Source: an uncultured Lachnospiraceae bacterium (GTDB lineage Bacteria > Bacillota > Clostridia > Lachnospirales > Lachnospiraceae). Taken from it: a stretch of 61,268 nt of DNA. How positions within the stretch are numbered: position 1 is the first letter of the stretch; each line of letters begins with the position of its first letter. The stretch covers positions 1 through 61,268 of the forward strand of contig CACYPS010000011.1 of NCBI GenBank assembly GCA_902776305.1, written 5' to 3'. The notes beneath the pieces were generated by a model. That model was not told the DNA's origin and made no database searches. It was given only the letters and a program-made list of their open reading frames with translations. Made by a program: the position numbers and the translations under genes. Below, piece by piece: positions 1 through 61,268 of the stretch.

Positions 1-120
1 GAGAATTGCCGCCAGACATACACAGATTGGACAGCCGTTAGTCCTGAAACAACAGAAACAGGAGTCGCTGACCTGTTTTATACGGTTTTATTTAACGGTA
101 TCTATGCAGAAACTATATGA
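1..120 (+). CDS. possible 3' end of an upstream gene (partial)
   Basis: Frame 1 is open from the first base of the window to a TGA at 118-120, giving 39 residues with ordinary composition (for example TDWTAVSPET and FYTVLFNGIYAE). It would overlap the start of the next gene at 104 by 17 nt, as is common in translationally coupled operons. I do not recognise the product. In related glycerol operons this place is often taken by a kinase or facilitator, but nothing here proves that. The frame of the next gene is also open back to base 2, so an open frame alone is weak evidence. Confidence 0.3.
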   Translation, partial: ENCRQTYTDWTAVSPETTETGVADLFYTVLFNGIYAETI

Positions 121-1588
121 TGTTGTCGTGATCGGTGCCGGTGTGGTAGGAAGCGCCGTTGCCCGTGAGCTTTCCCGCTACAAACTGGATATAGCCGTTC
201 TGGAGAAAAATCTCGACGTCTGCTTCGAGACAAGTTCCAGGAATACAGGCGTCTGCCACGGCGGATTTGCGTACGATCCCGGATCCCTGAAAGCACGCCT
301 GTGTGTAGAGGGAAATAAAATGATGGGACAGCTCTCCGAAGAACTCGGATTTGCCTTCAAGCGGTGCGGCAAAGTCCTGGTCGGAAATACCGATGAGGAG
401 TATAACCAACTCCTGCGGGTCATGGAACAGGGAAAAACGAACGGCGCGACCGGCCTTCGCATGATAGACGATGACGAGCTGCATCGGCTGGTACCTGCTG
501 TCGTAGGGAAATTCGCTCTATTTTCAGAGAACAGCGGCATTCTGGATCCTTTTATGTTCACTATAGCGCTTGCTGAAAATGCAGCCCACAACGGAGCCGA
601 ATATTTTTTCGATAATGAAGTGACGGACATACATCGAGAAGCGGACGGCATATGGATAATCACGACAGCGCACGGACAGTTCAGGACACGCTGGGTCATC
701 AACGCCGCCGGCCTCGGATGCGGTAAGATTTCCGATATGCTCGGTCTCACCGGCTATCGCATCATCGGCTCCAAGGACGACTACATCATCCTGGACCGCA
801 GGCTCGGTCATCTCGTCCCAATGCCGATCTACACGGTCCCTTCGAACACGTACATGGGCATCCATGTCACCATCACCACAGACGGAAATGTCCTGCTCGG
901 TCCGACCGCCGAGGACACCGACGACCTCTCCTACTACGGAGTGGAACAGCGCAACCTCGACTACCTCTACGAGGAAGCTGTCAAAATATGGCCGCATGTG
1001 AGCCGCGGCGACTACATCCGCACATACAGCGGCATCCTTCCCAAGTGGATTGATGAAAACGGCAAGATTCAGGATTTCAAAATAGAGATCATTGACGATA
1101 TCGCTCCTCATGCAGTAAACCTCGTCGGCATCGAGTCCCCGGGGCTTACGGCCTCAGTGGCTATTGCCCGATATGCAATCTCTATGATGCTGGAGAGGGA
1201 GGAATTTACGCCCGATCCATCCTTTGATCCTATCAGAAAACCGATCCCGCGTTTTGAGCAGCTTTCCCCCGAGGAGCAGGCGCAGCTCATCAGGAAAGAT
1301 CCGAATTACGGCGAGCTCATATGCCGCTGCGAAAAAGTCACCCGGGCCGAGATTCTGCAAGCCATCCGCAATCCGCTTGGCTGTGCGACCATGGCAAGCG
1401 TCAAGTACCGAACGAGATCCATGATGGGCCGCTGCCAGGGCGGCTACTGCCAGATGCGCATCAGCAGGATGCTGGAAGAGGAAAACGGTATCCCGGAAAC
1501 GGAATTGGTATACATGCGTAAGGACGGACATCCCTTCTTTGGGAAAATACGTGAAGAAAATGAATGTGCTCTGGAGGTGGCAAAATGA
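104..1588 (+). CDS. FAD-dependent glycerol-3-phosphate dehydrogenase-like oxidoreductase with BFD-type [2Fe-2S] domain
   Basis: This is a flavoprotein of the DAO/GlpA family, probably oxidising glycerol 3-phosphate (an L-2-hydroxyacid is the alternative). The N-terminus VVVIGAGVVGSAVARELSR is the FAD-binding Rossmann motif GxGxxG. The C-terminal part (about residues 400-450) has the cysteine pattern CRC followed by GRCQGGYC, as in BFD-like [2Fe-2S] domains of anaerobic GlpA proteins. ATG 104 puts the Rossmann motif about 10 residues in, as usual for the family, although no strong ribosome site precedes it. The stop overlaps the start of the next gene (ATGA), and the three-gene order flavoprotein, second flavoprotein, DUF1667 matches the clostridial and Thermotoga glycerol-3-phosphate operons. 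Electrons probably pass to the two partner proteins. Confidence 0.85.
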   Translation: MQKLYDVVVIGAGVVGSAVARELSRYKLDIAVLEKNLDVCFETSSRNTGVCHGGFAYDPGSLKARLCVEGNKMMGQLSEELGFAFKRCGKVLVGNTDEEYNQLLRVMEQGKTNGATGLRMIDDDELHRLVPAVVGKFALFSENSGILDPFMFTIALAENAAHNGAEYFFDNEVTDIHREADGIWIITTAHGQFRTRWVINAAGLGCGKISDMLGLTGYRIIGSKDDYIILDRRLGHLVPMPIYTVPSNTYMGIHVTITTDGNVLLGPTAEDTDDLSYYGVEQRNLDYLYEEAVKIWPHVSRGDYIRTYSGILPKWIDENGKIQDFKIEIIDDIAPHAVNLVGIESPGLTASVAIARYAISMMLEREEFTPDPSFDPIRKPIPRFEQLSPEEQAQLIRKDPNYGELICRCEKVTRAEILQAIRNPLGCATMASVKYRTRSMMGRCQGGYCQMRISRMLEEENGIPETELVYMRKDGHPFFGKIREENECALEVAK

Positions 1589-2838
1589 TTGAGAGACGCT
1601 CTGTAGATGCTCTGATCGTAGGCGGAGGTCCCGCAGGTCTTGCCGCCGCAGTAGGCTTATGGAACAACGGAATTCATGATATCCTGATCGTGGAGCGGGA
1701 AAAGCACCTCGGAGGCATACTGCGTCAGTGTATCCACGACGGATTCGGATTAACACAGTTCGGCATGACCCTCAGCGGTCCGGAATATGCCCGGAAATAT
1801 ATTGACGACGTTGTGCGCATGGGAATACCGTTCATCACAAATACCACTGTGCTGTCCGTCTCCCCATCCCGCATCGTGACGGTCGCATCTCCTGATGGCA
1901 TGATCCGGTATGAAGCAAAGGCTGTCATCCTGACAATGGGATGCAGGGAACGAACGCGCGGCGCACTGGCCATTCCCGGCGAGCGGCCGACAGGCGTATT
2001 TACAGCCGGTGTGGCCCAGGCCTACATTAATCTCTATAACCGCATGCCTGCCCGCGAAGTCATCATCCTCGGATCCGGCGATATCGGCATGATCATGGCA
2101 CGCCGCCTCACGCTGGAGGGAGCCCACGTGCAGGCTGTCTTTGAAGTGATGCCTTACCCTGCAGGCCTTCCCCGAAACGTCGAGCAGTGCCTGAATGATT
2201 ACAACATTCCTCTATATCTTTCCCATACAGCTACTAAGATCCACGGAAGCGACCGCCTGACCGGGGTAACGATCTCCGAGGTGGATGCAGACTTGAAACC
2301 GATACCTGGAACAGAAAAAGAATATTCATGCGATACCCTGATACTTTCCGTAGGATTGATTCCCGAAAATGAACTCTCCCTGGAAGCGGGCGTTAAGCTG
2401 GATCCGCGAACCCGCGGTGCCTACGTTGACGAGCATTACATGACAAATATAGACGGCATCTTTGCTGCCGGCAATGTTCTGCATGTGCACGACCTCGTGG
2501 ACTATGTGTCGCTTGAAGCCGAACGTCTCGCTGCATATGCCGCTTCTTACATAAAAGACGGTTCGCTTCCCCCATGTCCGCTCCCGGTTGCATGCGGTGA
2601 AAATGTAGGACATGTCCTGCCGCAGCGGATCAGCGGAACGAGTAATGTTCAGATATCTCTTCGTGTCCGGCAGCCTCTTCAAAACTGCAGGATCGTCGTG
2701 ATGCAGGACGACCGGGAAGTGTTCACCCGCAGAATGCGCAAAGCAATACCTGCTGAGATGATTCAGCTGAATATTCCGGCTTCTAAGCTGTCATCCCAAG
2801 GCGGGCTGACGGTAATGGCGGTTTGTGAAAATGAATAA
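1585..2838 (+). CDS. FAD/NAD(P)-dependent oxidoreductase, electron-transfer partner of the glycerol-3-phosphate dehydrogenase
   Basis: This is a pyridine-nucleotide-disulphide-oxidoreductase-like flavoprotein. The FAD motif LIVGGGPAGLAAAVGL lies near the N-terminus, a second Rossmann motif IILGSGDIGMIMARR sits mid-protein for NAD(P), and GIFAAGNV is the late FAD-contact motif. ATG 1585 is chosen over the in-frame ATG 1564 because GGAGG at 1573-1577 is well placed and the ATG overlaps the previous stop (1586-1588). That makes 417 residues. The family acts with the preceding dehydrogenase and the following cysteine protein, presumably passing electrons from glycerol 3-phosphate to an unknown acceptor. 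The physiological acceptor cannot be read from the sequence. Confidence 0.85.
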   Translation: MIERRSVDALIVGGGPAGLAAAVGLWNNGIHDILIVEREKHLGGILRQCIHDGFGLTQFGMTLSGPEYARKYIDDVVRMGIPFITNTTVLSVSPSRIVTVASPDGMIRYEAKAVILTMGCRERTRGALAIPGERPTGVFTAGVAQAYINLYNRMPAREVIILGSGDIGMIMARRLTLEGAHVQAVFEVMPYPAGLPRNVEQCLNDYNIPLYLSHTATKIHGSDRLTGVTISEVDADLKPIPGTEKEYSCDTLILSVGLIPENELSLEAGVKLDPRTRGAYVDEHYMTNIDGIFAAGNVLHVHDLVDYVSLEAERLAAYAASYIKDGSLPPCPLPVACGENVGHVLPQRISGTSNVQISLRVRQPLQNCRIVVMQDDREVFTRRMRKAIPAEMIQLNIPASKLSSQGGLTVMAVCENE

Positions 2839-2860
2839 TCCGTACGAAAAGGAGGATCTT

Positions 2861-3265
2861 ATGACAAGAGAATTCACCTGCATCCTGTGCCCGAACGGAT
2901 GCCTGATCGAGACAGAGTATGACCCTGCGCCTGCATCGGAAGGTGCACCTGTAATCAGGTCCGTCTCCGGCAATCTGTGCCCCCGCGGCGCGGAATATGT
3001 GCGTCAGGAGCTCATTGACCCGCGCAGGACGATCGCCACATCGATTCTGGTCATCGGAGGCGAGCTGCCGCTTGCCAGTGTGCGACTGACTGCCCCGATT
3101 CCGAAGAATCGCATCATGGACGTTATGGCTGAAATCCGTCGATATAAAGTGACCGCGCCGGTCTATGCCGGCACGGTCGTGATTCATGATATATTCGGGC
3201 TTGGCAGCGATGTGATCGTCACGAAGACGGTGGAAGCGATTGCATCTTCAGGTAAAGCTGAATAA
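2861..3265 (+). CDS. DUF1667 cysteine-motif protein, third subunit of the operon
   Basis: A 134-residue protein with CILCPNGC at the N-terminus and a further Cys in GNLCPRGAEYVRQEL, four cysteines suited to an iron-sulphur or zinc site, as in DUF1667 proteins. These are found with GlpA-like dehydrogenases and the second flavoprotein in anaerobes. The role is probably structural or electron-transferring. Start 2861 is supported by AAAAGGAGG ending 5 nt before the ATG. A longer in-frame start at 2825 overlaps the previous gene and lacks such a site. The gene ends the operon, and a small hairpin follows. Confidence 0.8.
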   Translation: MTREFTCILCPNGCLIETEYDPAPASEGAPVIRSVSGNLCPRGAEYVRQELIDPRRTIATSILVIGGELPLASVRLTAPIPKNRIMDVMAEIRRYKVTAPVYAGTVVIHDIFGLGSDVIVTKTVEAIASSGKAE

Positions 3266-3267
3266 CT

Positions 3268-3289
3268 ATCTGCAAAAAGCAGATTTCTT
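3268..3289 (+). terminator. weak hairpin terminator after the glycerol-3-phosphate operon
   Basis: ATCTGC, a five-A loop and GCAGAT are followed by TTCTT, directly after the stop at 3265. The stem is only 6 bp and the T-tract is broken. The minus-strand gene on the other side ends at 3302, so the signal may serve both. Confidence 0.4.
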
Positions 3290-3301
3290 AATCAACCGAA
3301 T

Positions 3302-3934
3302 TTAATCCAATAGCGCTTTATCAATGACCTGGAAGTTGGCCCTATGAATATAAAGAGCTTTTCCATCGATCATCAGCTTAGTAAATCTTGGCAGGTCTTC
3401 CTCAATCTCCCAATATACTTTATTTCCGGAAAAAGCATAGATCGGCGCTCCCATCTGTGATTTGATGACAACCACCATCGGTTTTCCGAACTTGTTCTTA
3501 ATACTGTTCACCTTCCCGCTGATCAGTGTCGAGGACAAGAGCCCGGATGAATCGCTCTCAATTTGATCCAGATAAAACTCATATTCCGGAGACAGCCGCT
3601 TGTCATAGAAGATGCAGGTATCTCCGCAGGAGATCAGCTGCTTGCCGTCAATCGTGATCGTGATGACAGAGCTCAGATTCTTCGTCGTATACCACTGATC
3701 TGTATCGGAGGCGTAGGTCTTTTCCTCCACGATGTTGTTGTCGATGTCGATCTTTTTTCCGTGGGATTTCAAAGTACGAATCCCGGAATTGTCAAAAATA
3801 TCGATAATGTACTCATTGCCGATAATACTGCCATGGAGATCATGGATCCCGCTCTGCATCTGGGCACAACCGGCAATGCCTGCCATCAGTACCAGAATAA
3901 TTGCTACCATTAATGCTCTCTTTGTTTTTCTCAT
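3302..3934 (-). CDS. lipoprotein resembling the DUF5052 family
   Basis: 210 residues. The N-terminus MRKTKRALMVAIILVLMAG is a lipoprotein signal, with lipobox AGIAGC placing the lipidated Cys at about residue 23, so the mature protein should sit on the outer face of the membrane. The body alternates short beta-strand-like stretches (NEYIIDIFDNSG, VVVIKSQMGAPIYAFSGNK, LMIDGKALYIHRANFQVID) that resemble DUF5052 lipoproteins of streptococci and clostridia, whose function is unknown. It stands alone between the glycerol operon and repeat R1. The family assignment is from memory of conserved strings, not a search. Confidence 0.65.
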   Translation of the reverse strand: MRKTKRALMVAIILVLMAGIAGCAQMQSGIHDLHGSIIGNEYIIDIFDNSGIRTLKSHGKKIDIDNNIVEEKTYASDTDQWYTTKNLSSVITITIDGKQLISCGDTCIFYDKRLSPEYEFYLDQIESDSSGLLSSTLISGKVNSIKNKFGKPMVVVIKSQMGAPIYAFSGNKVYWEIEEDLPRFTKLMIDGKALYIHRANFQVIDKALLD

Positions 3935-3974
3935 CTCTCCTTACCCCGTTTCAAGATTTGTTTTTCATTGTTTT

Positions 3975-4059
3975 AAGTTTGAAAGTAAACTTTCAAACTT
4001 TGATTGGCGGGTCAGATGACCATGCAAGCATGGTCGCCTGACCCTGGAGGAACAAATTA
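3975..4059 (+). repeat. R1 dispersed palindromic repeat, copy A (85 bp)
   Basis: Two palindromes in tandem. The first is AAGTTTGAAAG TAAA CTTTCAAACTT. The second is a GGGTCAG...CTGACCC hairpin with inner arms ACCATGC and GCATGGT. The 85 bases occur again without mismatch, in inverse orientation, at 46857-46941. Here it lies between the lipoprotein gene start and the MFS gene end. No ORF and no target-site duplication were noticed, so it is MITE- or REP-like rather than an insertion sequence. Confidence 0.9.
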
Positions 4060-4065
4060 TAGACA

Positions 4066-5262
4066 TTATACCGCTTTCTTCTTCACCTTGATTGTCGCAG
4101 CATAGGCGCTGTTGCATAGACCGAGCACAGCTGAAAGTATGAATAGCGTCTCGATGCCCAGTGTTTCCCAGATCCATCCTCCGAACAAAGCAATGAGGAT
4201 CGTAATAAGGTGATTGACGGAAACGCCCGTTGAGATTGTAGCCCTCACTTCCTCCGGACTGTCGGAGATGTCCTGTACGTAAACATTCGAAGCCATGGAT
4301 GCCAGAGAAATAACCGAATCCAGAATATAGTTCACACAGCACACAATGAAGGCTATATTTCTCGGAAATATATGATGAGCAAAGCCATAGAAGAAACAGA
4401 CGATCACCAGAATCAGCGTATCCGATACCATGACGATCTTATATCCCAGCCGGTCAATAATCTTGCCGACAAGAGGCGACGCGAAAAAGCTGCAGACCGC
4501 CGACAGTGCGAACAGAGCGCTGATGACCATTGCGTTTGCGCCGTAGAACAGCACCAGCACATAGGGACCAAAGGTGAAAAATACCTGCTTGCGCGTGCCG
4601 TAGAATACTTCCAGCATGTAATACTTGGAGTATTTTCTTCGGAAGTAGAACCGGCGTTTGTTCGCATCGGAAGCGCTCTCGTCCGTCATGCGCAGACCGG
4701 CCATAAAGCTCAGGCCGATAATGCAGGCACTGACAGCAAAGACTGCGCGGTACAGCCGGTATGAATTCTTTAAAAGGAAAAAAGTTGCGATGATGACCAG
4801 ATAACCTGCCAGCGTGCCGATCTGTTGAACGGCGTTCTGCATGCCCAATGCCTCACCGCCACACCCCTTTCGGGAATATTGCAGCGACAGCGTATTGCGC
4901 ATTCCCAGCTGCATGTGATCTCCCAGAGAGTATACAAATATGCACAGGATCACCATCACACGGCTTGCAGGCACAACGGCCTGCGCAGCCATACCGACCA
5001 GCATGAACACCGCTCCGATCCTGTAAATGCGCTCTGCTGAAAATGTATATAGCACCGCCAGTATAAACACCAGCAGCAGACCCGGCAGCTCCCGGAAGAA
5101 CTCCGAAACGCCCTTATCAAAACCGGACATGCCCACGACTTCCGCCAGATAGTTGTCGATCACACCCTTGTATAGCCCGTAGGCAAGCCCGACAGTTAGC
5201 ACAGACAGGAAAAAGGCTCTGTATTTTGATTCAGGTCTGAAAATCTTTTGCAGTCTAACCAT
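4066..5262 (-). CDS. major facilitator superfamily (MFS) transporter
   Basis: 398 residues with about twelve hydrophobic segments, beginning with FFLSVLTVGLAYGLYKGVI. A cytoplasmic charged loop (DESASDANKRRFYFRRKY) separates two six-helix halves, and a loop motif GKIIDRLGYKI resembles the MFS motif A in the second half. Substrate unknown. The C-terminus ends in KVKKKAV, on the cytoplasmic side. It is the last gene of the minus-strand block. The gene stops 6 bp short of repeat R1, which could shape the mRNA 3' end. Confidence 0.8.
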   Translation of the reverse strand: MVRLQKIFRPESKYRAFFLSVLTVGLAYGLYKGVIDNYLAEVVGMSGFDKGVSEFFRELPGLLLVFILAVLYTFSAERIYRIGAVFMLVGMAAQAVVPASRVMVILCIFVYSLGDHMQLGMRNTLSLQYSRKGCGGEALGMQNAVQQIGTLAGYLVIIATFFLLKNSYRLYRAVFAVSACIIGLSFMAGLRMTDESASDANKRRFYFRRKYSKYYMLEVFYGTRKQVFFTFGPYVLVLFYGANAMVISALFALSAVCSFFASPLVGKIIDRLGYKIVMVSDTLILVIVCFFYGFAHHIFPRNIAFIVCCVNYILDSVISLASMASNVYVQDISDSPEEVRATISTGVSVNHLITILIALFGGWIWETLGIETLFILSAVLGLCNSAYAATIKVKKKAV

Positions 5263-5294
5263 AATAGTTGCTCTTTTTATTTATCCTTCATTGC

Positions 5295-5834
5295 TTATCT
5301 ATCTGCATCGCACAGTACACACAGGTATTTTGTGGCAGCCTCTTTGAACCGGCCTCCTTTTTCAATTACCTCCAGGCAAAACTCCCGTATGCTCTCCTCC
5401 GTCATTTCGGGTAATGTATTACAGCTGAATGTGCGATAACTATATGCATCGCATTCGCTTGAGGGAAATCTGTATCCGGTGAGCCTGCAAAATGCAAATG
5501 CCGCCATGTCGTAATCCGAATTATAAAGCGCCGCATCTTTCAGTACGTCAGCATCTTCTTCCCGGACAACTTGCTCCCGCAGAACGACATAGTCTTCATA
5601 ACGGGCGTCATTAGGGTCATCAATATTTTCCAGAGGCTCCGGCATTTCATCCAAGCCGTATTTCTCCGCAGCGTATTTCATCATAGAACTGCGGGACGCC
5701 TCCGGAGCGTGCGCGATGAGGTATCTGATCAGTTCTTTGTCCCGATTCGGGTGAAGTCCCATGATATCTCTGCGCAATATATTGCCGTTCTTGATTCTGT
5801 TCCAGTTATCGGATCTGAAAATCTTTACACCCAT
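5295..5834 (-). CDS. hypothetical protein of the kinase/protease locus (179 aa)
   Basis: Not recognised. It is a soluble, acidic, mainly helical protein without signal peptide or membrane segment. Two cysteines end the chain in LCVLCDADR. The ATG at 5834 is preceded by AGGGG at fair spacing; a second in-frame ATG 24 codons further in (before GLHPNRDK) is an alternative. It lies on the same strand as the AAA+/FtsH fusion gene, after the 86-aa gene with a 114-nt gap, so it may be the last gene of that operon and an accessory factor, but nothing in the sequence shows a role. Confidence 0.6.
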   Translation of the reverse strand: MGVKIFRSDNWNRIKNGNILRRDIMGLHPNRDKELIRYLIAHAPEASRSSMMKYAAEKYGLDEMPEPLENIDDPNDARYEDYVVLREQVVREEDADVLKDAALYNSDYDMAAFAFCRLTGYRFPSSECDAYSYRTFSCNTLPEMTEESIREFCLEVIEKGGRFKEAATKYLCVLCDADR

Positions 5835-5948
5835 TTTTTACCCCTGCTTTTCAGCATCAGCAACACATTACGCTGTTTTCTTCTTCACCTATCAAAAAGC
5901 TAACATAGGATTCCCGACTTTGTCAAAGAAAAGAACTGACCAGCCCTA

Positions 5949-6209
5949 TTAATCCAGATATCCATGGTTCCGAAGATATGTCATGAACCGCTCAAGATAC
6001 GCTTCGCACTCTTCCATGGTTAGCGCCTCGATCAATACAGCGATCTTAGGTTCGGCACTGTACCAGCGCAATATAAATCTTCCGTTTTCTCCCAGTTCCT
6101 CTCCCATACCGAGAACCAGTTTTCTCAGGTCTTCATCTTCTACGGCTCTGGCAACGTCATGAACAAATATCTCTTTTACAATAAATTGATTCCTTATATC
6201 TATTTTCAT
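5949..6209 (-). CDS. hypothetical small acidic protein downstream of the AAA+/FtsH fusion (86 aa)
   Basis: Not recognised. 86 residues, acidic, with the central helical stretch ALTMEECEAYLERFMTYLRN. GGAAGG lies 7 nt before the ATG, so it is probably translated. It follows the AAA+/FtsH fusion gene by about 110 nt, a gap filled by tandem copies of that gene's 3' end. Position and strand make it a candidate substrate adaptor or regulator of the protease; this is inference from location only. Confidence 0.6.
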   Translation of the reverse strand: MKIDIRNQFIVKEIFVHDVARAVEDEDLRKLVLGMGEELGENGRFILRWYSAEPKIAVLIEALTMEECEAYLERFMTYLRNHGYLD

Positions 6210-6225
6210 GTACCGCCTTCCTTTT

Positions 6226-6350
6226 CACTTCCGGCAGCTCCTCTATTTCGCTGCTTCACTCTTCCGGCAGCTTCTCTATCTCTCTGCTTTACTTTTCCGA
6301 CAGCTCTCTATCTTCTTGCTTTACTCTTTCAGCAGCTCCTCTATCTCATC
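6226..6350 (-). repeat. tandem repeats of the 3' end of the AAA+/FtsH gene, stop codon included
   Basis: Read on the minus strand, the last codons (E-I-E-E-L-L-K-E-stop) are followed by three degenerate copies of a unit of about 33 bp. Each holds the core GATAGAG-AGCTG and, in the first copies, its own TAA or TGA. The copies run from inside the coding end (6321-6350) through the intergenic gap to just before the ribosome site of the 86-aa gene. It looks like slippage duplication and may affect spacing between the two genes. Confidence 0.8.
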
Positions 6351-9300
6351 TCCCGTAAGCTTATTCTTTTTCAGGAGTTCCGCGACCATCCGGTCAATAC
6401 GAGCTCTGTTTTTCTGAATGATTTCTATGGTTGCACGCATCTCCCTGCCGAGGATTTCATTCACCTTTTTGCGAAATGCCGGATCCCGCATGGCTTCTTT
6501 CGGGTCCATATAGGCGAGACCGAAATCATCGTCCATCCCATACACGCTGATCATAGCCGTTGCAACCCTGGTTGCCTGCTCAAGATCACCCGAAGCGCCT
6601 GTTGACACGCCGTCCTTCTCACCGTAGTAGGCAATCTCGGCCGCACGGCCTCCGAGGCTTGTTCTTATACGATTGATCAGCTCTTCCTTAGTCGACAGAG
6701 GTCCCATCTCCTTCGCAGAATGTTCCATGTAACCGCCATGCGCGCCTCTCGCCACGATTGTCAGATAGGAAGGCGTATTTCCTCCGAGATAGCATAAAAA
6801 TGCATGGCCGCTCTCATGTCTGGCAACCCTCTCCAGATATTCATATCCCCAGTCTTTCTTTTCACCGTGCCGGGTCAGCTCAAATGCCTCATCCAGGATC
6901 GCATCGTCAACTGCCTTACCGGCCTTGACTGCCATACGGTTGGCAAGCTCTACCACACTCGTAAGATTAGCGGGACTCATACCCACTGCCCTCTCGGCGG
7001 TGCGCCGTATCATCTCCTCACTCACCTCACACATAATATTCTTACTGAGCAGCAGGCGAAGCAGTTTCTCCCTGTCATCCGCATTCGGAAGATCGATCAG
7101 GATCTTACGGTCGAACCTTCGTGAGAGCGCCGGATCGATCACACCCATACCTCCGCGGCCTTCTTCGACGTCAAAGTTCGTTGCCGCCAGTACGAACACC
7201 GGACGTTTCGGATCAACGGAGAAGCCGTCCATTTCCGTGAGAAGCGCATTGAGCGCCATCTCTTCCCCGTGAGCATTATGGGAAGCATCACGCTTCCTCC
7301 CGATCGCGTCGATCTCATCAATAAAAATGATAGAAGGAGCGTAACGTCTTGCCTTCTTAAAGAGCGTCCTGACTGCCTCCGGTCCGCTGCCCTGATACTT
7401 TGTGACAAAGGAGCTCGCCACTGCCGGAATAAATGCAACGTCAGACTCGCCAGCCATGGCTCTGGCTAACATGGTCTTCCCTGTTCCCGGAGGTCCGTAG
7501 AGAAGTACGCCCTTCGGAGGAGTGAGTCCCTGTGCGCAGAATTTTCTCGGATTCTTCAGATATTCTATGAAAAATCCCAGTTCATCTTTCGCATCATTTG
7601 CACCGATCACATCCGTAAAATGTATATTCGGCTTCTCCACCTCATCCAGCACGCTGCCGGTATCTTCTGCCGAAGGAGCTCTCTTCAGTGAGAAATCACG
7701 CAGTCTTACAAAAACCTCCTTTTTATCTCTTAAAAGCCTCGGCGCGGTTTCAAATGAGATTACCTTTCTCTCTGAGGCAAGCATAACAGCAACATTTTGC
7801 AGGTAAATCTCACGACAGATTTCCTGAAGCATGTCCTCAAATACAGAGAAATCAGCCTCGGGCTCTTCGATCTTCCCTCTGGCTCCCGCTCGCACGAAAC
7901 TGAGCAGCAGCTCTTCATCGATTTGAACGTTTCCGGACTCAAGGAGATATACCGGAAGCTCCGGAAGCCTCTCGCGGAGCATCTTGAACAGACTCCTCCC
8001 ATCATGGAACAGACTGGCAGCCATCGGCTTATAATCGAAAGCGCCGACCGAAAGCATCCTGTCTTTTTCCGTCATATCTTCATATACTGTTGCCATCGGA
8101 TCGAAGTCTTCCTGACTTTCCATGGCGACATCCAGAAGTACCAACCTGATATCATTTTCGCCTGCCAACCTTAAGGCCTCATCGGCATTGGCAGTATGAT
8201 AAAATTCATAGCCCGGCAAATTTTTCCGGCATTTTTCAACAAATGAAGCCTCCCCGTAGATAAGTATCTCAGGCTTCTCTTCACTGAAGAAAAGCGGCAC
8301 CAAATCCGGCGTAAGAGTATCTGTGTCTACAATAAATCTGATTGTATCCAGTTTTTTCAGCGCTTCGGCAAAGCTGTCCTCGCTCCAAAGTCTGCATACC
8401 TTGAAGATCTCATTTTTGAAGAATAGTTCTGTCTGCGCGCGAAGCGTTCTGGCGTCTGCCGCTCCTCCCTCACGGAAGAGTAGCGCCGTTGCTGTCAGAT
8501 CATCAACCTTGGTCCTGATTTTGTACTGCTTCTCGAAAAGATCTCCGACGCGTCTCAGTTCCCTTGCGCTGATCTTCTCCAGATCATGAGGCGATAGATG
8601 ATTGAACAGGATCGGCCATCCCGTCGCGAGACGGCTTGTTATGGCTGCCGGGAAAAACGGTTCGCCGGTTCTCGGGTCTCTCTCCGTTTCCAGTGCACCG
8701 AGAATCGTTTTTCTGGGAATCCCTGCAGCATTTTGTTTTGCATCACCCTCATAAAGGGATTTGCCTGCATTACTCGTAAAGATAATTATAGTATCCCTGA
8801 AGTTTACAGCCTCCCCGGTGTATCTGTCATTGAGTCTCCCGGCATCCAAAATCTGAAGGAAAAGCTGTATCGTATTGATATGTGCTTTCTCTATCTCGTC
8901 AAAGAGCAGGATACATTTCGGATTTTTCTCAACAAATTCTGTCAGCAGCCCCCTTGCCGCTCCGGAATAGCTTTTTTCAAAGCCGACAAGTCCCATATAG
9001 GTCTGATGGTCTGCATAGGATGACATATCAAATCGCTTGAACGGAAGCCCCAGTGATTCAGCGGCCTGCTCTGCAAGGAATGTTTTCCCGACTCCCGGAG
9101 GACCCACGAAGGCAAATATCGCCTTTGGTCTCTTCCTGGATGTGTCGCTTTCGGCCAGCACCTCAGCTGCAAATATTCCTTCCGCAAATGCATGGACCAC
9201 ATGATCCTGCCCCTGCACCGTACTGAGCAGCTTTGCTCTCAGTTTTCTGATATTTGACGTTAATTCCGGCAGGAATCCGCTGCCCGTTTCCATATTATCA

Positions 9301-9929
9301 CCGCCGGAGCTGTGCGAATCATTTTGATTGCCGTTTCCACCGGCGCTGCCCGTTTTCTCCGGCCTGTTCGATCCGGCTGGTCTGTCTGTTGTTTTATCCG
9401 CTTCCTTCGATCCGCCTGACTTATCCGCAGGTCTCTCCGCCTTCTGATGTCCATCCGGTTTATCTGCCGATTTTGTTTCATCCTTCTTGTTCGGATTCCA
9501 TTCGGCTATATCACAGACCTGCATTAACGTCAGTGTGGGTTTTTCCACAATGGCGCTCAGCAGATCACAGGGAAATATCTCCTTCGAATTGCGTGCATGA
9601 GCTATTTCCTCTGCTCTGCTGTAGTATTCATCAACATGTTCCGTATCAGCCATTTTCCTGACAGTTAATTCCAGTCTGAGCCGCGCCCTTAAGTGCGTGG
9701 TATCCACTTTATATACATCCCTGAACAGGATGCTCAATGCGTGAATCTCGATATCCGTCACACGCATCATGATTGCCGGAGCCTTAAGAAAATCTTCGGC
9801 TTTCATCTCGCTCAGTTTCAATATTCCGAGGAAAAGGTCCTCGACCGAAGGCTTCTCCTGTTTCCTGTATCTTGCCTCTGCCGCCGCTCGCGGCATGACT
9901 ACTGCGCGCATTGTCGTTGAGTATAGCAT
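6321..9929 (-). CDS. giant fusion: Clp-N-like domain, ClpA/B-type AAA+, receiver-like domain, FtsH-type AAA+ with M41 metalloprotease
   Basis: 1202 residues. Residues 1-145 resemble a Clp N-domain. A polar linker (about 150-215) precedes a ClpB D2-like AAA+ module with Walker A GPPGVGKT (276-283) and Walker B LLFDEIEKAH (341-350). Residues 553-700 look like a response-regulator receiver fold with LVLLD (Asp600) and a late VRAGARGKIEEP strand. The C-terminal third is FtsH-like: GPPGTGKT (812-819), IIFIDEIDAIG (867-877), zinc motif HESGH (1038-1042) and the third-ligand region GASGDLEQAT. No membrane segment is present, unlike FtsH, so it should be a cytosolic ATP-dependent unfoldase/protease. 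GGAGG precedes ATG 9929. It follows the Clp-N kinase gene by 37 nt. I know of no characterised protein with this order. Confidence 0.9.
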   Translation of the reverse strand: MLYSTTMRAVVMPRAAAEARYRKQEKPSVEDLFLGILKLSEMKAEDFLKAPAIMMRVTDIEIHALSILFRDVYKVDTTHLRARLRLELTVRKMADTEHVDEYYSRAEEIAHARNSKEIFPCDLLSAIVEKPTLTLMQVCDIAEWNPNKKDETKSADKPDGHQKAERPADKSGGSKEADKTTDRPAGSNRPEKTGSAGGNGNQNDSHSSGGDNMETGSGFLPELTSNIRKLRAKLLSTVQGQDHVVHAFAEGIFAAEVLAESDTSRKRPKAIFAFVGPPGVGKTFLAEQAAESLGLPFKRFDMSSYADHQTYMGLVGFEKSYSGAARGLLTEFVEKNPKCILLFDEIEKAHINTIQLFLQILDAGRLNDRYTGEAVNFRDTIIIFTSNAGKSLYEGDAKQNAAGIPRKTILGALETERDPRTGEPFFPAAITSRLATGWPILFNHLSPHDLEKISARELRRVGDLFEKQYKIRTKVDDLTATALLFREGGAADARTLRAQTELFFKNEIFKVCRLWSEDSFAEALKKLDTIRFIVDTDTLTPDLVPLFFSEEKPEILIYGEASFVEKCRKNLPGYEFYHTANADEALRLAGENDIRLVLLDVAMESQEDFDPMATVYEDMTEKDRMLSVGAFDYKPMAASLFHDGRSLFKMLRERLPELPVYLLESGNVQIDEELLLSFVRAGARGKIEEPEADFSVFEDMLQEICREIYLQNVAVMLASERKVISFETAPRLLRDKKEVFVRLRDFSLKRAPSAEDTGSVLDEVEKPNIHFTDVIGANDAKDELGFFIEYLKNPRKFCAQGLTPPKGVLLYGPPGTGKTMLARAMAGESDVAFIPAVASSFVTKYQGSGPEAVRTLFKKARRYAPSIIFIDEIDAIGRKRDASHNAHGEEMALNALLTEMDGFSVDPKRPVFVLAATNFDVEEGRGGMGVIDPALSRRFDRKILIDLPNADDREKLLRLLLSKNIMCEVSEEMIRRTAERAVGMSPANLTSVVELANRMAVKAGKAVDDAILDEAFELTRHGEKKDWGYEYLERVARHESGHAFLCYLGGNTPSYLTIVARGAHGGYMEHSAKEMGPLSTKEELINRIRTSLGGRAAEIAYYGEKDGVSTGASGDLEQATRVATAMISVYGMDDDFGLAYMDPKEAMRDPAFRKKVNEILGREMRATIEIIQKNRARIDRMVAELLKKNKLTGDEIEELLKE

Positions 9930-9966
9930 ACATACACCTCCGCTTCTTTTATCCCTTCTTTATTCT

Positions 9967-12900
9967 TCACCACGCATGAATCTCTTCCACTTTTTCAAGA
10001 AGGATCTCCGCAGGTATATTGCCGAATCCCCGATCCGATAATTCGACCGAAACCGCATCCATGATTTCCGATACGTCAGCGTCCGGATACGCCCGAGATG
10101 CAATTTCCACATAAGGAAGCAGCCTGTCTGACCACTCCGTGGGCGATGGCGTGTACGCATACATACATTGCCAGATATATGTCTTTTCTTCCCGTTTGAT
10201 TGCCACATATTTTCCGTTTCCGGATATGCATATATCATCAATATAATCCGGCGTGTGTATCACACTCAGCACCCTGTCATTTACAGGATCGTAAAAGTAA
10301 AGGTCCTCACGGTTCGCGACCAGAACAAACTGATCATTCGGCATATAACAAGCTCTTTGCGGAGAATGAAGATAGAATCCCCGCTGCATGGCAACAGGAT
10401 CGGAGTGTTGTCTTATTTCTTTTGTTTCAAGGTCTATTGAGAACAGAGCATACCAATCACAGGCAAGAACCACCCTCGTAAAAGGTGTATTGCAGGTCAT
10501 CCTGGCACGGCCGTTATGTAATGTCAGCTCTTCCGAGCGATTTTTAAATATATGAATCAGGTACAAGTGCCTTTGCGACAATACGAGCGCTCTCATACCA
10601 TCATAACTGATCTCGACCTGTATTATTCTTTCATCCGTTATTTCCTTTTCTTCCAGCAGAGTTCCTTTCGGATTCCAGAAACCGATTCTCCCGTCTTCCA
10701 GAATCGATGCAAAGAGTTGTCCGTCCCGGCTTATCTTCAAGCCGATCACCTCACGGCTTACTCCCTCACATTTTCCGAGGATCTTTCCCGTATCTGCCTC
10801 TATCACGTAAAATATCTTTTCACCTCTCACCGCCCTGAGATAGAACTTTCCGTCCGGCGATATTTCCGACGTCACATGCGAGCCGTCTCCATAATCCGCT
10901 ATCTGCTCCCATGTGCCGGTATCATAGAGTTTGTCACCATACAAAAATAAGGCGGAGTTCTTACTGAAACTGATTTCATCCTCCTCGCCTGTACCCTCAA
11001 TAACCGCAACCGGCCAGTGTGCGATAACCTGCATGGGGAAGCATTTTTTAGCTAACCGGTCATTTATTTCCAGCCAGCGAGTGCCGAAGACAGCATCCCG
11101 GTATTCTCCGCTCATTCTGGAAATGAGCATTTCGCGTGCTGCCTCCCCGTATTCCCCACGGTCCAGGTAACCGCGCAGCTCATCGATTTTGTCATCACAC
11201 TTCTTCTGAAACTGCTCATAATCGATGATACTCCTGATCAAACTCAACTCATATAATGCTATGTAATCCTCATCCGAATCATAAGCAGTATCAATCAAGT
11301 CACGGGATTCTTCATCCAGATAGTTCCTTACCTGATGTGCAACATCCCACTCACCCGCTTCCATAGAAAACCTTGCCAGAAGAACCCCGGGTTCCGGCTT
11401 GCTGAAGTAATTCTCCCAATTGGCTGAGAGATAGCACACGCCTTCCTTTGGGGTAAGAAGACCTTCTCGCAGACTGTAGAGACAGTAATTATAAAGCGCT
11501 CTGGTGTTTCCCGGATCCTCCTTCAGGGCCATTTTCCAAAGACGCAAAGCCTCTTCCGGTTTCCCGAGATCCAGGTAACTCAGCGCCATATTATTCAGGC
11601 TGTCTGCAGTTGTTCCGGCAGCTTTCGGATAAAGAAGGTCGTATTCTTCGCCGACTTCCGTCCTGTAAATCTCTTTTAAAGCAATCTCGATTTTTGCAAA
11701 ATCATGATATCTGTCATCCGGATCCTGTGCCATACACCTTGCGAGAAGTTTCTGAAGTCGATCCGGAACCGGCACGCGGCACATTTCAAAATACTCATAG
11801 CAGACAGAACCGACCATCGGACCGGTCAGTTCCCTTCCGTGCGCCCAGGGTTTTCCTCCGAGATACATTTCCAGAACACTCACTGCCCAGCTGTAAATAT
11901 CCGTCCTTCTGGAAAGCGTCTTTGACATAGACTGTTCCGGTGAACAGTATGCGGGCGTCATGCCGCCGGAAGGGGTAATTATCGTGGAACCCGGATCGAT
12001 TTCTTTCACCGTCCTCTCCCCTTTTGACGCAGTGAGCATTGAGCGCGCCTTAGCGAGACCGAAATCACTCACCTTGGCACCCCAGTTCTCAGTAAGCAAA
12101 AGATTGTCCGGTTTAACGTCCTGGTGGATAAGCTCGTTCTCATGAGCGTAGTGAAGTCCGCGGGCGAACTGAATGGCTATGTTAAGAAGCCGTCTCGATA
12201 CTTCATCGTCCGATCCTTCATAAAGACTTCCGTCATTTATGTGATTCTCCAGACTTCCGTTCTCCATCCACTCGGAGAAAATAGTCGGAATTCCCTCGAC
12301 CAGACGCACATAATAGCAGGATACGATATTCGGATGCAGACCAAGCCTGATCCATGAATCACATTCTCTAATAAAGCTTTCTTTCTGTTTTTCAGACACG
12401 AAAAATGCCGGTTTCGGACGTTTCATAGCCAGATCTACATCCCAGCTCGTGTGGTGAACGCGCCACACGGAGCCCATACCGCCTTCTATTGCATCTGAAA
12501 GAACGCGATACCGGTCCAGGACTATTCCGTCTTTCTTTATATCTTTATTGGAAGCAGCCGGGGCATCTTCCTCAAAAACGGTGCCGTCGGTTTCGTCCTC
12601 CTCGTAAACGGTGCCGTCGGTTTCGTCTCCCTCATAAACGGTGCCGTCGGTTTCGTCTCCCTCATAAACGGTGCTGTCGGTTTCATCTTCCTCATAAACG
12701 GTGCTGTCGGTTTCATCTTCCTCATAAACGGTGCTGTCGGTTTCATCTTCCTCATAAACGGTGCTGTCGGTTTCGTCTCCCTCGTAAACGGTGCCGTCGG
12801 TTTCGTCCTCCTCGTAAACGGTGCCGTCGGTTTCGTCTCCCTCATAAACGGTGCCGTCGGTTTCTTTCTCTACGTAAACAGTCCCGTGCGGCCATTCGGA

Positions 12901-13341
12901 GCACCTGTCCTTCCATTTTTCAATCCTCATTGCCGCTCTTAACGTCTCAGGCGGATTCTCAAGGATTACATTGAGCAGATCCACGGCACAGCACACTGAG
13001 CTGCCTCGCATCCTTGCGACCTCTTTTGCCCTGCTTTGCAGAGCGTCAACATCGGCCGGTACTACTTTCCTGCTCAGCATTGTTTCCAGCCGGAGAATTT
13101 GTGTCATATGATCGATACGTATTTCAAATGTCTGTTCAAACAGCTGCTTCAGTTCACTGATTTCCCCGCTCAATGCCTGCGCATTATCCTCACGCCCGTC
13201 AGTAATGTCTGAAGCCGTAATCCCTGTCAATTTGAGAATCCCAAGAAATATATGCTCCTGCGATATAAATCTCTTCATCCCTCTCTTAGCCTCGACTGAT
13301 GCCTCGTTCATTACATAATCTACAGTTTTAGAAACCTCCAT
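9967..13341 (-). CDS. Clp-N-like domain / Thr-repeat linker / Ser-Thr kinase / TPR / beta-propeller protein
   Basis: 1124 residues. Residues 1-145 are homologous to the N-domain of the neighbouring AAA+/FtsH fusion (shared LFLGILKL-type, LRLE and RAKEVARMRGS-type strings). Residues 161-260 are ten 10-residue repeats of the form TDGTVYEEDE. A Hanks-type kinase follows (about 275-560): glycine loop GGMGSVW, Lys307, catalytic loop HQDVKPDN (406-413, HRD changed to HQD but Asp kept), DFG (426-428) and SPEQ in place of APE. TPR-like helices cover about 575-640. From about 770 there are WD40/propeller-like strands (ISPDGKFYLRAV, ISRDGQLFASIL, ISGNGKYVAIKR). No membrane segment. Between the PP2C gene (38 nt) and the AAA+ gene (37 nt), so surely co-transcribed. 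Probable role: cytosolic kinase coupled to the protease. Confidence 0.88.
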   Translation of the reverse strand: MEVSKTVDYVMNEASVEAKRGMKRFISQEHIFLGILKLTGITASDITDGREDNAQALSGEISELKQLFEQTFEIRIDHMTQILRLETMLSRKVVPADVDALQSRAKEVARMRGSSVCCAVDLLNVILENPPETLRAAMRIEKWKDRCSEWPHGTVYVEKETDGTVYEGDETDGTVYEEDETDGTVYEGDETDSTVYEEDETDSTVYEEDETDSTVYEEDETDSTVYEGDETDGTVYEGDETDGTVYEEDETDGTVFEEDAPAASNKDIKKDGIVLDRYRVLSDAIEGGMGSVWRVHHTSWDVDLAMKRPKPAFFVSEKQKESFIRECDSWIRLGLHPNIVSCYYVRLVEGIPTIFSEWMENGSLENHINDGSLYEGSDDEVSRRLLNIAIQFARGLHYAHENELIHQDVKPDNLLLTENWGAKVSDFGLAKARSMLTASKGERTVKEIDPGSTIITPSGGMTPAYCSPEQSMSKTLSRRTDIYSWAVSVLEMYLGGKPWAHGRELTGPMVGSVCYEYFEMCRVPVPDRLQKLLARCMAQDPDDRYHDFAKIEIALKEIYRTEVGEEYDLLYPKAAGTTADSLNNMALSYLDLGKPEEALRLWKMALKEDPGNTRALYNYCLYSLREGLLTPKEGVCYLSANWENYFSKPEPGVLLARFSMEAGEWDVAHQVRNYLDEESRDLIDTAYDSDEDYIALYELSLIRSIIDYEQFQKKCDDKIDELRGYLDRGEYGEAAREMLISRMSGEYRDAVFGTRWLEINDRLAKKCFPMQVIAHWPVAVIEGTGEEDEISFSKNSALFLYGDKLYDTGTWEQIADYGDGSHVTSEISPDGKFYLRAVRGEKIFYVIEADTGKILGKCEGVSREVIGLKISRDGQLFASILEDGRIGFWNPKGTLLEEKEITDERIIQVEISYDGMRALVLSQRHLYLIHIFKNRSEELTLHNGRARMTCNTPFTRVVLACDWYALFSIDLETKEIRQHSDPVAMQRGFYLHSPQRACYMPNDQFVLVANREDLYFYDPVNDRVLSVIHTPDYIDDICISGNGKYVAIKREEKTYIWQCMYAYTPSPTEWSDRLLPYVEIASRAYPDADVSEIMDAVSVELSDRGFGNIPAEILLEKVEEIHAW
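12571..12893 (-). repeat. in-frame 30-bp minisatellite (10 units plus a degenerate one)
   Basis: Ten 30-bp units occupy 12571-12870, and a decayed eleventh lies at 12871-12893. Units differ at only a few positions (GGT/AGT for Gly/Ser, GAG/GGG for Glu/Gly), so homogenisation is recent. The period keeps the frame, so copy number could vary without breaking the kinase. The encoded unit has a Thr with Glu at +3, surrounded by acidic residues. Confidence 0.95.
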
Positions 13342-13379
13342 AATGGACCCCCGTAATCATCTTTTCTGTATTCATGTGT

Positions 13380-14201
13380 TCAAATCTCGCTCGCGAGACT
13401 TGTTTGTTGCCCACCGCCTACAGAGGCGGGAGCATCTCTCGCTGAGATATATATGTATGCCGCTGAAATATTATCTCTTCCGCCATTTTTGTTAGCTTCA
13501 TCTATCAGCTTACCGCAGACTGTTTCCGGGTTTCCGGAAGAGCGCATGATCCTCGCCATTTTACGTTCATCCACCATTCCGTACAGTCCGTCACTGCACA
13601 GTAGGATCCGGTCTCCCGGCTTTACATCGACGATATAGGTCTCCGGCGTCGCAGGTTCCGGCATCCCGACAAAAGCGGTGAGACGAGAGCTTCTGTAATC
13701 ATTTTTCGCCTGCTCCTTTGTCATCTCACCGTTTCTCACAAGATAACCCGCAATGTTCATATCTTCCGAGATCTGCACCGGATTCTTCTTGTATTTCGGA
13801 AGAAGATATCCCCTGCTGTCTCCGAGACATACGAATATTGCCTTATCGTCGTGGAGCAGTACACCTGCCAGCGTAGCGCCGAATCGAATATGACCCCATG
13901 CGTTTCCCTGTTCATAAAGCCTGTCGCTGATTAATCGGACAGTATTGCGAAGGAAGTCGGACACTTCCTCCGCATTTAGCTGAGAAAATTTATATTCACC
14001 TGTACCGATCGTAACCGGCAGTGCCTTTTTCACATATTCCGAAGCCTTTCCGCCCTGCTCAAGTCCTCCCATACCATCGGAAACCGCAAAAAATCCTCTC
14101 TCGGGCGAAACGATCACCTCATCCTGATTGCTCTTCCTGCTTTTCCCGATATCGACCAGACCTGCAAAACGGTACTCATATCTGAAATGCTTACTCTTCA
14201 T
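13380..14201 (-). CDS. PP2C-type Ser/Thr protein phosphatase
   Basis: 273 residues of the PPM/PP2C family, a metal-dependent phosphatase expected to reverse the kinases around it. Metal and catalytic motifs are intact: NQDE (25-28), SDGMGG (41-46), GDSR (127-130), SDGLYGMV (203-210) and GRDN (241-244). The ancestral fold should end shortly after residue 250. The last 23 residues and the stop codon come from dispersed repeat R3 (13381-13453), including the string GGGQQTSLASEI, which also appears in frame in other R3 copies. The start has AGGGATGAT upstream. It lies 19 nt after the FHA-kinase gene and 38 nt before the Clp-N kinase gene, clearly one operon. Confidence 0.92.
   Translation of the reverse strand: MKSKHFRYEYRFAGLVDIGKSRKSNQDEVIVSPERGFFAVSDGMGGLEQGGKASEYVKKALPVTIGTGEYKFSQLNAEEVSDFLRNTVRLISDRLYEQGNAWGHIRFGATLAGVLLHDDKAIFVCLGDSRGYLLPKYKKNPVQISEDMNIAGYLVRNGEMTKEQAKNDYRSSRLTAFVGMPEPATPETYIVDVKPGDRILLCSDGLYGMVDERKMARIMRSSGNPETVCGKLIDEANKNGGRDNISAAYIYISARDAPASVGGGQQTSLASEI
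13381..13453 (-). repeat. R3 dispersed repeat, short internally deleted copy
   Basis: The segment has the two ends of R3, joined without the middle of about 105 bp found at 32936-33114 and 41205-41382. Shared landmarks are CTCGCTCGCGAGACTTG, TTTGTTGCCCACCGCCTA, the GGCGGG arm and the GAGATATAT end. It lies within the coding end of the PP2C gene and provides its stop codon. Confidence 0.88.
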
Positions 14202-14220
14202 ATCATCCCTGCATATTCAT

Positions 14221-15870
14221 TCAATCAATTATATCCATACAATAGTTCCGGGTTCCTTCCGGCAGTGCTCGTATAATGTCATAACGAAGGGCTGCTGCTG
14301 AATTGCAGCCGATCACCGGTCTCTCAACAAGTGCCCTGTCTATCACCTGCGCAAGCCTTTCCGGTACGGAGGGATCCCTCTGCCGGATAGGCGTAGCGCT
14401 CTCCGTGACTAGAATCTGCCACATATTTACTCCCTGTCTGAAGTTCTTCGGGAATTGACCCGTAAGCATATAGTAATAGCTGGCAGCGGCAGCCCAAACA
14501 TCGACCTCGGGTTTCGCAAAACGGCAGTCAAGAGCCTGCTGGCGGGGCATGAACGGGACTGTACCTTTGACCATTCCTTCCGAACTCATTGTGGTGAACC
14601 CGGCTGCCTGGAAAGCCTTTGCCATGCCGAAATCCGCCACCTTCGCGACTGGATGATCACTCTTATCCATAAGGAAAATGTTACCCGGCTTAAAATCCCG
14701 GTGTACCAGCCCCTTTGCATCCATAAGCTTTTCCCTGCGTCCGCCAAATAGCCCTCTTTTGACGATCTCAGCCTGCACCGGCACGTTGTGGACATATTCC
14801 AGTCCTTCCAAAGCCTGAAGAATAATGTATGTCGCAAGATTAAGAGGCAGCTTTCCGCCATATCGTTTCACCAGATCATCGACACTGCCTCCTTCGCATA
14901 TATCCATCAGAATATAATAGACATTGTTGGAAAATCCCGTCTTATAGGTGCGAACGACATTTTCATGGTCCAAAAACTCAGTGAGCTTTGCTTCCCTGAG
15001 GAACATGTCTCTTGCTTTTTTGTCTCCGGCAATCTGAGGCAGCATGGTCTTCAGCGCGTAGAGCTTTCCGGTCTTGTTCTCTCTCACTTTCCATACTTCT
15101 CCCATCCCGCCTTTTCCGAGAAGCGCGATCTTATCGAAGCCTTCCACGGGCGAAGGACCGACCGGTCGTTCCTGCTTTCCTCCGAGAATTGCTATCAGGA
15201 GCTCTCCCAGAATCTTATCCATCTCTTCGTCGTGCTTAGGATTATTCTGCTCCGGCTCTTCTTCCGGCGCTTCTTCAGGTTCTGCTTCCGACTGTCCTTT
15301 TCCCGACGTTTCTTTCGCTTCTTCAGACCAAGCTACTGCTTCCGACTGTCCTTTTTCCGCCGTTTCTATCGGTCCTTCCGGTACAGCCTCCGACTCTTCC
15401 GCCGCACCCTCATTTCCCATGAAGTCAATTCCGTCATATGCTGCCGGATTCTCTTCGTCCTCGTCTGCTTCAGGCATAGTTCCGTCCCATGCACCGGAAA
15501 TAGCCATGATATCCGGCTCTTCGACAGTACATTTCAATCTGCACTTCTTGCCGATCCCGATCACATCTCCGTCGTGCAGTTCATACTCTTTATGCGCATC
15601 GCGGCTGGCTTCTTCCCATGATTTATCCCTCTCTCTCTGACCGATCTTCACATCATTCAGGAAAGTGCCGTTTAAGCTTCCGAAGTCCTGAAGTTTTACC
15701 GTCGGAGGGTTGATATCAAGCAGACAGTGATATCTTGACACCGTTTTTTCGGGAAGCACGATCCCGCAGTCCGCCTGACGTCCCACAAAAATCCGCTCCG
15801 CATCTTCATATTCGAACTTCTGTCCCGCACCTTCGCCTTTTATTATCTCAATCGTTATTTTTTCTTTCAT
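14221..15870 (-). CDS. FHA-domain Ser/Thr protein kinase
   Basis: 549 residues. The N-terminal FHA domain (about 1-115) has phosphothreonine-binding landmarks GR (30-31), SRYH (45-48) and NGT (67-69). A long acidic linker (about 120-220) contains two similar GQSEA-type segments. The kinase domain (about 245-549) has GKGGMGEVW (252-260), Lys274, catalytic loop HRDFKPGN (390-397) and DFG (413-415). No membrane segment, so cytosolic. An AGGAGG ribosome site precedes the ATG. It opens the FHA-kinase/PP2C/Clp-N-kinase/AAA+-FtsH operon, after a terminator of the upstream unit. The FHA domain could dock on phosphorylated Thr repeats of the Clp-N kinase, as FHA domains favour acidic or hydrophobic residues at +3; this is inference. 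Confidence 0.93.
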   Translation of the reverse strand: MKEKITIEIIKGEGAGQKFEYEDAERIFVGRQADCGIVLPEKTVSRYHCLLDINPPTVKLQDFGSLNGTFLNDVKIGQRERDKSWEEASRDAHKEYELHDGDVIGIGKKCRLKCTVEEPDIMAISGAWDGTMPEADEDEENPAAYDGIDFMGNEGAAEESEAVPEGPIETAEKGQSEAVAWSEEAKETSGKGQSEAEPEEAPEEEPEQNNPKHDEEMDKILGELLIAILGGKQERPVGPSPVEGFDKIALLGKGGMGEVWKVRENKTGKLYALKTMLPQIAGDKKARDMFLREAKLTEFLDHENVVRTYKTGFSNNVYYILMDICEGGSVDDLVKRYGGKLPLNLATYIILQALEGLEYVHNVPVQAEIVKRGLFGGRREKLMDAKGLVHRDFKPGNIFLMDKSDHPVAKVADFGMAKAFQAAGFTTMSSEGMVKGTVPFMPRQQALDCRFAKPEVDVWAAAASYYYMLTGQFPKNFRQGVNMWQILVTESATPIRQRDPSVPERLAQVIDRALVERPVIGCNSAAALRYDIIRALPEGTRNYCMDIID

Positions 15871-15916
15871 AACACCCTCCTAAGTATTATCGTTCGATAT
15901 ACAATCTCTGACTTGT

Positions 15917-16000
15917 ATTCTTCATCGCGCAATACTCGTAACGTCAGTCTATGATACGCGCGCAAGGTGACACTCGTCTTCAATGTAAGTACAGTCTCGC
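15917..16000 (+). repeat. R2 dispersed palindromic repeat, copy a
   Basis: It begins ATTCTTCATCGCGCAATACT, continues through the core ATGATACGCGCGCAAGG and ends near CTCGTCTTCAATG. The same core is found at 23741, 27301 (inverse) and 54705 (inverse). It fills the gap before the FHA-kinase gene, so it lies where that operon's promoter is expected. Confidence 0.85.
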
Positions 16001-16063
16001 CCTGAATCGTTCTTGAAACCGATCAGGCATATTTCTTCTATAGTTAATCGTATCAAAAACACA

Positions 16064-16094
16064 GCAAAAAGAGGTGGTCTGCCAGACCACCTCT
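16064..16094 (-). terminator. strong rho-independent terminator after the membrane kinase gene
   Basis: On the minus strand an almost perfect 12-bp stem, AGAGGTGGTCTG pairing with CAGACCACCTCT, is followed by TTTTTGC. It lies 16 nt past the stop of the membrane kinase gene and separates the TetR/HTH/kinase unit from the FHA-kinase operon. Confidence 0.88.
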
Positions 16095-16109
16095 GCATAT
16101 TTCTGATAT

Positions 16110-17474
16110 TCATTTTTCAAAGACTCGATCTGTATTCGCCAGAATAAGCGCCATATCCCCAAGTGTGAGATCTAACGGTTTATTGACGCCTTCCGTGATA
16201 CCGTGCTTTTCGGCAAATGCTACCGCAATTCTCACCCCCGGATAAAACCCGTTGTCATCCTTAAGACTTGACCAGTCAGCAACTATAGATGCATCATGCG
16301 CCTTAACAGCCGCATAGATTATCGGATCCCTGTCTATATTCTGTTCATCTTCCCATCCCCACGGAAGGAAATACGCATCGTTCTCCTGAGGCATGTCCGT
16401 GTTGATTCCGTAAACATAATCTCTGTCGAGTCCATAGAGTTCGATCATCGCCCTGCGCAGATCCCCTACATGAGCTATGTCGGAATCATTATCAAACATA
16501 TCAGTGCCATACTTGTTTTTCATGTAGCTGACCGCATCTTTCACTCTTTCCTCGTCGGTCATATACGCCGGAATTGCCCCCTCCGTAAAGGGTGTATATG
16601 TGATATACCGATAAATCCTGATTCCTCCGTAGACAAGAAGACCCACAACAGCCGCCATACAGATTGCAAGAAAACTCATACGAATTCTCTGCGAGCGAGG
16701 GTTCGCTCTCAAGAGTGCTTTCCTGACCTGATCAACATCGGAAAAACGGTCTTTTGGGGAAAATCCGGTGCATTTCTTTATGATTTTTGCAAGCGGAGCA
16801 TATACCTTGATGTTGCTGTTCTCTCTTGTACTACCCGTGAGCAGCCATCTGAGCAGAATTCCCATAGAATAGATATCCGTTCGTTCATCCGTCTGCGAAA
16901 ACCCGTACTGCTCCGGCGGAGCATAGGAACGTGTTCCGAAAAATACTGTGTCCGTATCATTTTCCTGCTTGTGTAAACGCGCAATATCAAAGTCAATCAG
17001 AACTACACTTCCATCCGGTCTGATAATGATGTTCTGCGGTTTTATATCGCGATGAATTACAGGCGGCTCTCTGTGATGCAGATAAGCAAGGATATCGCAA
17101 AGCTGTATGCAGATATCTACTATTTCCTCCTGTGAAAGATTATGCTCGGTGGCATACCGGTCCAGAGAATCCCCTTCCACATATTCCCGTACGGCGATCG
17201 TCATGGAATCGTTCTCATAAGTACCAGAATACCCGGGAAGTCCTTTATGAGAAAGATTCGTCAGGATATCATTGCCCGTGAGATTTTTCCATAGCGACTT
17301 ATCAAAGCATTTCGCTATATACCCGACACCCTTATGATCCCGCACAAGAAAGGTACATATTCCGTTTTGTTCGGATAAACACTCCATGATATCAAACTCC
17401 GAAGAAAACTCTTCCGGATAATCGGTATCACTGTATGATTCCAAAATTTCATTTAGAATATCGTCATTCTTCAT
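16110..17474 (-). CDS. membrane-anchored Ser/Thr protein kinase with external C-terminal domain
   Basis: 454 residues. The Hanks-type kinase (about 25-255) has catalytic loop HRDIKPQN (141-148), DFD (161-163) in place of DFG, and APPEQ (185-189). The glycine loop is poorly conserved, and the presumed ATP-binding Lys lies in IAKCF. One membrane segment (about 266-288, MSFLAICMAAVVGLLVYGG) follows a positively charged stretch, placing the kinase inside and about 150 C-terminal residues outside as a possible sensor. Its start overlaps the HTH gene by 11 nt, implying coupled translation. A strong terminator follows. The DFD variant still has the metal-binding Asp, so activity is likely. Confidence 0.9.
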   Translation of the reverse strand: MKNDDILNEILESYSDTDYPEEFSSEFDIMECLSEQNGICTFLVRDHKGVGYIAKCFDKSLWKNLTGNDILTNLSHKGLPGYSGTYENDSMTIAVREYVEGDSLDRYATEHNLSQEEIVDICIQLCDILAYLHHREPPVIHRDIKPQNIIIRPDGSVVLIDFDIARLHKQENDTDTVFFGTRSYAPPEQYGFSQTDERTDIYSMGILLRWLLTGSTRENSNIKVYAPLAKIIKKCTGFSPKDRFSDVDQVRKALLRANPRSQRIRMSFLAICMAAVVGLLVYGGIRIYRYITYTPFTEGAIPAYMTDEERVKDAVSYMKNKYGTDMFDNDSDIAHVGDLRRAMIELYGLDRDYVYGINTDMPQENDAYFLPWGWEDEQNIDRDPIIYAAVKAHDASIVADWSSLKDDNGFYPGVRIAVAFAEKHGITEGVNKPLDLTLGDMALILANTDRVFEK

Positions 17475-17907
17475 TACGTTTTTCCCCTATCGTAGGCAGA
17501 TTGTTGTCGTAAAGAAGCTGCTGCACCTCTGTAAAACTCTTATGATGATACAGGCAATATGCTATCACTGCGTCTCTCTTGACACGAGGATGAAGTGCGG
17601 TGACTCTGGCAACCTTAAGCAATTGCTGCGCTCCGTCCGAATCCATTTCAAGACCGAAGGCTAATTTCAGCACGGTATCCCGTGAGGGTTTTCGCGTTCC
17701 TTTAAAGAGTCTGTGCCCGTATGATGATTCGATATTTCCGCGCCTTATCACATTCTCTGCGTTTTCCCCTTTTTCGGAACAAAGAGCTTTGATATACTCA
17801 GTAAACTCCGGCAACTGACAATCTCCTGCGGCATCCAGATAATCCTCCACCGCATTGGCCTTAAAAAGCTTTCCCCATAATTCCTGTGTTGAAACTTTTT
17901 CTGTCAT
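17464..17907 (-). CDS. helix-turn-helix protein coupled to the membrane kinase
   Basis: 147 residues from ATG 17907, chosen because AAAGGAA precedes it; a longer in-frame start at 17970 would run into the TetR gene. The middle holds an XRE-like HTH: YGHRLFKGTRKPSRDTVLKL, then AFGLEMDSDGAQQLLKVA. The C-terminus is helical and basic-acidic mixed. The gene overlaps the kinase gene by 11 nt, so the two products are made together. Such HTH/kinase pairs are common in Lachnospiraceae, but their function is unknown to me; the HTH protein could be a phosphorylation target. Confidence 0.72.
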   Translation of the reverse strand: MTEKVSTQELWGKLFKANAVEDYLDAAGDCQLPEFTEYIKALCSEKGENAENVIRRGNIESSYGHRLFKGTRKPSRDTVLKLAFGLEMDSDGAQQLLKVARVTALHPRVKRDAVIAYCLYHHKSFTEVQQLLYDNNLPTIGEKRNEE

Positions 17908-17947
17908 GCCGTTGTTTCCTTTCTTTTCCGGATCATCCGGCTGCTTT

Positions 17948-18571
17948 TCAATCGGGTTCCTTAATTCCAAGCGCTTTGTGCAAGTTTACAAAATCATGCA
18001 GATACTGAGCGTGCTCGACGATCTGTTCCCATGTAAAACCACGAGCGAAAGGCATATAAAACAATGCCCAGATAGCACTCGTCAGGCAGTACATTTCTTC
18101 CTCCGTCACGATTTTATCAGTCATCCCGCGCTTTCTGGCTTCAAGATAGTTCATATAGTCAACTTCATTCATTCTTTCTGCCCACTCATGATTGAAGTCG
18201 GCATATTTGGTACCCGCTGAACATTTTACCAGAAGCGTGAACGCATCTTTTTGCTCATACAGAAGCTGAAACCATGCTATGACCATCTCCGCCGGCATAG
18301 ACAGGGACTCATACAGCTCCCGATCGGTAAAACTCTTTAAGACCTCATCCGGTATGGAAGTCATATACTTTTCCATATCTCTAATCAGATCTGTTACGAG
18401 AGCACCGAACAGATCTTCCTTGCCCTTATATCGTTTATATAGCGCACCTGTTGTGACACCCGCTTTACTGCAGATATTTTTCAGAGAAGCTTTCTCATAC
18501 CCCACTTCTAAAAACTCTTCCATCGCTGCGGACAGCAGTCGGGGATCTATACTTTTATCCGGAACAGACAT
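17948..18571 (-). CDS. TetR/AcrR-family transcriptional regulator
   Basis: 207 residues. The N-terminal HTH of the TetR family is clear: ASLKNICSKAGVTTGALYKR followed by YKGKEDLFGAL. The helical C-terminal domain would bind an unknown ligand. AGGAGG precedes ATG 18571. It is the first gene of the minus-strand series leading into the HTH/kinase pair (41 nt away), so the series may be autoregulated. An inverted repeat in its leader (18597-18625) is a candidate operator. Confidence 0.88.
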   Translation of the reverse strand: MSVPDKSIDPRLLSAAMEEFLEVGYEKASLKNICSKAGVTTGALYKRYKGKEDLFGALVTDLIRDMEKYMTSIPDEVLKSFTDRELYESLSMPAEMVIAWFQLLYEQKDAFTLLVKCSAGTKYADFNHEWAERMNEVDYMNYLEARKRGMTDKIVTEEEMYCLTSAIWALFYMPFARGFTWEQIVEHAQYLHDFVNLHKALGIKEPD

Positions 18572-18596
18572 TTTGCATACCTCCTACTATTAATAA

Positions 18597-18625
18597 AATA
18601 ATCAAGACGCCCAATGTCGATTATT
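18597..18625 (-). promoter_or_regulatory. candidate TetR operator (inverted repeat)
   Basis: AATAATC and GATTATT form 7-bp arms around a 15-nt spacer, between the promoter and the ATG of the TetR gene. Autoregulation through such a site is typical of the family. The arms are AT-rich, so chance occurrence is possible. Confidence 0.3.
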
Positions 18626-18690
18626 AACGCCATTATTCTTCATTATTTCTGACGTCGCCGGCAATCTGATGACTGATAATCTAATTATCT

Positions 18691-18720
18691 ATTATATATT
18701 GTCCTCGTCCCGGTGTGCAA
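18691..18720 (-). promoter_or_regulatory. candidate sigma-A promoter of the TetR/HTH/kinase unit
   Basis: On the minus strand, TTGCAC, an 18-nt spacer and TATAAT, about 120 nt upstream of the TetR start. The -10 is perfect and the -35 matches four of six positions. Confidence 0.55.
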
Positions 18721-18790
18721 CTGTTTTTCGGAATAGCACAATCGAATTCATATGAAATGCGCCGTTTACTTTTCAAATCGGATGGCAAGC

Positions 18791-19861
18791 TCAAAGATTA
18801 ATCTTCACTTCCCCACACAAATTCAGTTGAAAGTACTCACGGATCTCAGCCGGGTCGCCCGTCTGTCCAAGTACCCACATCAGCTTGGTCACCGCCGCTT
18901 CCGTCGTCATATCATAGGCCTGCAGGACACCGGCTTCTATCGCCCTTCGCCCCGTCTCATAGACCGAGAGGCTGCTTCCCTCAAATCGGCACTGCGTACC
19001 GACCAGTACTGTTATCCCCTCTGCTACCAGACTGCGGATCTCACCGATAAAATCATGTTTCACAAAGGGCATACCGCCAAGTCCGAACGCCTCGATATAA
19101 ATAGCGCGGTATCCGTGATCTGCATACATTCTGAGGACCTCGCGGTGCATCCCCGGGAACAGTTTGAGGACCGCAACATCCTGGCAGTATTTATTCTGCA
19201 GGCGGAAAACGCCTCTTCTTCCGGGCAGGACCTGCTGATTGATTTTCATACCGATAGAGCTGATTTCCGCAACATTCGGACAGTTAATACTGTCGAATGC
19301 GTCAAAACTCAGCGCCCTCACCTTTGACGCACGGCAGCCGAGCATTACCTTTCTGTTAAAAGCAACAAATATGCCCGGGCATCCGGTCTGCGCCATGTAA
19401 ATAGCGCATCGCAGGTTCTCCATCGCATCCGCTACCGGATTCGAAATGGACAGCTGGCTGCCGGTAATGACGACCGGGATGCGGATATTCTGCAGCATAA
19501 AGGAGAGCATTGAAGACGTGTAAGCAAGTGTATCCGTTCCGTGAATGACAACTATTCCGTCAACACTTTCACGCTTTTCGCTGATCAGACTTGCGAGATT
19601 TGCCCAGTCTTCCGGAAAAATGTTGGCGCTGTCAACAGACGCGTATTCCAGCGTTGTCAGTTCTGCTTCACCGGCCAATATGTGCAGCTCCCGCAGCATG
19701 GAGTCTGTTGTGAGACCGGGCGTCAGACCGTACTCCTTGGCGACTGAGGATAGGGTTCCTCCTGTGTTGATAATCAATACTTTCCTGCTCATAGTTTTTT
19801 CTCTCTCTTTACTACTCCGGATATCTCTTTTGTTTTCTATGCTCATCGCAGAATCAGACAT
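18791..19861 (-). CDS. ansA: type I L-asparaginase
   Basis: Hydrolyses L-asparagine to aspartate and ammonia; no signal peptide, so cytosolic. Both catalytic threonine motifs are present, INTGGTLSS near the start and VVIHGTDTLAYTSS in the middle. The family usually begins at MSRKVLIINTGGT (ATG 19792), but the better ribosome site (GGAAGAG, 6 nt spacer) precedes ATG 19861, which would add 23 polar residues. The still longer start 19897 has no good site. The C-terminus EYFQLNLCGEVKIN is slightly longer than in E. coli AnsA. It follows the Vsr-like gene by 56 nt, perhaps in one transcript. Confidence 0.88.
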   Translation of the reverse strand: MSDSAMSIENKRDIRSSKEREKTMSRKVLIINTGGTLSSVAKEYGLTPGLTTDSMLRELHILAGEAELTTLEYASVDSANIFPEDWANLASLISEKRESVDGIVVIHGTDTLAYTSSMLSFMLQNIRIPVVITGSQLSISNPVADAMENLRCAIYMAQTGCPGIFVAFNRKVMLGCRASKVRALSFDAFDSINCPNVAEISSIGMKINQQVLPGRRGVFRLQNKYCQDVAVLKLFPGMHREVLRMYADHGYRAIYIEAFGLGGMPFVKHDFIGEIRSLVAEGITVLVGTQCRFEGSSLSVYETGRRAIEAGVLQAYDMTTEAAVTKLMWVLGQTGDPAEIREYFQLNLCGEVKINL

Positions 19862-19917
19862 ATTATGCTCTTCCTGATTCTCCATACAAACAAACATATC
19901 TGATTCATTTAAATACT

Positions 19918-21150
19918 TTATTTTTCACCTGCAAATACTTTCCGAATATTTTTCTCGGCCGGCTCAAGACTGTATGGCCACTCAATCAGCCGAACGTTAT
20001 TCTCCTCGCAGAGTCTCCTCTTCTGGATATCCAGCTCCTGCCTCTGGGCCAGCGCTTCCTCCCCGCCGAAGAAATCAATCGGGCGATAATGCTGAACGCC
20101 CTGATATTCGATTGCCGTTCGAAGAGAAGGGACATACAAATCAAGGCTCTGCCTTCCGAGCCACTTCGGTCGGTACTGATATAAGGTATCCGGATGCTTT
20201 CGTCTGACAGCGTGGAACAATGATAGCTCATGCTTCCATTTGGGTTTTATGACGCCTTCCGCTGTGAGATTTGTCCGGATCTTTGTCCTCTCCAGTCTCC
20301 AGTCCGTTCGGAATCCATCCTTCTCCTCATAGAGGGAAAGATCCGTATACCACCACTGAAAGAAAGGCATGATGACTTTGGTAAGCGTAAGGAAGAACTC
20401 AAGCTCGGTGGAAAAGTACCCGCATTCCAACATATGCTCGATATTCCGCCTCACATAAACAGTCTTTGCGGGATTGTGGTAATAAGGCAGATTTCCCTGA
20501 TATTTGGCCAGTCTGTCAGGCAGATACGGAGATCTGAGGACCACGCCATTTTCCCAAAGATGATTTTGATACCATGGAAAAGGATAGTCGTAGAGCGAAT
20601 AACCGCCGAAAACTTCACTGGACGAATTGGTGTAGAGCAGGTGGTACATGAGGAGCACGTCGTCCATGTTCTGTTTGTCAAATACCGCCAGATAGTGAAT
20701 TTTCTCCTCATCCGGAAAAAGACTCTTAACAGGATGAAAGTCTTCAGCCCTTTTGCAGACCTCCGTTATAACGAAATATTGAGAGACAAAACTTTCAGGA
20801 AACAGAAAGCATGCCTTCCGGTCTGTATCTATGTCCGCAAACTGGCCGATAAAGCTCTTCACATAAGCATTCTCTTCAAAATGAGGCGCTGCTTCTATGA
20901 GTTCTTTGGTCGCATGCCTGTAAGCCAGATCGGACCAGGAAAGCTGCACAAGAAATCTGTCGTAATGATTTGATTCATATTCCTCCCGAAGATCCTCAAA
21001 ATCCTTCCGGTAGGATTCATGTTCTTCTAACAGTTCATCGAGCGCAGCAAAAGTGGACATGTCACGGTACTGCGGATATCGCTCCCATAACATGTCCAAT
21101 CGTTCAAATGTAAACAAGTTTTCAGGTCTCTCGTGAACAGGCGGATACAT
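19918..21150 (-). CDS. protein with C-terminal Vsr-like PD-(D/E)XK nuclease domain
   Basis: 410 residues. The first 270 or so are not recognised (aromatic-rich, for example PFFQWWYTDLSLYEE). The C-terminal 110 residues look like a Vsr/PD-(D/E)XK fold: SLDLYVPSLRTAIEYQGVQH gives the acidic Asp and the E-x-Q strand, followed by RQELDIQKRRLCEENNVRLI, the usual helix and last strand. Such domains are found in stand-alone predicted nucleases. No methylase or other defence gene is next to it. Its target and whether it cuts nucleic acid are unknown. No signal peptide. Confidence 0.7.
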   Translation of the reverse strand: MYPPVHERPENLFTFERLDMLWERYPQYRDMSTFAALDELLEEHESYRKDFEDLREEYESNHYDRFLVQLSWSDLAYRHATKELIEAAPHFEENAYVKSFIGQFADIDTDRKACFLFPESFVSQYFVITEVCKRAEDFHPVKSLFPDEEKIHYLAVFDKQNMDDVLLMYHLLYTNSSSEVFGGYSLYDYPFPWYQNHLWENGVVLRSPYLPDRLAKYQGNLPYYHNPAKTVYVRRNIEHMLECGYFSTELEFFLTLTKVIMPFFQWWYTDLSLYEEKDGFRTDWRLERTKIRTNLTAEGVIKPKWKHELSLFHAVRRKHPDTLYQYRPKWLGRQSLDLYVPSLRTAIEYQGVQHYRPIDFFGGEEALAQRQELDIQKRRLCEENNVRLIEWPYSLEPAEKNIRKVFAGEK

Positions 21151-21214
21151 AGAATAGTCCTTTTTCGATTCTTCTAAAATGTTGAGAGCGCTCTCCCATT
21201 CCGGAATACCCGTC

Positions 21215-21499
21215 TCAGAATCCGTAATAACTTCTTACAGGCTGAAAATCCTGCTCCTTTTCAATTAACGGCAGAGATTTCACATCCATCGAGTCGATCT
21301 GTATGAACTTACTTCTCTCAATTGCGATAATAACGCTGTCGATCTGCTCTTCCGTTCCCTGTATTTCCATGGTCACAGTGCCGTCCGGATTATTTCTGAC
21401 CCATCCGGTCACGCCTATCTGCGCAGCTGCCATTCTCGCTCTGTATCGAAATCCCACTCCCTGGACCCGACCTCTGAATACAATACGCCGTCGTATCAT
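21215..21499 (-). CDS. acyP: acylphosphatase
   Basis: 94 residues from ATG 21499. It hydrolyses acyl-phosphate bonds. The catalytic Arg lies in RGRVQGVGFRYRAR and the catalytic Asn in GWVRNNPDGTV, both typical. The start is fixed by GGGAGGTG just upstream and by a 1-nt overlap with the stop of the SpoIIE-type gene (TAATG); a longer in-frame start at 21556 would lie within that gene. The overlap implies coupled translation. In this organism acetyl and butyryl phosphate, made by Pta and Buk nearby, are possible substrates, but this is only suggestive. Confidence 0.93.
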   Translation of the reverse strand: MIRRRIVFRGRVQGVGFRYRARMAAAQIGVTGWVRNNPDGTVTMEIQGTEEQIDSVIIAIERSKFIQIDSMDVKSLPLIEKEQDFQPVRSYYGF

Positions 21500-23688
21500 T
21501 ATGCACCTCCCGGTCTTATACCTGACTGATTTTCTCTCCCTTTGTACTCCAGACACAACATTGTCATATCATCGAACTGTTCCGCCCCGTTGACAAAGCT
21601 CTCCACCGCTTCCTGCACGTTATTCAGGATTTCCCGCGGAGATGCATTGACATCTTTATTCAGCGCTTCGAGCATTCCGTCCGTGCCGAACATATTATAG
21701 CTTGCGTCAGCTGCCTCGGGAATACCGTCTGTATAAAGGAACAGCTTGTCGCCTGAATTCAGTTTTATTTCATAATCGGTGTAGATAATACCCTCCATAC
21801 CGCCGAGCACAAGTCCGTGCTTATCCCGCAATAGTGCGAATTTGCCGTCCTGTTTAAGTGCGGGATATTCGTGGCCGGCATTTGCCGCCATGATTTTACC
21901 GGTACTGATTTCAAGAATACCGATCCAGACAGTGACGAACATATCCTCCTGATTGCTGGAGCAGATGGCTTCATTTGTCTTATTCAGTATCTCAGACGGA
22001 CTCTGTCCGAGCATCGCATAGCTCTGCAGGATGACCTTTGAGATCATCATAAACAGGGCCGCAGGAACACCCTTGCCGCTGACATCTGCCATGACCATGC
22101 CCAGATGATCTTCGTCGATCAGGAAGAAATCATAGAAATCTCCGCCGACCTCCCTGGCAGGACCCATGGTGGCATAAATATCGAATTCCCTTCGGTCCGG
22201 GAACGGCGGGAAGACACCCGGAAGCATACTGTTCTGAATCCGGTTCGCCATATGAAGCTCTGTACTGACGCGCTCCTTTTCCCTTGTGATCTCAGTTATA
22301 TCTGCTATGTACTGCTTTGTCCTTTTCGAGAGATCCGTGAACGCCTCTGCAAGGACTTCGATCTCATCATCCGTTCTGTAGGTATCTTTCATGACAAACA
22401 GCGAACCGGTCTCGCTGCTGCGGTTGATATCCTTTGTCATCTCCTCGATCGGCTTGACGATATTCCTTGAAGCAGAGAGTGCCAGATAGGATCCTATGAG
22501 AATGACTGCCAGCACAAGAAGTACAAAAGTACCCAGTATTTTTGCATTTCCTGCACGGAACGCAGCACTTGCATCCGCGTTGATGCTGTCATATTCTGCC
22601 AGCAACTGTTTTTCCGGCTGTTCCGTAAGCTCCTTATCGACTGCCATGATCATCGCCCAGCCGACTGTCGGCATCGGTACGCCCGCAATATAGTAGTCTT
22701 TTCCGCTCAGATTCACGGTCATCAGATTCGTTTTTTCTCTGAGAGCCTGCCTGATGAACTGAGCAAGCTGCATATTACTGCTCTCCCTCAGATCTGCGGC
22801 ATCCTCCGCAAGTTCTGTCTCAAACAGACCGTTGTTTTCAGGCGCAAATATCACCTGCCCGTTATTATTAACTATAAAAAGGCATCCGCCTTCACCGGAA
22901 GAAGATGCGATAGACTCGTCTATACTTGCCATATTGATGTCAATTCCGACAACGCCCATAATTTTGTCATCCACGAAAATCGGAACTGAGCAGGTCACAC
23001 ACATCTCGCTGTCAAATGCATCACGTATGACGCCGGTAAAATGAATTCCCCCATCTTCCACAGCCCCTCTGTACCATGGTCTTTGCCGTACAGCAAAAGG
23101 TATCTGATTCCCTTTCTCATCCAGCTTATCTGCAGTTGTGTTGTCAGCAGCAAGATGCGTTCCGTCCGCAAGTCCGATAAAACAGGAACTTATCTTTTCA
23201 GAGCTGTTCAGCATGGCTATCATGGTACTGCTCATATGGGCGACCGCACCGAGTAATTCAGACTTTGTGTAATCACCCCCGTTCTCACTCAGGGCAAATG
23301 CCGATGCAGTACCGTCCTTGGAGATATCCGGTCCGCCGATCATGACAGGTGCCACTGAATCCCTGTTCTTAAGCAGTTCCTCAGCCATGCTCTGAAGTAT
23401 TGTGATGTCTGTGACCACCTCGGAAAATTCATGATCCGCATTCTCAGCCTCTACACCCGTCATCCTTACGAACGAATCCTCAAGGACCTGAGACATCGTC
23501 TCCTTTGAAATGCCGGATATAGCCTGCTGCTGTTCAATACGAGTATCTTCTACTAGCCTGATCAACATTTTGTCCTGAAAAAAAGATACCACGGTGAGTG
23601 CACCGATCGCCAGGCATAAAACCAGCATTACGAGCCTGACCATCTTTTTCTGAAGGCCGCCAAATGTCATTCCCATTATTTTCTTCAA
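21499..23688 (-). CDS. membrane sensor SpoIIE/RsbU-type PP2C phosphatase with HAMP domain
   Basis: 729 residues. A membrane helix (about 16-37) is followed by a large extracellular sensor (about 40-390; CACHE-like strings RPWYRGAVEDGG and VGIDINMASID), a second helix (about 396-418), a HAMP region and a SpoIIE phosphatase domain (about 500-715). Metal motifs are REVGGDFYDFF, MVMADVSGKGVPAALFM, NAGHEYPAL, LYTDGIPEA and FDDMTML. It probably dephosphorylates an anti-anti-sigma factor in response to an external ligand, but no STAS or anti-sigma gene is nearby. The start codon is TTG at 23688, with GGGGAGGTG 5-8 nt upstream; internal ATGs four and six codons later have poorer spacing. Confidence 0.92.
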   Translation of the reverse strand: MKKIMGMTFGGLQKKMVRLVMLVLCLAIGALTVVSFFQDKMLIRLVEDTRIEQQQAISGISKETMSQVLEDSFVRMTGVEAENADHEFSEVVTDITILQSMAEELLKNRDSVAPVMIGGPDISKDGTASAFALSENGGDYTKSELLGAVAHMSSTMIAMLNSSEKISSCFIGLADGTHLAADNTTADKLDEKGNQIPFAVRQRPWYRGAVEDGGIHFTGVIRDAFDSEMCVTCSVPIFVDDKIMGVVGIDINMASIDESIASSSGEGGCLFIVNNNGQVIFAPENNGLFETELAEDAADLRESSNMQLAQFIRQALREKTNLMTVNLSGKDYYIAGVPMPTVGWAMIMAVDKELTEQPEKQLLAEYDSINADASAAFRAGNAKILGTFVLLVLAVILIGSYLALSASRNIVKPIEEMTKDINRSSETGSLFVMKDTYRTDDEIEVLAEAFTDLSKRTKQYIADITEITREKERVSTELHMANRIQNSMLPGVFPPFPDRREFDIYATMGPAREVGGDFYDFFLIDEDHLGMVMADVSGKGVPAALFMMISKVILQSYAMLGQSPSEILNKTNEAICSSNQEDMFVTVWIGILEISTGKIMAANAGHEYPALKQDGKFALLRDKHGLVLGGMEGIIYTDYEIKLNSGDKLFLYTDGIPEAADASYNMFGTDGMLEALNKDVNASPREILNNVQEAVESFVNGAEQFDDMTMLCLEYKGRENQSGIRPGGA

Positions 23689-23740
23689 GAATGCACCTCC
23701 CCAAGCGCTTTACGCCTCTGTGCCTTTCTGCATCTGTTTT

Positions 23741-23843
23741 ATTCTTCATCGCGCAATACTCGTGACGTGAATCTATGATACGCGCGCAAGGTTACACTCG
23801 TCTTCATCGTGAGTACAATTTCGCGATGAAGACGGGTGTAACC
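23741..23843 (+). repeat. R2 dispersed palindromic repeat, copy b with long hairpin
   Basis: ATTCTTCATCGCGCAATACT starts the element. The core ATGATACGCGCGCAAGG is shared with the other copies. The 3' part forms a long imperfect hairpin of about 20 bp per arm (23790-23843, GGTTACACTCGTCTTCATCG against its complement). It lies between the birA-like and SpoIIE-type genes. Confidence 0.88.
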
Positions 23844-23921
23844 TTATGATCGGTATAGCGATACTGCCCTCATTTCATTATACAATTAACTGCAAGTCTG
23901 TGTCATAAACTTTCTGTTACC

Positions 23922-24746
23922 TCAGATCAAAGCTCTGATTATATCAGCTATGACCCTGTTTTTCTGTGGTGCAGTATTACCGAGAGCCTGCAGCTTGCGG
24001 ACCCTGATTCCGATTCCGACAATATAGTTGCTGAAAATCCCCGTCTCAAGATCGGAAAATCCTTCTGTCAGAATTCCGCAGACTTTCTCGTCTCCGACAT
24101 AGAGGGAGCTGTCCCTCATCTTTTTTGTCTTAACGTGATAATTGCTTTCGAGAACAGTCATGACAGCATCTGATATCATTTCCGTGACAGGAATATCATT
24201 TTCCCTCATCTTGTCAGGCTCAAGAATCATGCTGAAATAAATCCCGCCGTCCGGTGAGGAAAAACTGCTTCCGCCGTGTCCTCTGCCGGCAGTCTGGTGT
24301 ATAGCGACAAAAACCATCCCGTGAAGGATACGGGCATTTTCGAAAAGAATATTTCTCTTTGCTTCATTGTTGGTAGAGTCGAGCTCTCTGTAGACATATA
24401 TCCTGTCGGGATCTATGAACCCGGTGCATGCTTTCTTTGAATCCGCCTCCATATCGTTACCTGAAAGAACAGGTTCTTCCCGGTCGTATCGGTCCGATCC
24501 TTCATGTTCTTCTTTCATCTGAAGATACATGCAGATTCCGGCTTTTGAGATGATATCGCTGCCTTCGTCCAGTTTATATCCCCTGTTGTTGACAGACTCT
24601 ATGGGGTATCCGCTTTTCCGGAGCTCATTAATGCTTTTCCAGATGGCGTTTCTGGAAACATTACAGGTCTTAGCCAGAGCTTCTCCCGATACATATGCGC
24701 CTTTCTCTTTCTCGAGTGCCGCTATCACTTTTTCTCTTGTATTCAT
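23922..24746 (-). CDS. BirA-like protein with degenerate ligase motifs
   Basis: 274 residues. The N-terminal winged HTH (VSGEALAKTCNVSRNAIWKS) and central ligase-like domain follow BirA order. Two active-site motifs differ: the biotinyl-AMP loop usually GRGRxGR reads GRGHGGSSF, and the biotin-binding KWPND reads MRDSS, just before LYVGDEKVCGILTEG, which is normal. The SH3-like C-terminal domain appears shortened, ending RVIADIIRALI. It may be a repressor that binds but does not ligate biotin, a divergent ligase, or an enzyme of other specificity. ATG 24746 lacks a strong ribosome site. It follows pta with a terminator and repeats R2c and R4 between. Confidence 0.75.
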   Translation of the reverse strand: MNTREKVIAALEKEKGAYVSGEALAKTCNVSRNAIWKSINELRKSGYPIESVNNRGYKLDEGSDIISKAGICMYLQMKEEHEGSDRYDREEPVLSGNDMEADSKKACTGFIDPDRIYVYRELDSTNNEAKRNILFENARILHGMVFVAIHQTAGRGHGGSSFSSPDGGIYFSMILEPDKMRENDIPVTEMISDAVMTVLESNYHVKTKKMRDSSLYVGDEKVCGILTEGFSDLETGIFSNYIVGIGIRVRKLQALGNTAPQKNRVIADIIRALI

Positions 24747-24873
24747 AGCTATACCCCACTGGTGATTTCAGGTCTTTGCTGTTCATTACTATACCACGAA
24801 TTAACTCGCTCGTGGATTACTTTTGAAGAACGCCTCGTCGTTCTTGCCGCGACATGCGCGGCGCCAAGGATGT

Positions 24874-24942
24874 CTGCGATCCGCCGTGCCTAAGCATGCG
24901 TAGCAATGCTCCAGTGAAGCATTGTGTAGCGGAAGCTTTTAT
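24874..24942 (+). repeat. R4 dispersed repeat, copy 1
   Basis: It shares CTGCGATCCGCCGTGCCT, AGCATGCGTA, CAATGCTCCAGTG and TTGTGTAGCGGA with 31741-31809, with a few mismatches. AGCATTG and CAATGCT form a hairpin. Upstream (24796-24865) two further small hairpins (CCACGA/TCGTGG and GAACG/CGTTC) make this a composite repeat region before the birA-like gene. Confidence 0.8.
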
Positions 24943-24976
24943 TCTTAATCGCGAGATTGTACTCACGATGAAGAAC
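24941..24976 (+). repeat. R2-related short copy c
   Basis: A 36-bp palindrome, ATTCTTAATCGCGAGATTGT followed by ACTCACGATGAAGAAC, matching the first part of R2 copy e at 54705 (ATTCTTCATCGTGAGATTTT). The GCGCGC core is missing. Confidence 0.65.
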
Positions 24977-24980
24977 AAAG

Positions 24981-25033
24981 AGAAAAGCAGCTAACCGCAA
25001 TGCCCGATCAAATCGGCATTGCAGTCAGCTGCT
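24981..25033 (-). terminator. strong rho-independent terminator after pta
   Basis: On the minus strand AGCAGCT-GAC-TGCAATGCCGA pairs across a short loop with TCGGGCATTGCGGTTAGCTGCT, followed by TTTCT. It starts 10 nt past the pta stop and ends the buk-pta transcript. Confidence 0.9.
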
Positions 25034-25042
25034 CGCCTTATC

Positions 25043-26038
25043 TTATGACTGTGCCTGAACTGCCGTCATGGCTGCCGTATTTACGATATCTTCAACGCTG
25101 CAGCCACGGGACAGATCGTTACACGGTTTCTGCAGTCCCTGTAACACGGCAAAGCATTCTGCTCCGCCGATTCTCTGTGTGATCTTATAACCGATATTGC
25201 CGGCCTGCAGGTCCGGGAATATAAGGACGTTGGCACGTCCCGCGACCGGACTTCCCTTGGCTTTACTTGCCCCGATCTCCGGTACCAGAGCCGCGTCGAA
25301 CTGCATCTCGCCATCCAGAAGAAGGTCCGGAGCGATTTTATGTGCTATCTCAACCGCCCGCTGCATCTTGGAAACAGACTCATGCTTTGCACTTCCCTTT
25401 GTTGAGAATGACAGCATCGCTACACGCGGTTCTTCGATGCCGCAAAGTGTGCGGGCAGTATCCGCTGCCGCCACAGCGATGTAAGCAAGTTCCTCTTCCG
25501 TTGGGCTGGGCATGACAACGCAGTCTGCATAGACCAGAAGACCATCCTCACCGAGACTTTTATCCGGGCAGTCCATGAGGAAGCTTGAAGAGACGATCTT
25601 CATACCCGGCTTAGTCCTGATGATCTGCAAGGCAGGTCTTAACATATCTCCCGTAGTGTGGACAGCTCCTGAAACCAGACCGTCCGCATCTCCCATTTTC
25701 ACCATCATGATGCCATAATACATCGGATCCAATGTCAGTTCTTCCGCTTTCTCAGGCGTCACACCCTTTGCTTTCCTGAGTTCATAGAGACTGTCCGCAT
25801 ATGTCCGGAATCTATCACTATCCGCGGGATCCTCAATTCGGATACCTGTCAGATCGACGCCGAGCCTCTTAGCTTCGCCCCTGATTTCTTCCGGTTTTCC
25901 GAGAAGAACAGGGTCGACGAGTTTCTCTTTGACCAGTTCCGCCGCTGCCTGAATTGTTCTCTCCTCAATCCCCTCCGGGAACACGATGGTCTTTCTGTCA
26001 GCTCTTGCCTTTTCTTTTACCCTTTCTATCATGCTCAT
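25043..26038 (-). CDS. pta: phosphate acetyltransferase
   Basis: 331 residues from ATG 26038. It interconverts acetyl-CoA and acetyl phosphate in the cytosol. The PTA_PTB fold is clear throughout (KTIVFPEGIEERTIQAAAEL at the start, MVKMGDADGLVSGAVHTTGD, GKPGM-type VSSSFLMDCPDKSLGEDG, NVLIFPDLQAGNIGYKITQR). These strings match Pta better than phosphotransbutyrylase. ATG 26038 is preferred because GAGGT precedes it and the ORF start 26059 would overlap the buk gene; an ATG two codons later is also possible. It follows buk with a 13-nt gap. The partner kinase is butyrate-type, so substrate range may be wider than acetate. Confidence 0.92.
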   Translation of the reverse strand: MSMIERVKEKARADRKTIVFPEGIEERTIQAAAELVKEKLVDPVLLGKPEEIRGEAKRLGVDLTGIRIEDPADSDRFRTYADSLYELRKAKGVTPEKAEELTLDPMYYGIMMVKMGDADGLVSGAVHTTGDMLRPALQIIRTKPGMKIVSSSFLMDCPDKSLGEDGLLVYADCVVMPSPTEEELAYIAVAAADTARTLCGIEEPRVAMLSFSTKGSAKHESVSKMQRAVEIAHKIAPDLLLDGEMQFDAALVPEIGASKAKGSPVAGRANVLIFPDLQAGNIGYKITQRIGGAECFAVLQGLQKPCNDLSRGCSVEDIVNTAAMTAVQAQS

Positions 26039-26051
26039 GGCCCATACCTCA

Positions 26052-27167
26052 CTATTCATTCAGGAAGTCAAATCCATCCCATACATTATGACCGGAGTAC
26101 TTCATCGCAATGCGCTCTCCTCTGAGCGCCTCCAATGTCGGAAGAGCCAACGCCTCCTGTTCCATCTCACCGGGATACACGCTGATCGGCGCAATAAATC
26201 CGCATCGCTTCTCAATCGTCTCCCCAATATCCTGAAAACGCATCAGACCTCCAGTCAGAAGAATTCCGTCCACCTTCCCGCAAAGCACTGCACTCATCTC
26301 CCCGATCATCTTGCAGATCTGATAAATCATCGTATTCCAGATAAGTACAGCTTTCTTATCTCCGCGATCGACAAGCTCATGGATCGTATCTGAGTTGGAT
26401 GTTCCGAAATACTGTACAAATCCGCCGGATCTCGCGCATGCCAGTCTCACCTCATCTATAGAGTGTGTTTCCAGATAATCCAGCAGCTGAAGTACCGGCA
26501 GAGAGCCGATTCTCGTGGGCGTAAATGCACCCTCGCCGTCCGCGCCCATATTTCCGTCGACCATGCGGCCGTGGTCATGTGCGCTTACAGTGATGCCGCC
26601 ATCGATGTGTGCGACGATAAAATTACAATCTTCATACTTCTTTCCGAGCTTGCCCGCATGGTACGCAGCCACCGCTTTCTGGTTCAGTACGTGTGAGTGT
26701 GAAACACGATAAATACCCTTGATTCCCGTAAGTCTCGCATAGTCGCAATACTCATCGACATTTGTAGGATTGAGTGTAAAAGCTTCTTTCCCGTATTTCT
26801 GTGCAAATGTCCATGCAATCATGACACCCAGCTTAGCCGGATGCTCGGAACCGCCGACAGCCGCCACTGTATCGTCAAACAGTTTTTGATCTATTTTCGT
26901 AAGTCCGCCCGGCTGCGTGCAGGCGCTGCCTCCGCGTCCCACAAAAGCGTCGATCTCATACGGATCTACATTTTCCTCCGCAAGCATGTTCAGAATGACA
27001 CCGCATCTGAACGGCAGTTGGTCGTTCACATGTTTATATTTCAGAAGCTCAGGCGCGTCGTGGAACAGGTTCTTTTCGAACAGACACTCCTCATCCAGAA
27101 AAAGGCTGACCTTCGTCGATGTCGAGCCCGGATTGATTATAAGCAGTTTCTTTTTATCGTCAGACAT
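26052..27167 (-). CDS. buk: butyrate kinase (ASKHA acyl-kinase)
   Basis: 371 residues from ATG 27167, preceded by GAGGGAG; the longer start 27254 has an atypical basic leader. It phosphorylates butyrate with ATP, or makes ATP from butyryl phosphate in fermentation. IINPGSTSTKVSLF is the phosphate-1 motif typical of butyrate kinases, FVGRGGSACTQPGG follows, and VAHIDGGITVSAHDHGRMVD is the Buk signature region. It is the first gene of the buk-pta operon, behind a sigma-A-like promoter. The partner is Pta-like rather than Ptb-like, so the true substrate (butyrate, propionate or a branched acid) is open. Confidence 0.93.
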   Translation of the reverse strand: MSDDKKKLLIINPGSTSTKVSLFLDEECLFEKNLFHDAPELLKYKHVNDQLPFRCGVILNMLAEENVDPYEIDAFVGRGGSACTQPGGLTKIDQKLFDDTVAAVGGSEHPAKLGVMIAWTFAQKYGKEAFTLNPTNVDEYCDYARLTGIKGIYRVSHSHVLNQKAVAAYHAGKLGKKYEDCNFIVAHIDGGITVSAHDHGRMVDGNMGADGEGAFTPTRIGSLPVLQLLDYLETHSIDEVRLACARSGGFVQYFGTSNSDTIHELVDRGDKKAVLIWNTMIYQICKMIGEMSAVLCGKVDGILLTGGLMRFQDIGETIEKRCGFIAPISVYPGEMEQEALALPTLEALRGERIAMKYSGHNVWDGFDFLNE

Positions 27168-27244
27168 ATTCTCTCCCTCGTTAAACTTCAAATTTAAGGC
27201 CTTCCTGCCGGAGGTCTTTACTCTATGAAGAATAATAATTTCTG

Positions 27245-27274
27245 ATTTTACCACTATTCATATGATTCGTGCAA
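27245..27274 (-). promoter_or_regulatory. candidate promoter of buk-pta
   Basis: On the minus strand TTGCAC, an 18-nt spacer and TAAAAT, about 80 nt before the buk ATG. A hairpin (AAAGACCTCC against GGCCTT) lies in the leader between promoter and gene. Confidence 0.5.
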
Positions 27275-27300
27275 TCCTTTAAATACCGGTCCTGCTTATT

Positions 27301-27370
27301 GATGAAGGCGAGTATCACTTTGCGCGCGTATCATAGACTTACGTCACAAGTATTGTGCGATGAAGAATAA
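27301..27370 (-). repeat. R2 dispersed palindromic repeat, copy d
   Basis: Inverse copy; on the minus strand it reads ATTCTTCATCGCACAATACT then ATGATACGCGCGCAAAGTG. It occupies the 313-bp divergent gap between buk and the plus-strand oxidoreductase, upstream of both promoters. Confidence 0.85.
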
Positions 27371-27399
27371 AATACTGTTTAAAAACCTCCATCCCGGTT

Positions 27400-27405
27400 T
27401 ATAAT
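27400..27405 (+). promoter_or_regulatory. candidate -10 box of the flavodoxin-like gene
   Basis: A perfect TATAAT lies about 75 nt before the ATG at 27481. No good -35 is present at 16-18 nt, so an activator may be needed, or the box may be chance. Confidence 0.35.
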
Positions 27406-27480
27406 AGTGTAATGATTACCGTAACCACAGTATCATTCTGACACCGAACTTTCACGAGTGGAATTTAGCGAGGATATATA

Positions 27481-28056
27481 ATGAAAAAATCAGTACTATT
27501 TATTAATGCATGTGTGCGGAAAGAATCACGAACTGAGCGGCTGGCGAAAAAGCTGCTCTCAAAATTGAACAGTCCTGTTGAGGAGCTGCGTCTTCACGAG
27601 ATTTCTTTCCCCGTCGTAAACGATGACTTTCTCAATATGCGCGATCGGCTTATTTCCGAACAGGATTTCAGCAATCCCGTGTTCGACCTTGCACGAAAGT
27701 TTTCGGAGGCTGAGACCATCGTGATAGCAGCACCGTATTGGGATCTTTCCTTTCCCGCCGCATTAAAACAGTATTTCGAGCAAATCAACGTCGTGGGGAT
27801 CACTTTCCGATACACGGAAGACGGCATACCTGTCGGTATGTGCAGGGCAGACAGCCTGTATTATGTGACGACAGCCGGCGGATCATACGTTCCGGAAGAG
27901 TTTGGCTTTGGCTATGTAAAGTCGCTGGCACAGAATTTCTATGGTATTTCGAAAGTCAGAAAAATCGAAGCTGTCGGCCTGGATCTGTACGGAGCCGATG
28001 TCGAAGCAATAATGCAATCTTCGGAAGCAGCTATAGCGGACATGGATCTTGATTGA
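27481..28056 (+). CDS. NAD(P)H-dependent FMN oxidoreductase, flavodoxin-like fold
   Basis: 191 residues. The N-terminus SVLFINACVRKESRTERLAK is the FMN phosphate-binding loop of the flavodoxin_2/azoreductase family, and IVIAAPYWDLSFPAALKQYF is the typical second motif with the family's flavin-contact loop; VTTAGGSY completes the site. It probably reduces quinones, azo or nitro compounds with NAD(P)H in the cytosol. GAGG precedes the ATG by 7 nt. The next gene begins 33 nt downstream on the same strand. No regulator is adjacent. Confidence 0.85.
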   Translation: MKKSVLFINACVRKESRTERLAKKLLSKLNSPVEELRLHEISFPVVNDDFLNMRDRLISEQDFSNPVFDLARKFSEAETIVIAAPYWDLSFPAALKQYFEQINVVGITFRYTEDGIPVGMCRADSLYYVTTAGGSYVPEEFGFGYVKSLAQNFYGISKVRKIEAVGLDLYGADVEAIMQSSEAAIADMDLD

Positions 28057-28088
28057 CATATATATACTCAGGAAAGGAAATACGTACA

Positions 28089-28514
28089 ATGTCTTATATC
28101 TGGCCTATGGTGCTTCTGATAGCATCTAATACCGTCTATCAGATTTGCGCCAAATCCGTACCGAAAGAGATGAATCCGTTCGCATCACTGATCGTAACAT
28201 ATCTGATGGGAGCGGTGGCAAGTGCAATCCTCTATTTTGTGCTGGGATCTGACGGGAATCTGCTGAAGGAATACGGGAAGATGAACTGGGCACCGGCCGT
28301 CCTCGGTATTGTGATCGTAGGATTGGAAGCCGGGTGGATTTATGCGTATAAAGCGGGTTGGCAGGTCAGTACAGGGTTTATAGTACAGAGCGCTTTTCTT
28401 GCGATAACGCTTCTGCTTGTCGGTTTTTTTCTTTACCGCGAATCTTTGACCTGGAATAAACTGCTTGGAACAGCAATCTGTTTGGTAGGACTCATATTTA
28501 TCAATCTCAAATGA
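28089..28514 (+). CDS. small EamA/DMT-type membrane protein
   Basis: 141 residues with about five hydrophobic segments (WPMVLLIASNTVYQICAKSV, ASLIVTYLMGAVASAILYFV, PAVLGIVIVGLEAGWIYAYK, FLAITLLLVGFFLYRE, GTAICLVGLIFINLK). The length and the motif near FLYRESLTWNKLLGTAICL fit a half-size EamA transporter, which would act as a dimer. Start 28089 is chosen for GGAAAGGAAA upstream; the earlier in-frame start at 28053 lies within the previous gene's end. Substrate unknown. Confidence 0.75.
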   Translation: MSYIWPMVLLIASNTVYQICAKSVPKEMNPFASLIVTYLMGAVASAILYFVLGSDGNLLKEYGKMNWAPAVLGIVIVGLEAGWIYAYKAGWQVSTGFIVQSAFLAITLLLVGFFLYRESLTWNKLLGTAICLVGLIFINLK

Positions 28515-28550
28515 ACAATCCGGAAAGTTTTGATGATAAAGGAGGCTCAC

Positions 28551-28880
28551 ATGTTTGAAAAAAGAACTGATATTTATAAGAAAAAAGATAAGGAGACCTG
28601 GGCGCAGATAAAAACCGCCCTCAAAGAAGGCGGTCTCACCGGTTTTAAAGCCGGACATTATCTGCAGGAAAGCGTCATGGCGGGTGGATGCGGTGCCAAG
28701 CTCGACCCGCGTGATTTCGGTCAAAAAGGAAAAGTCGACCGCGAAGTGTATTTTATCAAAGTAAAAGAAAGCGATGTGGAAAAAGCCAATGAGATCCTTC
28801 TCCGGAACGGTCTGGTTGCCGAGATCGACGAGACCCTTATGACCGATGCGGCCCTGAAGACGAAAAGATCCTATATCTGA
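28551..28880 (+). CDS. hypothetical protein, 109 aa
   Basis: GGAGG lies 5 nt before ATG 28551, a clear start. The protein is soluble and basic at the N-terminus, with a Gly/Cys stretch MAGGCGAKLDPRDFGQKGK and then the strand-helix VYFIKVKESDVEKANEILLR, reminiscent of DUF2007-type putative signal-transducing proteins. That likeness is weak. It ends the three-gene plus-strand run starting at 27481. Confidence 0.6.
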   Translation: MFEKRTDIYKKKDKETWAQIKTALKEGGLTGFKAGHYLQESVMAGGCGAKLDPRDFGQKGKVDREVYFIKVKESDVEKANEILLRNGLVAEIDETLMTDAALKTKRSYI

Positions 28881-28982
28881 GCGTGAGTGGGGAGCGCACC
28901 CTTTTTCTGTGTCTCCGCTCCCGCAAAGGCAGTTACAATCTCATTCCGATTCCTGCAACTGGTCTTTTTGGTGACTCATACT

Positions 28983-30761
28983 TCAATCCGGCGGAGACTC
29001 TCTCAGCACCATCTCTATCAGAGAGGATACTCCGTCCGAAAGCTGAGCGATTTTCGAAATTCTCACATACTCCTTACCGAAAATCTGATGGACATTGTCA
29101 AGGTGCGCGCCGGCTCCCAGAAACACCGCTGAAGTCCTGATTCCGTCAGCTCGAAGTTCCTTTACTGCCTTCTGCGCCTCCCGAACAGACAAAGCGCCCT
29201 CGTATTCCCGCCCGTTAAAGCGGGCTCCCGGAACCGCAAGCGGCATCGAGTCATTCGGACTTGCATCCGTCAGAATCAGAAGGAGATGACTCCATCTTCT
29301 TTCCGGATCCTGTTCATTGATCATCTGCCGAACGAGGCGGAAAGCGAGCGCATCACGGTTCCAGCCTCCGGCTGCGTAATGGAAGACACCCTCCGCATCT
29401 TTTGATTCTAATCCCTTCAGTCTCTGAACCACCGTGAACCCTCTGATGGTACGGTAGGATAATATCTGAACCGGGACATCGTTTTTGAGGAGGCTCCTCG
29501 CGATCACATAGGACTCGGCGGCAATGAGTTCCTGAGCATGCAGCCGCGACATGGAGGCGTCCAGAAGAAGCGTCACGCTGATGCGATTCTCAATTTCATC
29601 CCCGTCCCGCAAAAAGACATACGGGTCGTGGAGCACGCTCATTCGGTAGGCCTGTCTTGCAACAAGCCTTCCGGCTTTGGCTTTTTCGGGCAAATGTCTC
29701 GCATACCCGGAAAAGACCGTATCCAGCTCCGCAGTAAGCCGCTTCACACTCTCTTCAATCATGAGGGCGTGATCCGCTCTGTATTTCTTGTTCCGCTCTT
29801 TCTGAGAAGCCATCTTGCGGAGAGCCTCACGCACGTCTTTGTTCTCACTCACGGACTGTAATGCGGCATTCCGATTGTCTGCTCTCTCATCCGTATTCCG
29901 CGCAGTGCATACCCACAGCCTCGAGGCGGCATCCGCATCCACGCACAGCATACTCTCCAGGATTTGCATCTCATTTTCACTATAGATACATTCCCCGAAA
30001 ATGCTCCTTACATATTCCTCATCTTTTTCTCCCGGTGCAAACCCGAACCGCATACCTGCTGTATGGGTAAGCTGCACATCCCTGTCGGTCGTACCGCCGC
30101 CGTCGCCGACCCGGAGCATAAGTTTTTCGCTCCGGCCACGCCGTTTTCCGAATCCGCGGAAAATAGCATCTCGAAGTCCGCTCATACTGCGTGATTCTTT
30201 CGTCTTTCCCGGGACATATCGGAAGAATTCTTCGAGAAATCCGCTCATTCTTTCTATCAGGCTCTCCGTGTCCAGACTTCCCGGAAAGCGCAGTGCTTCG
30301 CTGATTCTCTTCTGCTTCCCCGTCAGAAAAACCTTCTTTCCCATAACTTCGGACCATCGGACGTTCTGCTGCTCATATGTGAGCATGCTCTGCATTTCCA
30401 TCTGTTGTCTGGACATGCTCTGCAGCATGCGGAAGAAATCCGACGCCCTGCTCTTCCTAAGATCGGCCAGAACCGGTCTTTCACTTATCTCCTTCTCATA
30501 CACGCTGTTCTCTATCCCCAGCCAGAGGAGTTCATCATACTCGTCTGCGCTTCGGGAAGCAGCATACGAGTTGAAAAACTCCTTCAGCCTGCCCATATCG
30601 AACCACTTGACAGCGAGACCAATGACCATGTTGAAATACATATCCACTGCGCCAGTGGGATAAAAGGCAAGATAGGGCGGTTCAAAATCATACCGCCCCG
30701 CTGCATTCCATATGTAATTTCTGGCACGCCTTGCGTTTCCCGCATACTGTTTTCTGATCAA
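28983..30761 (-). CDS. von Willebrand factor A-domain protein, MoxR partner
   Basis: 592 residues, cytosolic. The C-terminal vWA domain has a MIDAS motif DASMS in VTLLLDASMSRLHAQELIAA, with GGWNRDALAF and LLILTDASPND supplying the other metal positions. The N-terminal 390 residues are helical and charged (FFRMLQSMSRQQMEMQSMLT), as in CoxE- or YehP-like proteins acting with MoxR ATPases. The start overlaps the MoxR stop by 4 nt (ATGA), so the pair is one unit. MoxR/vWA pairs usually act in metal insertion or protein-complex remodelling; the client is unknown. Confidence 0.88.
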   Translation of the reverse strand: MIRKQYAGNARRARNYIWNAAGRYDFEPPYLAFYPTGAVDMYFNMVIGLAVKWFDMGRLKEFFNSYAASRSADEYDELLWLGIENSVYEKEISERPVLADLRKSRASDFFRMLQSMSRQQMEMQSMLTYEQQNVRWSEVMGKKVFLTGKQKRISEALRFPGSLDTESLIERMSGFLEEFFRYVPGKTKESRSMSGLRDAIFRGFGKRRGRSEKLMLRVGDGGGTTDRDVQLTHTAGMRFGFAPGEKDEEYVRSIFGECIYSENEMQILESMLCVDADAASRLWVCTARNTDERADNRNAALQSVSENKDVREALRKMASQKERNKKYRADHALMIEESVKRLTAELDTVFSGYARHLPEKAKAGRLVARQAYRMSVLHDPYVFLRDGDEIENRISVTLLLDASMSRLHAQELIAAESYVIARSLLKNDVPVQILSYRTIRGFTVVQRLKGLESKDAEGVFHYAAGGWNRDALAFRLVRQMINEQDPERRWSHLLLILTDASPNDSMPLAVPGARFNGREYEGALSVREAQKAVKELRADGIRTSAVFLGAGAHLDNVHQIFGKEYVRISKIAQLSDGVSSLIEMVLRESPPD

Positions 30762-31681
30762 TTCCCGAAAACCTCCCCGCGCCCCATCTCTGCCGGAATC
30801 CTCGAACGCACCACATCCGTTATCAAAGTCCTCTCATATGCGTCAAATGTCTTATTGACTATACACATCTCAAGCGCCTGTCCGGCTGTCAGTCCCTGCT
30901 CAATCAGGCTGAACGCATCCAGAAGACCGCGCAGATCAAGCGCTCTGTCCGAAATCTCCGCTTTCTGTGTCTTCAGCAGAAGCTCCTCGAAGAGCTTCAC
31001 GAATTGTCCGCAGATCTTCGTGTTCATAGTGGGAAAGCTGTTCATGATGAGCCGCTCAAGATCCGCCGAACCGATCTCCGGCATGGACAGGACCGCAAAT
31101 CGCGAGCTCAGAGCCTCATTCAGTTCTCTCGTGCCCGCATAGCCGTAATTCATTGTACCGATGAACCTTGTTTCAGGCTTGACCCTGATAAGATCATAAC
31201 CCGGCACATCGATCGCACGACGGAAATCCAGTGCGCTGTGCAGGACCGCAAGCGACTCGTTCTTCGCCATGTTGATCTCATCGAGCACGCCGAATCCGCC
31301 CTCCTTTGCGCAGAGGTAAATCGGTCCGGGTCTGAAAGTTACCTTCTCGCCGTCGAACGTATCCGTTCCGATCAGGTAAGTCGCATCCATATTTATGTGG
31401 AAGGATACATTCCATACCGGCATGGCAAATGCCGCCGCCAGGTTCTCACACAGCACATTTTTTCCGGTCGCTTTAGGTCCTGAAAGGAGCAGATTTCTCC
31501 CGGAAAGGAGCGCTGCCAGAGCTCTTTCCCACACATCTTTTCCGTAATAGCGGTAAGACGGGACCGGTATCCTGTCCCTGTACTTCTCCTTCATGGAATA
31601 CGTATTTCGGAACGCTTCGACGCCGGCTATCAAATCCGCCGACACGCCTTCCTCTCTCAGGAATGCGAGTGTATCTTTCAT
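30758..31681 (-). CDS. MoxR-type AAA+ ATPase
   Basis: 307 residues from ATG 31681, where GCAGGAGG precedes; the longer in-frame start at 31846 reads through repeat R4. The ATPase core has a variant Walker A GPKATGKN (Asn where Thr/Ser is usual), Walker B GVLDEINMAK, sensor 1 FIGTMNYGYAG and arginine-finger region LNEALSSRFAVLSMPEIG. Asn at the last Walker A position occurs in some MoxR-like proteins but could weaken Mg binding. It is followed immediately by the vWA gene (4-nt overlap). Probable chaperone role with that protein. Confidence 0.88.
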   Translation of the reverse strand: MKDTLAFLREEGVSADLIAGVEAFRNTYSMKEKYRDRIPVPSYRYYGKDVWERALAALLSGRNLLLSGPKATGKNVLCENLAAAFAMPVWNVSFHINMDATYLIGTDTFDGEKVTFRPGPIYLCAKEGGFGVLDEINMAKNESLAVLHSALDFRRAIDVPGYDLIRVKPETRFIGTMNYGYAGTRELNEALSSRFAVLSMPEIGSADLERLIMNSFPTMNTKICGQFVKLFEELLLKTQKAEISDRALDLRGLLDAFSLIEQGLTAGQALEMCIVNKTFDAYERTLITDVVRSRIPAEMGRGEVFGN

Positions 31682-31740
31682 AATCATCCTCCTGCAAATA
31701 TTTTCACAGAATAAGTCTTCAGCACCTTCCTTAATGCGCG

Positions 31741-31809
31741 GCTGCGATCCGCCGTGCCTGAGCATGCGTAACAATGCTCCAGTGGAGCTTTGTGTAGCGG
31801 AGCCTCTTA
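31741..31809 (+). repeat. R4 dispersed repeat, copy 2
   Basis: GCTGCGATCCGCCGTGCCT, AGCATGCGTA, CAATGCTCCAGTG and TTGTGTAGCGGA match copy 1 at 24874. It lies in the MoxR leader, between its ribosome site and the stop of the membrane protein gene. Confidence 0.8.
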
Positions 31810-31906
31810 ATCTCTGACGCAGGTTTGTATCCCATGTCAGAGACAAGTTTCATTTTGCGCATTCCTCTCACGATCAAAATCACGAGAATTCTGTGTCAGA
31901 GATTAA
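31807..31906. repeat. R5, 100-bp element with 16-bp terminal inverted repeats
   Basis: TTAATCTCTGACGCAG at 31807-31822 and CTGTGTCAGAGATTAA at 31891-31906 are complementary except at one base. An internal copy (CATGTCAGAGA) and the arm CTCTCACGATC/CACGAG add substructure. The right arm contains the stop codon of the neighbouring membrane protein gene. Only one copy was seen in the window. Confidence 0.6.
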
Positions 31907-32907
31907 ATTTTGTCCTGATAGTCGCACTCAAGGAACATCGGCTTCACCTGCACCACCTCATCATGTTCCTCCTGACTCACTTTCACACCGGAATTCAACC
32001 CCTTCAGATCGCTCTTTACAGTCTCCAGTGCTTCCCTGCACGTTTTTGCACGTCCGCTCTCCAAAACGCGGATCATGCGCTCGCAGACAATCGGATGCGC
32101 ATACTGAGGCGGGAGGAAAAAACCTGCCTTTCCGGAAATATATCGCTCCGATTCCGCAACAGCCGTCCTCCATTCCTTTTCCACGGCCGCTTTTGTGTTT
32201 CTTCCGACCGGCAGAGTGCCCGCTGCCAGCGAGAAAAACAGAAAAGCCGCTCCGAAGAGAAGAAGATACGGGCCGTACGGCTCACCGCTTGTCAGAAAAT
32301 ATATTCCCGACGCCAGACCTATGAAACCGACAAGCGCTATTGCGGATACCAGAATCACGCTGCTCTTCGGCATTTGATCGATCGTTCGTTTCCTTCTGAC
32401 CGCTGCCGAAAGCCTCTGATATATCTCAGGCTTTTTCTCAAGGTATGCCTCATCGCTTCGGATGCGGTCGATCTCATGCTGAATTTCTTTCGGGACATCC
32501 GCCTTCGCCTGTCCCTTTTGAAGTGCCGCTGCTCTCTCAGCCTTCTCCGTCACGGTAGAAATCTCGGGATGATTCTTTGCAATCCATTTCAAAATGACAT
32601 CGACATTCTCCTCTACCTTAAAATTGCACTGCTTTTCGCGTCCGTCCTTCAGGACAACAACAAGGTAAGGAATCGTACTGAATGCACCCTTTCCGGTAAA
32701 TCCGCCGCTGCTCATGGCGATACGCTTAAATACGCGACGTATTTCCGAATAGACGACATAATATCTTCTGGATAAATAAAAGCTGTTCAGGTAGAGGGCA
32801 CGCTCTCCCATTCCGCATGGACCGGCTTTGATACACTTTTTCCGGTCCTCTTTCAAAGTATTCGGATCCAGTATGATTTTTCCGAAAGGTACAGGTGAAA
32901 AGAGCAT
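31903..32907 (-). CDS. hypothetical membrane protein beside the MoxR/vWA pair
   Basis: 334 residues, not recognised. The N-terminal 120 residues look like a small beta-rich, PH-like cytosolic domain (LYLNSFYLSRRYYVVYSEIR, then YLVVVLKDGREKQCNFKV). A helical stretch follows, then two adjacent membrane segments (SVILVSAIALVGFIGLASGI and YLLLFGAAFLFFSLAAGTLP) and a cytosolic tail. The ribosome site GGGGAGG is good. It precedes MoxR on the same strand by about 220 nt occupied by R4/R5, so it may be a membrane partner of the MoxR/vWA pair. Confidence 0.65.
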   Translation of the reverse strand: MLFSPVPFGKIILDPNTLKEDRKKCIKAGPCGMGERALYLNSFYLSRRYYVVYSEIRRVFKRIAMSSGGFTGKGAFSTIPYLVVVLKDGREKQCNFKVEENVDVILKWIAKNHPEISTVTEKAERAAALQKGQAKADVPKEIQHEIDRIRSDEAYLEKKPEIYQRLSAAVRRKRTIDQMPKSSVILVSAIALVGFIGLASGIYFLTSGEPYGPYLLLFGAAFLFFSLAAGTLPVGRNTKAAVEKEWRTAVAESERYISGKAGFFLPPQYAHPIVCERMIRVLESGRAKTCREALETVKSDLKGLNSGVKVSQEEHDEVVQVKPMFLECDYQDKI

Positions 32908-32935
32908 AATAACCTCCCCGGGTAAATGTTAAATT

Positions 32936-33114
32936 CAAGTCTCGCTCGCGAGACTTGGCGCGGGATTCGGGTCAGCGTTAGCTGACATCTTCCAAACCGA
33001 ATCCCTGCGCATCCTCGCGGAGCGTATATCTCAGTGGGAGATTGACACCCGCCACTGAGACTGGTTTGTTGCCCACCGCCTATAGAGGCGGGGGTCATCT
33101 CACACTGAGATATA
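32936..33114 (-). repeat. R3 dispersed repeat, full copy 1 (179 bp)
   Basis: The element holds several palindromes: CAAGTCTCGCTCGCGAGACTTG, GGGTCAGCGTTAGCTGACAT, CTCAGTGGGAGATTGACACC with its partner, and CCGCCTATAGAGGCGG. It is almost identical, with only a handful of differences, to 41205-41382 in inverse orientation. It lies within the 426-bp gap before cstA's 3' end; the rest of the gap holds the cstA terminator. Confidence 0.92.
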
Positions 33115-33205
33115 TTTTGGGACGGACGTGCTTTTCACATCCGATTCCCGCACCATTATACTGCACGGAACTGCATAAAGACAGTATTTCCGAAAGCCGT
33201 ACGGG

Positions 33206-33293
33206 AAAAAGAAAAGCCGCACAGACCAACATAAGCGCGTCCGGCCGACATCTGCATATAATGTCACCATACCGTTATGTTTTGTCTGTGCGA
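33206..33293 (-). terminator. long-armed terminator after cstA
   Basis: On the minus strand CGCACAGACAAAACATAACG pairs with CGCTTATGTTGGTCTGTGCG across about 36 nt that can also fold, followed by GCTTTTCTTTTTC. It lies about 40 nt past the cstA stop. Confidence 0.65.
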
Positions 33294-33333
33294 CAGCTTA
33301 TATGTTGATTCTATGCATCATCACGCCTGAGTA

Positions 33334-34806
33334 TTATGCGGTCTGATACTTCTTCGCACTCTTCAGGAATATAGCGAGGAATACGATCGCAATAACGATA
33401 CCTGCCGGATAAGCAATAAGTGTATTGTTGGTCAGTACAGGAATCATGCCGAGGCACTCGGGAGCCATGATGAAATATGTAGCGGAAACCGCACTCATGA
33501 ATGTAGCCGGGATCATGCAGATCTTGTAGTTCTTGCCCTCCTGTGCAAGGTACATCGCACCTGCCCAGAGAACGATCATAGCGAGAGTCTGGTTTGTCCA
33601 GCTGAAGTATCTCCAGATTACCGTGTAGCTCAGGAATCCGAGTGTGTTACCAAAGCCGAGGAATGCACCTGCGCCAAGTACCGGGATGCAGAGCTTCAGA
33701 CGATTTGCATAAGTCTCCTGATCGATCTTCAGCCAGTCTGCAAGTGTAAGTCTTGCGGAACGGAATGCAGTATCGCCGGATGTGATCGGGCATGCGATAA
33801 CGCCGAGCATTGCAAGGATAACGCCGACAGAACCCATCGTATGAACACACACATCATAAATAGCTGCTGACTGACCGTCTGCAAGAATAGCTGCAAGACC
33901 GGTGTTCAGTCCGTCTGTCACCTCATACAGTGAGCATCCTGCTGCAGCCCAGATCAGAGCGATACAGCCCTCAGCGACCATTGCGCCGTAGAATACGAAA
34001 TGACCCTGTCTCTCAGACTTCAGGCAGCGTGCCATCAGCGGAGACTGTGTTGAATGGAAACCGGAAATAGCACCGCAGGCGACCGTGATGAACATAAAGC
34101 TCCAGACCGGAGTTCCTGCCGGATGCATACTTCTGAAGTTTGCCCAGATCTCAGGGATTGCATATCCGTGAGCCGGGATACCGATGATAACGCCGACAGC
34201 CATAGCGATCAGGCAGAATCCGAAAACAGGATAAATACGGCCGATGATCGCATCGATGGAAATAAATGTTGCGATGAAATAGTAGATCAGGATAATTGCA
34301 AGCCATACGGTTGTCTGTGCGAACGGGCCTGTAACACCCTTCTCTGTGAGAAGCTTGACCAGAAGGCCTGCCGGACCTACTGCGAATACAGTACCGACCA
34401 TGACCAGAAGAACGACTGCGAAAATACGCATGACCGTCTTCATGACCGGTCCTAAATAGATACCGATAACTTCTGAGATGGATGCACCGTTATTTCTCTC
34501 GGAAAGCATACCTGCGAAGTAATCATGAACAGCACCTGCGAAAATGGTACCGAATGTGATCCACAGGAATACGATCGGTCCCCACAGGGCGCCCTGCATA
34601 GCACCGAAGATCGGGCCAAGTCCCGCAATATTCAGGAGCTGTACAAGAAACAGTTTCCAGGCAGGAAGGACAACGTAGTCGATTCCGTCGTTGATTGCAA
34701 CAGCCGGTGTCTCACGGTCATCCGGAGCAAATGCTCCGTCGACCACTTTACCGTAAGTAAAGTAGCTGCATATTAAAAGTGCCAGACAGATAATAAAGCT
34801 AATCAT
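33334..34806 (-). CDS. cstA: CstA-family pyruvate/peptide transporter
   Basis: 490 residues with about 13-16 membrane segments. The start FIICLALLICSYFTYGKVVD, WKLFLVQLLNIAGLGPIFGA and GAVHDYFAGMLSERNNGASI are strongly conserved in the carbon-starvation CstA/BtsT family, which imports pyruvate or peptides by proton symport. It is shorter than E. coli CstA (about 700), the usual clostridial length. The gene stands alone behind a good promoter and a 17-bp palindrome, so it is probably under its own control. No LytS/LytR pair is near. Confidence 0.92.
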   Translation of the reverse strand: MISFIICLALLICSYFTYGKVVDGAFAPDDRETPAVAINDGIDYVVLPAWKLFLVQLLNIAGLGPIFGAMQGALWGPIVFLWITFGTIFAGAVHDYFAGMLSERNNGASISEVIGIYLGPVMKTVMRIFAVVLLVMVGTVFAVGPAGLLVKLLTEKGVTGPFAQTTVWLAIILIYYFIATFISIDAIIGRIYPVFGFCLIAMAVGVIIGIPAHGYAIPEIWANFRSMHPAGTPVWSFMFITVACGAISGFHSTQSPLMARCLKSERQGHFVFYGAMVAEGCIALIWAAAGCSLYEVTDGLNTGLAAILADGQSAAIYDVCVHTMGSVGVILAMLGVIACPITSGDTAFRSARLTLADWLKIDQETYANRLKLCIPVLGAGAFLGFGNTLGFLSYTVIWRYFSWTNQTLAMIVLWAGAMYLAQEGKNYKICMIPATFMSAVSATYFIMAPECLGMIPVLTNNTLIAYPAGIVIAIVFLAIFLKSAKKYQTA

Positions 34807-34920
34807 AAAATCGCCCCCTTCGTAAAGATTTTATAATTTTGAAAAGGCCAATCATGCTCTGTCTTTTTATGAACTTTGTTGCATTATTACATGATCAGCG
34901 CAACAGTATTATACACTTTC

Positions 34921-34948
34921 ACTATATAACTTCTATTAAATAAGTCAA
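34921..34948 (-). promoter_or_regulatory. sigma-A promoter of cstA
   Basis: TTGACT, 16 nt and TATAGT on the minus strand, about 115 nt before the ATG. A second TATAAT lies just downstream (minus strand GTGTATAATACTG). A palindrome sits immediately upstream of the -35. Confidence 0.65.
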
Positions 34949-34958
34949 TACTAAAAAA

Positions 34959-34975
34959 TGTATAAAATTTATACA
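34959..34975. promoter_or_regulatory. candidate operator upstream of the cstA promoter
   Basis: TGTATAAAATTTATACA is a 17-bp near-perfect palindrome 10 bp upstream of the -35 box, a position suited to an activator. It is AT-rich, but the 8-bp arms TGTATAAA/TTTATACA match completely. Confidence 0.45.
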
Positions 34976-34994
34976 ATCGCGCGATAATGAATAA

Positions 34995-36101
34995 TTACTG
35001 TTTCTTATGCAGTTCGTTAAAGTATGCCTGCTGCCTCTGAATCATCTCCGTGTCTTCAAAATAGTTGATGCGCATCGCACTCTTTACATCGGCGAGCGTC
35101 TGCGCAGCCTTGGCCCGTGCAGCCTCGGTTCCCTTCTTCAGCACTTCGTAGACATACTCAATGTTGTTCTCATACTCTCTTCTGCGTGCACGGATCGGAG
35201 CAAGCTCCTCCTCAAGCACCTTGATCAGGAATTTCTTGACCTTTACATCGCCGAGACCGCCGCGCTGATAATGTGCCTTGAGCTCGTCGAGATTTGCGTA
35301 GTCCGGAAGATATTTTGCAAAATGCTCATCCCTGCAGAACGCGTCAAGATAAATGAATACAGTATTGCCCTCGATCTTTCCCGGATCGGAAACTTTCAGA
35401 TGTCCGGGATCGGTATACATACTCATGACCTTCTTCTTGACATCCTGCTGCGTATCGGAGAGATAAATGCAGTTTCCGAGCGACTTGCTCATCTTGGCTT
35501 TTCCGTCCGTACCCGGAAGGCGGAGACATGCGTCATTATCCGGAAGAAGAATCTCCGGCTCGACCAGCGTATGGCCGTCACCGTATGTCGAGTTGAACTT
35601 TCTCACGATTTCTCTTGTCTGCTCGATCATCGGTTCCTGATCCTCACCGACCGGAACGGTCGTTGCCTTAAACGCGGTGATATCGGAAGCCTGGCTGATC
35701 GGATAGGTAAAGAAACCGACAGGGATGCTGTTCTCGAACTTTCTCATCTGGATCTCGGCCTTGACCGTCGGATTTCTCTGAAGTCTTGCGACTGTGACCA
35801 GATTCATATAGTAGAAAGTCAGCTCTGTGAGTTCCACGACCTGAGACTGAATGAACAGGTTGGACTTTTCGGGATCAAGTCCGACAGAAAGGTAATCGAG
35901 CGCTACCTCAATGATATTTTCACGTACCTTCTCCGGATTGTCCATGTTGTCTGTCAGAGCCTGCGCGTCTGCTATCATGATATAAATTTCATCAAATTGC
36001 CCTGAATTCTGAAGCTCTACTCTCCGTCTCAGGGATCCGACATAGTGTCCTATATGTAATCTGCCCGTAGGCCTGTCACCGGTCAAAATAATCTTGCTCA
36101 T
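34995..36101 (-). CDS. trpS: tryptophanyl-tRNA synthetase
   Basis: 368 residues, class I synthetase that charges tRNA-Trp. [18 protein letters not shown] holds the HIGH motif and [15 protein letters not shown] the KMSKS loop. The middle [12 protein letters not shown] and the string [20 protein letters not shown] (tryptophan and dimer region) are typical of the TrpS2-like clostridial type. It has its own promoter (TTGCCT-N17-TATAAT) and no T-box could be seen in the short leader. It stands between the GPH symporter and cstA, functionally unrelated to both. Confidence 0.95.
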
Positions 36102-36143
36102 CCTTTTTCTCCTCGCCGTTTGAAATCTTTAGGTTCAAACTGT

Positions 36144-36172
36144 ATTATATGTTCTATTTGAGAAAAAGGCAA
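36144..36172 (-). promoter_or_regulatory. sigma-A promoter of trpS
   Basis: TTGCCT, 17-nt spacer and perfect TATAAT on the minus strand, 43 nt before the ATG; the short leader excludes a T-box. Confidence 0.7.
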
Positions 36173-36255
36173 TGCAGCATATTCGAATAAGTAAACAGGC
36201 CTGCTTTTCATTTTATCATCGAGCGATACACTTTAGTCAGTAACCAATGATCCGA

Positions 36256-37632
36256 TTATACCTTGCCGTGCTGTTTAGCTCTGATGTCCTCGTTTGCCTT
36301 CTCAACATTGAGCCTTGTCAGGATCAGGGTAATCAGCAGGTTGAAGCACATCGGCATCCACAGATACATGATGTGAAGCATATTCAGACAGGATGCGCTC
36401 TGCTCGGCAGCTCCGCCGACGTAACCGCTGAAAGCCAGCAGCCATCCGGCAAGCGCCGTACCGATACCTCCGCCCAGCTTGGTTCCCAGAGAAGTGCAGG
36501 AATACATGGTGCCGTCAACACGCTTACCGCTTGTAAGGTAGGTGTACTCGGAACATGTTGCGATCAGTGCATTCATATCTCCCTGCAGCGGGCTCATGCC
36601 GATTGCCGCGATAGCCGTGAAAGCAAGCATCAGCGGTACGGAACCCAGATAACCCGCAATGACTACACCGAGTCTTCCGAGTGTTCCGAGTGTGTAACCT
36701 GTGAGGTTGAGTCTGTACATACCTCCCCATTTGGCGACCAGGGTCGGAGTGAACAGAAGGCCGATAATCATCGGAATGTTGATGGCCCAGGAGAAAACTC
36801 CGAGCAGATTTGCATTCTTGAGCACATACGTCATATAGTAAATGCCCATGTTCAGGGTAGCGGAATAAATCTGCATCAGAATATAGGAAGCACAGATCAT
36901 AAGATAATACTTATTCTGAATGAGCAGCTTGAATGCATCGAGCAGGCTGTACTTCTCCTCCTCGCCCGGCTCCTTCGTGATCTCCGCGTCGTCAAGTTCT
37001 TCCGGCGGAAGTTCCTTCACGGAGAAGACGGAAATTGTGTTGGAAATGATACCGACGACCGCATAGATGACAGCAACGGTTCTCCAGGCCGCGGCGCCGC
37101 CTCCGAAATAGGCTACCATGCCGACAGTGATCGTCTGGATGAGCATGCTGGTTCCGAATGCGAACATAAATCGGATCGATCCCATCTGCACGCGCTCATG
37201 GTTGTTCTTCGTGACAAGCGCTGTCAGTGCGGAATAAGCAATGTTATTCGCTGTATAGAAGCCGGCGTTCAGCAGTGTATACGCGATGAAGAACCACGCA
37301 TACTGGGCTGTCGGACTGATGTCTGCCGGAATGCAGAAAATCGCCACGAGGCAGAGCGCGCATCCGAAGAAACCGTAGAACATCCATGGGCGCGCTTTTC
37401 CCATCTTTGTGTGTGTCTTATCAATCAGGGATCCGAAGAAAATGTCGCTCACGCCATCGAACAGCTTCGATACTGCGATCAGCGTGCCGACCACGCCGGC
37501 GTTCATGCCGACCGTGTCGGTGAGGAAGATCATGACAAATGCCGACAACAGGGCGTACACAACATTGCCCGCGATGTCGCCGGAGCCGTAACCGACCTTG
37601 TTATACCATTTTAAATAAGTTTTTTCCTGCAT
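36256..37632 (-). CDS. GPH-family sugar:cation symporter, probably for lactose or galactosides
   Basis: 458 residues, twelve membrane segments. YGSGDIAGNVVYALLSAFVM and KLFDGVSDIFFGSLIDKTHT (the Asp-rich loop with DxxxD) are hallmarks of glycoside-pentoside-hexuronide symporters such as MelB and LacS. There is no C-terminal EIIA-like domain, unlike LacS. ATG 37632 is preferred, with AAGGGGGAAAG upstream; the longer start 37680 lacks this. It follows lacZ by 113 nt, so uptake and hydrolysis of lactose form one operon, under the AraC regulator upstream. Confidence 0.88.
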   Translation of the reverse strand: MQEKTYLKWYNKVGYGSGDIAGNVVYALLSAFVMIFLTDTVGMNAGVVGTLIAVSKLFDGVSDIFFGSLIDKTHTKMGKARPWMFYGFFGCALCLVAIFCIPADISPTAQYAWFFIAYTLLNAGFYTANNIAYSALTALVTKNNHERVQMGSIRFMFAFGTSMLIQTITVGMVAYFGGGAAAWRTVAVIYAVVGIISNTISVFSVKELPPEELDDAEITKEPGEEEKYSLLDAFKLLIQNKYYLMICASYILMQIYSATLNMGIYYMTYVLKNANLLGVFSWAINIPMIIGLLFTPTLVAKWGGMYRLNLTGYTLGTLGRLGVVIAGYLGSVPLMLAFTAIAAIGMSPLQGDMNALIATCSEYTYLTSGKRVDGTMYSCTSLGTKLGGGIGTALAGWLLAFSGYVGGAAEQSASCLNMLHIMYLWMPMCFNLLITLILTRLNVEKANEDIRAKQHGKV

Positions 37633-37745
37633 ACTTTCCCCCTTAATTATCATTCCTGCTATTATCAGGAACGTTTTCATAAACTACGTCTTAGCTGAAA
37701 ATTCCCGCATATCACATATCTGTTCAAGGTGAGCCGGAATCGAAA

Positions 37746-40700
37746 TTATTTTTTCCTATCCGGCTTCATGATAAATGCAAATTTATAATGATCCGCATCG
37801 ACCCTGTACTCCTTCGAGAGATCCGGACCGCAGCTCTTTGATCCGATCCCTGCCATACGATGGTCTATGCACAGAACGGTATCTCCGCATTTTTCAAGTT
37901 CGTAATTGTGCCTTTTGCTCTCAAGCTCCTCCTGCGTATACAGTGAGGCGTTAAAGGAAAATGTTTCCTCGCCGGCAGTCGCCACCGTAAACTCCATGCC
38001 ACCGCCGTCAAGTCTCACATAATCGCAGTCACAATGGCTGCCGTTCTCCTGCGGCCTTATGTAGTCCTCATGAAGGTCCGCTACTTTCGAGGTAAAAAGG
38101 CCGTGCGTCCCGCTGCGGCATTTGTCTATATAACTCTCTTTCGGACCTATGCCGTAATACTCAGTATTCGCAAGTTCCGGGCTAAGGAACATCCGAAGTC
38201 CGAGTCTCGGAAGAGTCAGTACCTCCGGATCCTTATCCGCTTCAATGTCAGCCCGTATCCTGCCGTCAGGATAAATCGTGTATTCGGCGTTTATCCGAAG
38301 GAACGGCTTAACGGACATAGCTGCCACCGACTGGCGGACACGAATCACGACGCTATCATTCTCCGCAGCGGCCGTCACTTCATATGCTCGGGTCACTGTG
38401 TGATCAAGCCGCTCCCATCTCCATAATTCGGCGGGCGCACTGTCATTGTCCGTCGGTGCTCTCCACAGGTTAAAATCGACCGGAGCCTTAAGGAACTCCC
38501 TGCCGGAGACTGCAAAAGAGATGAAAAGACCGGAGAGGGTGTCCATCGTATATGTGAAATTCCTGCCGGAGACCGTGATTTGATTATCGATTTCACGAAC
38601 AACAGGAGCCTCACTGACATAAGTTCCATCTCCGTCTTCATGAACGGCAGGAGTCTCGCTGACATAAGTTCCGTCTTCACCGGCAGACAGCTCCGCTGCC
38701 CTCCCGAATCTACTGTCCGCATTGCGGATCCTTATCTCGTCAAACCCGAGAATATGGCCCTTCGCAAGACCGCCGGCTGCTTTCTCCATAAAATACGTGA
38801 TGCGAAGGAAACATCTGCCTTTATCCGGAATCTCCAGTTCAAGCGGAACTTCTGCCTTCTCATGAGGAGCAATATGCGGTATTTCTATCACGCCGTTTTC
38901 GATTTCCGCACCGTCCTGTGCCAGACTGTAGTGAGCTTGCACGCAGGTCGACGGATCCGTGAAATCCCAGTAGTTCCCGATTGTGAGAAGTCCTTCTTCC
39001 GGGTCATAAACTGCCCGGAGCGGCCTGTGCACATTTTTGTATTCGTACAGGCCTGTGTGGGGAGTCCTGTCCGGGTAGACCAGACCGTCGAGACAGAAAT
39101 TGCCGTCATGTTGAAGTTCGCCGTGGTCTCCGCCATACAGATACATGGGGCTTCCGTCATCCGTATATCCTTTCAGAACCGCGTGATCGCAGAATTCCCA
39201 CACAAAGCCTCCGCAAAGGCACGGGTACTTCTCCGTCAGGTCTCTGTACTCCTGAAAATCTCCCGGGCTGTTCCCCATGGAATGGCAATACTCCACGAGC
39301 AAAAGCGGCTTTTCAGGATTACTCTTCAGATAGTCTGTGACCTCATCGAAAGGAGGATACATTCTTCCGAAGAGATCGATGTTCGAGACATCGTACTCTC
39401 TGTCCCGGGGCATGTAGAATGCGCTCTCATAATGGGTAAGCCTTGTGGGATCTGTCGCTTTAGTCCAACGGAGAGATTCTTCAAATGTACGTCCGTACCC
39501 GCACTCATTCCCCATGGACCAAACGAGTATGCAAGGTCTGTTCCGATTGCGCAGGATCATGGATTTCACGCGGTCAAGAGTCGGCAGGACAAATGCGGGA
39601 TTGTCCGCCATCTGTTCATGAGCCAGCCTCATGCGCTCTGCATAGTCGTCCTCGTTGAAATAAAGAGGAGCTGTCCCATGGCTCTCGTTATCCGCCTCAT
39701 CGATCACGTAGAGACCCATCTCATCGCATAACTGATAGAAGTAAGGAACATCCGGGTAGTGGCTGGCACGAACTGCGTTAAAATTGTGGTCTTTTATCAG
39801 GCGAAGATCCCTTTCGACCTGACCTCTTGTCACAACAGACCCTGTTACCGGATCAGATTCATGGCGGTTGACGCCTCTGAATTTGATCGGACTACCGTTC
39901 AGGAGCAGAACTCCGTCCTCCACACAGACACTTCTGAATCCGACCTTCTCTGTGATCGTCTCTCCCGGGGTCTTCAAAATAAGCGTGTACAGGTTCGGTG
40001 ACTCGGCGTTCCAGAGATAAGGATTATCAATCCTGAGACTGATGTCATCCCTCTCACCTAAGTCGGTCTCAAGGGCAGATCCTGATTTCAGCGAAATATC
40101 CTCCTGTCTTTCGAGGGAATCCGAGTCAGCTTCGGTTACCGTTATACCGTCCGTTTTCGGGTTTTTATCTCCTCCCATAACAGGGACCGCAGGACGGGCA
40201 ATCTCAATGTGTACCGGAACTTTCTCTCCGCTGAACGTGAATTTTATTTTAAGTTCAGCAGTCCTCATGTCCTGCGACAATGCGGTCGTTATCACATAAT
40301 CCTCTATGTGATTTTCCGGACGACTTACCAGATATACATCCCTGATGATGCCGGACATTCTGAATTTATCCTGATCTTCGAGGTAGGAACCGTCACACCA
40401 CTTGAGAACAAGGACCGCCAGTACGTTCTCCCCCTCTTTTAACAGCTCTGTGACTTCAAACTCGGATGTGTGATGCGTGATCTGGCTGTATCCGACATAA
40501 ACTCCGTTCAACCACACGTAAAAGCAGGAGTCAACTCCCTCAAAATTCAGATAGGTGCGGGGAGCTTCGGGATTCCTGTGCCACGTAAAGCGCTGAAGAT
40601 AACTGCCGCAGGGATTATTCTGAGGCACGAAGGGCGGGTCAAATGGGAACGGGTATCGGATATTTGTATACTGATTTTCGTCATACCCTCTCATCTGCCA

Positions 40701-40964
40701 GCAGAACGGGACGTCCTCTCTCTGCCATTTGTCATCCGGCACATACTCCTGTCGGTAGAACTCCTCCCGCAGGTCGTGAATGCCGGGATAATAGCGGAAG
40801 AGCCATTTGCATCCGCTGAGCATCTGCACACGGTCGGAATCCTCTCTGGCAGGAAAAGCGCCTATATTCTCTGCGGAATTCGAAGTTGGAATAAAGTAAC
40901 AGTGATAAGGTACGGTATTCTGATGCAGAACCGACAGATCTTCATAGAGTCTTGGTACAATCAA
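37746..40964 (-). CDS. lacZ: beta-galactosidase, GH2 family
   Basis: 1072 residues, full LacZ length, with no signal peptide, so it cleaves lactose inside the cell. Domain order is jelly-roll (PFDPPFVPQNNPCGSYLQRF), immunoglobulin-like, TIM barrel, and C-terminal beta-sandwich. The acid/base Glu lies in WSMGNECGYG (about residue 486) and the nucleophile Glu in LLLVEYCHSMGNSPG (about 557). The linker before the last domain holds a 15-residue tandem duplication (GTYVSETPAVHEDGD, then GTYVSEAPVVREIDN). The start codon is TTG at 40964 with GGGGGTG upstream. It is the first gene of an operon with the GPH symporter. Confidence 0.95.
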   Translation of the reverse strand: MIVPRLYEDLSVLHQNTVPYHCYFIPTSNSAENIGAFPAREDSDRVQMLSGCKWLFRYYPGIHDLREEFYRQEYVPDDKWQREDVPFCWQMRGYDENQYTNIRYPFPFDPPFVPQNNPCGSYLQRFTWHRNPEAPRTYLNFEGVDSCFYVWLNGVYVGYSQITHHTSEFEVTELLKEGENVLAVLVLKWCDGSYLEDQDKFRMSGIIRDVYLVSRPENHIEDYVITTALSQDMRTAELKIKFTFSGEKVPVHIEIARPAVPVMGGDKNPKTDGITVTEADSDSLERQEDISLKSGSALETDLGERDDISLRIDNPYLWNAESPNLYTLILKTPGETITEKVGFRSVCVEDGVLLLNGSPIKFRGVNRHESDPVTGSVVTRGQVERDLRLIKDHNFNAVRASHYPDVPYFYQLCDEMGLYVIDEADNESHGTAPLYFNEDDYAERMRLAHEQMADNPAFVLPTLDRVKSMILRNRNRPCILVWSMGNECGYGRTFEESLRWTKATDPTRLTHYESAFYMPRDREYDVSNIDLFGRMYPPFDEVTDYLKSNPEKPLLLVEYCHSMGNSPGDFQEYRDLTEKYPCLCGGFVWEFCDHAVLKGYTDDGSPMYLYGGDHGELQHDGNFCLDGLVYPDRTPHTGLYEYKNVHRPLRAVYDPEEGLLTIGNYWDFTDPSTCVQAHYSLAQDGAEIENGVIEIPHIAPHEKAEVPLELEIPDKGRCFLRITYFMEKAAGGLAKGHILGFDEIRIRNADSRFGRAAELSAGEDGTYVSETPAVHEDGDGTYVSEAPVVREIDNQITVSGRNFTYTMDTLSGLFISFAVSGREFLKAPVDFNLWRAPTDNDSAPAELWRWERLDHTVTRAYEVTAAAENDSVVIRVRQSVAAMSVKPFLRINAEYTIYPDGRIRADIEADKDPEVLTLPRLGLRMFLSPELANTEYYGIGPKESYIDKCRSGTHGLFTSKVADLHEDYIRPQENGSHCDCDYVRLDGGGMEFTVATAGEETFSFNASLYTQEELESKRHNYELEKCGDTVLCIDHRMAGIGSKSCGPDLSKEYRVDADHYKFAFIMKPDRKK
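38595..38684 (-). repeat. 45-bp tandem duplication within lacZ
   Basis: Two 45-bp units differing at a few bases encode the repeated 15-residue linker before the C-terminal domain. It keeps the frame and lies outside the catalytic barrel. Confidence 0.75.
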
Positions 40965-41028
40965 GTTCGAAACACCCCCTTCTTTTCAAATGCGTTCAAG
41001 GCAGCAAATGCCCGTATCAGAAACGACA

Positions 41029-41086
41029 ATTATATAAAAAATGATACAATTCATACATTTAAAAGCATATGAACAAAGCAATTCAT
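41029..41086 (-). promoter_or_regulatory. lacZ promoter with two direct repeats for the AraC regulator
   Basis: On the minus strand TATAAT (41029-41034) has no good -35. Just upstream ATGAATTG occurs twice (41047-41054 and 41079-41086), 32 bp apart or about three helical turns, on the same face. This is the usual layout of an AraC-activated promoter; the first half-site overlaps the -35 place. The 455-bp divergent gap otherwise holds R3 copy 2. Confidence 0.5.
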
Positions 41087-41204
41087 TTTATGCACAAATC
41101 CTCATGTCTGTGGAAATTGTCCAATATATTTTGTAAACTATAAATCTCAGCAGCCGGACTGTGCCAAAGCTCCATTTTTCCATGGCTAGACTGCTCTGAG
41201 TATA

Positions 41205-41382
41205 TATCTCAGTGTGAGATGACCCCCGCCTCTATAGGCGGTGGGCAACAAAGTAGTCTCAGTGGCGGGTGTCAATCCTACACTGAGATATACGCTCCGC
41301 GAGGATGCGCAGGGATCCGGTTTGGAAGATGTCAGCTAAAGCTGACCCGAATCCCGCGCCAAGTCTCGCGAGCGAGACTTGA
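41205..41382 (+). repeat. R3 dispersed repeat, full copy 2 (178 bp)
   Basis: Inverse of 32936-33114, with the same series of palindromes ending in CAAGTCTCGCGAGCGAGACTTG. It lies between the lac promoter region and the AraC-type gene, and it artificially extends that gene's ORF upstream to 41219. Confidence 0.92.
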
Positions 41383-41419
41383 ATGTTTTGCTAGTTTTTA
41401 TGCCAAGGAGGAGACAATT

Positions 41420-42307
41420 ATGTACGTAAATTCAGGTTATCTTAATAATTCCAGAATTCCTTTCAAGGAAACTAAGATGGACCTTCGGATTCTGAGTGTC
41501 GGCACCTATCAGATTCAATCATGGCCGAAACTGCCGACCTGGCGCCCGAAGGGACGCATAGACTGGCAGCTCATATACGTTGCTGCAGGTGAAGGGCATT
41601 TTCAGCTTGATGATAAGGAGATTATTGTTCCGGCCGGCAATATGGTTCTTTATCAGCCGAAACAGGAACAGCGTTATTTTTTTCTGGGTAAGGACAATTC
41701 TCAGTACTGGTTCGTGCATTTTACGGGCGGCCAGGTCAAAAATATTCTGAAGCATTACGGCATTCCGCTGGATGTCTATGTACTTCATACCGGAATATCA
41801 TACGAATATGAGGATCTTTTCAAGAAGATGAGGGATGAGCTTATAGAATGTCCCCTTCAATATGAGGAGATGCTGATTTGCCTGTTCAGGGAACTCATGA
41901 TGACGATCAACAGAAAAATGAACCAGAAAAATCTGAAAATATCCGGGTTCGCACAGGCGGAAGTATCGTACGCCAAGGATTATTTCAGAGAGCACTACAA
42001 TGAGAGTATAAATATTGAGGAGTATGCCGCATCGAGAAACATGAGTACCAGTTGGTTCAACAAATGTTTCCGCGGTGTCGTCGGTATCTCGCCCACGAAA
42101 TTTATTCTGCATGCGCGTATGCGCAATGCACAGATTCTTCTCGAGACAACAGATGAGACTGTCGCAAAAATAGCGCATATCGTCGGTTATGAGAATCCCA
42201 TGTATTTCAGCAGGGTCTTTAAAAATGAGAAGGGGGTGTCTCCGCTGAAATATCGGAATGTATTCAAAAAGAAGTTTCTGGATACTGTGAAGAATGACCA
42301 GGAGTGA
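41420..42307 (+). CDS. AraC-family transcriptional regulator
   Basis: 295 residues from ATG 41420, fixed by AAGGAGGAG upstream. The N-terminal part is a cupin-like sugar-sensing domain (DWQLIYVAAGEGHFQLDDKE, VPAGNMVLYQPKQEQRY). The C-terminal part carries two HTH motifs (INIEEYAASRNMSTSWFNKC and VAKIAHIVGYENPMYFSRVF followed by KNEKGVSPLKYR). It is divergent from lacZ and probably activates it on binding a galactoside. The ORF extension to 41219 is repeat R3 read in frame and was rejected. Confidence 0.9.
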   Translation: MYVNSGYLNNSRIPFKETKMDLRILSVGTYQIQSWPKLPTWRPKGRIDWQLIYVAAGEGHFQLDDKEIIVPAGNMVLYQPKQEQRYFFLGKDNSQYWFVHFTGGQVKNILKHYGIPLDVYVLHTGISYEYEDLFKKMRDELIECPLQYEEMLICLFRELMMTINRKMNQKNLKISGFAQAEVSYAKDYFREHYNESINIEEYAASRNMSTSWFNKCFRGVVGISPTKFILHARMRNAQILLETTDETVAKIAHIVGYENPMYFSRVFKNEKGVSPLKYRNVFKKKFLDTVKNDQE

Positions 42308-42344
42308 TTACATCTAAAAATGTGCATATACAGTGGCCTTGTGT

Positions 42345-42350
42345 TATAAT
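42345..42350 (+). promoter_or_regulatory. candidate -10 box of the Tyr phosphatase gene
   Basis: TATAAT 120 nt before the ATG at 42470; TGTGCA 18 nt upstream is a poor -35. The leader between is AT-rich without clear structure. Confidence 0.35.
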
Positions 42351-42469
42351 CAGAATGATTATTCGCAAAAATTTCCTACACTATGTATTTTATGATTTCG
42401 ACTCAGTAAAGTAGCATATGGGAAATTTTAGTTATTCCGTAAAGCTGGCTATGTATATGAGGTCACACT

Positions 42470-43240
42470 ATGGCAGGTTTCAGACACGAACACAATTTCC
42501 GCGAACTTGGAGGCTATAAGACGAAAGACGGACGCACCGTCAAAAAAGGAATGTTCTACCGCAGCGGTGCGCTTGCGTTCATGGATGAACGCGAGCTGGC
42601 AGCCGTCGGGCGATTAGGATTAAAAAGCGTTGTTGATCTTCGCAGTACCATCGAGCATATCACGTTCCCGGATCCTCCCATCGACGGAGCCACCAACTAC
42701 CATTACACCGCCATGAATGACAATGACTTAAATGAGATCGACTATTCTTCACGAAAGATGATACTCATGGCCATGAAAGAACCGGGTCTTAACAAGATGG
42801 AGAGCTTCGGGAAGCACCTGTACGCTCACGTTTCATTTGACAATGACGCCTATTACAAGATGTTCCAGCTCATACTCAGGGAACGTGTACCCATGCTCTT
42901 TCACTGCACGCAGGGCAAGGACCGCACCGGAATAGCGGCTATGCTCATCCTTCTCCTGCTCGGCGTCGACGAGGAGACGATTCTCGATGATTTCGAACTG
43001 ACGAACAAATACAGAAAGTCTCTGATCAAAGAGCAGATGTCCAGATTCAGGATTCTGTCCAGACTCAGCAAGAATATCCGGACTTTTCTGTGGGTCAAGG
43101 AAGGCGTGTGCAGATCTTTCGCTGCATATGCATTGACCACCATTCAGAGGAGATACCCGAGTTACGAGGATTTCTTCCGGACAGAATATGACCTGTCCGC
43201 TGAGGATATCGCAAAAATCAGAGACCTATATCTTGAGTGA
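42470..43240 (+). CDS. tyrosine-protein phosphatase (Y_phosphatase3 family)
   Basis: 256 residues. The catalytic loop FHCTQGKDRTGIAAMLILLL contains HCxxGKDRTG, with Lys-Asp after the glycine, as in dual-specificity or phosphoinositide-like bacterial Tyr phosphatases. The N-terminus FRHEHNFRELGGYKTKDGRT and LKSVVDLRSTIEH fit this family. No signal peptide. GAGGT precedes the ATG. It is a single gene ended by a strong terminator. The substrate may be phosphotyrosine, a phospholipid or a small phosphoester. Confidence 0.9.
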   Translation: MAGFRHEHNFRELGGYKTKDGRTVKKGMFYRSGALAFMDERELAAVGRLGLKSVVDLRSTIEHITFPDPPIDGATNYHYTAMNDNDLNEIDYSSRKMILMAMKEPGLNKMESFGKHLYAHVSFDNDAYYKMFQLILRERVPMLFHCTQGKDRTGIAAMLILLLLGVDEETILDDFELTNKYRKSLIKEQMSRFRILSRLSKNIRTFLWVKEGVCRSFAAYALTTIQRRYPSYEDFFRTEYDLSAEDIAKIRDLYLE

Positions 43241-43243
43241 TTG

Positions 43244-43276
43244 AAAAAGCACCGGCGTCCCGCCGGTGCTTTTTTT
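43244..43276 (+). terminator. bidirectional rho-independent terminator
   Basis: AAAAAGCACCGGCG, TCC, then CGCCGGTGC with TTTTTTT. The A-run makes it work in both directions. It ends the Tyr phosphatase gene (+) and nifJ (-), which converge here. Confidence 0.93.
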
Positions 43277-43293
43277 GTATGTTGTAAACAGGT

Positions 43294-46200
43294 TTACATA
43301 TTTCTGTATTTCTCGTAGCGCTCCTTCGCGAGCTTAGCGCCCTCCTCGAACAACGCTTTTGCATTCTCCGGGAACGTACGTCTCAGCGATGCATACCTCA
43401 CCTCTCCGTTCAGGAACTCCTCATAATCGATGGAAGGCTCCTTCGAGTCAAGGTGGAACTTCGGCTCGGTTTCCGGGTTGAACCGGTACAGGAACCAATA
43501 GCCGGCGTCTACCGCCTTCTTCATCTCATCCTGCACTCTATCCGTTCCGCAGCGAAGTCCATGCTCCTGGCACGGCGCGTAGGCGATGATCACACTCGGA
43601 CCGTCATAGTCCTGCGCTTCGCGGACCGCCTTGATCAGCTGATTGTAATCCGCTCCCATAGCCACCTGTGCAACATAGACCTTGCCGTATGTCATGAGCA
43701 TGCTGCCGAGATCCTTCTTCGGCTGCTTCTTGCCGGATGCCGCGAACTGTGCGACCGCACCGACCGGAGTCGCCTTGGAAGACTGACCGCCTGTGTTGGA
43801 GTAGACCTCCGTATCCACGATCAGGACGTTGACGTTCTCGCCGCTGGCGATTACGTGATCCAGACCGCCGAATCCGATATCATACGCCCAACCGTCGCCG
43901 CCGTACATCCAGAAAGTCTTCTTGACCAGCTGGTCCTTATAGCGAAGAATTGCCTTTGCTTCTTCATCGTCCAACTTTGAGAGAGCCTCAATCAGCTTTT
44001 CGCTGGTCTCGGGCGACTTCTCGAAATCTTCAAACGTCGCAATCCACTCATCCATCGCCTCGCAGGCTGCACTGTCTGTGCAGACACTACGATATTCTTC
44101 CACTCTGTCTTTCTCATGCAGACGCTGCTGATTGACCGACAGCACCATGCCGAGAGAGAATTCAGCGTTATTTTCAAACAGGGAATTGGACCATGCAGGT
44201 CCGCGGCCCTTCTGATTTACAGTATACGGGATACCCGGCATTGCGGAGCCCCATGCCTGAGAGCAGCCGGTCGCATTTGCCCAGTAAACACGATCTCCGT
44301 AAAGCTGAGTGAGAAGCTTTGCGTACGGCGTCTCGCCGCAGCCGGCGCATGCCGCCGAGAACTCGACGAGCGGTCTGCGGAACTGGCTTCCCTTGACCGA
44401 ATACGGATCGAAGATATCTTTCTTTTCGGGCAGATTCAGCGCGTACTCCCATGCAGCGGATGTATCAGCGGCTTCGGAAGCCGGGACCATGGTGAGTGCT
44501 TTGCCTTTAGCCGGGCAGACATTTGCGCAGCTGCCGCAGCCCGTGCAGTCGAGCTCGCTCACCTGCATCGTAAAGTACATGCCTGCGACCTGCTTACCTT
44601 TTGCCGGTGCGATCTTCATGCCTTCCGGCATTGCGCTCTTCTCCTCCTCAGTCATAAGATACGGGCGGACGACCGCATGCGGACAGACATAAGCACATCT
44701 GTTGCACTGGATACATGTTTCCGGATTCCACACCGGTACGCGGACAGCGATTCCGCGTTTTTCATAGGCTGTAAGACCCATGTCCATGACGCCGTCCTTA
44801 TATCTTGCCAGCTGGCTGACTGACAGATCGTCGCCCTTCTGGGCGTTGATCGGCTCAAGGATCTCCGTGACGACAGCCGGTACATTTCTCTCCTTCTTCG
44901 GAGCATCTTCGGCGTCCTTCCATGAATCCGGAACATCGATGCGGACAAATGCACTGCACCCCGCGTCTATAGCCGCCAGATTACGTTTTACGACGTCCTC
45001 TCCCTTTGCGAAATATGTCTTCTCCGCTGCCGCCTTCATGTAGCGGACAGAATCCTCGACCGGAATGACCGGCATGAGGTTGAAGAAAGCGGACTGAAGG
45101 ACCATGTTAAAGTGGCCGCCGAGTCCGAGATCGCGTGCAATCTTCGTGGCGTCGATCGTGTACAGCTGAATGCCCTTATTTGCGATTTCTCGCTTTGCAT
45201 TTGCAGGAATATGCTTCTCAAGCTCTGCCGTATCCCACGGGCAATTGATGAGGAGCGTACCGCCCGGCTTGACTTCCGATGCGATGTCGTACTTCTCGAT
45301 ATATGTCGGATTATGGCAGGCAATGAAGTCTGCTGATTTTACGTAATAGGACGAACGAATCGGTCTGTCGCCGAAACGGAGATGGCTCTTCGTTACGCCG
45401 AACGATTTTTTTGCGTCATATTCGAAATAAGCCTGTGCGAATTTGTCTGTATGCGAATTGATGATCTCGACCGTATTCTTGTTGGCGCCGACGGTACCGT
45501 CAGAACCGAGACCCCAGAATTTGCAGCTGACAAGTCCGTCCTCCTCAAGATTCAGGACTTCCTTTTCCTTCAGAGACAGATGAGTCACGTCGTCATTAAT
45601 ACCGATCGTAAAACTGTTGACCGGCTTCTCCTCAAGCAGGTTCGCAAAGACTGCTGCGATCTGGGACGGCGTGGTATCCTTGGAGGACAGACCGTAACGG
45701 CCGCCGACCACAACGAGGTCGCTGCGTCCGCGAAGCGCTGTACAGACATCCTGATACAGAGGCTCGCCGGCGCTTCCCATCTCTTTTGTGCGATCCAGAA
45801 CAGCGATCGACTTGCATGTAGCCGGTATCGCAGCAACGAAACGGCTGATATCGAACGGACGATACAGATGGACCTGTACAAAACCGACTTTCTCGCCGCG
45901 AGCGTTCAGGAAGTCGACCGTCTCCTTGATGCATCCGGAAACGGATCCCATCGCGATAATGACACGCTCTGCATCCGGCGCTCCGTAATAGTTGAAAATA
46001 TGGTACTCTCTGCCGGTGATCTCACTGATTTTTCCGAGATACCCTTCTACAATATCCGGCAGTGCTGAATAATCATTGTTGTTGGCTTCTCTCATCTGGA
46101 AGAAAATGTCCGGATTCTGAACAGTAGCACGGATCATCGGATGTTCCGGATTCAGCGCCTGTGCACGCCATGCGTCCAGAGCCTCATAGTCAACAAGGTC

Positions 46201-46785
46201 CGCCAGATCCGCGTAGTTCATCTGCTCGACTTTGTCCAGCTCATGTGATGTGCGGAAGCCGTCAAAGAAGTGGATGAACGGTACAAGCCCCTTGATTGCC
46301 GAAAGATGTGCCACGCCTGCAAGGTCCATGACCTCCTGAACATCGCCGCTCGCAAGAAGGGCAAATCCCGTCTGACGGCAGTTATATACATCCGAATGAT
46401 CTCCGAATATGGAGAGCGCGTGGGAGCCGACCGTACGGCTGGCCACATGAAGTACGCCCGGGAGACGCTCACCGGCAATGCGGTGCATGGTCGGAATCAT
46501 CAGCATAAGTCCCTGCGAAGAAGTAAAACTTGTCGCCAGGGCTCCGGTCTCGAGGGCGCCGTGAACGGCTGCGATCGCGCCGGATTCCGCCTGCATCTCA
46601 ACGAGGCGGACGCGCTGACCGAAGATGTTCTTCTTTCCGTTGGCAGACCAGACGTCTGTTTTTCCCGCCATCGGCGAGGAAGGTGTAATTGGATAAATAG
46701 CCGCTATTTCAGTGAATGCATATGCAATATAAGCGGCGGCTTCATTACCGTCCACCGTCACATATTGCTTCTGTCTGTCACTCAT
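43294..46785 (-). CDS. nifJ: pyruvate:ferredoxin (flavodoxin) oxidoreductase
   Basis: 1163 residues, the single-chain PFOR. It splits pyruvate with CoA into acetyl-CoA, CO2 and reduced ferredoxin, feeding Pta/Buk. The N-terminal EIAAIYPITPSSPMAGKTD and the GDHSDVYNCRQTG region are conserved. Two ferredoxin-type [4Fe-4S] motifs lie at about 690 (CIQCNRCAYVCP) and 747 (CTGCGSCANVCP). The TPP site is GGDGWAYDIGFGGLDHV with VDTEVYSNTGGQSSKATP. A third cluster is coordinated by CAGCGETPY and later cysteines. TCGGAGG precedes the ATG. It stops 18 nt before a strong terminator. A central enzyme of an obligate anaerobe. Confidence 0.97.
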   Translation of the reverse strand: MSDRQKQYVTVDGNEAAAYIAYAFTEIAAIYPITPSSPMAGKTDVWSANGKKNIFGQRVRLVEMQAESGAIAAVHGALETGALATSFTSSQGLMLMIPTMHRIAGERLPGVLHVASRTVGSHALSIFGDHSDVYNCRQTGFALLASGDVQEVMDLAGVAHLSAIKGLVPFIHFFDGFRTSHELDKVEQMNYADLADLVDYEALDAWRAQALNPEHPMIRATVQNPDIFFQMREANNNDYSALPDIVEGYLGKISEITGREYHIFNYYGAPDAERVIIAMGSVSGCIKETVDFLNARGEKVGFVQVHLYRPFDISRFVAAIPATCKSIAVLDRTKEMGSAGEPLYQDVCTALRGRSDLVVVGGRYGLSSKDTTPSQIAAVFANLLEEKPVNSFTIGINDDVTHLSLKEKEVLNLEEDGLVSCKFWGLGSDGTVGANKNTVEIINSHTDKFAQAYFEYDAKKSFGVTKSHLRFGDRPIRSSYYVKSADFIACHNPTYIEKYDIASEVKPGGTLLINCPWDTAELEKHIPANAKREIANKGIQLYTIDATKIARDLGLGGHFNMVLQSAFFNLMPVIPVEDSVRYMKAAAEKTYFAKGEDVVKRNLAAIDAGCSAFVRIDVPDSWKDAEDAPKKERNVPAVVTEILEPINAQKGDDLSVSQLARYKDGVMDMGLTAYEKRGIAVRVPVWNPETCIQCNRCAYVCPHAVVRPYLMTEEEKSAMPEGMKIAPAKGKQVAGMYFTMQVSELDCTGCGSCANVCPAKGKALTMVPASEAADTSAAWEYALNLPEKKDIFDPYSVKGSQFRRPLVEFSAACAGCGETPYAKLLTQLYGDRVYWANATGCSQAWGSAMPGIPYTVNQKGRGPAWSNSLFENNAEFSLGMVLSVNQQRLHEKDRVEEYRSVCTDSAACEAMDEWIATFEDFEKSPETSEKLIEALSKLDDEEAKAILRYKDQLVKKTFWMYGGDGWAYDIGFGGLDHVIASGENVNVLIVDTEVYSNTGGQSSKATPVGAVAQFAASGKKQPKKDLGSMLMTYGKVYVAQVAMGADYNQLIKAVREAQDYDGPSVIIAYAPCQEHGLRCGTDRVQDEMKKAVDAGYWFLYRFNPETEPKFHLDSKEPSIDYEEFLNGEVRYASLRRTFPENAKALFEEGAKLAKERYEKYRNM

Positions 46786-46820
46786 AATGTTTTCCTCCGA
46801 GTTTCTCTCTTATGTCAGAT

Positions 46821-46859
46821 TTACCGAAGCATAACGGTTTTTCCCGTCTGCTTCGGTAA
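46821..46859 (-). other. hairpin in the nifJ leader
   Basis: TTACCGAAGC and GCTTCGGTAA are perfect 10-bp arms, with an inner ACGG/CCGT pairing. No T-run follows on the minus strand, so it does not look like a terminator; a stabilising or regulatory hairpin, or part of the R1 region, fits better. Confidence 0.5.
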
Positions 46860-46941
46860 TTTGTTCCTCCAGGGTCAGGCGACCATGCTTGCATGGTCAT
46901 CTGACCCGCCAATCAAAGTTTGAAAGTTTACTTTCAAACTT
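46857..46941 (-). repeat. R1 dispersed palindromic repeat, copy B (85 bp)
   Basis: Exact inverse copy of 3975-4059. It lies between the stop of the TIM-barrel/acyl-CoA synthetase gene and the nifJ leader hairpin. Confidence 0.9.
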
Positions 46942-46959
46942 CAGCTTTCTTACATGTAC

Positions 46960-49458
46960 TTAAGCCGTTACAATACTCGCCGCCTTCTGCAGCCCGAGCT
47001 TCTCAATCGCCTGCTCACGCATCTTATATTTCTGGATCTTGCCCGCATCGTTCATCGGGAATCCGTCCACGAAATCGATATACTTCGGAACCTTATGCTT
47101 CGCCATGTGGTCAAGTACGAATTTCTTCATCTCCTCGACCGTCATGGTCTCACCCTCCTTGAGGATAATGCAGGCCATGATCTCCTCGCCCATCGCCTGA
47201 TCCGGGACGCCGATGACCTGAACATCGCTTACCTTCGGATGTGTATAAATGAATTCCTCGATCTCCTTCGGGTAAATATTCTCACCGCCGCGGATGATCA
47301 TATCCTTCAGACGGCCTGTAATTCTGTAATTGCCTTCCTTCGTTCTGCAGGCAAGGTCGCCTGTGTGCAGCCAACCGTCCTTATCGATCGCAGAGGCTGT
47401 TGCCTTCGGCATCTTGTAGTAACCCTTCATAATATTATATCCGCGGGCTACAAACTCTCCGATGACCTCGTCCGGGCAATCCTCGCCGGTCTCCGGATCC
47501 ACGATCTTGCACTCGACTTCCGGGAAAGCGCTTCCGACGGTCGTAACGCGGACTTCCAGAGAATCCGTAGTGCGGCTCATCGTGCACCCCGGTGAAGCCT
47601 CGGTCTGACCGTAAACGATAACGATTTCCGGCATATGCATCTTTTCGACGACATCCCGCATGACAGCAATCGGGCAGGGACTTCCTGCCATGATACCGGT
47701 CCTCATATGAGCAAAACTGGTCTTCTCGAAATCCGGATGCGACAGCATCGCAATGAACATCGTCGGCACGCCGTGGAAAGCGGTGATATGCTCATTGTGT
47801 ATGCAGGAAAGCGACGACTTCGGCGAGAAGTACGGAATCGGAAGAATCGTGCCGCCGTGGGTCATCGTTGCAGTCATAGCGAGTACCATGCCGAAACAGT
47901 GGAACATCGGCACCTGAATCATCATGCGGTCTTCCGTAGACAGATCCATTCCGTCGCCGATACTCTTACCGTCATTGACAATATTGTAATGTGTCAACAT
48001 AACGCCCTTCGGGAATCCCGTCGTTCCGGATGTATACTGCATATTGCAGACATCGTTCACATCGACTGCCGCAGCCATGCGATTGATCTCTTCGATCGGC
48101 GTGCGGGACGCATACTCGAGGGATTCCTCCCAGGTCAGCGCGCCCGGCATGCGGAAACCGACTGTAATAACATTGCGCAGGAACGGAAGACGTCTTGTAT
48201 GGAGCGGCTTACCCGGCTTGTTATCCTTGATTTCCGGGCAGAGTTCATTGATGATGCTGTTATAATCGGAATCTCTGTAGCCTTCGATCATGACCAGCGT
48301 ATGCGTATCCGACTGGCGAAGCAGATACTCCGCTTCATGAATCTTGTAAGCGGTATTCATCGTGACAAGAACAGCGCCGATCTTCGTGGTTGCCCAGAAA
48401 GTCAGGAACCACTGGGGAACATTTGTCGCCCAGATCGTGACCTTGGATCCGGCCTTGACGCCGAGGGATACCAGCGTGCGTGCAAACTCATCGACATCAT
48501 CCCTGAACTGGCTGTATGTTCTTGTATAATCCAATGTCGTAAAGCGGATTGCCGTCTGATCCGGGAACTCTTCGACCATGGTATCCAGAACCTGCGGAAA
48601 CGTCTTGTCGATCAGGTCGCCTTTCTTCCAGACATACCGTCCTACATGGCGGTTGCTCCAGTAGAGATGGCGTTTGCCGCGCTTTGTATTTTCAAATGGA
48701 CGCATCCCGTTCTCATAATGCGTCAGAATGATTTCAATATCCTCAAGTCCTTCCATCCAGTTCGGATCCCACTCGAGCGATACATAACCGTCATAGTTGA
48801 CCGAGCGAAGGGCGTCCATGAGATCCTGAAGAGGAAGCTGGCCTTCACCGATCAGTTCGGGAATGATTTTTCCATCCTCTTGCCGACAGTCATGAATGTG
48901 CACATGTTTTACATATGCACCCAGATTTGTGATCGTCGTTTCGGCGCTCTCTCCGCCCTCGAACACAGTTGTGTGCATATCCCAGAGGGCTGCAAGCCTG
49001 TCGTCAGAGAAACGATTCAGGAGATCGCGCAGACGGCTCGTATCCGCGTAGGCATCCGCAGTCTCGACAAGTACAGTCACCGGTTTTTCTCCGACTATAT
49101 CAAGGAGAATGCCGAGCGGCTCCACACATTTTTCCGGATCGCTCTCCGAAGTATGAATGCCGATGCAGCTTATGCCGAGATTCACGGCTACCGTGAGACA
49201 TTCCGTGAACTCTCTGATGAAATCCGGAGAAGTGAAGTCCTTTACGGTGTTGATACACGGCAGCTGAAGATGATCTGCAATCAGATGCCGTCTTACGGAT
49301 GCCGCCCGCTCCGGGTTCGTAGGACTGCCCTTTCCGCGGAAGACAGGGCTGTGTATATCATAAAGCTCGATGCCCTGCATGCGCGTGTAAACAGCAACGC
49401 TGCAGAATTCATCCCAGCTCATATTATTCCAATTCTGGATAGAGAATGACAGTTTCAA
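46960..49458 (-). CDS. fusion of a xylose-isomerase-like TIM barrel and an acyl-CoA synthetase
   Basis: 832 residues. Residues 1 to about 260 are a sugar-phosphate isomerase/AP endonuclease 2-like TIM barrel with all probable metal ligands (VLVETADAY, LWDMHTT, HVHIHDC, VSLEWDPN). Residues 280-832 are an AMP-forming acyl-CoA ligase: P-loop QYTSGTTGFPKGVMLTH, YGQTEASPG, GWLHTGDLACRTKEGNY and GRLKDMIIRGGENIYPKEIE. The last is close to medium-chain or long-chain fatty-acid CoA ligases, and the catalytic Lys is in the C-terminal NDAGKIQKYKMRE. Both halves look active. A barrel fused to a ligase suggests a pathway where a sugar-like acid is isomerised and then activated. It stands alone upstream of nifJ. 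Confidence 0.88.
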   Translation of the reverse strand: MKLSFSIQNWNNMSWDEFCSVAVYTRMQGIELYDIHSPVFRGKGSPTNPERAASVRRHLIADHLQLPCINTVKDFTSPDFIREFTECLTVAVNLGISCIGIHTSESDPEKCVEPLGILLDIVGEKPVTVLVETADAYADTSRLRDLLNRFSDDRLAALWDMHTTVFEGGESAETTITNLGAYVKHVHIHDCRQEDGKIIPELIGEGQLPLQDLMDALRSVNYDGYVSLEWDPNWMEGLEDIEIILTHYENGMRPFENTKRGKRHLYWSNRHVGRYVWKKGDLIDKTFPQVLDTMVEEFPDQTAIRFTTLDYTRTYSQFRDDVDEFARTLVSLGVKAGSKVTIWATNVPQWFLTFWATTKIGAVLVTMNTAYKIHEAEYLLRQSDTHTLVMIEGYRDSDYNSIINELCPEIKDNKPGKPLHTRRLPFLRNVITVGFRMPGALTWEESLEYASRTPIEEINRMAAAVDVNDVCNMQYTSGTTGFPKGVMLTHYNIVNDGKSIGDGMDLSTEDRMMIQVPMFHCFGMVLAMTATMTHGGTILPIPYFSPKSSLSCIHNEHITAFHGVPTMFIAMLSHPDFEKTSFAHMRTGIMAGSPCPIAVMRDVVEKMHMPEIVIVYGQTEASPGCTMSRTTDSLEVRVTTVGSAFPEVECKIVDPETGEDCPDEVIGEFVARGYNIMKGYYKMPKATASAIDKDGWLHTGDLACRTKEGNYRITGRLKDMIIRGGENIYPKEIEEFIYTHPKVSDVQVIGVPDQAMGEEIMACIILKEGETMTVEEMKKFVLDHMAKHKVPKYIDFVDGFPMNDAGKIQKYKMREQAIEKLGLQKAASIVTA

Positions 49459-49597
49459 GATGTAAACCTCCTCTTACTTTTCACTCATTGTCACTCATCG
49501 TTGCTCGAAAGTATCCCGACAGTCATCCGGCAGGAACGGTTCCTGATAGCCAAGAACCGCCTCTGCATGAGTCCTTGTCGAAATATCAGCCCGGATA

Positions 49598-51007
49598 TTA
49601 TGCATCCTCATAAACAATCTTGTTCAAAGCACTGATATAAGCCCGGATCGAAGCCCCGATAATATCCGTTGAAATGCCGTTTCCTGAATAGACGCGACCG
49701 CCGGCGCGAAGCTTGACAAGAGCGCTTCCCATGGCGTCACGGCCTTCCGTTACCGTCTGGATCTGGAAATCATCGAGTTCATAGTGATGTCCTATGATTT
49801 GCTCAATAGCCTGGAAAGAAGCATCGATCGGACCGTCGCCGATACCTACGCCACGGATTTCTTCACCGTCCCTCACGAGAAGAATATTTGCAGTCGCGGT
49901 GATAACATTTCCGCTGTTGATTACATAAGTCTTCAGTGTATATGTGGACGGCACCTGCATGGCGGTACTTGCGATAATTGCATCCAGCTCTTTGGTTCCT
50001 ACATATGTCTTTTTGGCAGCGACTCTGAGGAAAGATTCGAATACGCGGGCATTGTCCTCCTCGCTGAGATCATAGCCCATCTGGCGAACGACCTTGGTCA
50101 CCTCGCTGATATCATCGTTTTTGTCAAGGCAGACATTCGCAATGTCTTCAAGCCCGATATTATTAAAGCGGGACTGATCGTCTTCCTGCGGATCAAGGAT
50201 TCTCTTCAGCTGTCCTACAGCGCGATGAAGCTCCGTCACACGGACCTGCGTAGTGATATCGAGGTCATTACCCTTGACTGCCACGAACTCGGCAAGCTCC
50301 TCCATGGTCGGATAGCCGTTCGGCAGGGCGGTGCATTTTACGCCTACAGCACCTTCTCTGACTGCCTGTGCAGCACAGGCAACTGCCATGTTGATGGTAT
50401 CCCTGATCTCGACATAAAGCTCGATGTCTTTAAGGCCCGGAACATTTTCCATGATTTCTCTGACAAATGTGCCGAATTCATCAGGCATCATAATGCCTGC
50501 AGTATCGCAGACTGTGATCTTGTAAGCACCCGCATCAATGGCAGCATTCAGCGCCTTATACAGGAATTCCGGCTCTGCGCGGGTCGCATCTTCAGCGGAG
50601 AATTCAACGAACTCCGTGTAGAAACGGGCCTTCTTTACGGATTCCGAAATGAGCTCGAGCATTGCGCCCGCTTTCTTATGGCACATATACTCCATCTGAA
50701 CGGTCGAAACCGGAGCAATGATGTTGAGCTTCGGTTTCTTAGCCGGCTTAACGCTTTCCCATGTCTGCTCAATATTGCCGACTGAAATATCGACTGCCGC
50801 GGAGATTCTTGTCACCACCATGGAAGCGATGGTCCGGTTGGCAAGCTGATCGGCCTTGCTGTCAGAAATCGGTGCGAGCTCAATCGTATCTGCCTTTAAT
50901 CGGTCAAGGCTTCTCGCCACCTCGAGTTTCTCCTTGAAGGAGAGCTCTCTGCCGCGGGCATTTGCAGCCTGTCTAAGGGTCATGTCGATGAATTTCAGTG
51001 TTCTCAT
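49598..51007 (-). CDS. 2-isopropylmalate synthase-like protein without the usual metal site
   Basis: 469 residues from ATG 51007 (GAAAGGAAAAG upstream). The order is that of LeuA: a DRE-TIM barrel, a linker, and the LeuA allosteric dimer domain (STYTLKTYVINSGNVITATA, GIGDGPIDASFQAIEQIIG, KLRAGGRVYSGNGISTDIIG). The barrel is altered: DxTLRDGEQ reads DMTLRQAAN, so the metal-binding Asp is Gln, and the HxH of strand 7 reads VEI in ELYVEIRDTINMAV. FSAEDATRAE and DTAGIMMPDEF remain. It is controlled by a T-box leader whose specifier seems to be a Leu codon. It may be a pseudo-enzyme that senses leucine, or an enzyme of other chemistry. I cannot tell which. Confidence 0.82.
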   Translation of the reverse strand: MRTLKFIDMTLRQAANARGRELSFKEKLEVARSLDRLKADTIELAPISDSKADQLANRTIASMVVTRISAAVDISVGNIEQTWESVKPAKKPKLNIIAPVSTVQMEYMCHKKAGAMLELISESVKKARFYTEFVEFSAEDATRAEPEFLYKALNAAIDAGAYKITVCDTAGIMMPDEFGTFVREIMENVPGLKDIELYVEIRDTINMAVACAAQAVREGAVGVKCTALPNGYPTMEELAEFVAVKGNDLDITTQVRVTELHRAVGQLKRILDPQEDDQSRFNNIGLEDIANVCLDKNDDISEVTKVVRQMGYDLSEEDNARVFESFLRVAAKKTYVGTKELDAIIASTAMQVPSTYTLKTYVINSGNVITATANILLVRDGEEIRGVGIGDGPIDASFQAIEQIIGHHYELDDFQIQTVTEGRDAMGSALVKLRAGGRVYSGNGISTDIIGASIRAYISALNKIVYEDA

Positions 51008-51120
51008 GATTTTCTTTTCCTTTCTATAGATAAGTACCTGTCCGGAAGCCTTGCCGTTCCGACTCACGCCGCATATCCCTTTCTATGAATCGGGATGGCC
51101 GATCAGAAACTTTTCTTAAT

Positions 51121-51385
51121 GAAAAAAGCCCAGAGGCTCACGAACTTAATGAACCTCTGGGACGACTAATCAATTAATCGCGGTACCACCCAGATTGCCG
51201 CACAAGCGACCGCTCTGTAGTACTCAATAAAGTACCTGGCCTTGATAACGGGACCTTCCGGATTTCCCTACACAGCGTTCGCCTTCAGGAAATCTGCTCC
51301 GGCATGAGACTGCGCATTGTACTCACTCCGACTCGCACCAACCGTCGGATCTCTGTAGTGGTGGGCAAATTGCATAGTGCCTTCA
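51121..51385 (-). ncRNA. T-box riboswitch leader, probably tRNA-Leu
   Basis: On the minus strand the T-box GGTGGTACCGCG (51179-51190) is followed by a terminator (CCCAGAGG stem, CCTCTGGGC, TTTTTT; 51122-51161). Stem I begins with GGCA near 51382 and closes with TGCC; a CUC triplet followed by A lies directly before this closing arm, as expected for a Leu specifier. Uncharged tRNA-Leu would stabilise the antiterminator and turn on the LeuA-like gene. The 531-bp gap before that gene is mostly this leader. Confidence 0.9.
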
Positions 51386-51428
51386 TCGCATTTATATATA
51401 TTTCATATTTTGTCACATCTAATGAAAG

Positions 51429-51457
51429 ATTCTAATTTATGTCGGCTGGTTTGTCAA
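51429..51457 (-). promoter_or_regulatory. sigma-A promoter of the T-box leader
   Basis: TTGACA, 17 nt and TAGAAT on the minus strand, about 45-50 nt before stem I of the T-box. Both boxes are near consensus. Confidence 0.8.
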
Positions 51458-51538
51458 TCTGTTTTTCTATGCACGTAAAAGATTTCAATCATTCTCTGTG
51501 CATTCGGTCAGCTCGAAAATTCACGCTCTGTGCAGCTG

Positions 51539-51862
51539 TCACTTAAGATTGTATTCTGCGTAAAGAGTTTTACGATACGCTTCGTCTGTTGCCGCTCTTT
51601 CAACATCTTCTGAGCGCCCTTCTTTCATGAGTTTGCTTACAAGCAAAGCAAAAAGGTTTTCACCTTCTCTATGCCCTTCTTCCCACATTCTTTCATCTCG
51701 TTCCAAGAGTGTCATGTACTCTAACCTCCATTTCTCATGTCTGCGGGCAGTACCGACCCGTTCATCCAGTCGTCTCGTAAAATCAGAACCTACTTCTTTG
51801 GTCGTCAGGAGGAACGCTTTCATTTCTTCTGAAACATCATCTTGATAGTTTGATAATAACAC
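51539..51862 (-). pseudogene. C-terminal remnant of an Rpn-family (PD-(D/E)XK) nuclease
   Basis: 107 residues without a nuclease core. The sequence VGTARRHEKWRLEYMTLLER, then EGHREGENLFALLVSKLMK and ATDEAYRKTLYAEYN is like the C-terminal tail of Rpn/transposase-like proteins, which are otherwise about 300 residues. No N-terminal part is found upstream: 51863-52015 shows no related coding sequence. It is therefore probably a truncated, non-functional gene, although an intact start and frame leave a small expressed protein possible. Confidence 0.6.
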
Positions 51863-51956
51863 TTCACTATAAAGGTTCCAATATAAAAAATGTCATAACT
51901 ACACAGCTCATCTTTCGCAGGTGCTTCGCGTCTTGCTCGCATTGGCGGTCAGATAG

Positions 51957-51999
51957 AAACAAAAAAAGGATGTGAAAATGATCTCTCATCTTCACATCC
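51957..51999 (-). terminator. rho-independent terminator after the 52-aa gene
   Basis: GGATGTGAA and TTCACATCC are 9-bp arms around a 14-nt loop, with TTTTTTTGTTT following on the minus strand. It lies 17 nt past the stop of the 52-aa gene. Confidence 0.85.
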
Positions 52000-52015
52000 C
52001 GTATCTATCCGTTTC

Positions 52016-52174
52016 TCAGAACAGTCTGCTGAGGAACTCCATGATTCCGCCAAGAACACCGTTCTCTCTTGTTTCCGGCTGCTCACAGAAGCTCATTCTC
52101 TCTCCTGTCATCCATTCCGGAGCAGGATCTTCTTTATGATATTCACAATAAAAATCAATCGGAAATGATAACAT
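52016..52174 (-). CDS. small protein, 52 aa, unknown
   Basis: A short gene with full signals: AAAGGGAGG lies 8 nt before ATG 52174, the frame runs 52 codons to TGA at 52016, and a strong terminator follows. The protein starts MLSFPIDFYCEYHKEDPAP, has two cysteines, and ends with an amphipathic stretch, GGIMEFLSRLF. No signal peptide. I do not recognise it. A peptide with this end could bind the membrane or another protein. It is divergent from the PucR-type regulator, across a 255-bp gap that holds an extended -10 for the latter. Confidence 0.65.
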   Translation of the reverse strand: MLSFPIDFYCEYHKEDPAPEWMTGERMSFCEQPETRENGVLGGIMEFLSRLF

Positions 52175-52291
52175 GATAACGACCTCCCTTTTTTTCTCTT
52201 CTTCTTATCGTCTTTCTTTTCCCTTTTGTATCTTATGACTATATATTACCGCAAATTTTCCGGTTATCTATAGGCTACACATCTGAATTTG

Positions 52292-52300
52292 TGCTATGAT
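52292..52300 (+). promoter_or_regulatory. extended -10 promoter of the PucR-type gene
   Basis: TGCTATGAT is an extended -10 element (TGnTATGAT). It lies about 130 nt before the start at 52430. The leader holds TATATGTAC/GCACATATA, a possible operator. No consensus -35 was found. Confidence 0.4.
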
Positions 52301-52429
52301 ATATGTACTGAAAGCACATATATCCAAACTCATAAGAATGTCGTTTTCAGATTTCACCGATAAACCGAAAGCAAAAAGATAAGGAGAAGTCCAATCGCCA
52401 TCGCCGATGATTGGAACAGTAAGAAATAT

Positions 52430-53581
52430 ATGGGATTTACGATTGAAGACATGCTGACCGTCTCAAAAACACGATACGGAATGGAACTTCTCGCAGGAGC
52501 AAACGGATGGTCCAACTCCATCAGCTGGATCCTGCTTATTGAGGACCTTAAGATTCTCAATAATTTCAAGGGAAAAGACCTGGCAATCACGACGGGGTTC
52601 GGCTTTCAGGACGAAGAATCCCAATTGAAACTGGTATCGAATCTCATCCGTCTCGATGCTTCGGGGCTTATCATCAATACCGGCATGTATATCACGGAGG
52701 TTCCGGAATCCCTGATCCGATATTGCGATGAGAACAGCTTTCCGCTCCTGACCGTTCCGTGGAGCACAGAACTCTTTGAGATGACGAAAGATCTCGATAT
52801 GCGTATTCTTCTCCAGGGCATGGCGGATGAGCAGATCTCGCAGGCTTTAATAGGGGCAATCGAAAAGCCCGATCTTACGCAACAGTTCAAAAATGAGCTG
52901 CTCCCCTACTTCGATGTCGACGGTACCTTTCAGATCATCCTGATCACACTGGATGGTCTGGACAGCATGGATACGGTCGAGCGACGCAGGATAAGCTTCC
53001 AGCTCCAGCTCTATCTTGAGAGCCTCACACACAACGCTTGCTTCTTTTATTACGATTCCTGCTTTGTAATAGTAGTGAACGCAGTCCCCGAAGACGAGCT
53101 GCATGCGCTCGTCGACGCATTCATTCACAGAACAGAAGTGCGCATGAAAGATCACTCAATCTATGCCGGAGGAAGCAGTCTTATGATAGATCTCGGCAGC
53201 CTCCATCTCTGCTATCACAGAGCAAAGGCCGCTCTCAGAGCATCCCATCAGCTGAACAGGAGAATTATGTGGTTCGACGATATGGGAATATACAGAATTC
53301 TTGCGCTCGTCTCAGATGACCAGCTGCTGAAAGAGATGGGTGAGGATCAGCTCCTGCCCCTCATAGAGTATGACAAAAAACACGGCTCGAATTATGTGGA
53401 AATCTTGGAGCAGTATCTGCTGAATAACGGCAGCATCCAGGCGGTCGCATCGAAAATGTTCATGCACAGAAACACGGTAATCTACCAGCTCGGCAATATA
53501 AAAAGGCTGCTCGGGAGCAGCCTTGAGCGTTCTGAAGACCGAATGAAATATATGATTGCCTGCATGTTGCTGCATCTGTGA
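52430..53581 (+). CDS. PucR-family transcriptional regulator
   Basis: 383 residues. The N-terminal PucR domain begins TIEDMLTVSKTRYGMELLAG and includes DLAITTGFGFQDEES and SGLIINTGMYITEVPESLI. The central part has a GGDEF-like/CdaR fold, and the C-terminal HTH_30 reads LLNNGSIQAVASKMFMHRNT then VIYQLGNIKRLLGS. Such proteins control purine, amino-acid or sugar-acid catabolism, often of a neighbouring gene; here no obvious target, but the small 52-aa gene diverges from it. ATG 52430 has no strong ribosome site. The last codons are tandemly repeated downstream (53546-53655). Confidence 0.88.
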   Translation: MGFTIEDMLTVSKTRYGMELLAGANGWSNSISWILLIEDLKILNNFKGKDLAITTGFGFQDEESQLKLVSNLIRLDASGLIINTGMYITEVPESLIRYCDENSFPLLTVPWSTELFEMTKDLDMRILLQGMADEQISQALIGAIEKPDLTQQFKNELLPYFDVDGTFQIILITLDGLDSMDTVERRRISFQLQLYLESLTHNACFFYYDSCFVIVVNAVPEDELHALVDAFIHRTEVRMKDHSIYAGGSSLMIDLGSLHLCYHRAKAALRASHQLNRRIMWFDDMGIYRILALVSDDQLLKEMGEDQLLPLIEYDKKHGSNYVEILEQYLLNNGSIQAVASKMFMHRNTVIYQLGNIKRLLGSSLERSEDRMKYMIACMLLHL

Positions 53582-53655
53582 AAATATGGTTCTCGCCTGT
53601 ATGTTGCTGCATCTGTAAGGATATGGTTCTCGCCTGCATATTATTGCATATGTGC
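53546..53655 (+). repeat. tandem repeats of the 3' end of the PucR-type gene, stop codon included
   Basis: The coding end (ATATGATTGCCTGCATGTTG then CTGCATCTGTGA) is followed by two copies of about 36 bp (GGTTCTCGCCTGTATGTTGC then TGCATCTGTAA, and a third, more decayed). The second and third copies lie past the stop. The pattern is the same as at 6226-6350. Confidence 0.8.
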
Positions 53656-53672
53656 GAAGATGGACTTGACCC

Positions 53673-54593
53673 CTATAACCACTTCTTACTCCGGAAAAAT
53701 ATAATACTCACAATAACGATAGCTATACACAGGACGATAACGATCGGATAGGCAAACGGTGAATCCAGCTCCGGCATATACCGGAAGTTCATTCCGTACC
53801 AGCCGACAATGAGAGTCAGCGGCATGAATATCGTCGTCACGACCGTAAGAACCGTCATGGTATTATTCTGCTGAACCGCAATCTGGTTCGCATACAGGTC
53901 TCGCACCTGCACGCTGTAATCCCTCAGGTAAGAAACAATATCCTGCAGCCTCATCACCCTTGCCGTGAACATATCAAAATAACGGAGATTGTGCTCAGCG
54001 AAGAAATTGTTCTCGTTCTCACCAAGCTCCTGTCCGAGATCAATCAGCTGTTCATAGTGTGTCCGAAGGCGGAGGAGCTCTCTGCGCATTTCCACTATGC
54101 GGTTCACTGACTTATTGCTGACCGTTCCGTCAAGAATGCTGTCCTCAATTGCAGCCAGTCTGTCTTCCATCTCATTCAGATAAGCGAGATCTCCGAATAC
54201 TATCTTGTTCAGGAAATCATAAAGAAAGCGCTCAAGACTCGGGATTTTCCACTTGCGCGTCATCTGAAGTTCTTCTACGATCTGTCTGGCCAGGCCGTCG
54301 TCGTCAATGAAGACAACACCTTTCTCATCCAGTGCAAATGTGAACTCATGGTTCTTCCCTGCTATATCACGCTTGTCGGGAACCGTAAAACCGCCGGTCA
54401 GCGAATCGTAGTTGACCTCGGCTTTGGTGGTATGAATCCGATCGTATTCGATGTCCAAATCGATTCCCATGCGGAAGGAGTCCTTTTCCTTCTGCCACTC
54501 TTTCGAATCCATTACGACGACATAGGGTCTGATTCCCTTCATGCATTCGGCGAGAGTAACCTGTTCAAGATTATCAGAAATCAGAAAATACAT
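53673..54593 (-). CDS. corA: CorA-type magnesium/divalent-cation transporter
   Basis: 306 residues from ATG 54593 (GAGGTG upstream; a GTG at 54602 is also in frame). The N-terminal cytosolic funnel and long helix are followed by two C-terminal membrane segments (TVLTVVTTIFMPLTLIVGWY and YPIVIVLCIAIVIVSIIFF) with YGMNF, the CorA signature GMN, between them. It forms a homopentamer moving Mg2+ or Co/Ni. The basic end FRSKKWL is typical. Monocistronic, and convergent with the PucR-type gene. Confidence 0.95.
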   Translation of the reverse strand: MYFLISDNLEQVTLAECMKGIRPYVVVMDSKEWQKEKDSFRMGIDLDIEYDRIHTTKAEVNYDSLTGGFTVPDKRDIAGKNHEFTFALDEKGVVFIDDDGLARQIVEELQMTRKWKIPSLERFLYDFLNKIVFGDLAYLNEMEDRLAAIEDSILDGTVSNKSVNRIVEMRRELLRLRTHYEQLIDLGQELGENENNFFAEHNLRYFDMFTARVMRLQDIVSYLRDYSVQVRDLYANQIAVQQNNTMTVLTVVTTIFMPLTLIVGWYGMNFRYMPELDSPFAYPIVIVLCIAIVIVSIIFFRSKKWL

Positions 54594-54704
54594 GCTTATC
54601 ACCTCACGACTATTTTCAGGCTCTTATATATGGAAAATGAACTCACGCAAACCATAATTTCCGAGTCCCGAAAACAATTTCAATGATATTAGTATACCAC
54701 ATAT

Positions 54705-54798
54705 ATTCTTCATCGTGAGATTTTACTCATGATGAAAATGAGTGTCACCTTGCGCGCGTATCAAGACTTACGTCATGAGTATTGCGCGATGAAGAATA
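54705..54798 (-). repeat. R2 dispersed palindromic repeat, copy e
   Basis: Inverse of copies a and b; it has the ATTCTTCATCGTGAGATTTT left end, the core TTGCGCGCGTATCA and the right end GCGCGATGAAGAATAA. It is the main content of the 314-bp gap before corA, with the DUF362 terminator. Confidence 0.85.
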
Positions 54799-54817
54799 AT
54801 AAAACCTGCCGTGAAGC

Positions 54818-54862
54818 AAAAAACCTGCCGGCTTCACTCTTTCAAGCTGCCGACAGGTTTTC
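54818..54862 (-). terminator. rho-independent terminator after the DUF362 gene
   Basis: On the minus strand AAAACCTGTCGGCAGCTT pairs with AAGCCGGCAGGTTTTTT across a 9-nt loop. It lies about 45 nt past the DUF362 stop. Confidence 0.85.
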
Positions 54863-54907
54863 AAATGCCAATCATTACGTAGCAATCATTATTTTCTTCT
54901 TGTACGA

Positions 54908-55945
54908 TTAGTTTATCTTGTTACGACCGTAGAAGACATTGAACATATCCGGCTTCCAATCCGGCTCCACATCCTTCACCGCTTCTTTCGCCGTGATCTC
55001 CTTATCATCGTTGTCGATATCGATGAGCACATATCTGTCATTTCCCATGCCAAGCTCCTTCATATAGGAGAGCTGTCTGAGTCCATGTCTGCTTTCAATG
55101 CGCTCGATTAATGCTTTACCGCCACCGTAAGGCAGATTATAAACAAGATCAACACACGCGTTATCGACAGCCAGAATGTCGTAAGATGCCAGAATACCTA
55201 CGTCCGGCGTCACGACAGGCTCAGCAGCAACGCCTTCACAGTCACAGGAAACAGACATGTTTCTCATAACATTGATATATGATACATGCCCGGCAAAATG
55301 ATCGATTGTCGCCTTGGTAGATTCCGAGATGCGCTCCATAAGCTCCTCTTTACGGTTTCCCCACATGTCGTCGGCGGTAGAGTGGATCTCTTTTTTTCCG
55401 ATTCTTCCGTCAGCGCATCCGATGCCGATATTCTTGTTGGAACCGCCGAAACCGCCCTGAACATGTCCCTTGAAATGTGTAAGGGTGAGCATGGAATCGT
55501 AGTTCAGAAGGTTCTTACCGACATGCATCTCGTCGAACCATTTACCGTCTTTCACTGGAAGCGTGGCCACGCCGTCCTCATCCGTGATATCGACAGGGCA
55601 GAATGTCCAGCCGTTCACTTCCAGAGTCTTGCGGTGCTGTTCCGTTGTGTAACGGTCTCCCTCATAGTAGGTATTCGTCTCAATGATTGTAGCCCCCGGG
55701 AGCTTCTCATCATACAGGGATCTTACCCAAGGACGCGGAATAATGTTCGGACCTTTCCTCTCTCCGGTGTGAAGCTTTATCGCGATCTTGCCTTCGATAC
55801 CCTCGGAGACTCTGTCATAAATCTTTTTCAGGCCTTCAGCTGACAGATCTCTCGTAAAATAGACAACGGATGTATCCCCTGTTCTCTCCTCAAACGGAAC
55901 ATACTTGTTGCCGTCTTTGCCCGGCACAGCGTTCTTGTCACTCAT
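54908..55945 (-). CDS. DUF362-domain protein, probable iron-sulphur or cofactor-binding
   Basis: 345 residues from ATG 55945 (AAAGGAGG and a 6-nt spacer; a second ATG two codons earlier lies inside the ribosome site). DUF362 strings are clear: IAIKLHTGERKGPNIIPRPW, SMLTLTHFKGHVQGGFGGSN, KNIGIGCADGRIGKKEIHST and DVGILASYDILAVDNACVDL. No ferredoxin-type CxxCxxC cluster is present, unlike longer family members. No signal peptide. The role of DUF362 proteins is uncertain. Monocistronic with its own terminator. Confidence 0.88.
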   Translation of the reverse strand: MSDKNAVPGKDGNKYVPFEERTGDTSVVYFTRDLSAEGLKKIYDRVSEGIEGKIAIKLHTGERKGPNIIPRPWVRSLYDEKLPGATIIETNTYYEGDRYTTEQHRKTLEVNGWTFCPVDITDEDGVATLPVKDGKWFDEMHVGKNLLNYDSMLTLTHFKGHVQGGFGGSNKNIGIGCADGRIGKKEIHSTADDMWGNRKEELMERISESTKATIDHFAGHVSYINVMRNMSVSCDCEGVAAEPVVTPDVGILASYDILAVDNACVDLVYNLPYGGGKALIERIESRHGLRQLSYMKELGMGNDRYVLIDIDNDDKEITAKEAVKDVEPDWKPDMFNVFYGRNKIN

Positions 55946-56078
55946 AAGCATCCTCCTTTATTAATACCCGGTTCATCTTGCAGCATACATAACCTCCCCG
56001 GGGGGTTGTAACTTGTACATTCATTTTAACATTTCGTTTTTTCAAATTCAATTGCTTACACATATGCTTTTGAATCAG

Positions 56079-56111
56079 AAAAAAAATGAAGTATCGTTCT
56101 CACGATACTCC
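56079..56111 (-). terminator. rho-independent terminator after the amino-acid ABC operon
   Basis: AGTATCGT and ACGATACT are perfect arms around a TCTC loop, with an ATTTTTTTTC tail on the minus strand, 15 nt past the ATPase stop. Confidence 0.93.
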
Positions 56112-56125
56112 ACTTTTTATTGTAC

Positions 56126-56845
56126 TCACACGAGGACCTTCGACAGGAAATCTCGCAGCCTCGGATTCTCCGGATTGGCGAAGAACTCCTGCGGAGGCTT
56201 ATCCTCCTGAATCTTGCCCTTGTCGATGAAAATCACCCTCGAAGCGACCTCCTTGGCAAATCCCATCTCGTGCGTAACAACAACCATTGTCATTCCGTTC
56301 TTGGCAAGAACTTTCATAAGCTCAAGAACCTCGCCTACCATCTCGGGATCGAGAGCACTTGTTGGCTCGTCGAAGAGGAGGACTTCCGGATCCATAGCCA
56401 GCGCCCGCACAATGGCGATTCGCTGCTTCTGTCCGCCGGAGAGCATATTCGGATACTCGTCCGCCTTGTCAGCAAGTCCGATTCTCTCAAGCAGTTCCAT
56501 TGCCTGCTTATCGGCCTCTGCCTGCGTCTTCTTCTTCAGAAGGACAGGAGCCAGCGTAATGTTCTTCTTAACGGTCATGTGCGGAAACAGGTTAAAATGC
56601 TGGAACACCATCCCCATCTTCGAACGCACCTGATCGATATCGCGGTCTTTTACCTCTTTTCCATCCAGGAAAATCTGTCCGCCTGTGGGCTCTTCGAGAT
56701 GTGTAAGGCATCTCAGGAACGTGGACTTTCCGCATCCGGAGGGACCGACAAGAACGATCACGTCTCCCTGCTCCACATCAAGGTCGATACCATCGAGGAC
56801 TTTCAGGCCTCCGAAACTTTTCTGCAGATTCTTAACGGCGATCAC
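56126..56845 (-). CDS. polar amino-acid ABC transporter ATP-binding protein (GlnQ-like)
   Basis: 239 residues, PAAT-family ATPase that powers amino-acid uptake. Walker [16 protein letters not shown]-loop [14 protein letters not shown], signature [20 protein letters not shown] and Walker [15 protein letters not shown] are all intact, with the switch His in [14 protein letters not shown]. The start overlaps the permease gene by 14 nt. Last gene of the SBP-permease-ATPase operon. Confidence 0.96.
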
Positions 56846-57596
56846 TCTGTCTCAACCTCCTTTCAAATAATCCGAGAAGATACGTAAAGATCATGACGAG
56901 TATCAGATAAATCACGGCTGTAATGAGCAGCGGGAACATGGCCTCATATGTACGGTTCATAACTCCCTGTGCGGCGTAAAGCAGTTCCTTGCCGCCGATT
57001 ACGGTGATAAGGGAAGTATCCTTGAGAAGGATGATGAACTCATTACCCATTGCAGGCAGGACTGACTTGATAGCCTGCGGAATAATGATATGAATCATGG
57101 TCGTCATATAATTGAGTCCCAGACTGCGTCCGGCCTCCATCTGTCCGGAATCGACAGCCATCAGACCACCGCGGATGATCTCGGAAACATAAGCACCCGA
57201 ATTAATACCCAGCGTCAATGTTCCGACAAATGTAAAATTGCGGCTGGATGAGAACACGACCATACCCATGATAAGCAGCTGTACCATCATCGGCGTGCCG
57301 CGGATGATCGTTACATAAACCTTAAAAATGAGATTCAAAATTCCAAGCAGAATACTCTTATGGGACTTCTGCTGATCGTGAGCCGTGCGGACAAGTGCGA
57401 CGATGATTCCGAGCAGTATACCGAGAATAAGGGCACAGGCCGTGACCAGAAGTGTAGTTCCGACTCCTCCCAGGTAGAGCTTCCAACGTTCATTGTACAG
57501 AAAAGCCTGATAAAACTTCATAAAGAAGTTTTGAGTGAAGCTCAGTTTTTCACCGCTTGTTGCAATCTGCGATAAGGCTTCATACAATTCTTCCAT
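56832..57596 (-). CDS. polar amino-acid ABC transporter permease
   Basis: 254 residues, HisM/GlnP type. About five membrane segments; the EAA loop reads [20 protein letters not shown] then [20 protein letters not shown]. The N-terminus is longer than usual by about 30 polar residues. It works with the adjacent ATPase (14-nt overlap) and the binding lipoprotein encoded 84 nt upstream. Confidence 0.95.
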
Positions 57597-57628
57597 TTAA
57601 AGTCTCCTTCTAATCTTTATATAGGAAA

Positions 57629-57668
57629 CCGGATCCGTCGCGGTAAATTCAGACTGCTCCGGATCCGG
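57629..57668 (-). other. hairpin between the binding-protein and permease genes
   Basis: CCGGATCC and GGATCCGG are perfect arms, extended by a few pairs, with a 24-nt loop. No strong T-run follows. In such operons a hairpin here often reduces read-through, so that more binding protein than permease is made. Confidence 0.5.
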
Positions 57669-57680
57669 AATTGAACTACT

Positions 57681-58559
57681 TTATTCTGCAGCGATGTACT
57701 TGTCAACGATAGACTGGACCGTTCCGTCTTCCTGAAGCTCTGCAAGCGCCTTATTCACAGCACTCTGAAGAGCTGTGTTGCCCTTCGCCATACCGATTGC
57801 ATAATCCTCGGAAACATACTCGGTATCAAGGATCTTAAGTCCCTGATTTGCAGCGACAAATGCCTTAGCCGGCTCCTGGTCGATAACGACGCAGTCGACC
57901 TGTCCGTTCATAAGAGCCTGAACAGCTGTAAGACCGTTGTCATATGTTGTGATGTGGTCTTCGCCGTAATCATCTGTGCAGTAGATATTGCCTGTTGTGC
58001 CGCGCTGTGTGCCGATCATCTTGCCATCAAGGTCCTCAACGGAAGCAATTTCAGAATCTTCCTTAACGATGATGACCTGAACGCCCGTTGCGTAGGAGTC
58101 AGAGAACTCCATGACCTTCTGGCGCTCTTCTGTTACGGAAACGCCTGCCATAACGATATCGCTCTTGCCCTGCTGAGCTGCAAGAAGAGCCGCGTCAAAG
58201 TCCATATCATCAACCTGAAGCTCAAGACCAAGCTTCTTAGCGATAGCGCCTGCAACCTCGATATCGATACCTTCAAGGTCACCGCTGTCTGTTGTCATTT
58301 CATACGGCGGGAAAGCAGCGTTCGTGCTCATAGTGAGTTTGCCTTCTGTGACAGTTACGAGCTCTGCATCCTCGGCAGCTGCCGCTTCAGCGGTACTCTC
58401 GGCTGCATCTGCTGCTGTAGATTCAACGGTCTCTGCTGCAGAAGCAACTGACTCTGCCGCAGATTCAACTGTCGCTGCTGTCTGGCTGCTGCCGCCGCAA
58501 GCTGCAAGCGATACAACCATACCTGCTGCTACAAGTACTGCCATAATTTTCTTCTTCAT
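57681..58559 (-). CDS. polar amino-acid-binding lipoprotein (SBP family 3)
   Basis: 292 residues. The signal peptide MKKKIMAVLVAAGMVVSLAA is followed by the lipobox Cys at 21. An Ala/Glu/Ser-rich tether (about 25-65) leads to the binding domain: TNAAFPPYEMTTDSGDLEGI and DIEVAGAIAKKLG are the family-3 signature, and EFSDSYATGVQVIIVKEDSE is the hinge. It captures a polar amino acid (substrate unknown) outside the cell for the permease/ATPase downstream. AGGAGG precedes the ATG, and a near-consensus promoter lies 62 nt upstream. Confidence 0.96.
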   Translation of the reverse strand: MKKKIMAVLVAAGMVVSLAACGGSSQTAATVESAAESVASAAETVESTAADAAESTAEAAAAEDAELVTVTEGKLTMSTNAAFPPYEMTTDSGDLEGIDIEVAGAIAKKLGLELQVDDMDFDAALLAAQQGKSDIVMAGVSVTEERQKVMEFSDSYATGVQVIIVKEDSEIASVEDLDGKMIGTQRGTTGNIYCTDDYGEDHITTYDNGLTAVQALMNGQVDCVVIDQEPAKAFVAANQGLKILDTEYVSEDYAIGMAKGNTALQSAVNKALAELQEDGTVQSIVDKYIAAE

Positions 58560-58620
58560 AATAATCCTCCTAACTCTATATGTTCCTTGATACTATAAGT
58601 CTCGTTTTTCAGACTTTCTT

Positions 58621-58649
58621 AGTATATGTTCATCTTTATACAATGTCAA
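58621..58649 (-). promoter_or_regulatory. sigma-A promoter of the amino-acid ABC operon
   Basis: TTGACA, 17 nt and TATACT on the minus strand; a short leader then runs to the ATG at 58559. No T-box or riboswitch is seen. Confidence 0.8.
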
Positions 58650-58688
58650 TCACGGTTTTGTGCGTTAACGGAATAAAATCAGGATATA

Positions 58689-59045
58689 CTATTTCTTTCG
58701 TCTGCTCTTTAATGCCTGTCTGTAACGAACAAAAGCCATCACAATCAGAACAAGACTGCATACGAGCATGGAAACTGCAAATACGGGATTCGGACTCTCC
58801 TCATTCAGCGGGAAAGAAAGAAGGACCATTCCCGCACCTCCCAGCATATGAGCCTGCCCTGCTAGTTTTGCAAAAGTCCTCGTATCCTCATGTTCGATCT
58901 TCTTATATCCGACCAGATACTCCGGCTTATTGTTCTTCCAGATCAGCCAGCCGACTAGAATCAGAAGAACACCCGCAAAAAAGCAGATCATCGCTACTCT
59001 CATATAGTCGGCACCAATTTGTGACAAAACAAAGTGCATCTTCAT
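58689..59045 (-). CDS. small membrane protein, DUF3784-like
   Basis: 118 residues from ATG 59045 (AGAGGT upstream; 59090 is a longer in-frame start). Three hydrophobic segments (MICFFAGVLLILVGWLIW, MLGGAGMVLLSFPL, FAVSMLVCSLVLIVMAFV) and the strings NKPEYLVGYKKIEHEDTRTF fit DUF3784 proteins of unknown function. Basic C-terminus KSRRKK. It follows the PTS gene by about 100 nt with a hairpin between. Confidence 0.7.
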   Translation of the reverse strand: MKMHFVLSQIGADYMRVAMICFFAGVLLILVGWLIWKNNKPEYLVGYKKIEHEDTRTFAKLAGQAHMLGGAGMVLLSFPLNEESPNPVFAVSMLVCSLVLIVMAFVRYRQALKSRRKK

Positions 59046-59099
59046 ATCGTACCTCTGTAAAAACTCCAGCCGGAACCGCTGCCGGCACACTACATGAAT

Positions 59100-59125
59100 A
59101 GGGGCTGCCTTGCGGCAGCCCCTTT
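59100..59125 (-). terminator. hairpin after the PTS gene
   Basis: AGGGGCTGCC and GGCAGCCCCT are perfect 10-bp arms around a 4-nt loop. The stem is strong, but the T-run is short on either strand (TATT or TTTAT). It lies about 24 nt past the PTS stop. Confidence 0.65.
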
Positions 59126-59148
59126 ATAACCATCTGATACTCTGTTAA

Positions 59149-61092
59149 TTATGCCTTGGCTGTGTAGAGCGGATCGCCAACCTTGACTTCGCCGGAATCC
59201 TTAATATATTCAATAGTACTATAGTCATCAGCATTCGTTACCAGAATCGGTGTGAACATCTTATACTGTTTCTTGATCTCATTGATGTCGAATTCTGCAA
59301 GGAGGTCACCCTTCTTGACTGCCTGACCATCAGATACCTTCGGTGTAAAGTACTTGCCGCCAAGCTGAACCGTATCGAGACCCATATGGATCAGCATCTC
59401 TGCACCCGCATCGTTTGCAAGTGAGTAAGCATGCTTCGTATCGAAGACACCGATTACAGTGCCATCGAACGGAGCATAGAGCTTGCCTTCCGACGGATCA
59501 ATCGCAACGCCCTGTCCGAGAAGACCTGAAGCAAATGCATCATCCGGAACCTCTGCCAGAGGAACAACACGGCCGTTCATCGGTGCGTAAACTGTTGTGT
59601 CTTTAAGCTCTTCATCTGCCGGAGCTGCACCTGCAGCATCATCTTCTTCCGGAGGAATTTCTACCGGATCATCAAATCCGACAACCTGTACAAGAACGAA
59701 GCCGAGTACAACTGCTACAGCTGTTCCGATCAGAGCACCGTAGATACCGTTAGCCAGTGACGGATCTGCTGTTCCGAGAGCCGTGCAGGCTTCCTGTGCC
59801 GCCTTATCATAAATAGCACACGGAATCGTGGAGAAACCGACCATGCCGGGATACTTGAAATAACGTGTTCCGAAGAAGGAAGCAATGACACCGCCGACAG
59901 CCGCTGCTGCAGTACCGCACCAGAACGGCTTCTTCAGACGGAGCGTTACACCGTAAATAGCAGGCTCTGTGATACCGAAGAGACCTGTAACGCCGGCTGA
60001 CAGAGCAGCGCGCTTCATCTCGGAGTTCCTTGTCTTGAACCAAACGCCGAAGCATGCGGAAGCCTGAGCGCAAACTGCGATAGCTGCCATAGAGAAGAAG
60101 ATGGTGAAACCGGATGTAGCAAGCTCGGACGTCGCGACCGGCGTGAAGCTGTGGTGTACGCCGAAGATAACGAATACCTGCCAGAAGAAAGCGACAACAC
60201 CGTTTGCAAGCCACGGAACAAGGCTGTAAAGGAACTGGTAACCCTTTGCAACTGCATCAGCAACGATCGTGGTGATCGGGCCAATCAGAAGAACTGTAAG
60301 CGGAACCATGATAATTACACAGCATACCGGAAGGAACAGTGCTCTGAAGTCTTCGGGAAGAATGTTATTCAGCTTCTTCTCAACAATCGAGAGAACGCCT
60401 ACCATAACGATAGCCGGAATAACCGTACCGGAATATGTTGTAGCTGTCATCGGGATGAAGAGGAACTTAAGCGGAGTTCCCGCAGCGATGCCGTTAGCCA
60501 TCTCGGTGAAGCCCGGATTGATCAATGTACAGCAGCACCAAAGAGCAATAAACGGATTGCACTTAAAGTGCTTGGAGCCTGAAACTGCGATGAATGCAGG
60601 CATGAAATTGAACGGCGTCCAGGAAATAAGGTTGTAAATCTGACCGAATCCTGACGCATCAAAAGCAGCTGACCCACCCGGTGACATCTTGTCAAGAATC
60701 AGTCGGATGATGATCAGAACACCCTGCAGAAGACCGCCGCCTGCGAGAACATACAGGAACGGAACCATTGAACCGGCAATGATTGCGATAATTCTATCGC
60801 CAAGTCCGACCTTCGCTACCGGAGCGTCATCGGAGAATGTCATGATCTTGCTGAGTTCTTCGTATACATCCTTAGCATGCATACCAATGACGATCTGATA
60901 CTGACCGCCGGCCTTTACGACCTGAATGACACCGGGCTGACTCTCGATCTTCTTAGTAATCTCATCACTCGGATCTTCCTTCAGAAACAGACGCAATCGC
61001 GTCGCGCAGTGCGTTGCCGCTGTAATATTAGACTCGCCAATAATGTCCTTAATGTCAGCAGCAAGCTTTCCATAATCGCGTATTTTTGCCAT
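59149..61092 (-). CDS. PTS transporter subunit EIIBCA, beta-glucoside/sucrose type
   Basis: 647 residues with all three domains. EIIB (1-90) has the phosphorylated Cys29 in THCATRLRL. EIIC (about 105-470) carries about ten membrane segments. EIIA (about 500-647) has the His at about 568 in EMLIHMGLDTVQL, after an acidic linker. It imports and phosphorylates a beta-glucoside, sucrose or trehalose; the sugar cannot be fixed from sequence. GGGAGGG precedes the ATG. The upstream 170 bases in the window hold a hairpin but no clear LicT/BglG RAT box, and the hydrolase is not within the window. Confidence 0.93.
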   Translation of the reverse strand: MAKIRDYGKLAADIKDIIGESNITAATHCATRLRLFLKEDPSDEITKKIESQPGVIQVVKAGGQYQIVIGMHAKDVYEELSKIMTFSDDAPVAKVGLGDRIIAIIAGSMVPFLYVLAGGGLLQGVLIIIRLILDKMSPGGSAAFDASGFGQIYNLISWTPFNFMPAFIAVSGSKHFKCNPFIALWCCCTLINPGFTEMANGIAAGTPLKFLFIPMTATTYSGTVIPAIVMVGVLSIVEKKLNNILPEDFRALFLPVCCVIIMVPLTVLLIGPITTIVADAVAKGYQFLYSLVPWLANGVVAFFWQVFVIFGVHHSFTPVATSELATSGFTIFFSMAAIAVCAQASACFGVWFKTRNSEMKRAALSAGVTGLFGITEPAIYGVTLRLKKPFWCGTAAAAVGGVIASFFGTRYFKYPGMVGFSTIPCAIYDKAAQEACTALGTADPSLANGIYGALIGTAVAVVLGFVLVQVVGFDDPVEIPPEEDDAAGAAPADEELKDTTVYAPMNGRVVPLAEVPDDAFASGLLGQGVAIDPSEGKLYAPFDGTVIGVFDTKHAYSLANDAGAEMLIHMGLDTVQLGGKYFTPKVSDGQAVKKGDLLAEFDINEIKKQYKMFTPILVTNADDYSTIEYIKDSGEVKVGDPLYTAKA

Positions 61093-61194
61093 AATACCCT
61101 CCCATAGAAAAGTTGTTGAAATTGTATAAACCTACCGGTTACAGCATTTCCTTGATTGTAACATTTAGAGAGAATAGGTTAGAAAAGTTCGAAG

Positions 61195-61240
61195 TCCGGG
61201 CTCAAAGAAATGGAGCCTGATATGATCTTCAGGCCCCGGA
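61195..61240. other. hairpin in the PTS leader region
   Basis: TCCGGG...CCCGGA are outer arms and GCCTGA...TCAGGC are inner arms, with T-rich sequence on both sides. It could be a terminator of an upstream plus-strand gene, an attenuator of the PTS gene, or the terminator of the next minus-strand gene outside the window. Confidence 0.4.
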
Positions 61241-61268
61241 TTTCGTACTTTTCTTTTGAACCCTGTCA

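Follow-up and report, generated by a model that had tools for sequence, protein, structure and literature searches.

A hybrid Clp/FtsH protease encoded with two Ser/Thr kinases and a phosphatase: a candidate phosphorylation-controlled proteolysis module of anaerobic bacteria

What might a bacterium do with two Ser/Thr kinases, a phosphatase and a composite AAA+ protease encoded in one gene run? We addressed this question for a contig of an uncultured Lachnospiraceae bacterium (CACYPS010000011.1; 61,268 nt, hereafter the window), in which positions 5295..15870 hold six genes, all on the minus strand. As a sequence-only reading had recognized, the four large genes share a strand with gaps of 19-38 nt and the small genes follow; the coordinates give intergenic gaps of 19, 38 and 37 nt between an FHA-Ser/Thr kinase (P0005; 14221..15870, 549 aa), a PP2C phosphatase (P0004; 13380..14201, 273 aa), a sensor kinase (P0003; 9967..13341, 1124 aa) and a fusion protease (P0002; 6321..9929, 1202 aa). 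Pfam families matched across the locus were FHA, both kinases, PP2C, AAA_2, AAA and Peptidase_M41. The small genes P0006 (5949..6209, 86 aa) and P0001 (5295..5834, 179 aa) lie behind gaps of 111 and 114 nt, and an MFS transporter gene comes next after 32 nt. Upstream of the unit, a terminator-like hairpin described as strong (16070..16094, minus strand; 11 pairs with a T tail) is the longest stem of a scan that as a whole ran near chance (11 found versus 9.4 expected); a promoter scan was also at chance level (17 versus 15.1). Because this hairpin intervenes, and because no clustered homologue was seen in loci L034-L059, the kinase gene beyond it (16110-17474) was not adopted as a member of the unit. 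The close relative G022 keeps that gene in the same position.

The fusion protease combines, on a single chain, a ClpC-like N domain (residues 1-150), a linker, a Clp D2-type AAA+ domain (AAA_2, 267-397), a receiver-like domain (~550-720), an FtsH AAA+ domain (808-946) and an M41 zinc protease with the motif HESGH (1034-1199), as delineated by Pfam, profile searches and a structural model. Its C-terminal part has the combination by which FtsH is recognized, an FtsH-type AAA joined to M41 with HExxH, and the NCBIfam FtsH model scores it at 337 bits against a cut-off of 600. For the last 436 residues, FtsH structures give alignments that span residues 3-436 (2ce7_A), and the top-ranked structure matches for this segment were VCP-type AAA domains over ~230 residues. 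The AAA_2 domain matches ClpE (117.7 bits) and ClpA (107.5 bits), with Clp profile matches ending at residues 101-191 of the 195-residue query. Clp-N and D2-type AAA occur together, as in Clp/Hsp100 proteins; Walker motifs can be read in both AAA domains of the window fusion. The 'Clp-N' label of the sequence-only reading was right, but in the two window proteins the domain stays below Pfam detection (no Clp_N match in the window sensor kinase or fusion). A 25-row fusion profile hits the N domains of ClpC among PDB structures (E 3.3e-5, ~55 residues), Clp_N exceeds its cut-off in L056 (29.6 versus 20.7 bits) though not in L041 or the window, the other two fusion N-termini scanned, and hhalign aligns the kinase and fusion N-termini with a probability of 99.6.

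No strongly hydrophobic segment that would anchor the window fusion in the membrane, as in FtsH, was found (19-aa Kyte-Doolittle maximum 1.17). Over 28 family ORFs the 19-residue maxima span 1.05-1.80; the fusions of L041, L042, L045, L050, L056 and L058 reach 1.6-1.8 near residues 116-125, within the Clp-N region, and this simple membrane test is therefore less clear for them. The source genome holds a second match to the FtsH part only, a 777-aa frame (G000:C26) that is presumably an ordinary FtsH.

Four elements were absent from the sequence-only reading: the repeats, TPR and propeller-like C-terminus of the sensor kinase, and the receiver-like domain of the fusion. The receiver fold comes from a model (pLDDT 77.6) that Foldseek pairs with a receiver domain at an E-value of 4.2e-7 and TM-scores of 0.54 (query) and 0.76 (target). 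In 23 aligned fusions with columns assigned by eye, the first acidic position is non-acidic in all 23, the second is D/E in 11 and the acceptor Asp is present in 17; measured against the canonical acidic pair and acceptor Asp, the domain is by its sequence a degenerate receiver. Inserted in it is a low-confidence, probably flexible loop (pLDDT ~44-60 over residues 51-90 of the model), which in the window protein carries a TVYE motif (8079..8090, minus strand). Of the 23 fusions, 14 have Thr in the corresponding column, 5 Ser (among them L041, L042 and L050), 1 Lys (L056) and 3 a gap, and the strict pattern T[VIL][YFL][DE] occurs in the loop of 8 of 32 family ORFs listed. Among aligned loci, 15 of the 16 that have a sensor kinase show Thr or Ser there, versus 4 of the 7 that lack one, a small difference. 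FHA domains bind Ser poorly.

In the FHA-kinase, Pfam assigns 58 bits to the FHA domain (~15550-15789) and 119.6 bits to the kinase domain, which begins at residue 247 and has intact HRDFKPGN and DFG motifs. The FHA pocket residues (GR, SRYH, N-G-T) align with those of GarA/OdhI and are invariant in ten aligned sequences, save for the nearly invariant G of NG; from GR, SxxH and NG, a motif list also given in PMC1262709, the domain is predicted to read phosphothreonine. The phosphatase matches Pfam PP2C and PP2C_2 and scores 166 bits against the Stp1-like NCBIfam model, under its 230-bit cut-off. The sensor kinase comprises a Clp-N-like region (1-150), T-V-Y-E repeats (164-259), a kinase domain (286-545) with HQDVKPDN and DFG, a TPR (579-612) and a variable, propeller-like C-terminus from ~640, as assigned by Pfam and profiles. 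Both window kinases have the Lys, HxD, catalytic Asn and DFG of Hanks-type enzymes; most sensor kinases have HQD, and those of L050 and L056 HRD.

The Clp-N domain of this kinase, on which the sequence-only reading had placed its stress, proved to be a rare add-on. It is present in only 2 of 12 sensor kinases with a complete N-terminus (the window and L035); a third case, in G022, is cut by the contig end, and L123 has, by eye, a hydrophobic module in its place. Because 10 of 12 complete kinases lack it, Clp-N was rejected as a defining feature; the kinase probably acquired it as a copy of the domain in the adjacent protease gene. What recurs ahead of the kinase domain is instead a T-[VIL]-[YFL]-[DE] motif, found in 1-10 copies in 11 of the 12 complete sensor kinases (boundaries set by hand, and the motif class picked by eye on these kinases before counting), whereas 357 other ORFs average 0.39 copies per 1000 aa. 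The window kinase has ten TVYE/TVFE repeats (mean of 5000 shuffles 0.16, with none of them reaching ten), encoded by a tandem array of ten 30-bp units detected by TRF (12566..12864, minus strand; TVYE(E/G)DETDG), and the L123 kinase, outside the 12-kinase count, has many TVYD copies. The L056 kinase has a single copy, a number reached in 38 of 5000 shuffles, and L045 has none although FHA-kinase, PP2C and sensor kinase are all there. The FHA-kinases have no copies in seven of eight scored, and one copy in L052. These motifs are plausible ligands for the FHA-kinase, which would make the window array a candidate phosphothreonine docking site; acidic Thr repeats could also be a mere linker.

The fusion was located at 27 loci (the window and 26 others), with a sensor kinase nearby in 17, an FHA-kinase in 11 and a PP2C homologue in 11. 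Patterns for the search were taken from the window protein itself, which favours close relatives in the sample; many of the loci are MAG contigs, and genes in the relatives were called as longest ORFs. Carriers are gut and other anaerobic bacteria: sensor kinase-fusion loci occur in Lachnospiraceae, Syntrophomonas, Syntrophaceticus and MAGs labelled Deferribacteraceae and Tannerellaceae, with gene order kept across families; culturable carriers include, for example, Syntrophaceticus schinkii Sp3 and Lachnospiraceae AC2029. Since the arrangement, in both order and spacing, reappears in further genera and in MAGs that bear labels of other phyla, the gene set is more than chance, and the four large genes are a real, conserved module. 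The two small proteins, which the earlier reading had counted into the system, do recur (clusters of five loci for P0006 and four for P0001, each including the window) but in Lachnospiraceae-labelled loci only, and we regard them as accessory; P0001 has no Pfam family (no match at 0.1).

Kinases, phosphatase and fusion protease stay linked between distantly related bacteria, and the sequence-only interpretation stood in part. When the best few candidates per genome were scored, the FHA-kinase (E<=1e-90) was found in 3 of 145 relative genomes, the same three that carry the full-length fusion, a coincidence of 2e-6 if independent; as all three belong to one genus, however, much of it could be due to common descent alone. 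At 1e-60, any fusion match was found in 3 of 391 class genomes, two of the three being distant. At strict cut-offs, the kinase core was found in 1 of 371 class genomes, the window's own, and no kinase cassette lacking the protease was found in these 371 or in the 145 relatives. The converse does occur. No sensor kinase is shown at 10 of the 27 fusion loci, three too short to judge and seven long enough (L040, L043, L048, L054, L055, L058 and L059), which goes part of the way towards the refutation that the sequence-only reading had named for itself, fusion homologues regularly lacking the kinases. Two of the seven lie in Ter-type clusters, behind PRTase_2/TRSP, StiP-PELOTA, ATPgrasp_Ter and HAD genes (L043) or C-C bond lyase, ATPgrasp_Ter, StiP-PELOTA and HAD genes (L048); four, whose peptidase is missing, lie beside histidine-kinase and response-regulator genes; and one has neither context. 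In L037 the FHA-kinase is ~4 kb away and no PP2C is in view.

Sequence comparison further suggests how inputs may diversify. Across 78 non-independent locus pairs, identities of the kinase-TPR core and of the fusion correlate (r 0.88), whereas for the C-terminal region of the sensor kinase no match could be detected in 48 of the 78, and sensor ends therefore appear to be exchanged between species behind a conserved core. This comparison used 13 of 18 sensor-kinase ORFs, with boundaries set by hand from phmmer ends; the cut or fragmentary L039, L044, L046, L047 and first L056 copies were left out, and L034 was kept although its N-terminus is cut. A model of the L038 sensor region, built from three sequences, is mostly beta and too poor for a search (pLDDT 50.1).

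We favour, at somewhat better than even odds, a module for stress response that keeps the hybrid protease under the control of Ser/Thr phosphorylation; the stress context is suggested because the fusion sits in two Ter-type clusters. Through its interchangeable C-terminal sensor, often a WD40 propeller, the sensor kinase would perceive damage or a ligand and then phosphorylate Thr residues of the T-x-x-D/E motifs at its own N-terminus. The FHA-kinase would dock on the phosphorylated motifs through its FHA domain and be activated or concentrated, and one or both kinases could then phosphorylate the protease, plausibly at the receiver-loop Thr/Ser, and/or its substrates, with release or targeting, and presumably activation rather than inhibition, as the result. 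The Clp-N domain and Clp-type AAA+ ring would unfold the substrate, a putatively stacked FtsH AAA+/M41 ring would degrade it, and PP2C would reset the switch.

The same parts could be wired differently. The kinases might mark substrates and not the protease, with Clp-N (on the protease and, here, also on the sensor kinase) and FHA bringing phosphorylated clients to a constitutively active enzyme, a Ser/Thr analogue of arginine-phosphate marking for ClpCP. Retention of Clp-N at the fusion N-terminus and its match to the kinase copy fit this account, which we nevertheless consider unlikely, since most complete sensor kinases lack Clp-N and the kinase varies at its C-terminal end, which resembles a signal sensor more closely than an adaptor for a single client. 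Slightly less probable still is an anti-phage or other conflict system whose exchangeable C-terminal domains recognize invader products and whose protease destroys an essential protein. The sporadic spread (three genomes with a full-length fusion among 145 relatives, and the few class genomes at 1e-60) and the dissimilar sensor ends would suit such a role, as would kinase domains matching the defence-kinase profiles PD-T4-6 and mad6, a second AAA matching IetA, and a non-specific endonuclease as a neighbour in L036. These PADLOC matches are, however, domain-level, with no full match to a known anti-phage system in PADLOC 2023, and none of ten hand-picked large neighbours from six loci matched PADLOC at 1e-10; by Pfam they are two aminoacyl-tRNA synthetases, a FecCD transporter, an S-layer-domain protein, an M23/S41 peptidase, an endonuclease and four proteins without a family. 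No plasmid record covered at least 80% of the AAA_2-receiver query, and no close copy was seen among the viral-contig matches listed for two short patterns; these were weak AAA matches from at least 45 loci, the best of them 43% identical over a short stretch. The Ter-type context hints at stress, but Ter genes may themselves contribute to phage resistance.

It is, finally, quite improbable that the fusion is a housekeeping-like protease with which a separate kinase operon merely travels. Fusions with Ter-type or two-component partners or none, the separation of sensor kinase and FHA-kinase in L037, and the confinement of the three-genome coincidence to one genus all lean that way, but the coincidence is complete (3 of 3 among 145 genomes) and gene order is conserved between families; the enrichment of the loop Thr/Ser beside the kinase, a small difference, also speaks for a linked unit.

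Set beside known systems, the proposed phosphorylation-controlled module shares features with several. It shares the FtsH-type AAA and M41 with FtsH, from which the window fusion differs by having no membrane segment seen and by the preceding Clp-N, Clp-type AAA and receiver-like domains; it shares Clp-N and a D2-type AAA_2 with the Hsp100 proteins ClpC, ClpA and ClpE, yet has only one Clp AAA and carries a peptidase of its own within the same polypeptide. McsB-ClpCP carries out arginine-phosphate-marked degradation and thus also joins a kinase to a Clp-N-bearing AAA+ machine, whereas the module has Hanks-type Ser/Thr kinases, FHA, PP2C and a self-contained FtsH-type peptidase, and no McsB family was found among 17 window genes scanned. 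PppA belongs to the threonine-phosphorylation control of type VI secretion, in which a Ser/Thr kinase, a phosphatase and an FHA protein likewise act on a large machine; here the output is a protease, a second kinase carries the FHA domain and the partner kinase its candidate ligand, and none of the 17 genes is a T6SS structural or secretion gene. In Agrobacterium, according to PMC3953482, PpkA phosphorylates TssL at Thr14, which is bound by Fha. MoxR-vWA-FtsH ternary conflict systems, as described in PMC7159879, also pair an FtsH-type AAA with a second AAA, have Clp-N or propeller domains nearby and diversify in architecture; their first FtsH AAA copy is inactive, whereas the window fusion has Walker motifs in both AAA domains and M41, and no vWA or MoxR partner was found among the 17 genes. 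Ter stress-response operons share the fusion itself in L043 and L048, and the 17 genes scanned at the window locus include no Ter-type gene. Open-licence PMC literature, the scope of our search (subscription papers and preprints lying outside it), yielded no description of this gene set.

AAA+ proteases are usually under adaptor control. More tentatively than the module itself, we propose an undescribed platform in which a one-chain Clp/FtsH hybrid protease would be gated by a two-kinase Ser/Thr phospho-relay, with FHA reading a tandem, length-variable phosphothreonine array, inputs evolving by whole-sensor swaps behind the kinase-TPR core, and the same protease open to alternative coupling with Ter-type operons or with two-component systems. 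If true, an AAA+ protease under Ser/Thr kinases with plug-in sensors would represent a new control logic for bacterial proteolysis, and with candidate docking motif, reader, eraser and output together in one ~10 kb gene run, the module would offer a compact, tunable proteolysis switch.

On the minus strand of the window, an FHA-kinase gene (14221..15870) is followed in transcription order by a PP2C phosphatase (13380..14201), a large kinase (9967..13341; the sensor kinase), a 1202-aa AAA+/FtsH fusion (6321..9929) and two small ORFs (5949..6209 and 5295..5834). The close same-strand run of the four main genes described in the sequence-only reading, with gaps of 19-38 nt, was borne out (19, 38 and 37 nt), and the FHA-kinase gene is preceded by a strong hairpin that has a T tail. 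Both kinases have their catalytic residues, and the phosphothreonine-pocket residues of the FHA domain are those of GarA and OdhI, invariant or nearly so across ten aligned sequences. A 33-bp × 3.8 repeat (6221-6344) spans the extreme end of the fusion gene and the gap behind it and resembles duplicated C-terminal codons; ~6 kb upstream lies a further phospho-signalling gene, a SpoIIE-type phosphatase with a dCache sensor (21499-23688).

The fusion carries the Pfam families AAA_2, AAA and Peptidase_M41, and residues 1-150 match the Clp-N family weakly. Its first AAA domain is nearest to ClpE and ClpA, and its final 436 aa align at near full length to FtsH structures, with VCP-type AAA chains outranking these on the AAA part alone. 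Kyte-Doolittle analysis found no hydrophobic segment in the window fusion; six homologues reach 1.6-1.8, inside the Clp-N region. A second match in the window's own genome (G000:C26) covers the FtsH part only. The two AAA domains are separated by a receiver fold that carries an insertion behind its third strand (AlphaFold pLDDT 77.6; Foldseek E 4.2e-7) and is degenerate in sequence. In columns that we assigned across 23 alignment rows, the first acidic position is acidic in none, 11 rows have D/E at the second, and 17 retain the acceptor Asp. The inserted loop, modelled at low confidence, holds Thr in 14/23 rows and Ser in 5/23 (one or the other in 15/16 loci with a sensor kinase versus 4/7 without), and a strict TVYE-like motif in only 8 family members.

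Sensor kinase homologues share a kinase+TPR core of ~390 aa, ahead of which 11 of 12 complete proteins scanned carry 1-10 copies of T-[VIL]-[YFL]-[DE]; the twelfth, at locus L045, has none. Ten of these counts were reached by at most 1 of 5000 shuffles, and that of L056 by 38 of 5000. The first copy sits at residue 6-12 in 9 of the 10 complete sensor kinases without Clp-N. The motif places an acid at +3 from the Thr, as in the classical FHA preference, pTxxD. Because the window array is a 30-bp × 10 tandem repeat, it could lengthen or shorten rapidly. A Clp-N domain ahead of the array is confined to the window, L035, the contig-cut G022 and a truncated extra copy, L060; in L123, by eye, this position is occupied by a hydrophobic membrane-like module, with many TVYD copies behind it. 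The kinase Clp-N resembles that of the neighbouring fusion (34% over 134 aa), a similarity suggesting that it was copied from that gene. L060 (contig C52 of the window's own genome; 521-1483, minus strand) encodes 320 aa comprising Clp-N, the TVYE repeats and the kinase N-lobe, and an ORF at 3471-4733 resembles a transposase gene.

Across 13 loci (78 pairs), fusion and kinase core diverge together (identities of 52-96% and 51-97%; r 0.88). For the C-terminal region of the sensor kinase, BLAST at 1e-3 left 48 pairs unmatched, gave weaker matches in 26 and found at least 50% identity in 4; a match was absent in 16 of the 31 pairs with fusion identity of at least 65%. The sensor ends thus appear to have been exchanged. 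Between the window and L035, identity drops sharply behind the TPR, from 82% (residues 521-560) to 32% (601-640) and 15% (681-720). WD40 propellers form the C-termini in L041, L042, L045, L049, L050 and L056, the window protein matches a propeller weakly, and those of L035, L036, L037, L038 and L052 matched no Pfam family at 1e-3. For the weaker pairs, fast divergence of propeller-like repeats, instead of sensor replacement, may be the explanation. Two sensor kinases stand in tandem in L056, and two kinase units share one frame in L047.

A fusion pattern search returned 26 loci, 27 with the window. The sensor kinase is found in 17, the FHA-kinase in 11 and PP2C in 11, several loci ending before the partner genes. 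Directly upstream of the FHA-kinase in L041, L042 and L050 lies a candidate regulator of 503-555 aa; its weak HTH match falls short of the Pfam cut-off in L041 and L042, and the L050 protein was assigned by clustering. Among the 10 loci with no sensor kinase in view, L051, L053 and L057 are too short for judgement; in L051 the tail of a different kinase gene is visible immediately upstream, with an HK/RR pair behind it on the opposite strand. L043 and L048 have Ter-type clusters, and L040 has neither Ter-type nor HK/RR genes. The fusion gene follows the Ter-type biosynthetic genes (L043 3972-13471; L048 4962-12766), and WXG100, FtsK/SpoIIIE and other T7SS-like genes lie further upstream in L048. 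In L054, L055, L058 and L059, HK-like and RR genes (identified by Pfam in L054, by clustering in the others) lie directly upstream and the fusion stops short of M41; these relatives are possibly a protease turned pure unfoldase under two-component control. L068, L070 and L071 encode distant AAA_2-FtsH fusions with other N-termini, preceded in L068 and L070 by a pair of ~150-aa paralogous ORFs; L071 contains additional FtsH-type sequence.

At 1e-60, the fusion region occurs in 3/391 class, 2/398 phylum and 3/299 family genomes, each count including the window's own, and four of the five other matches are partial and distant. The FHA-kinase (1e-90) occurs in 3/145 relatives; these are precisely the genomes that carry the full fusion, and they belong to a single genus. 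In a fourth relative, G054, the sole counterpart is a distant protein of 1613 aa. Given this patchy distribution and the variable sensors, it is possible that the module is a defence system, although by PADLOC the neighbours examined are not defence genes.

The anatomy fits a phospho-relay in which the sensor kinase would phosphorylate the threonine motifs, the FHA-kinase would bind these and act on the protease loop or on substrates, and PP2C would reset the relay. All component domains are already known; no description of the gene set, the fusion protease or the sensor exchange turned up in the open-licence literature searched. Since the fusion also occurs with two-component or Ter-type genes, our results suggest that it is a general effector wired to different stress inputs.
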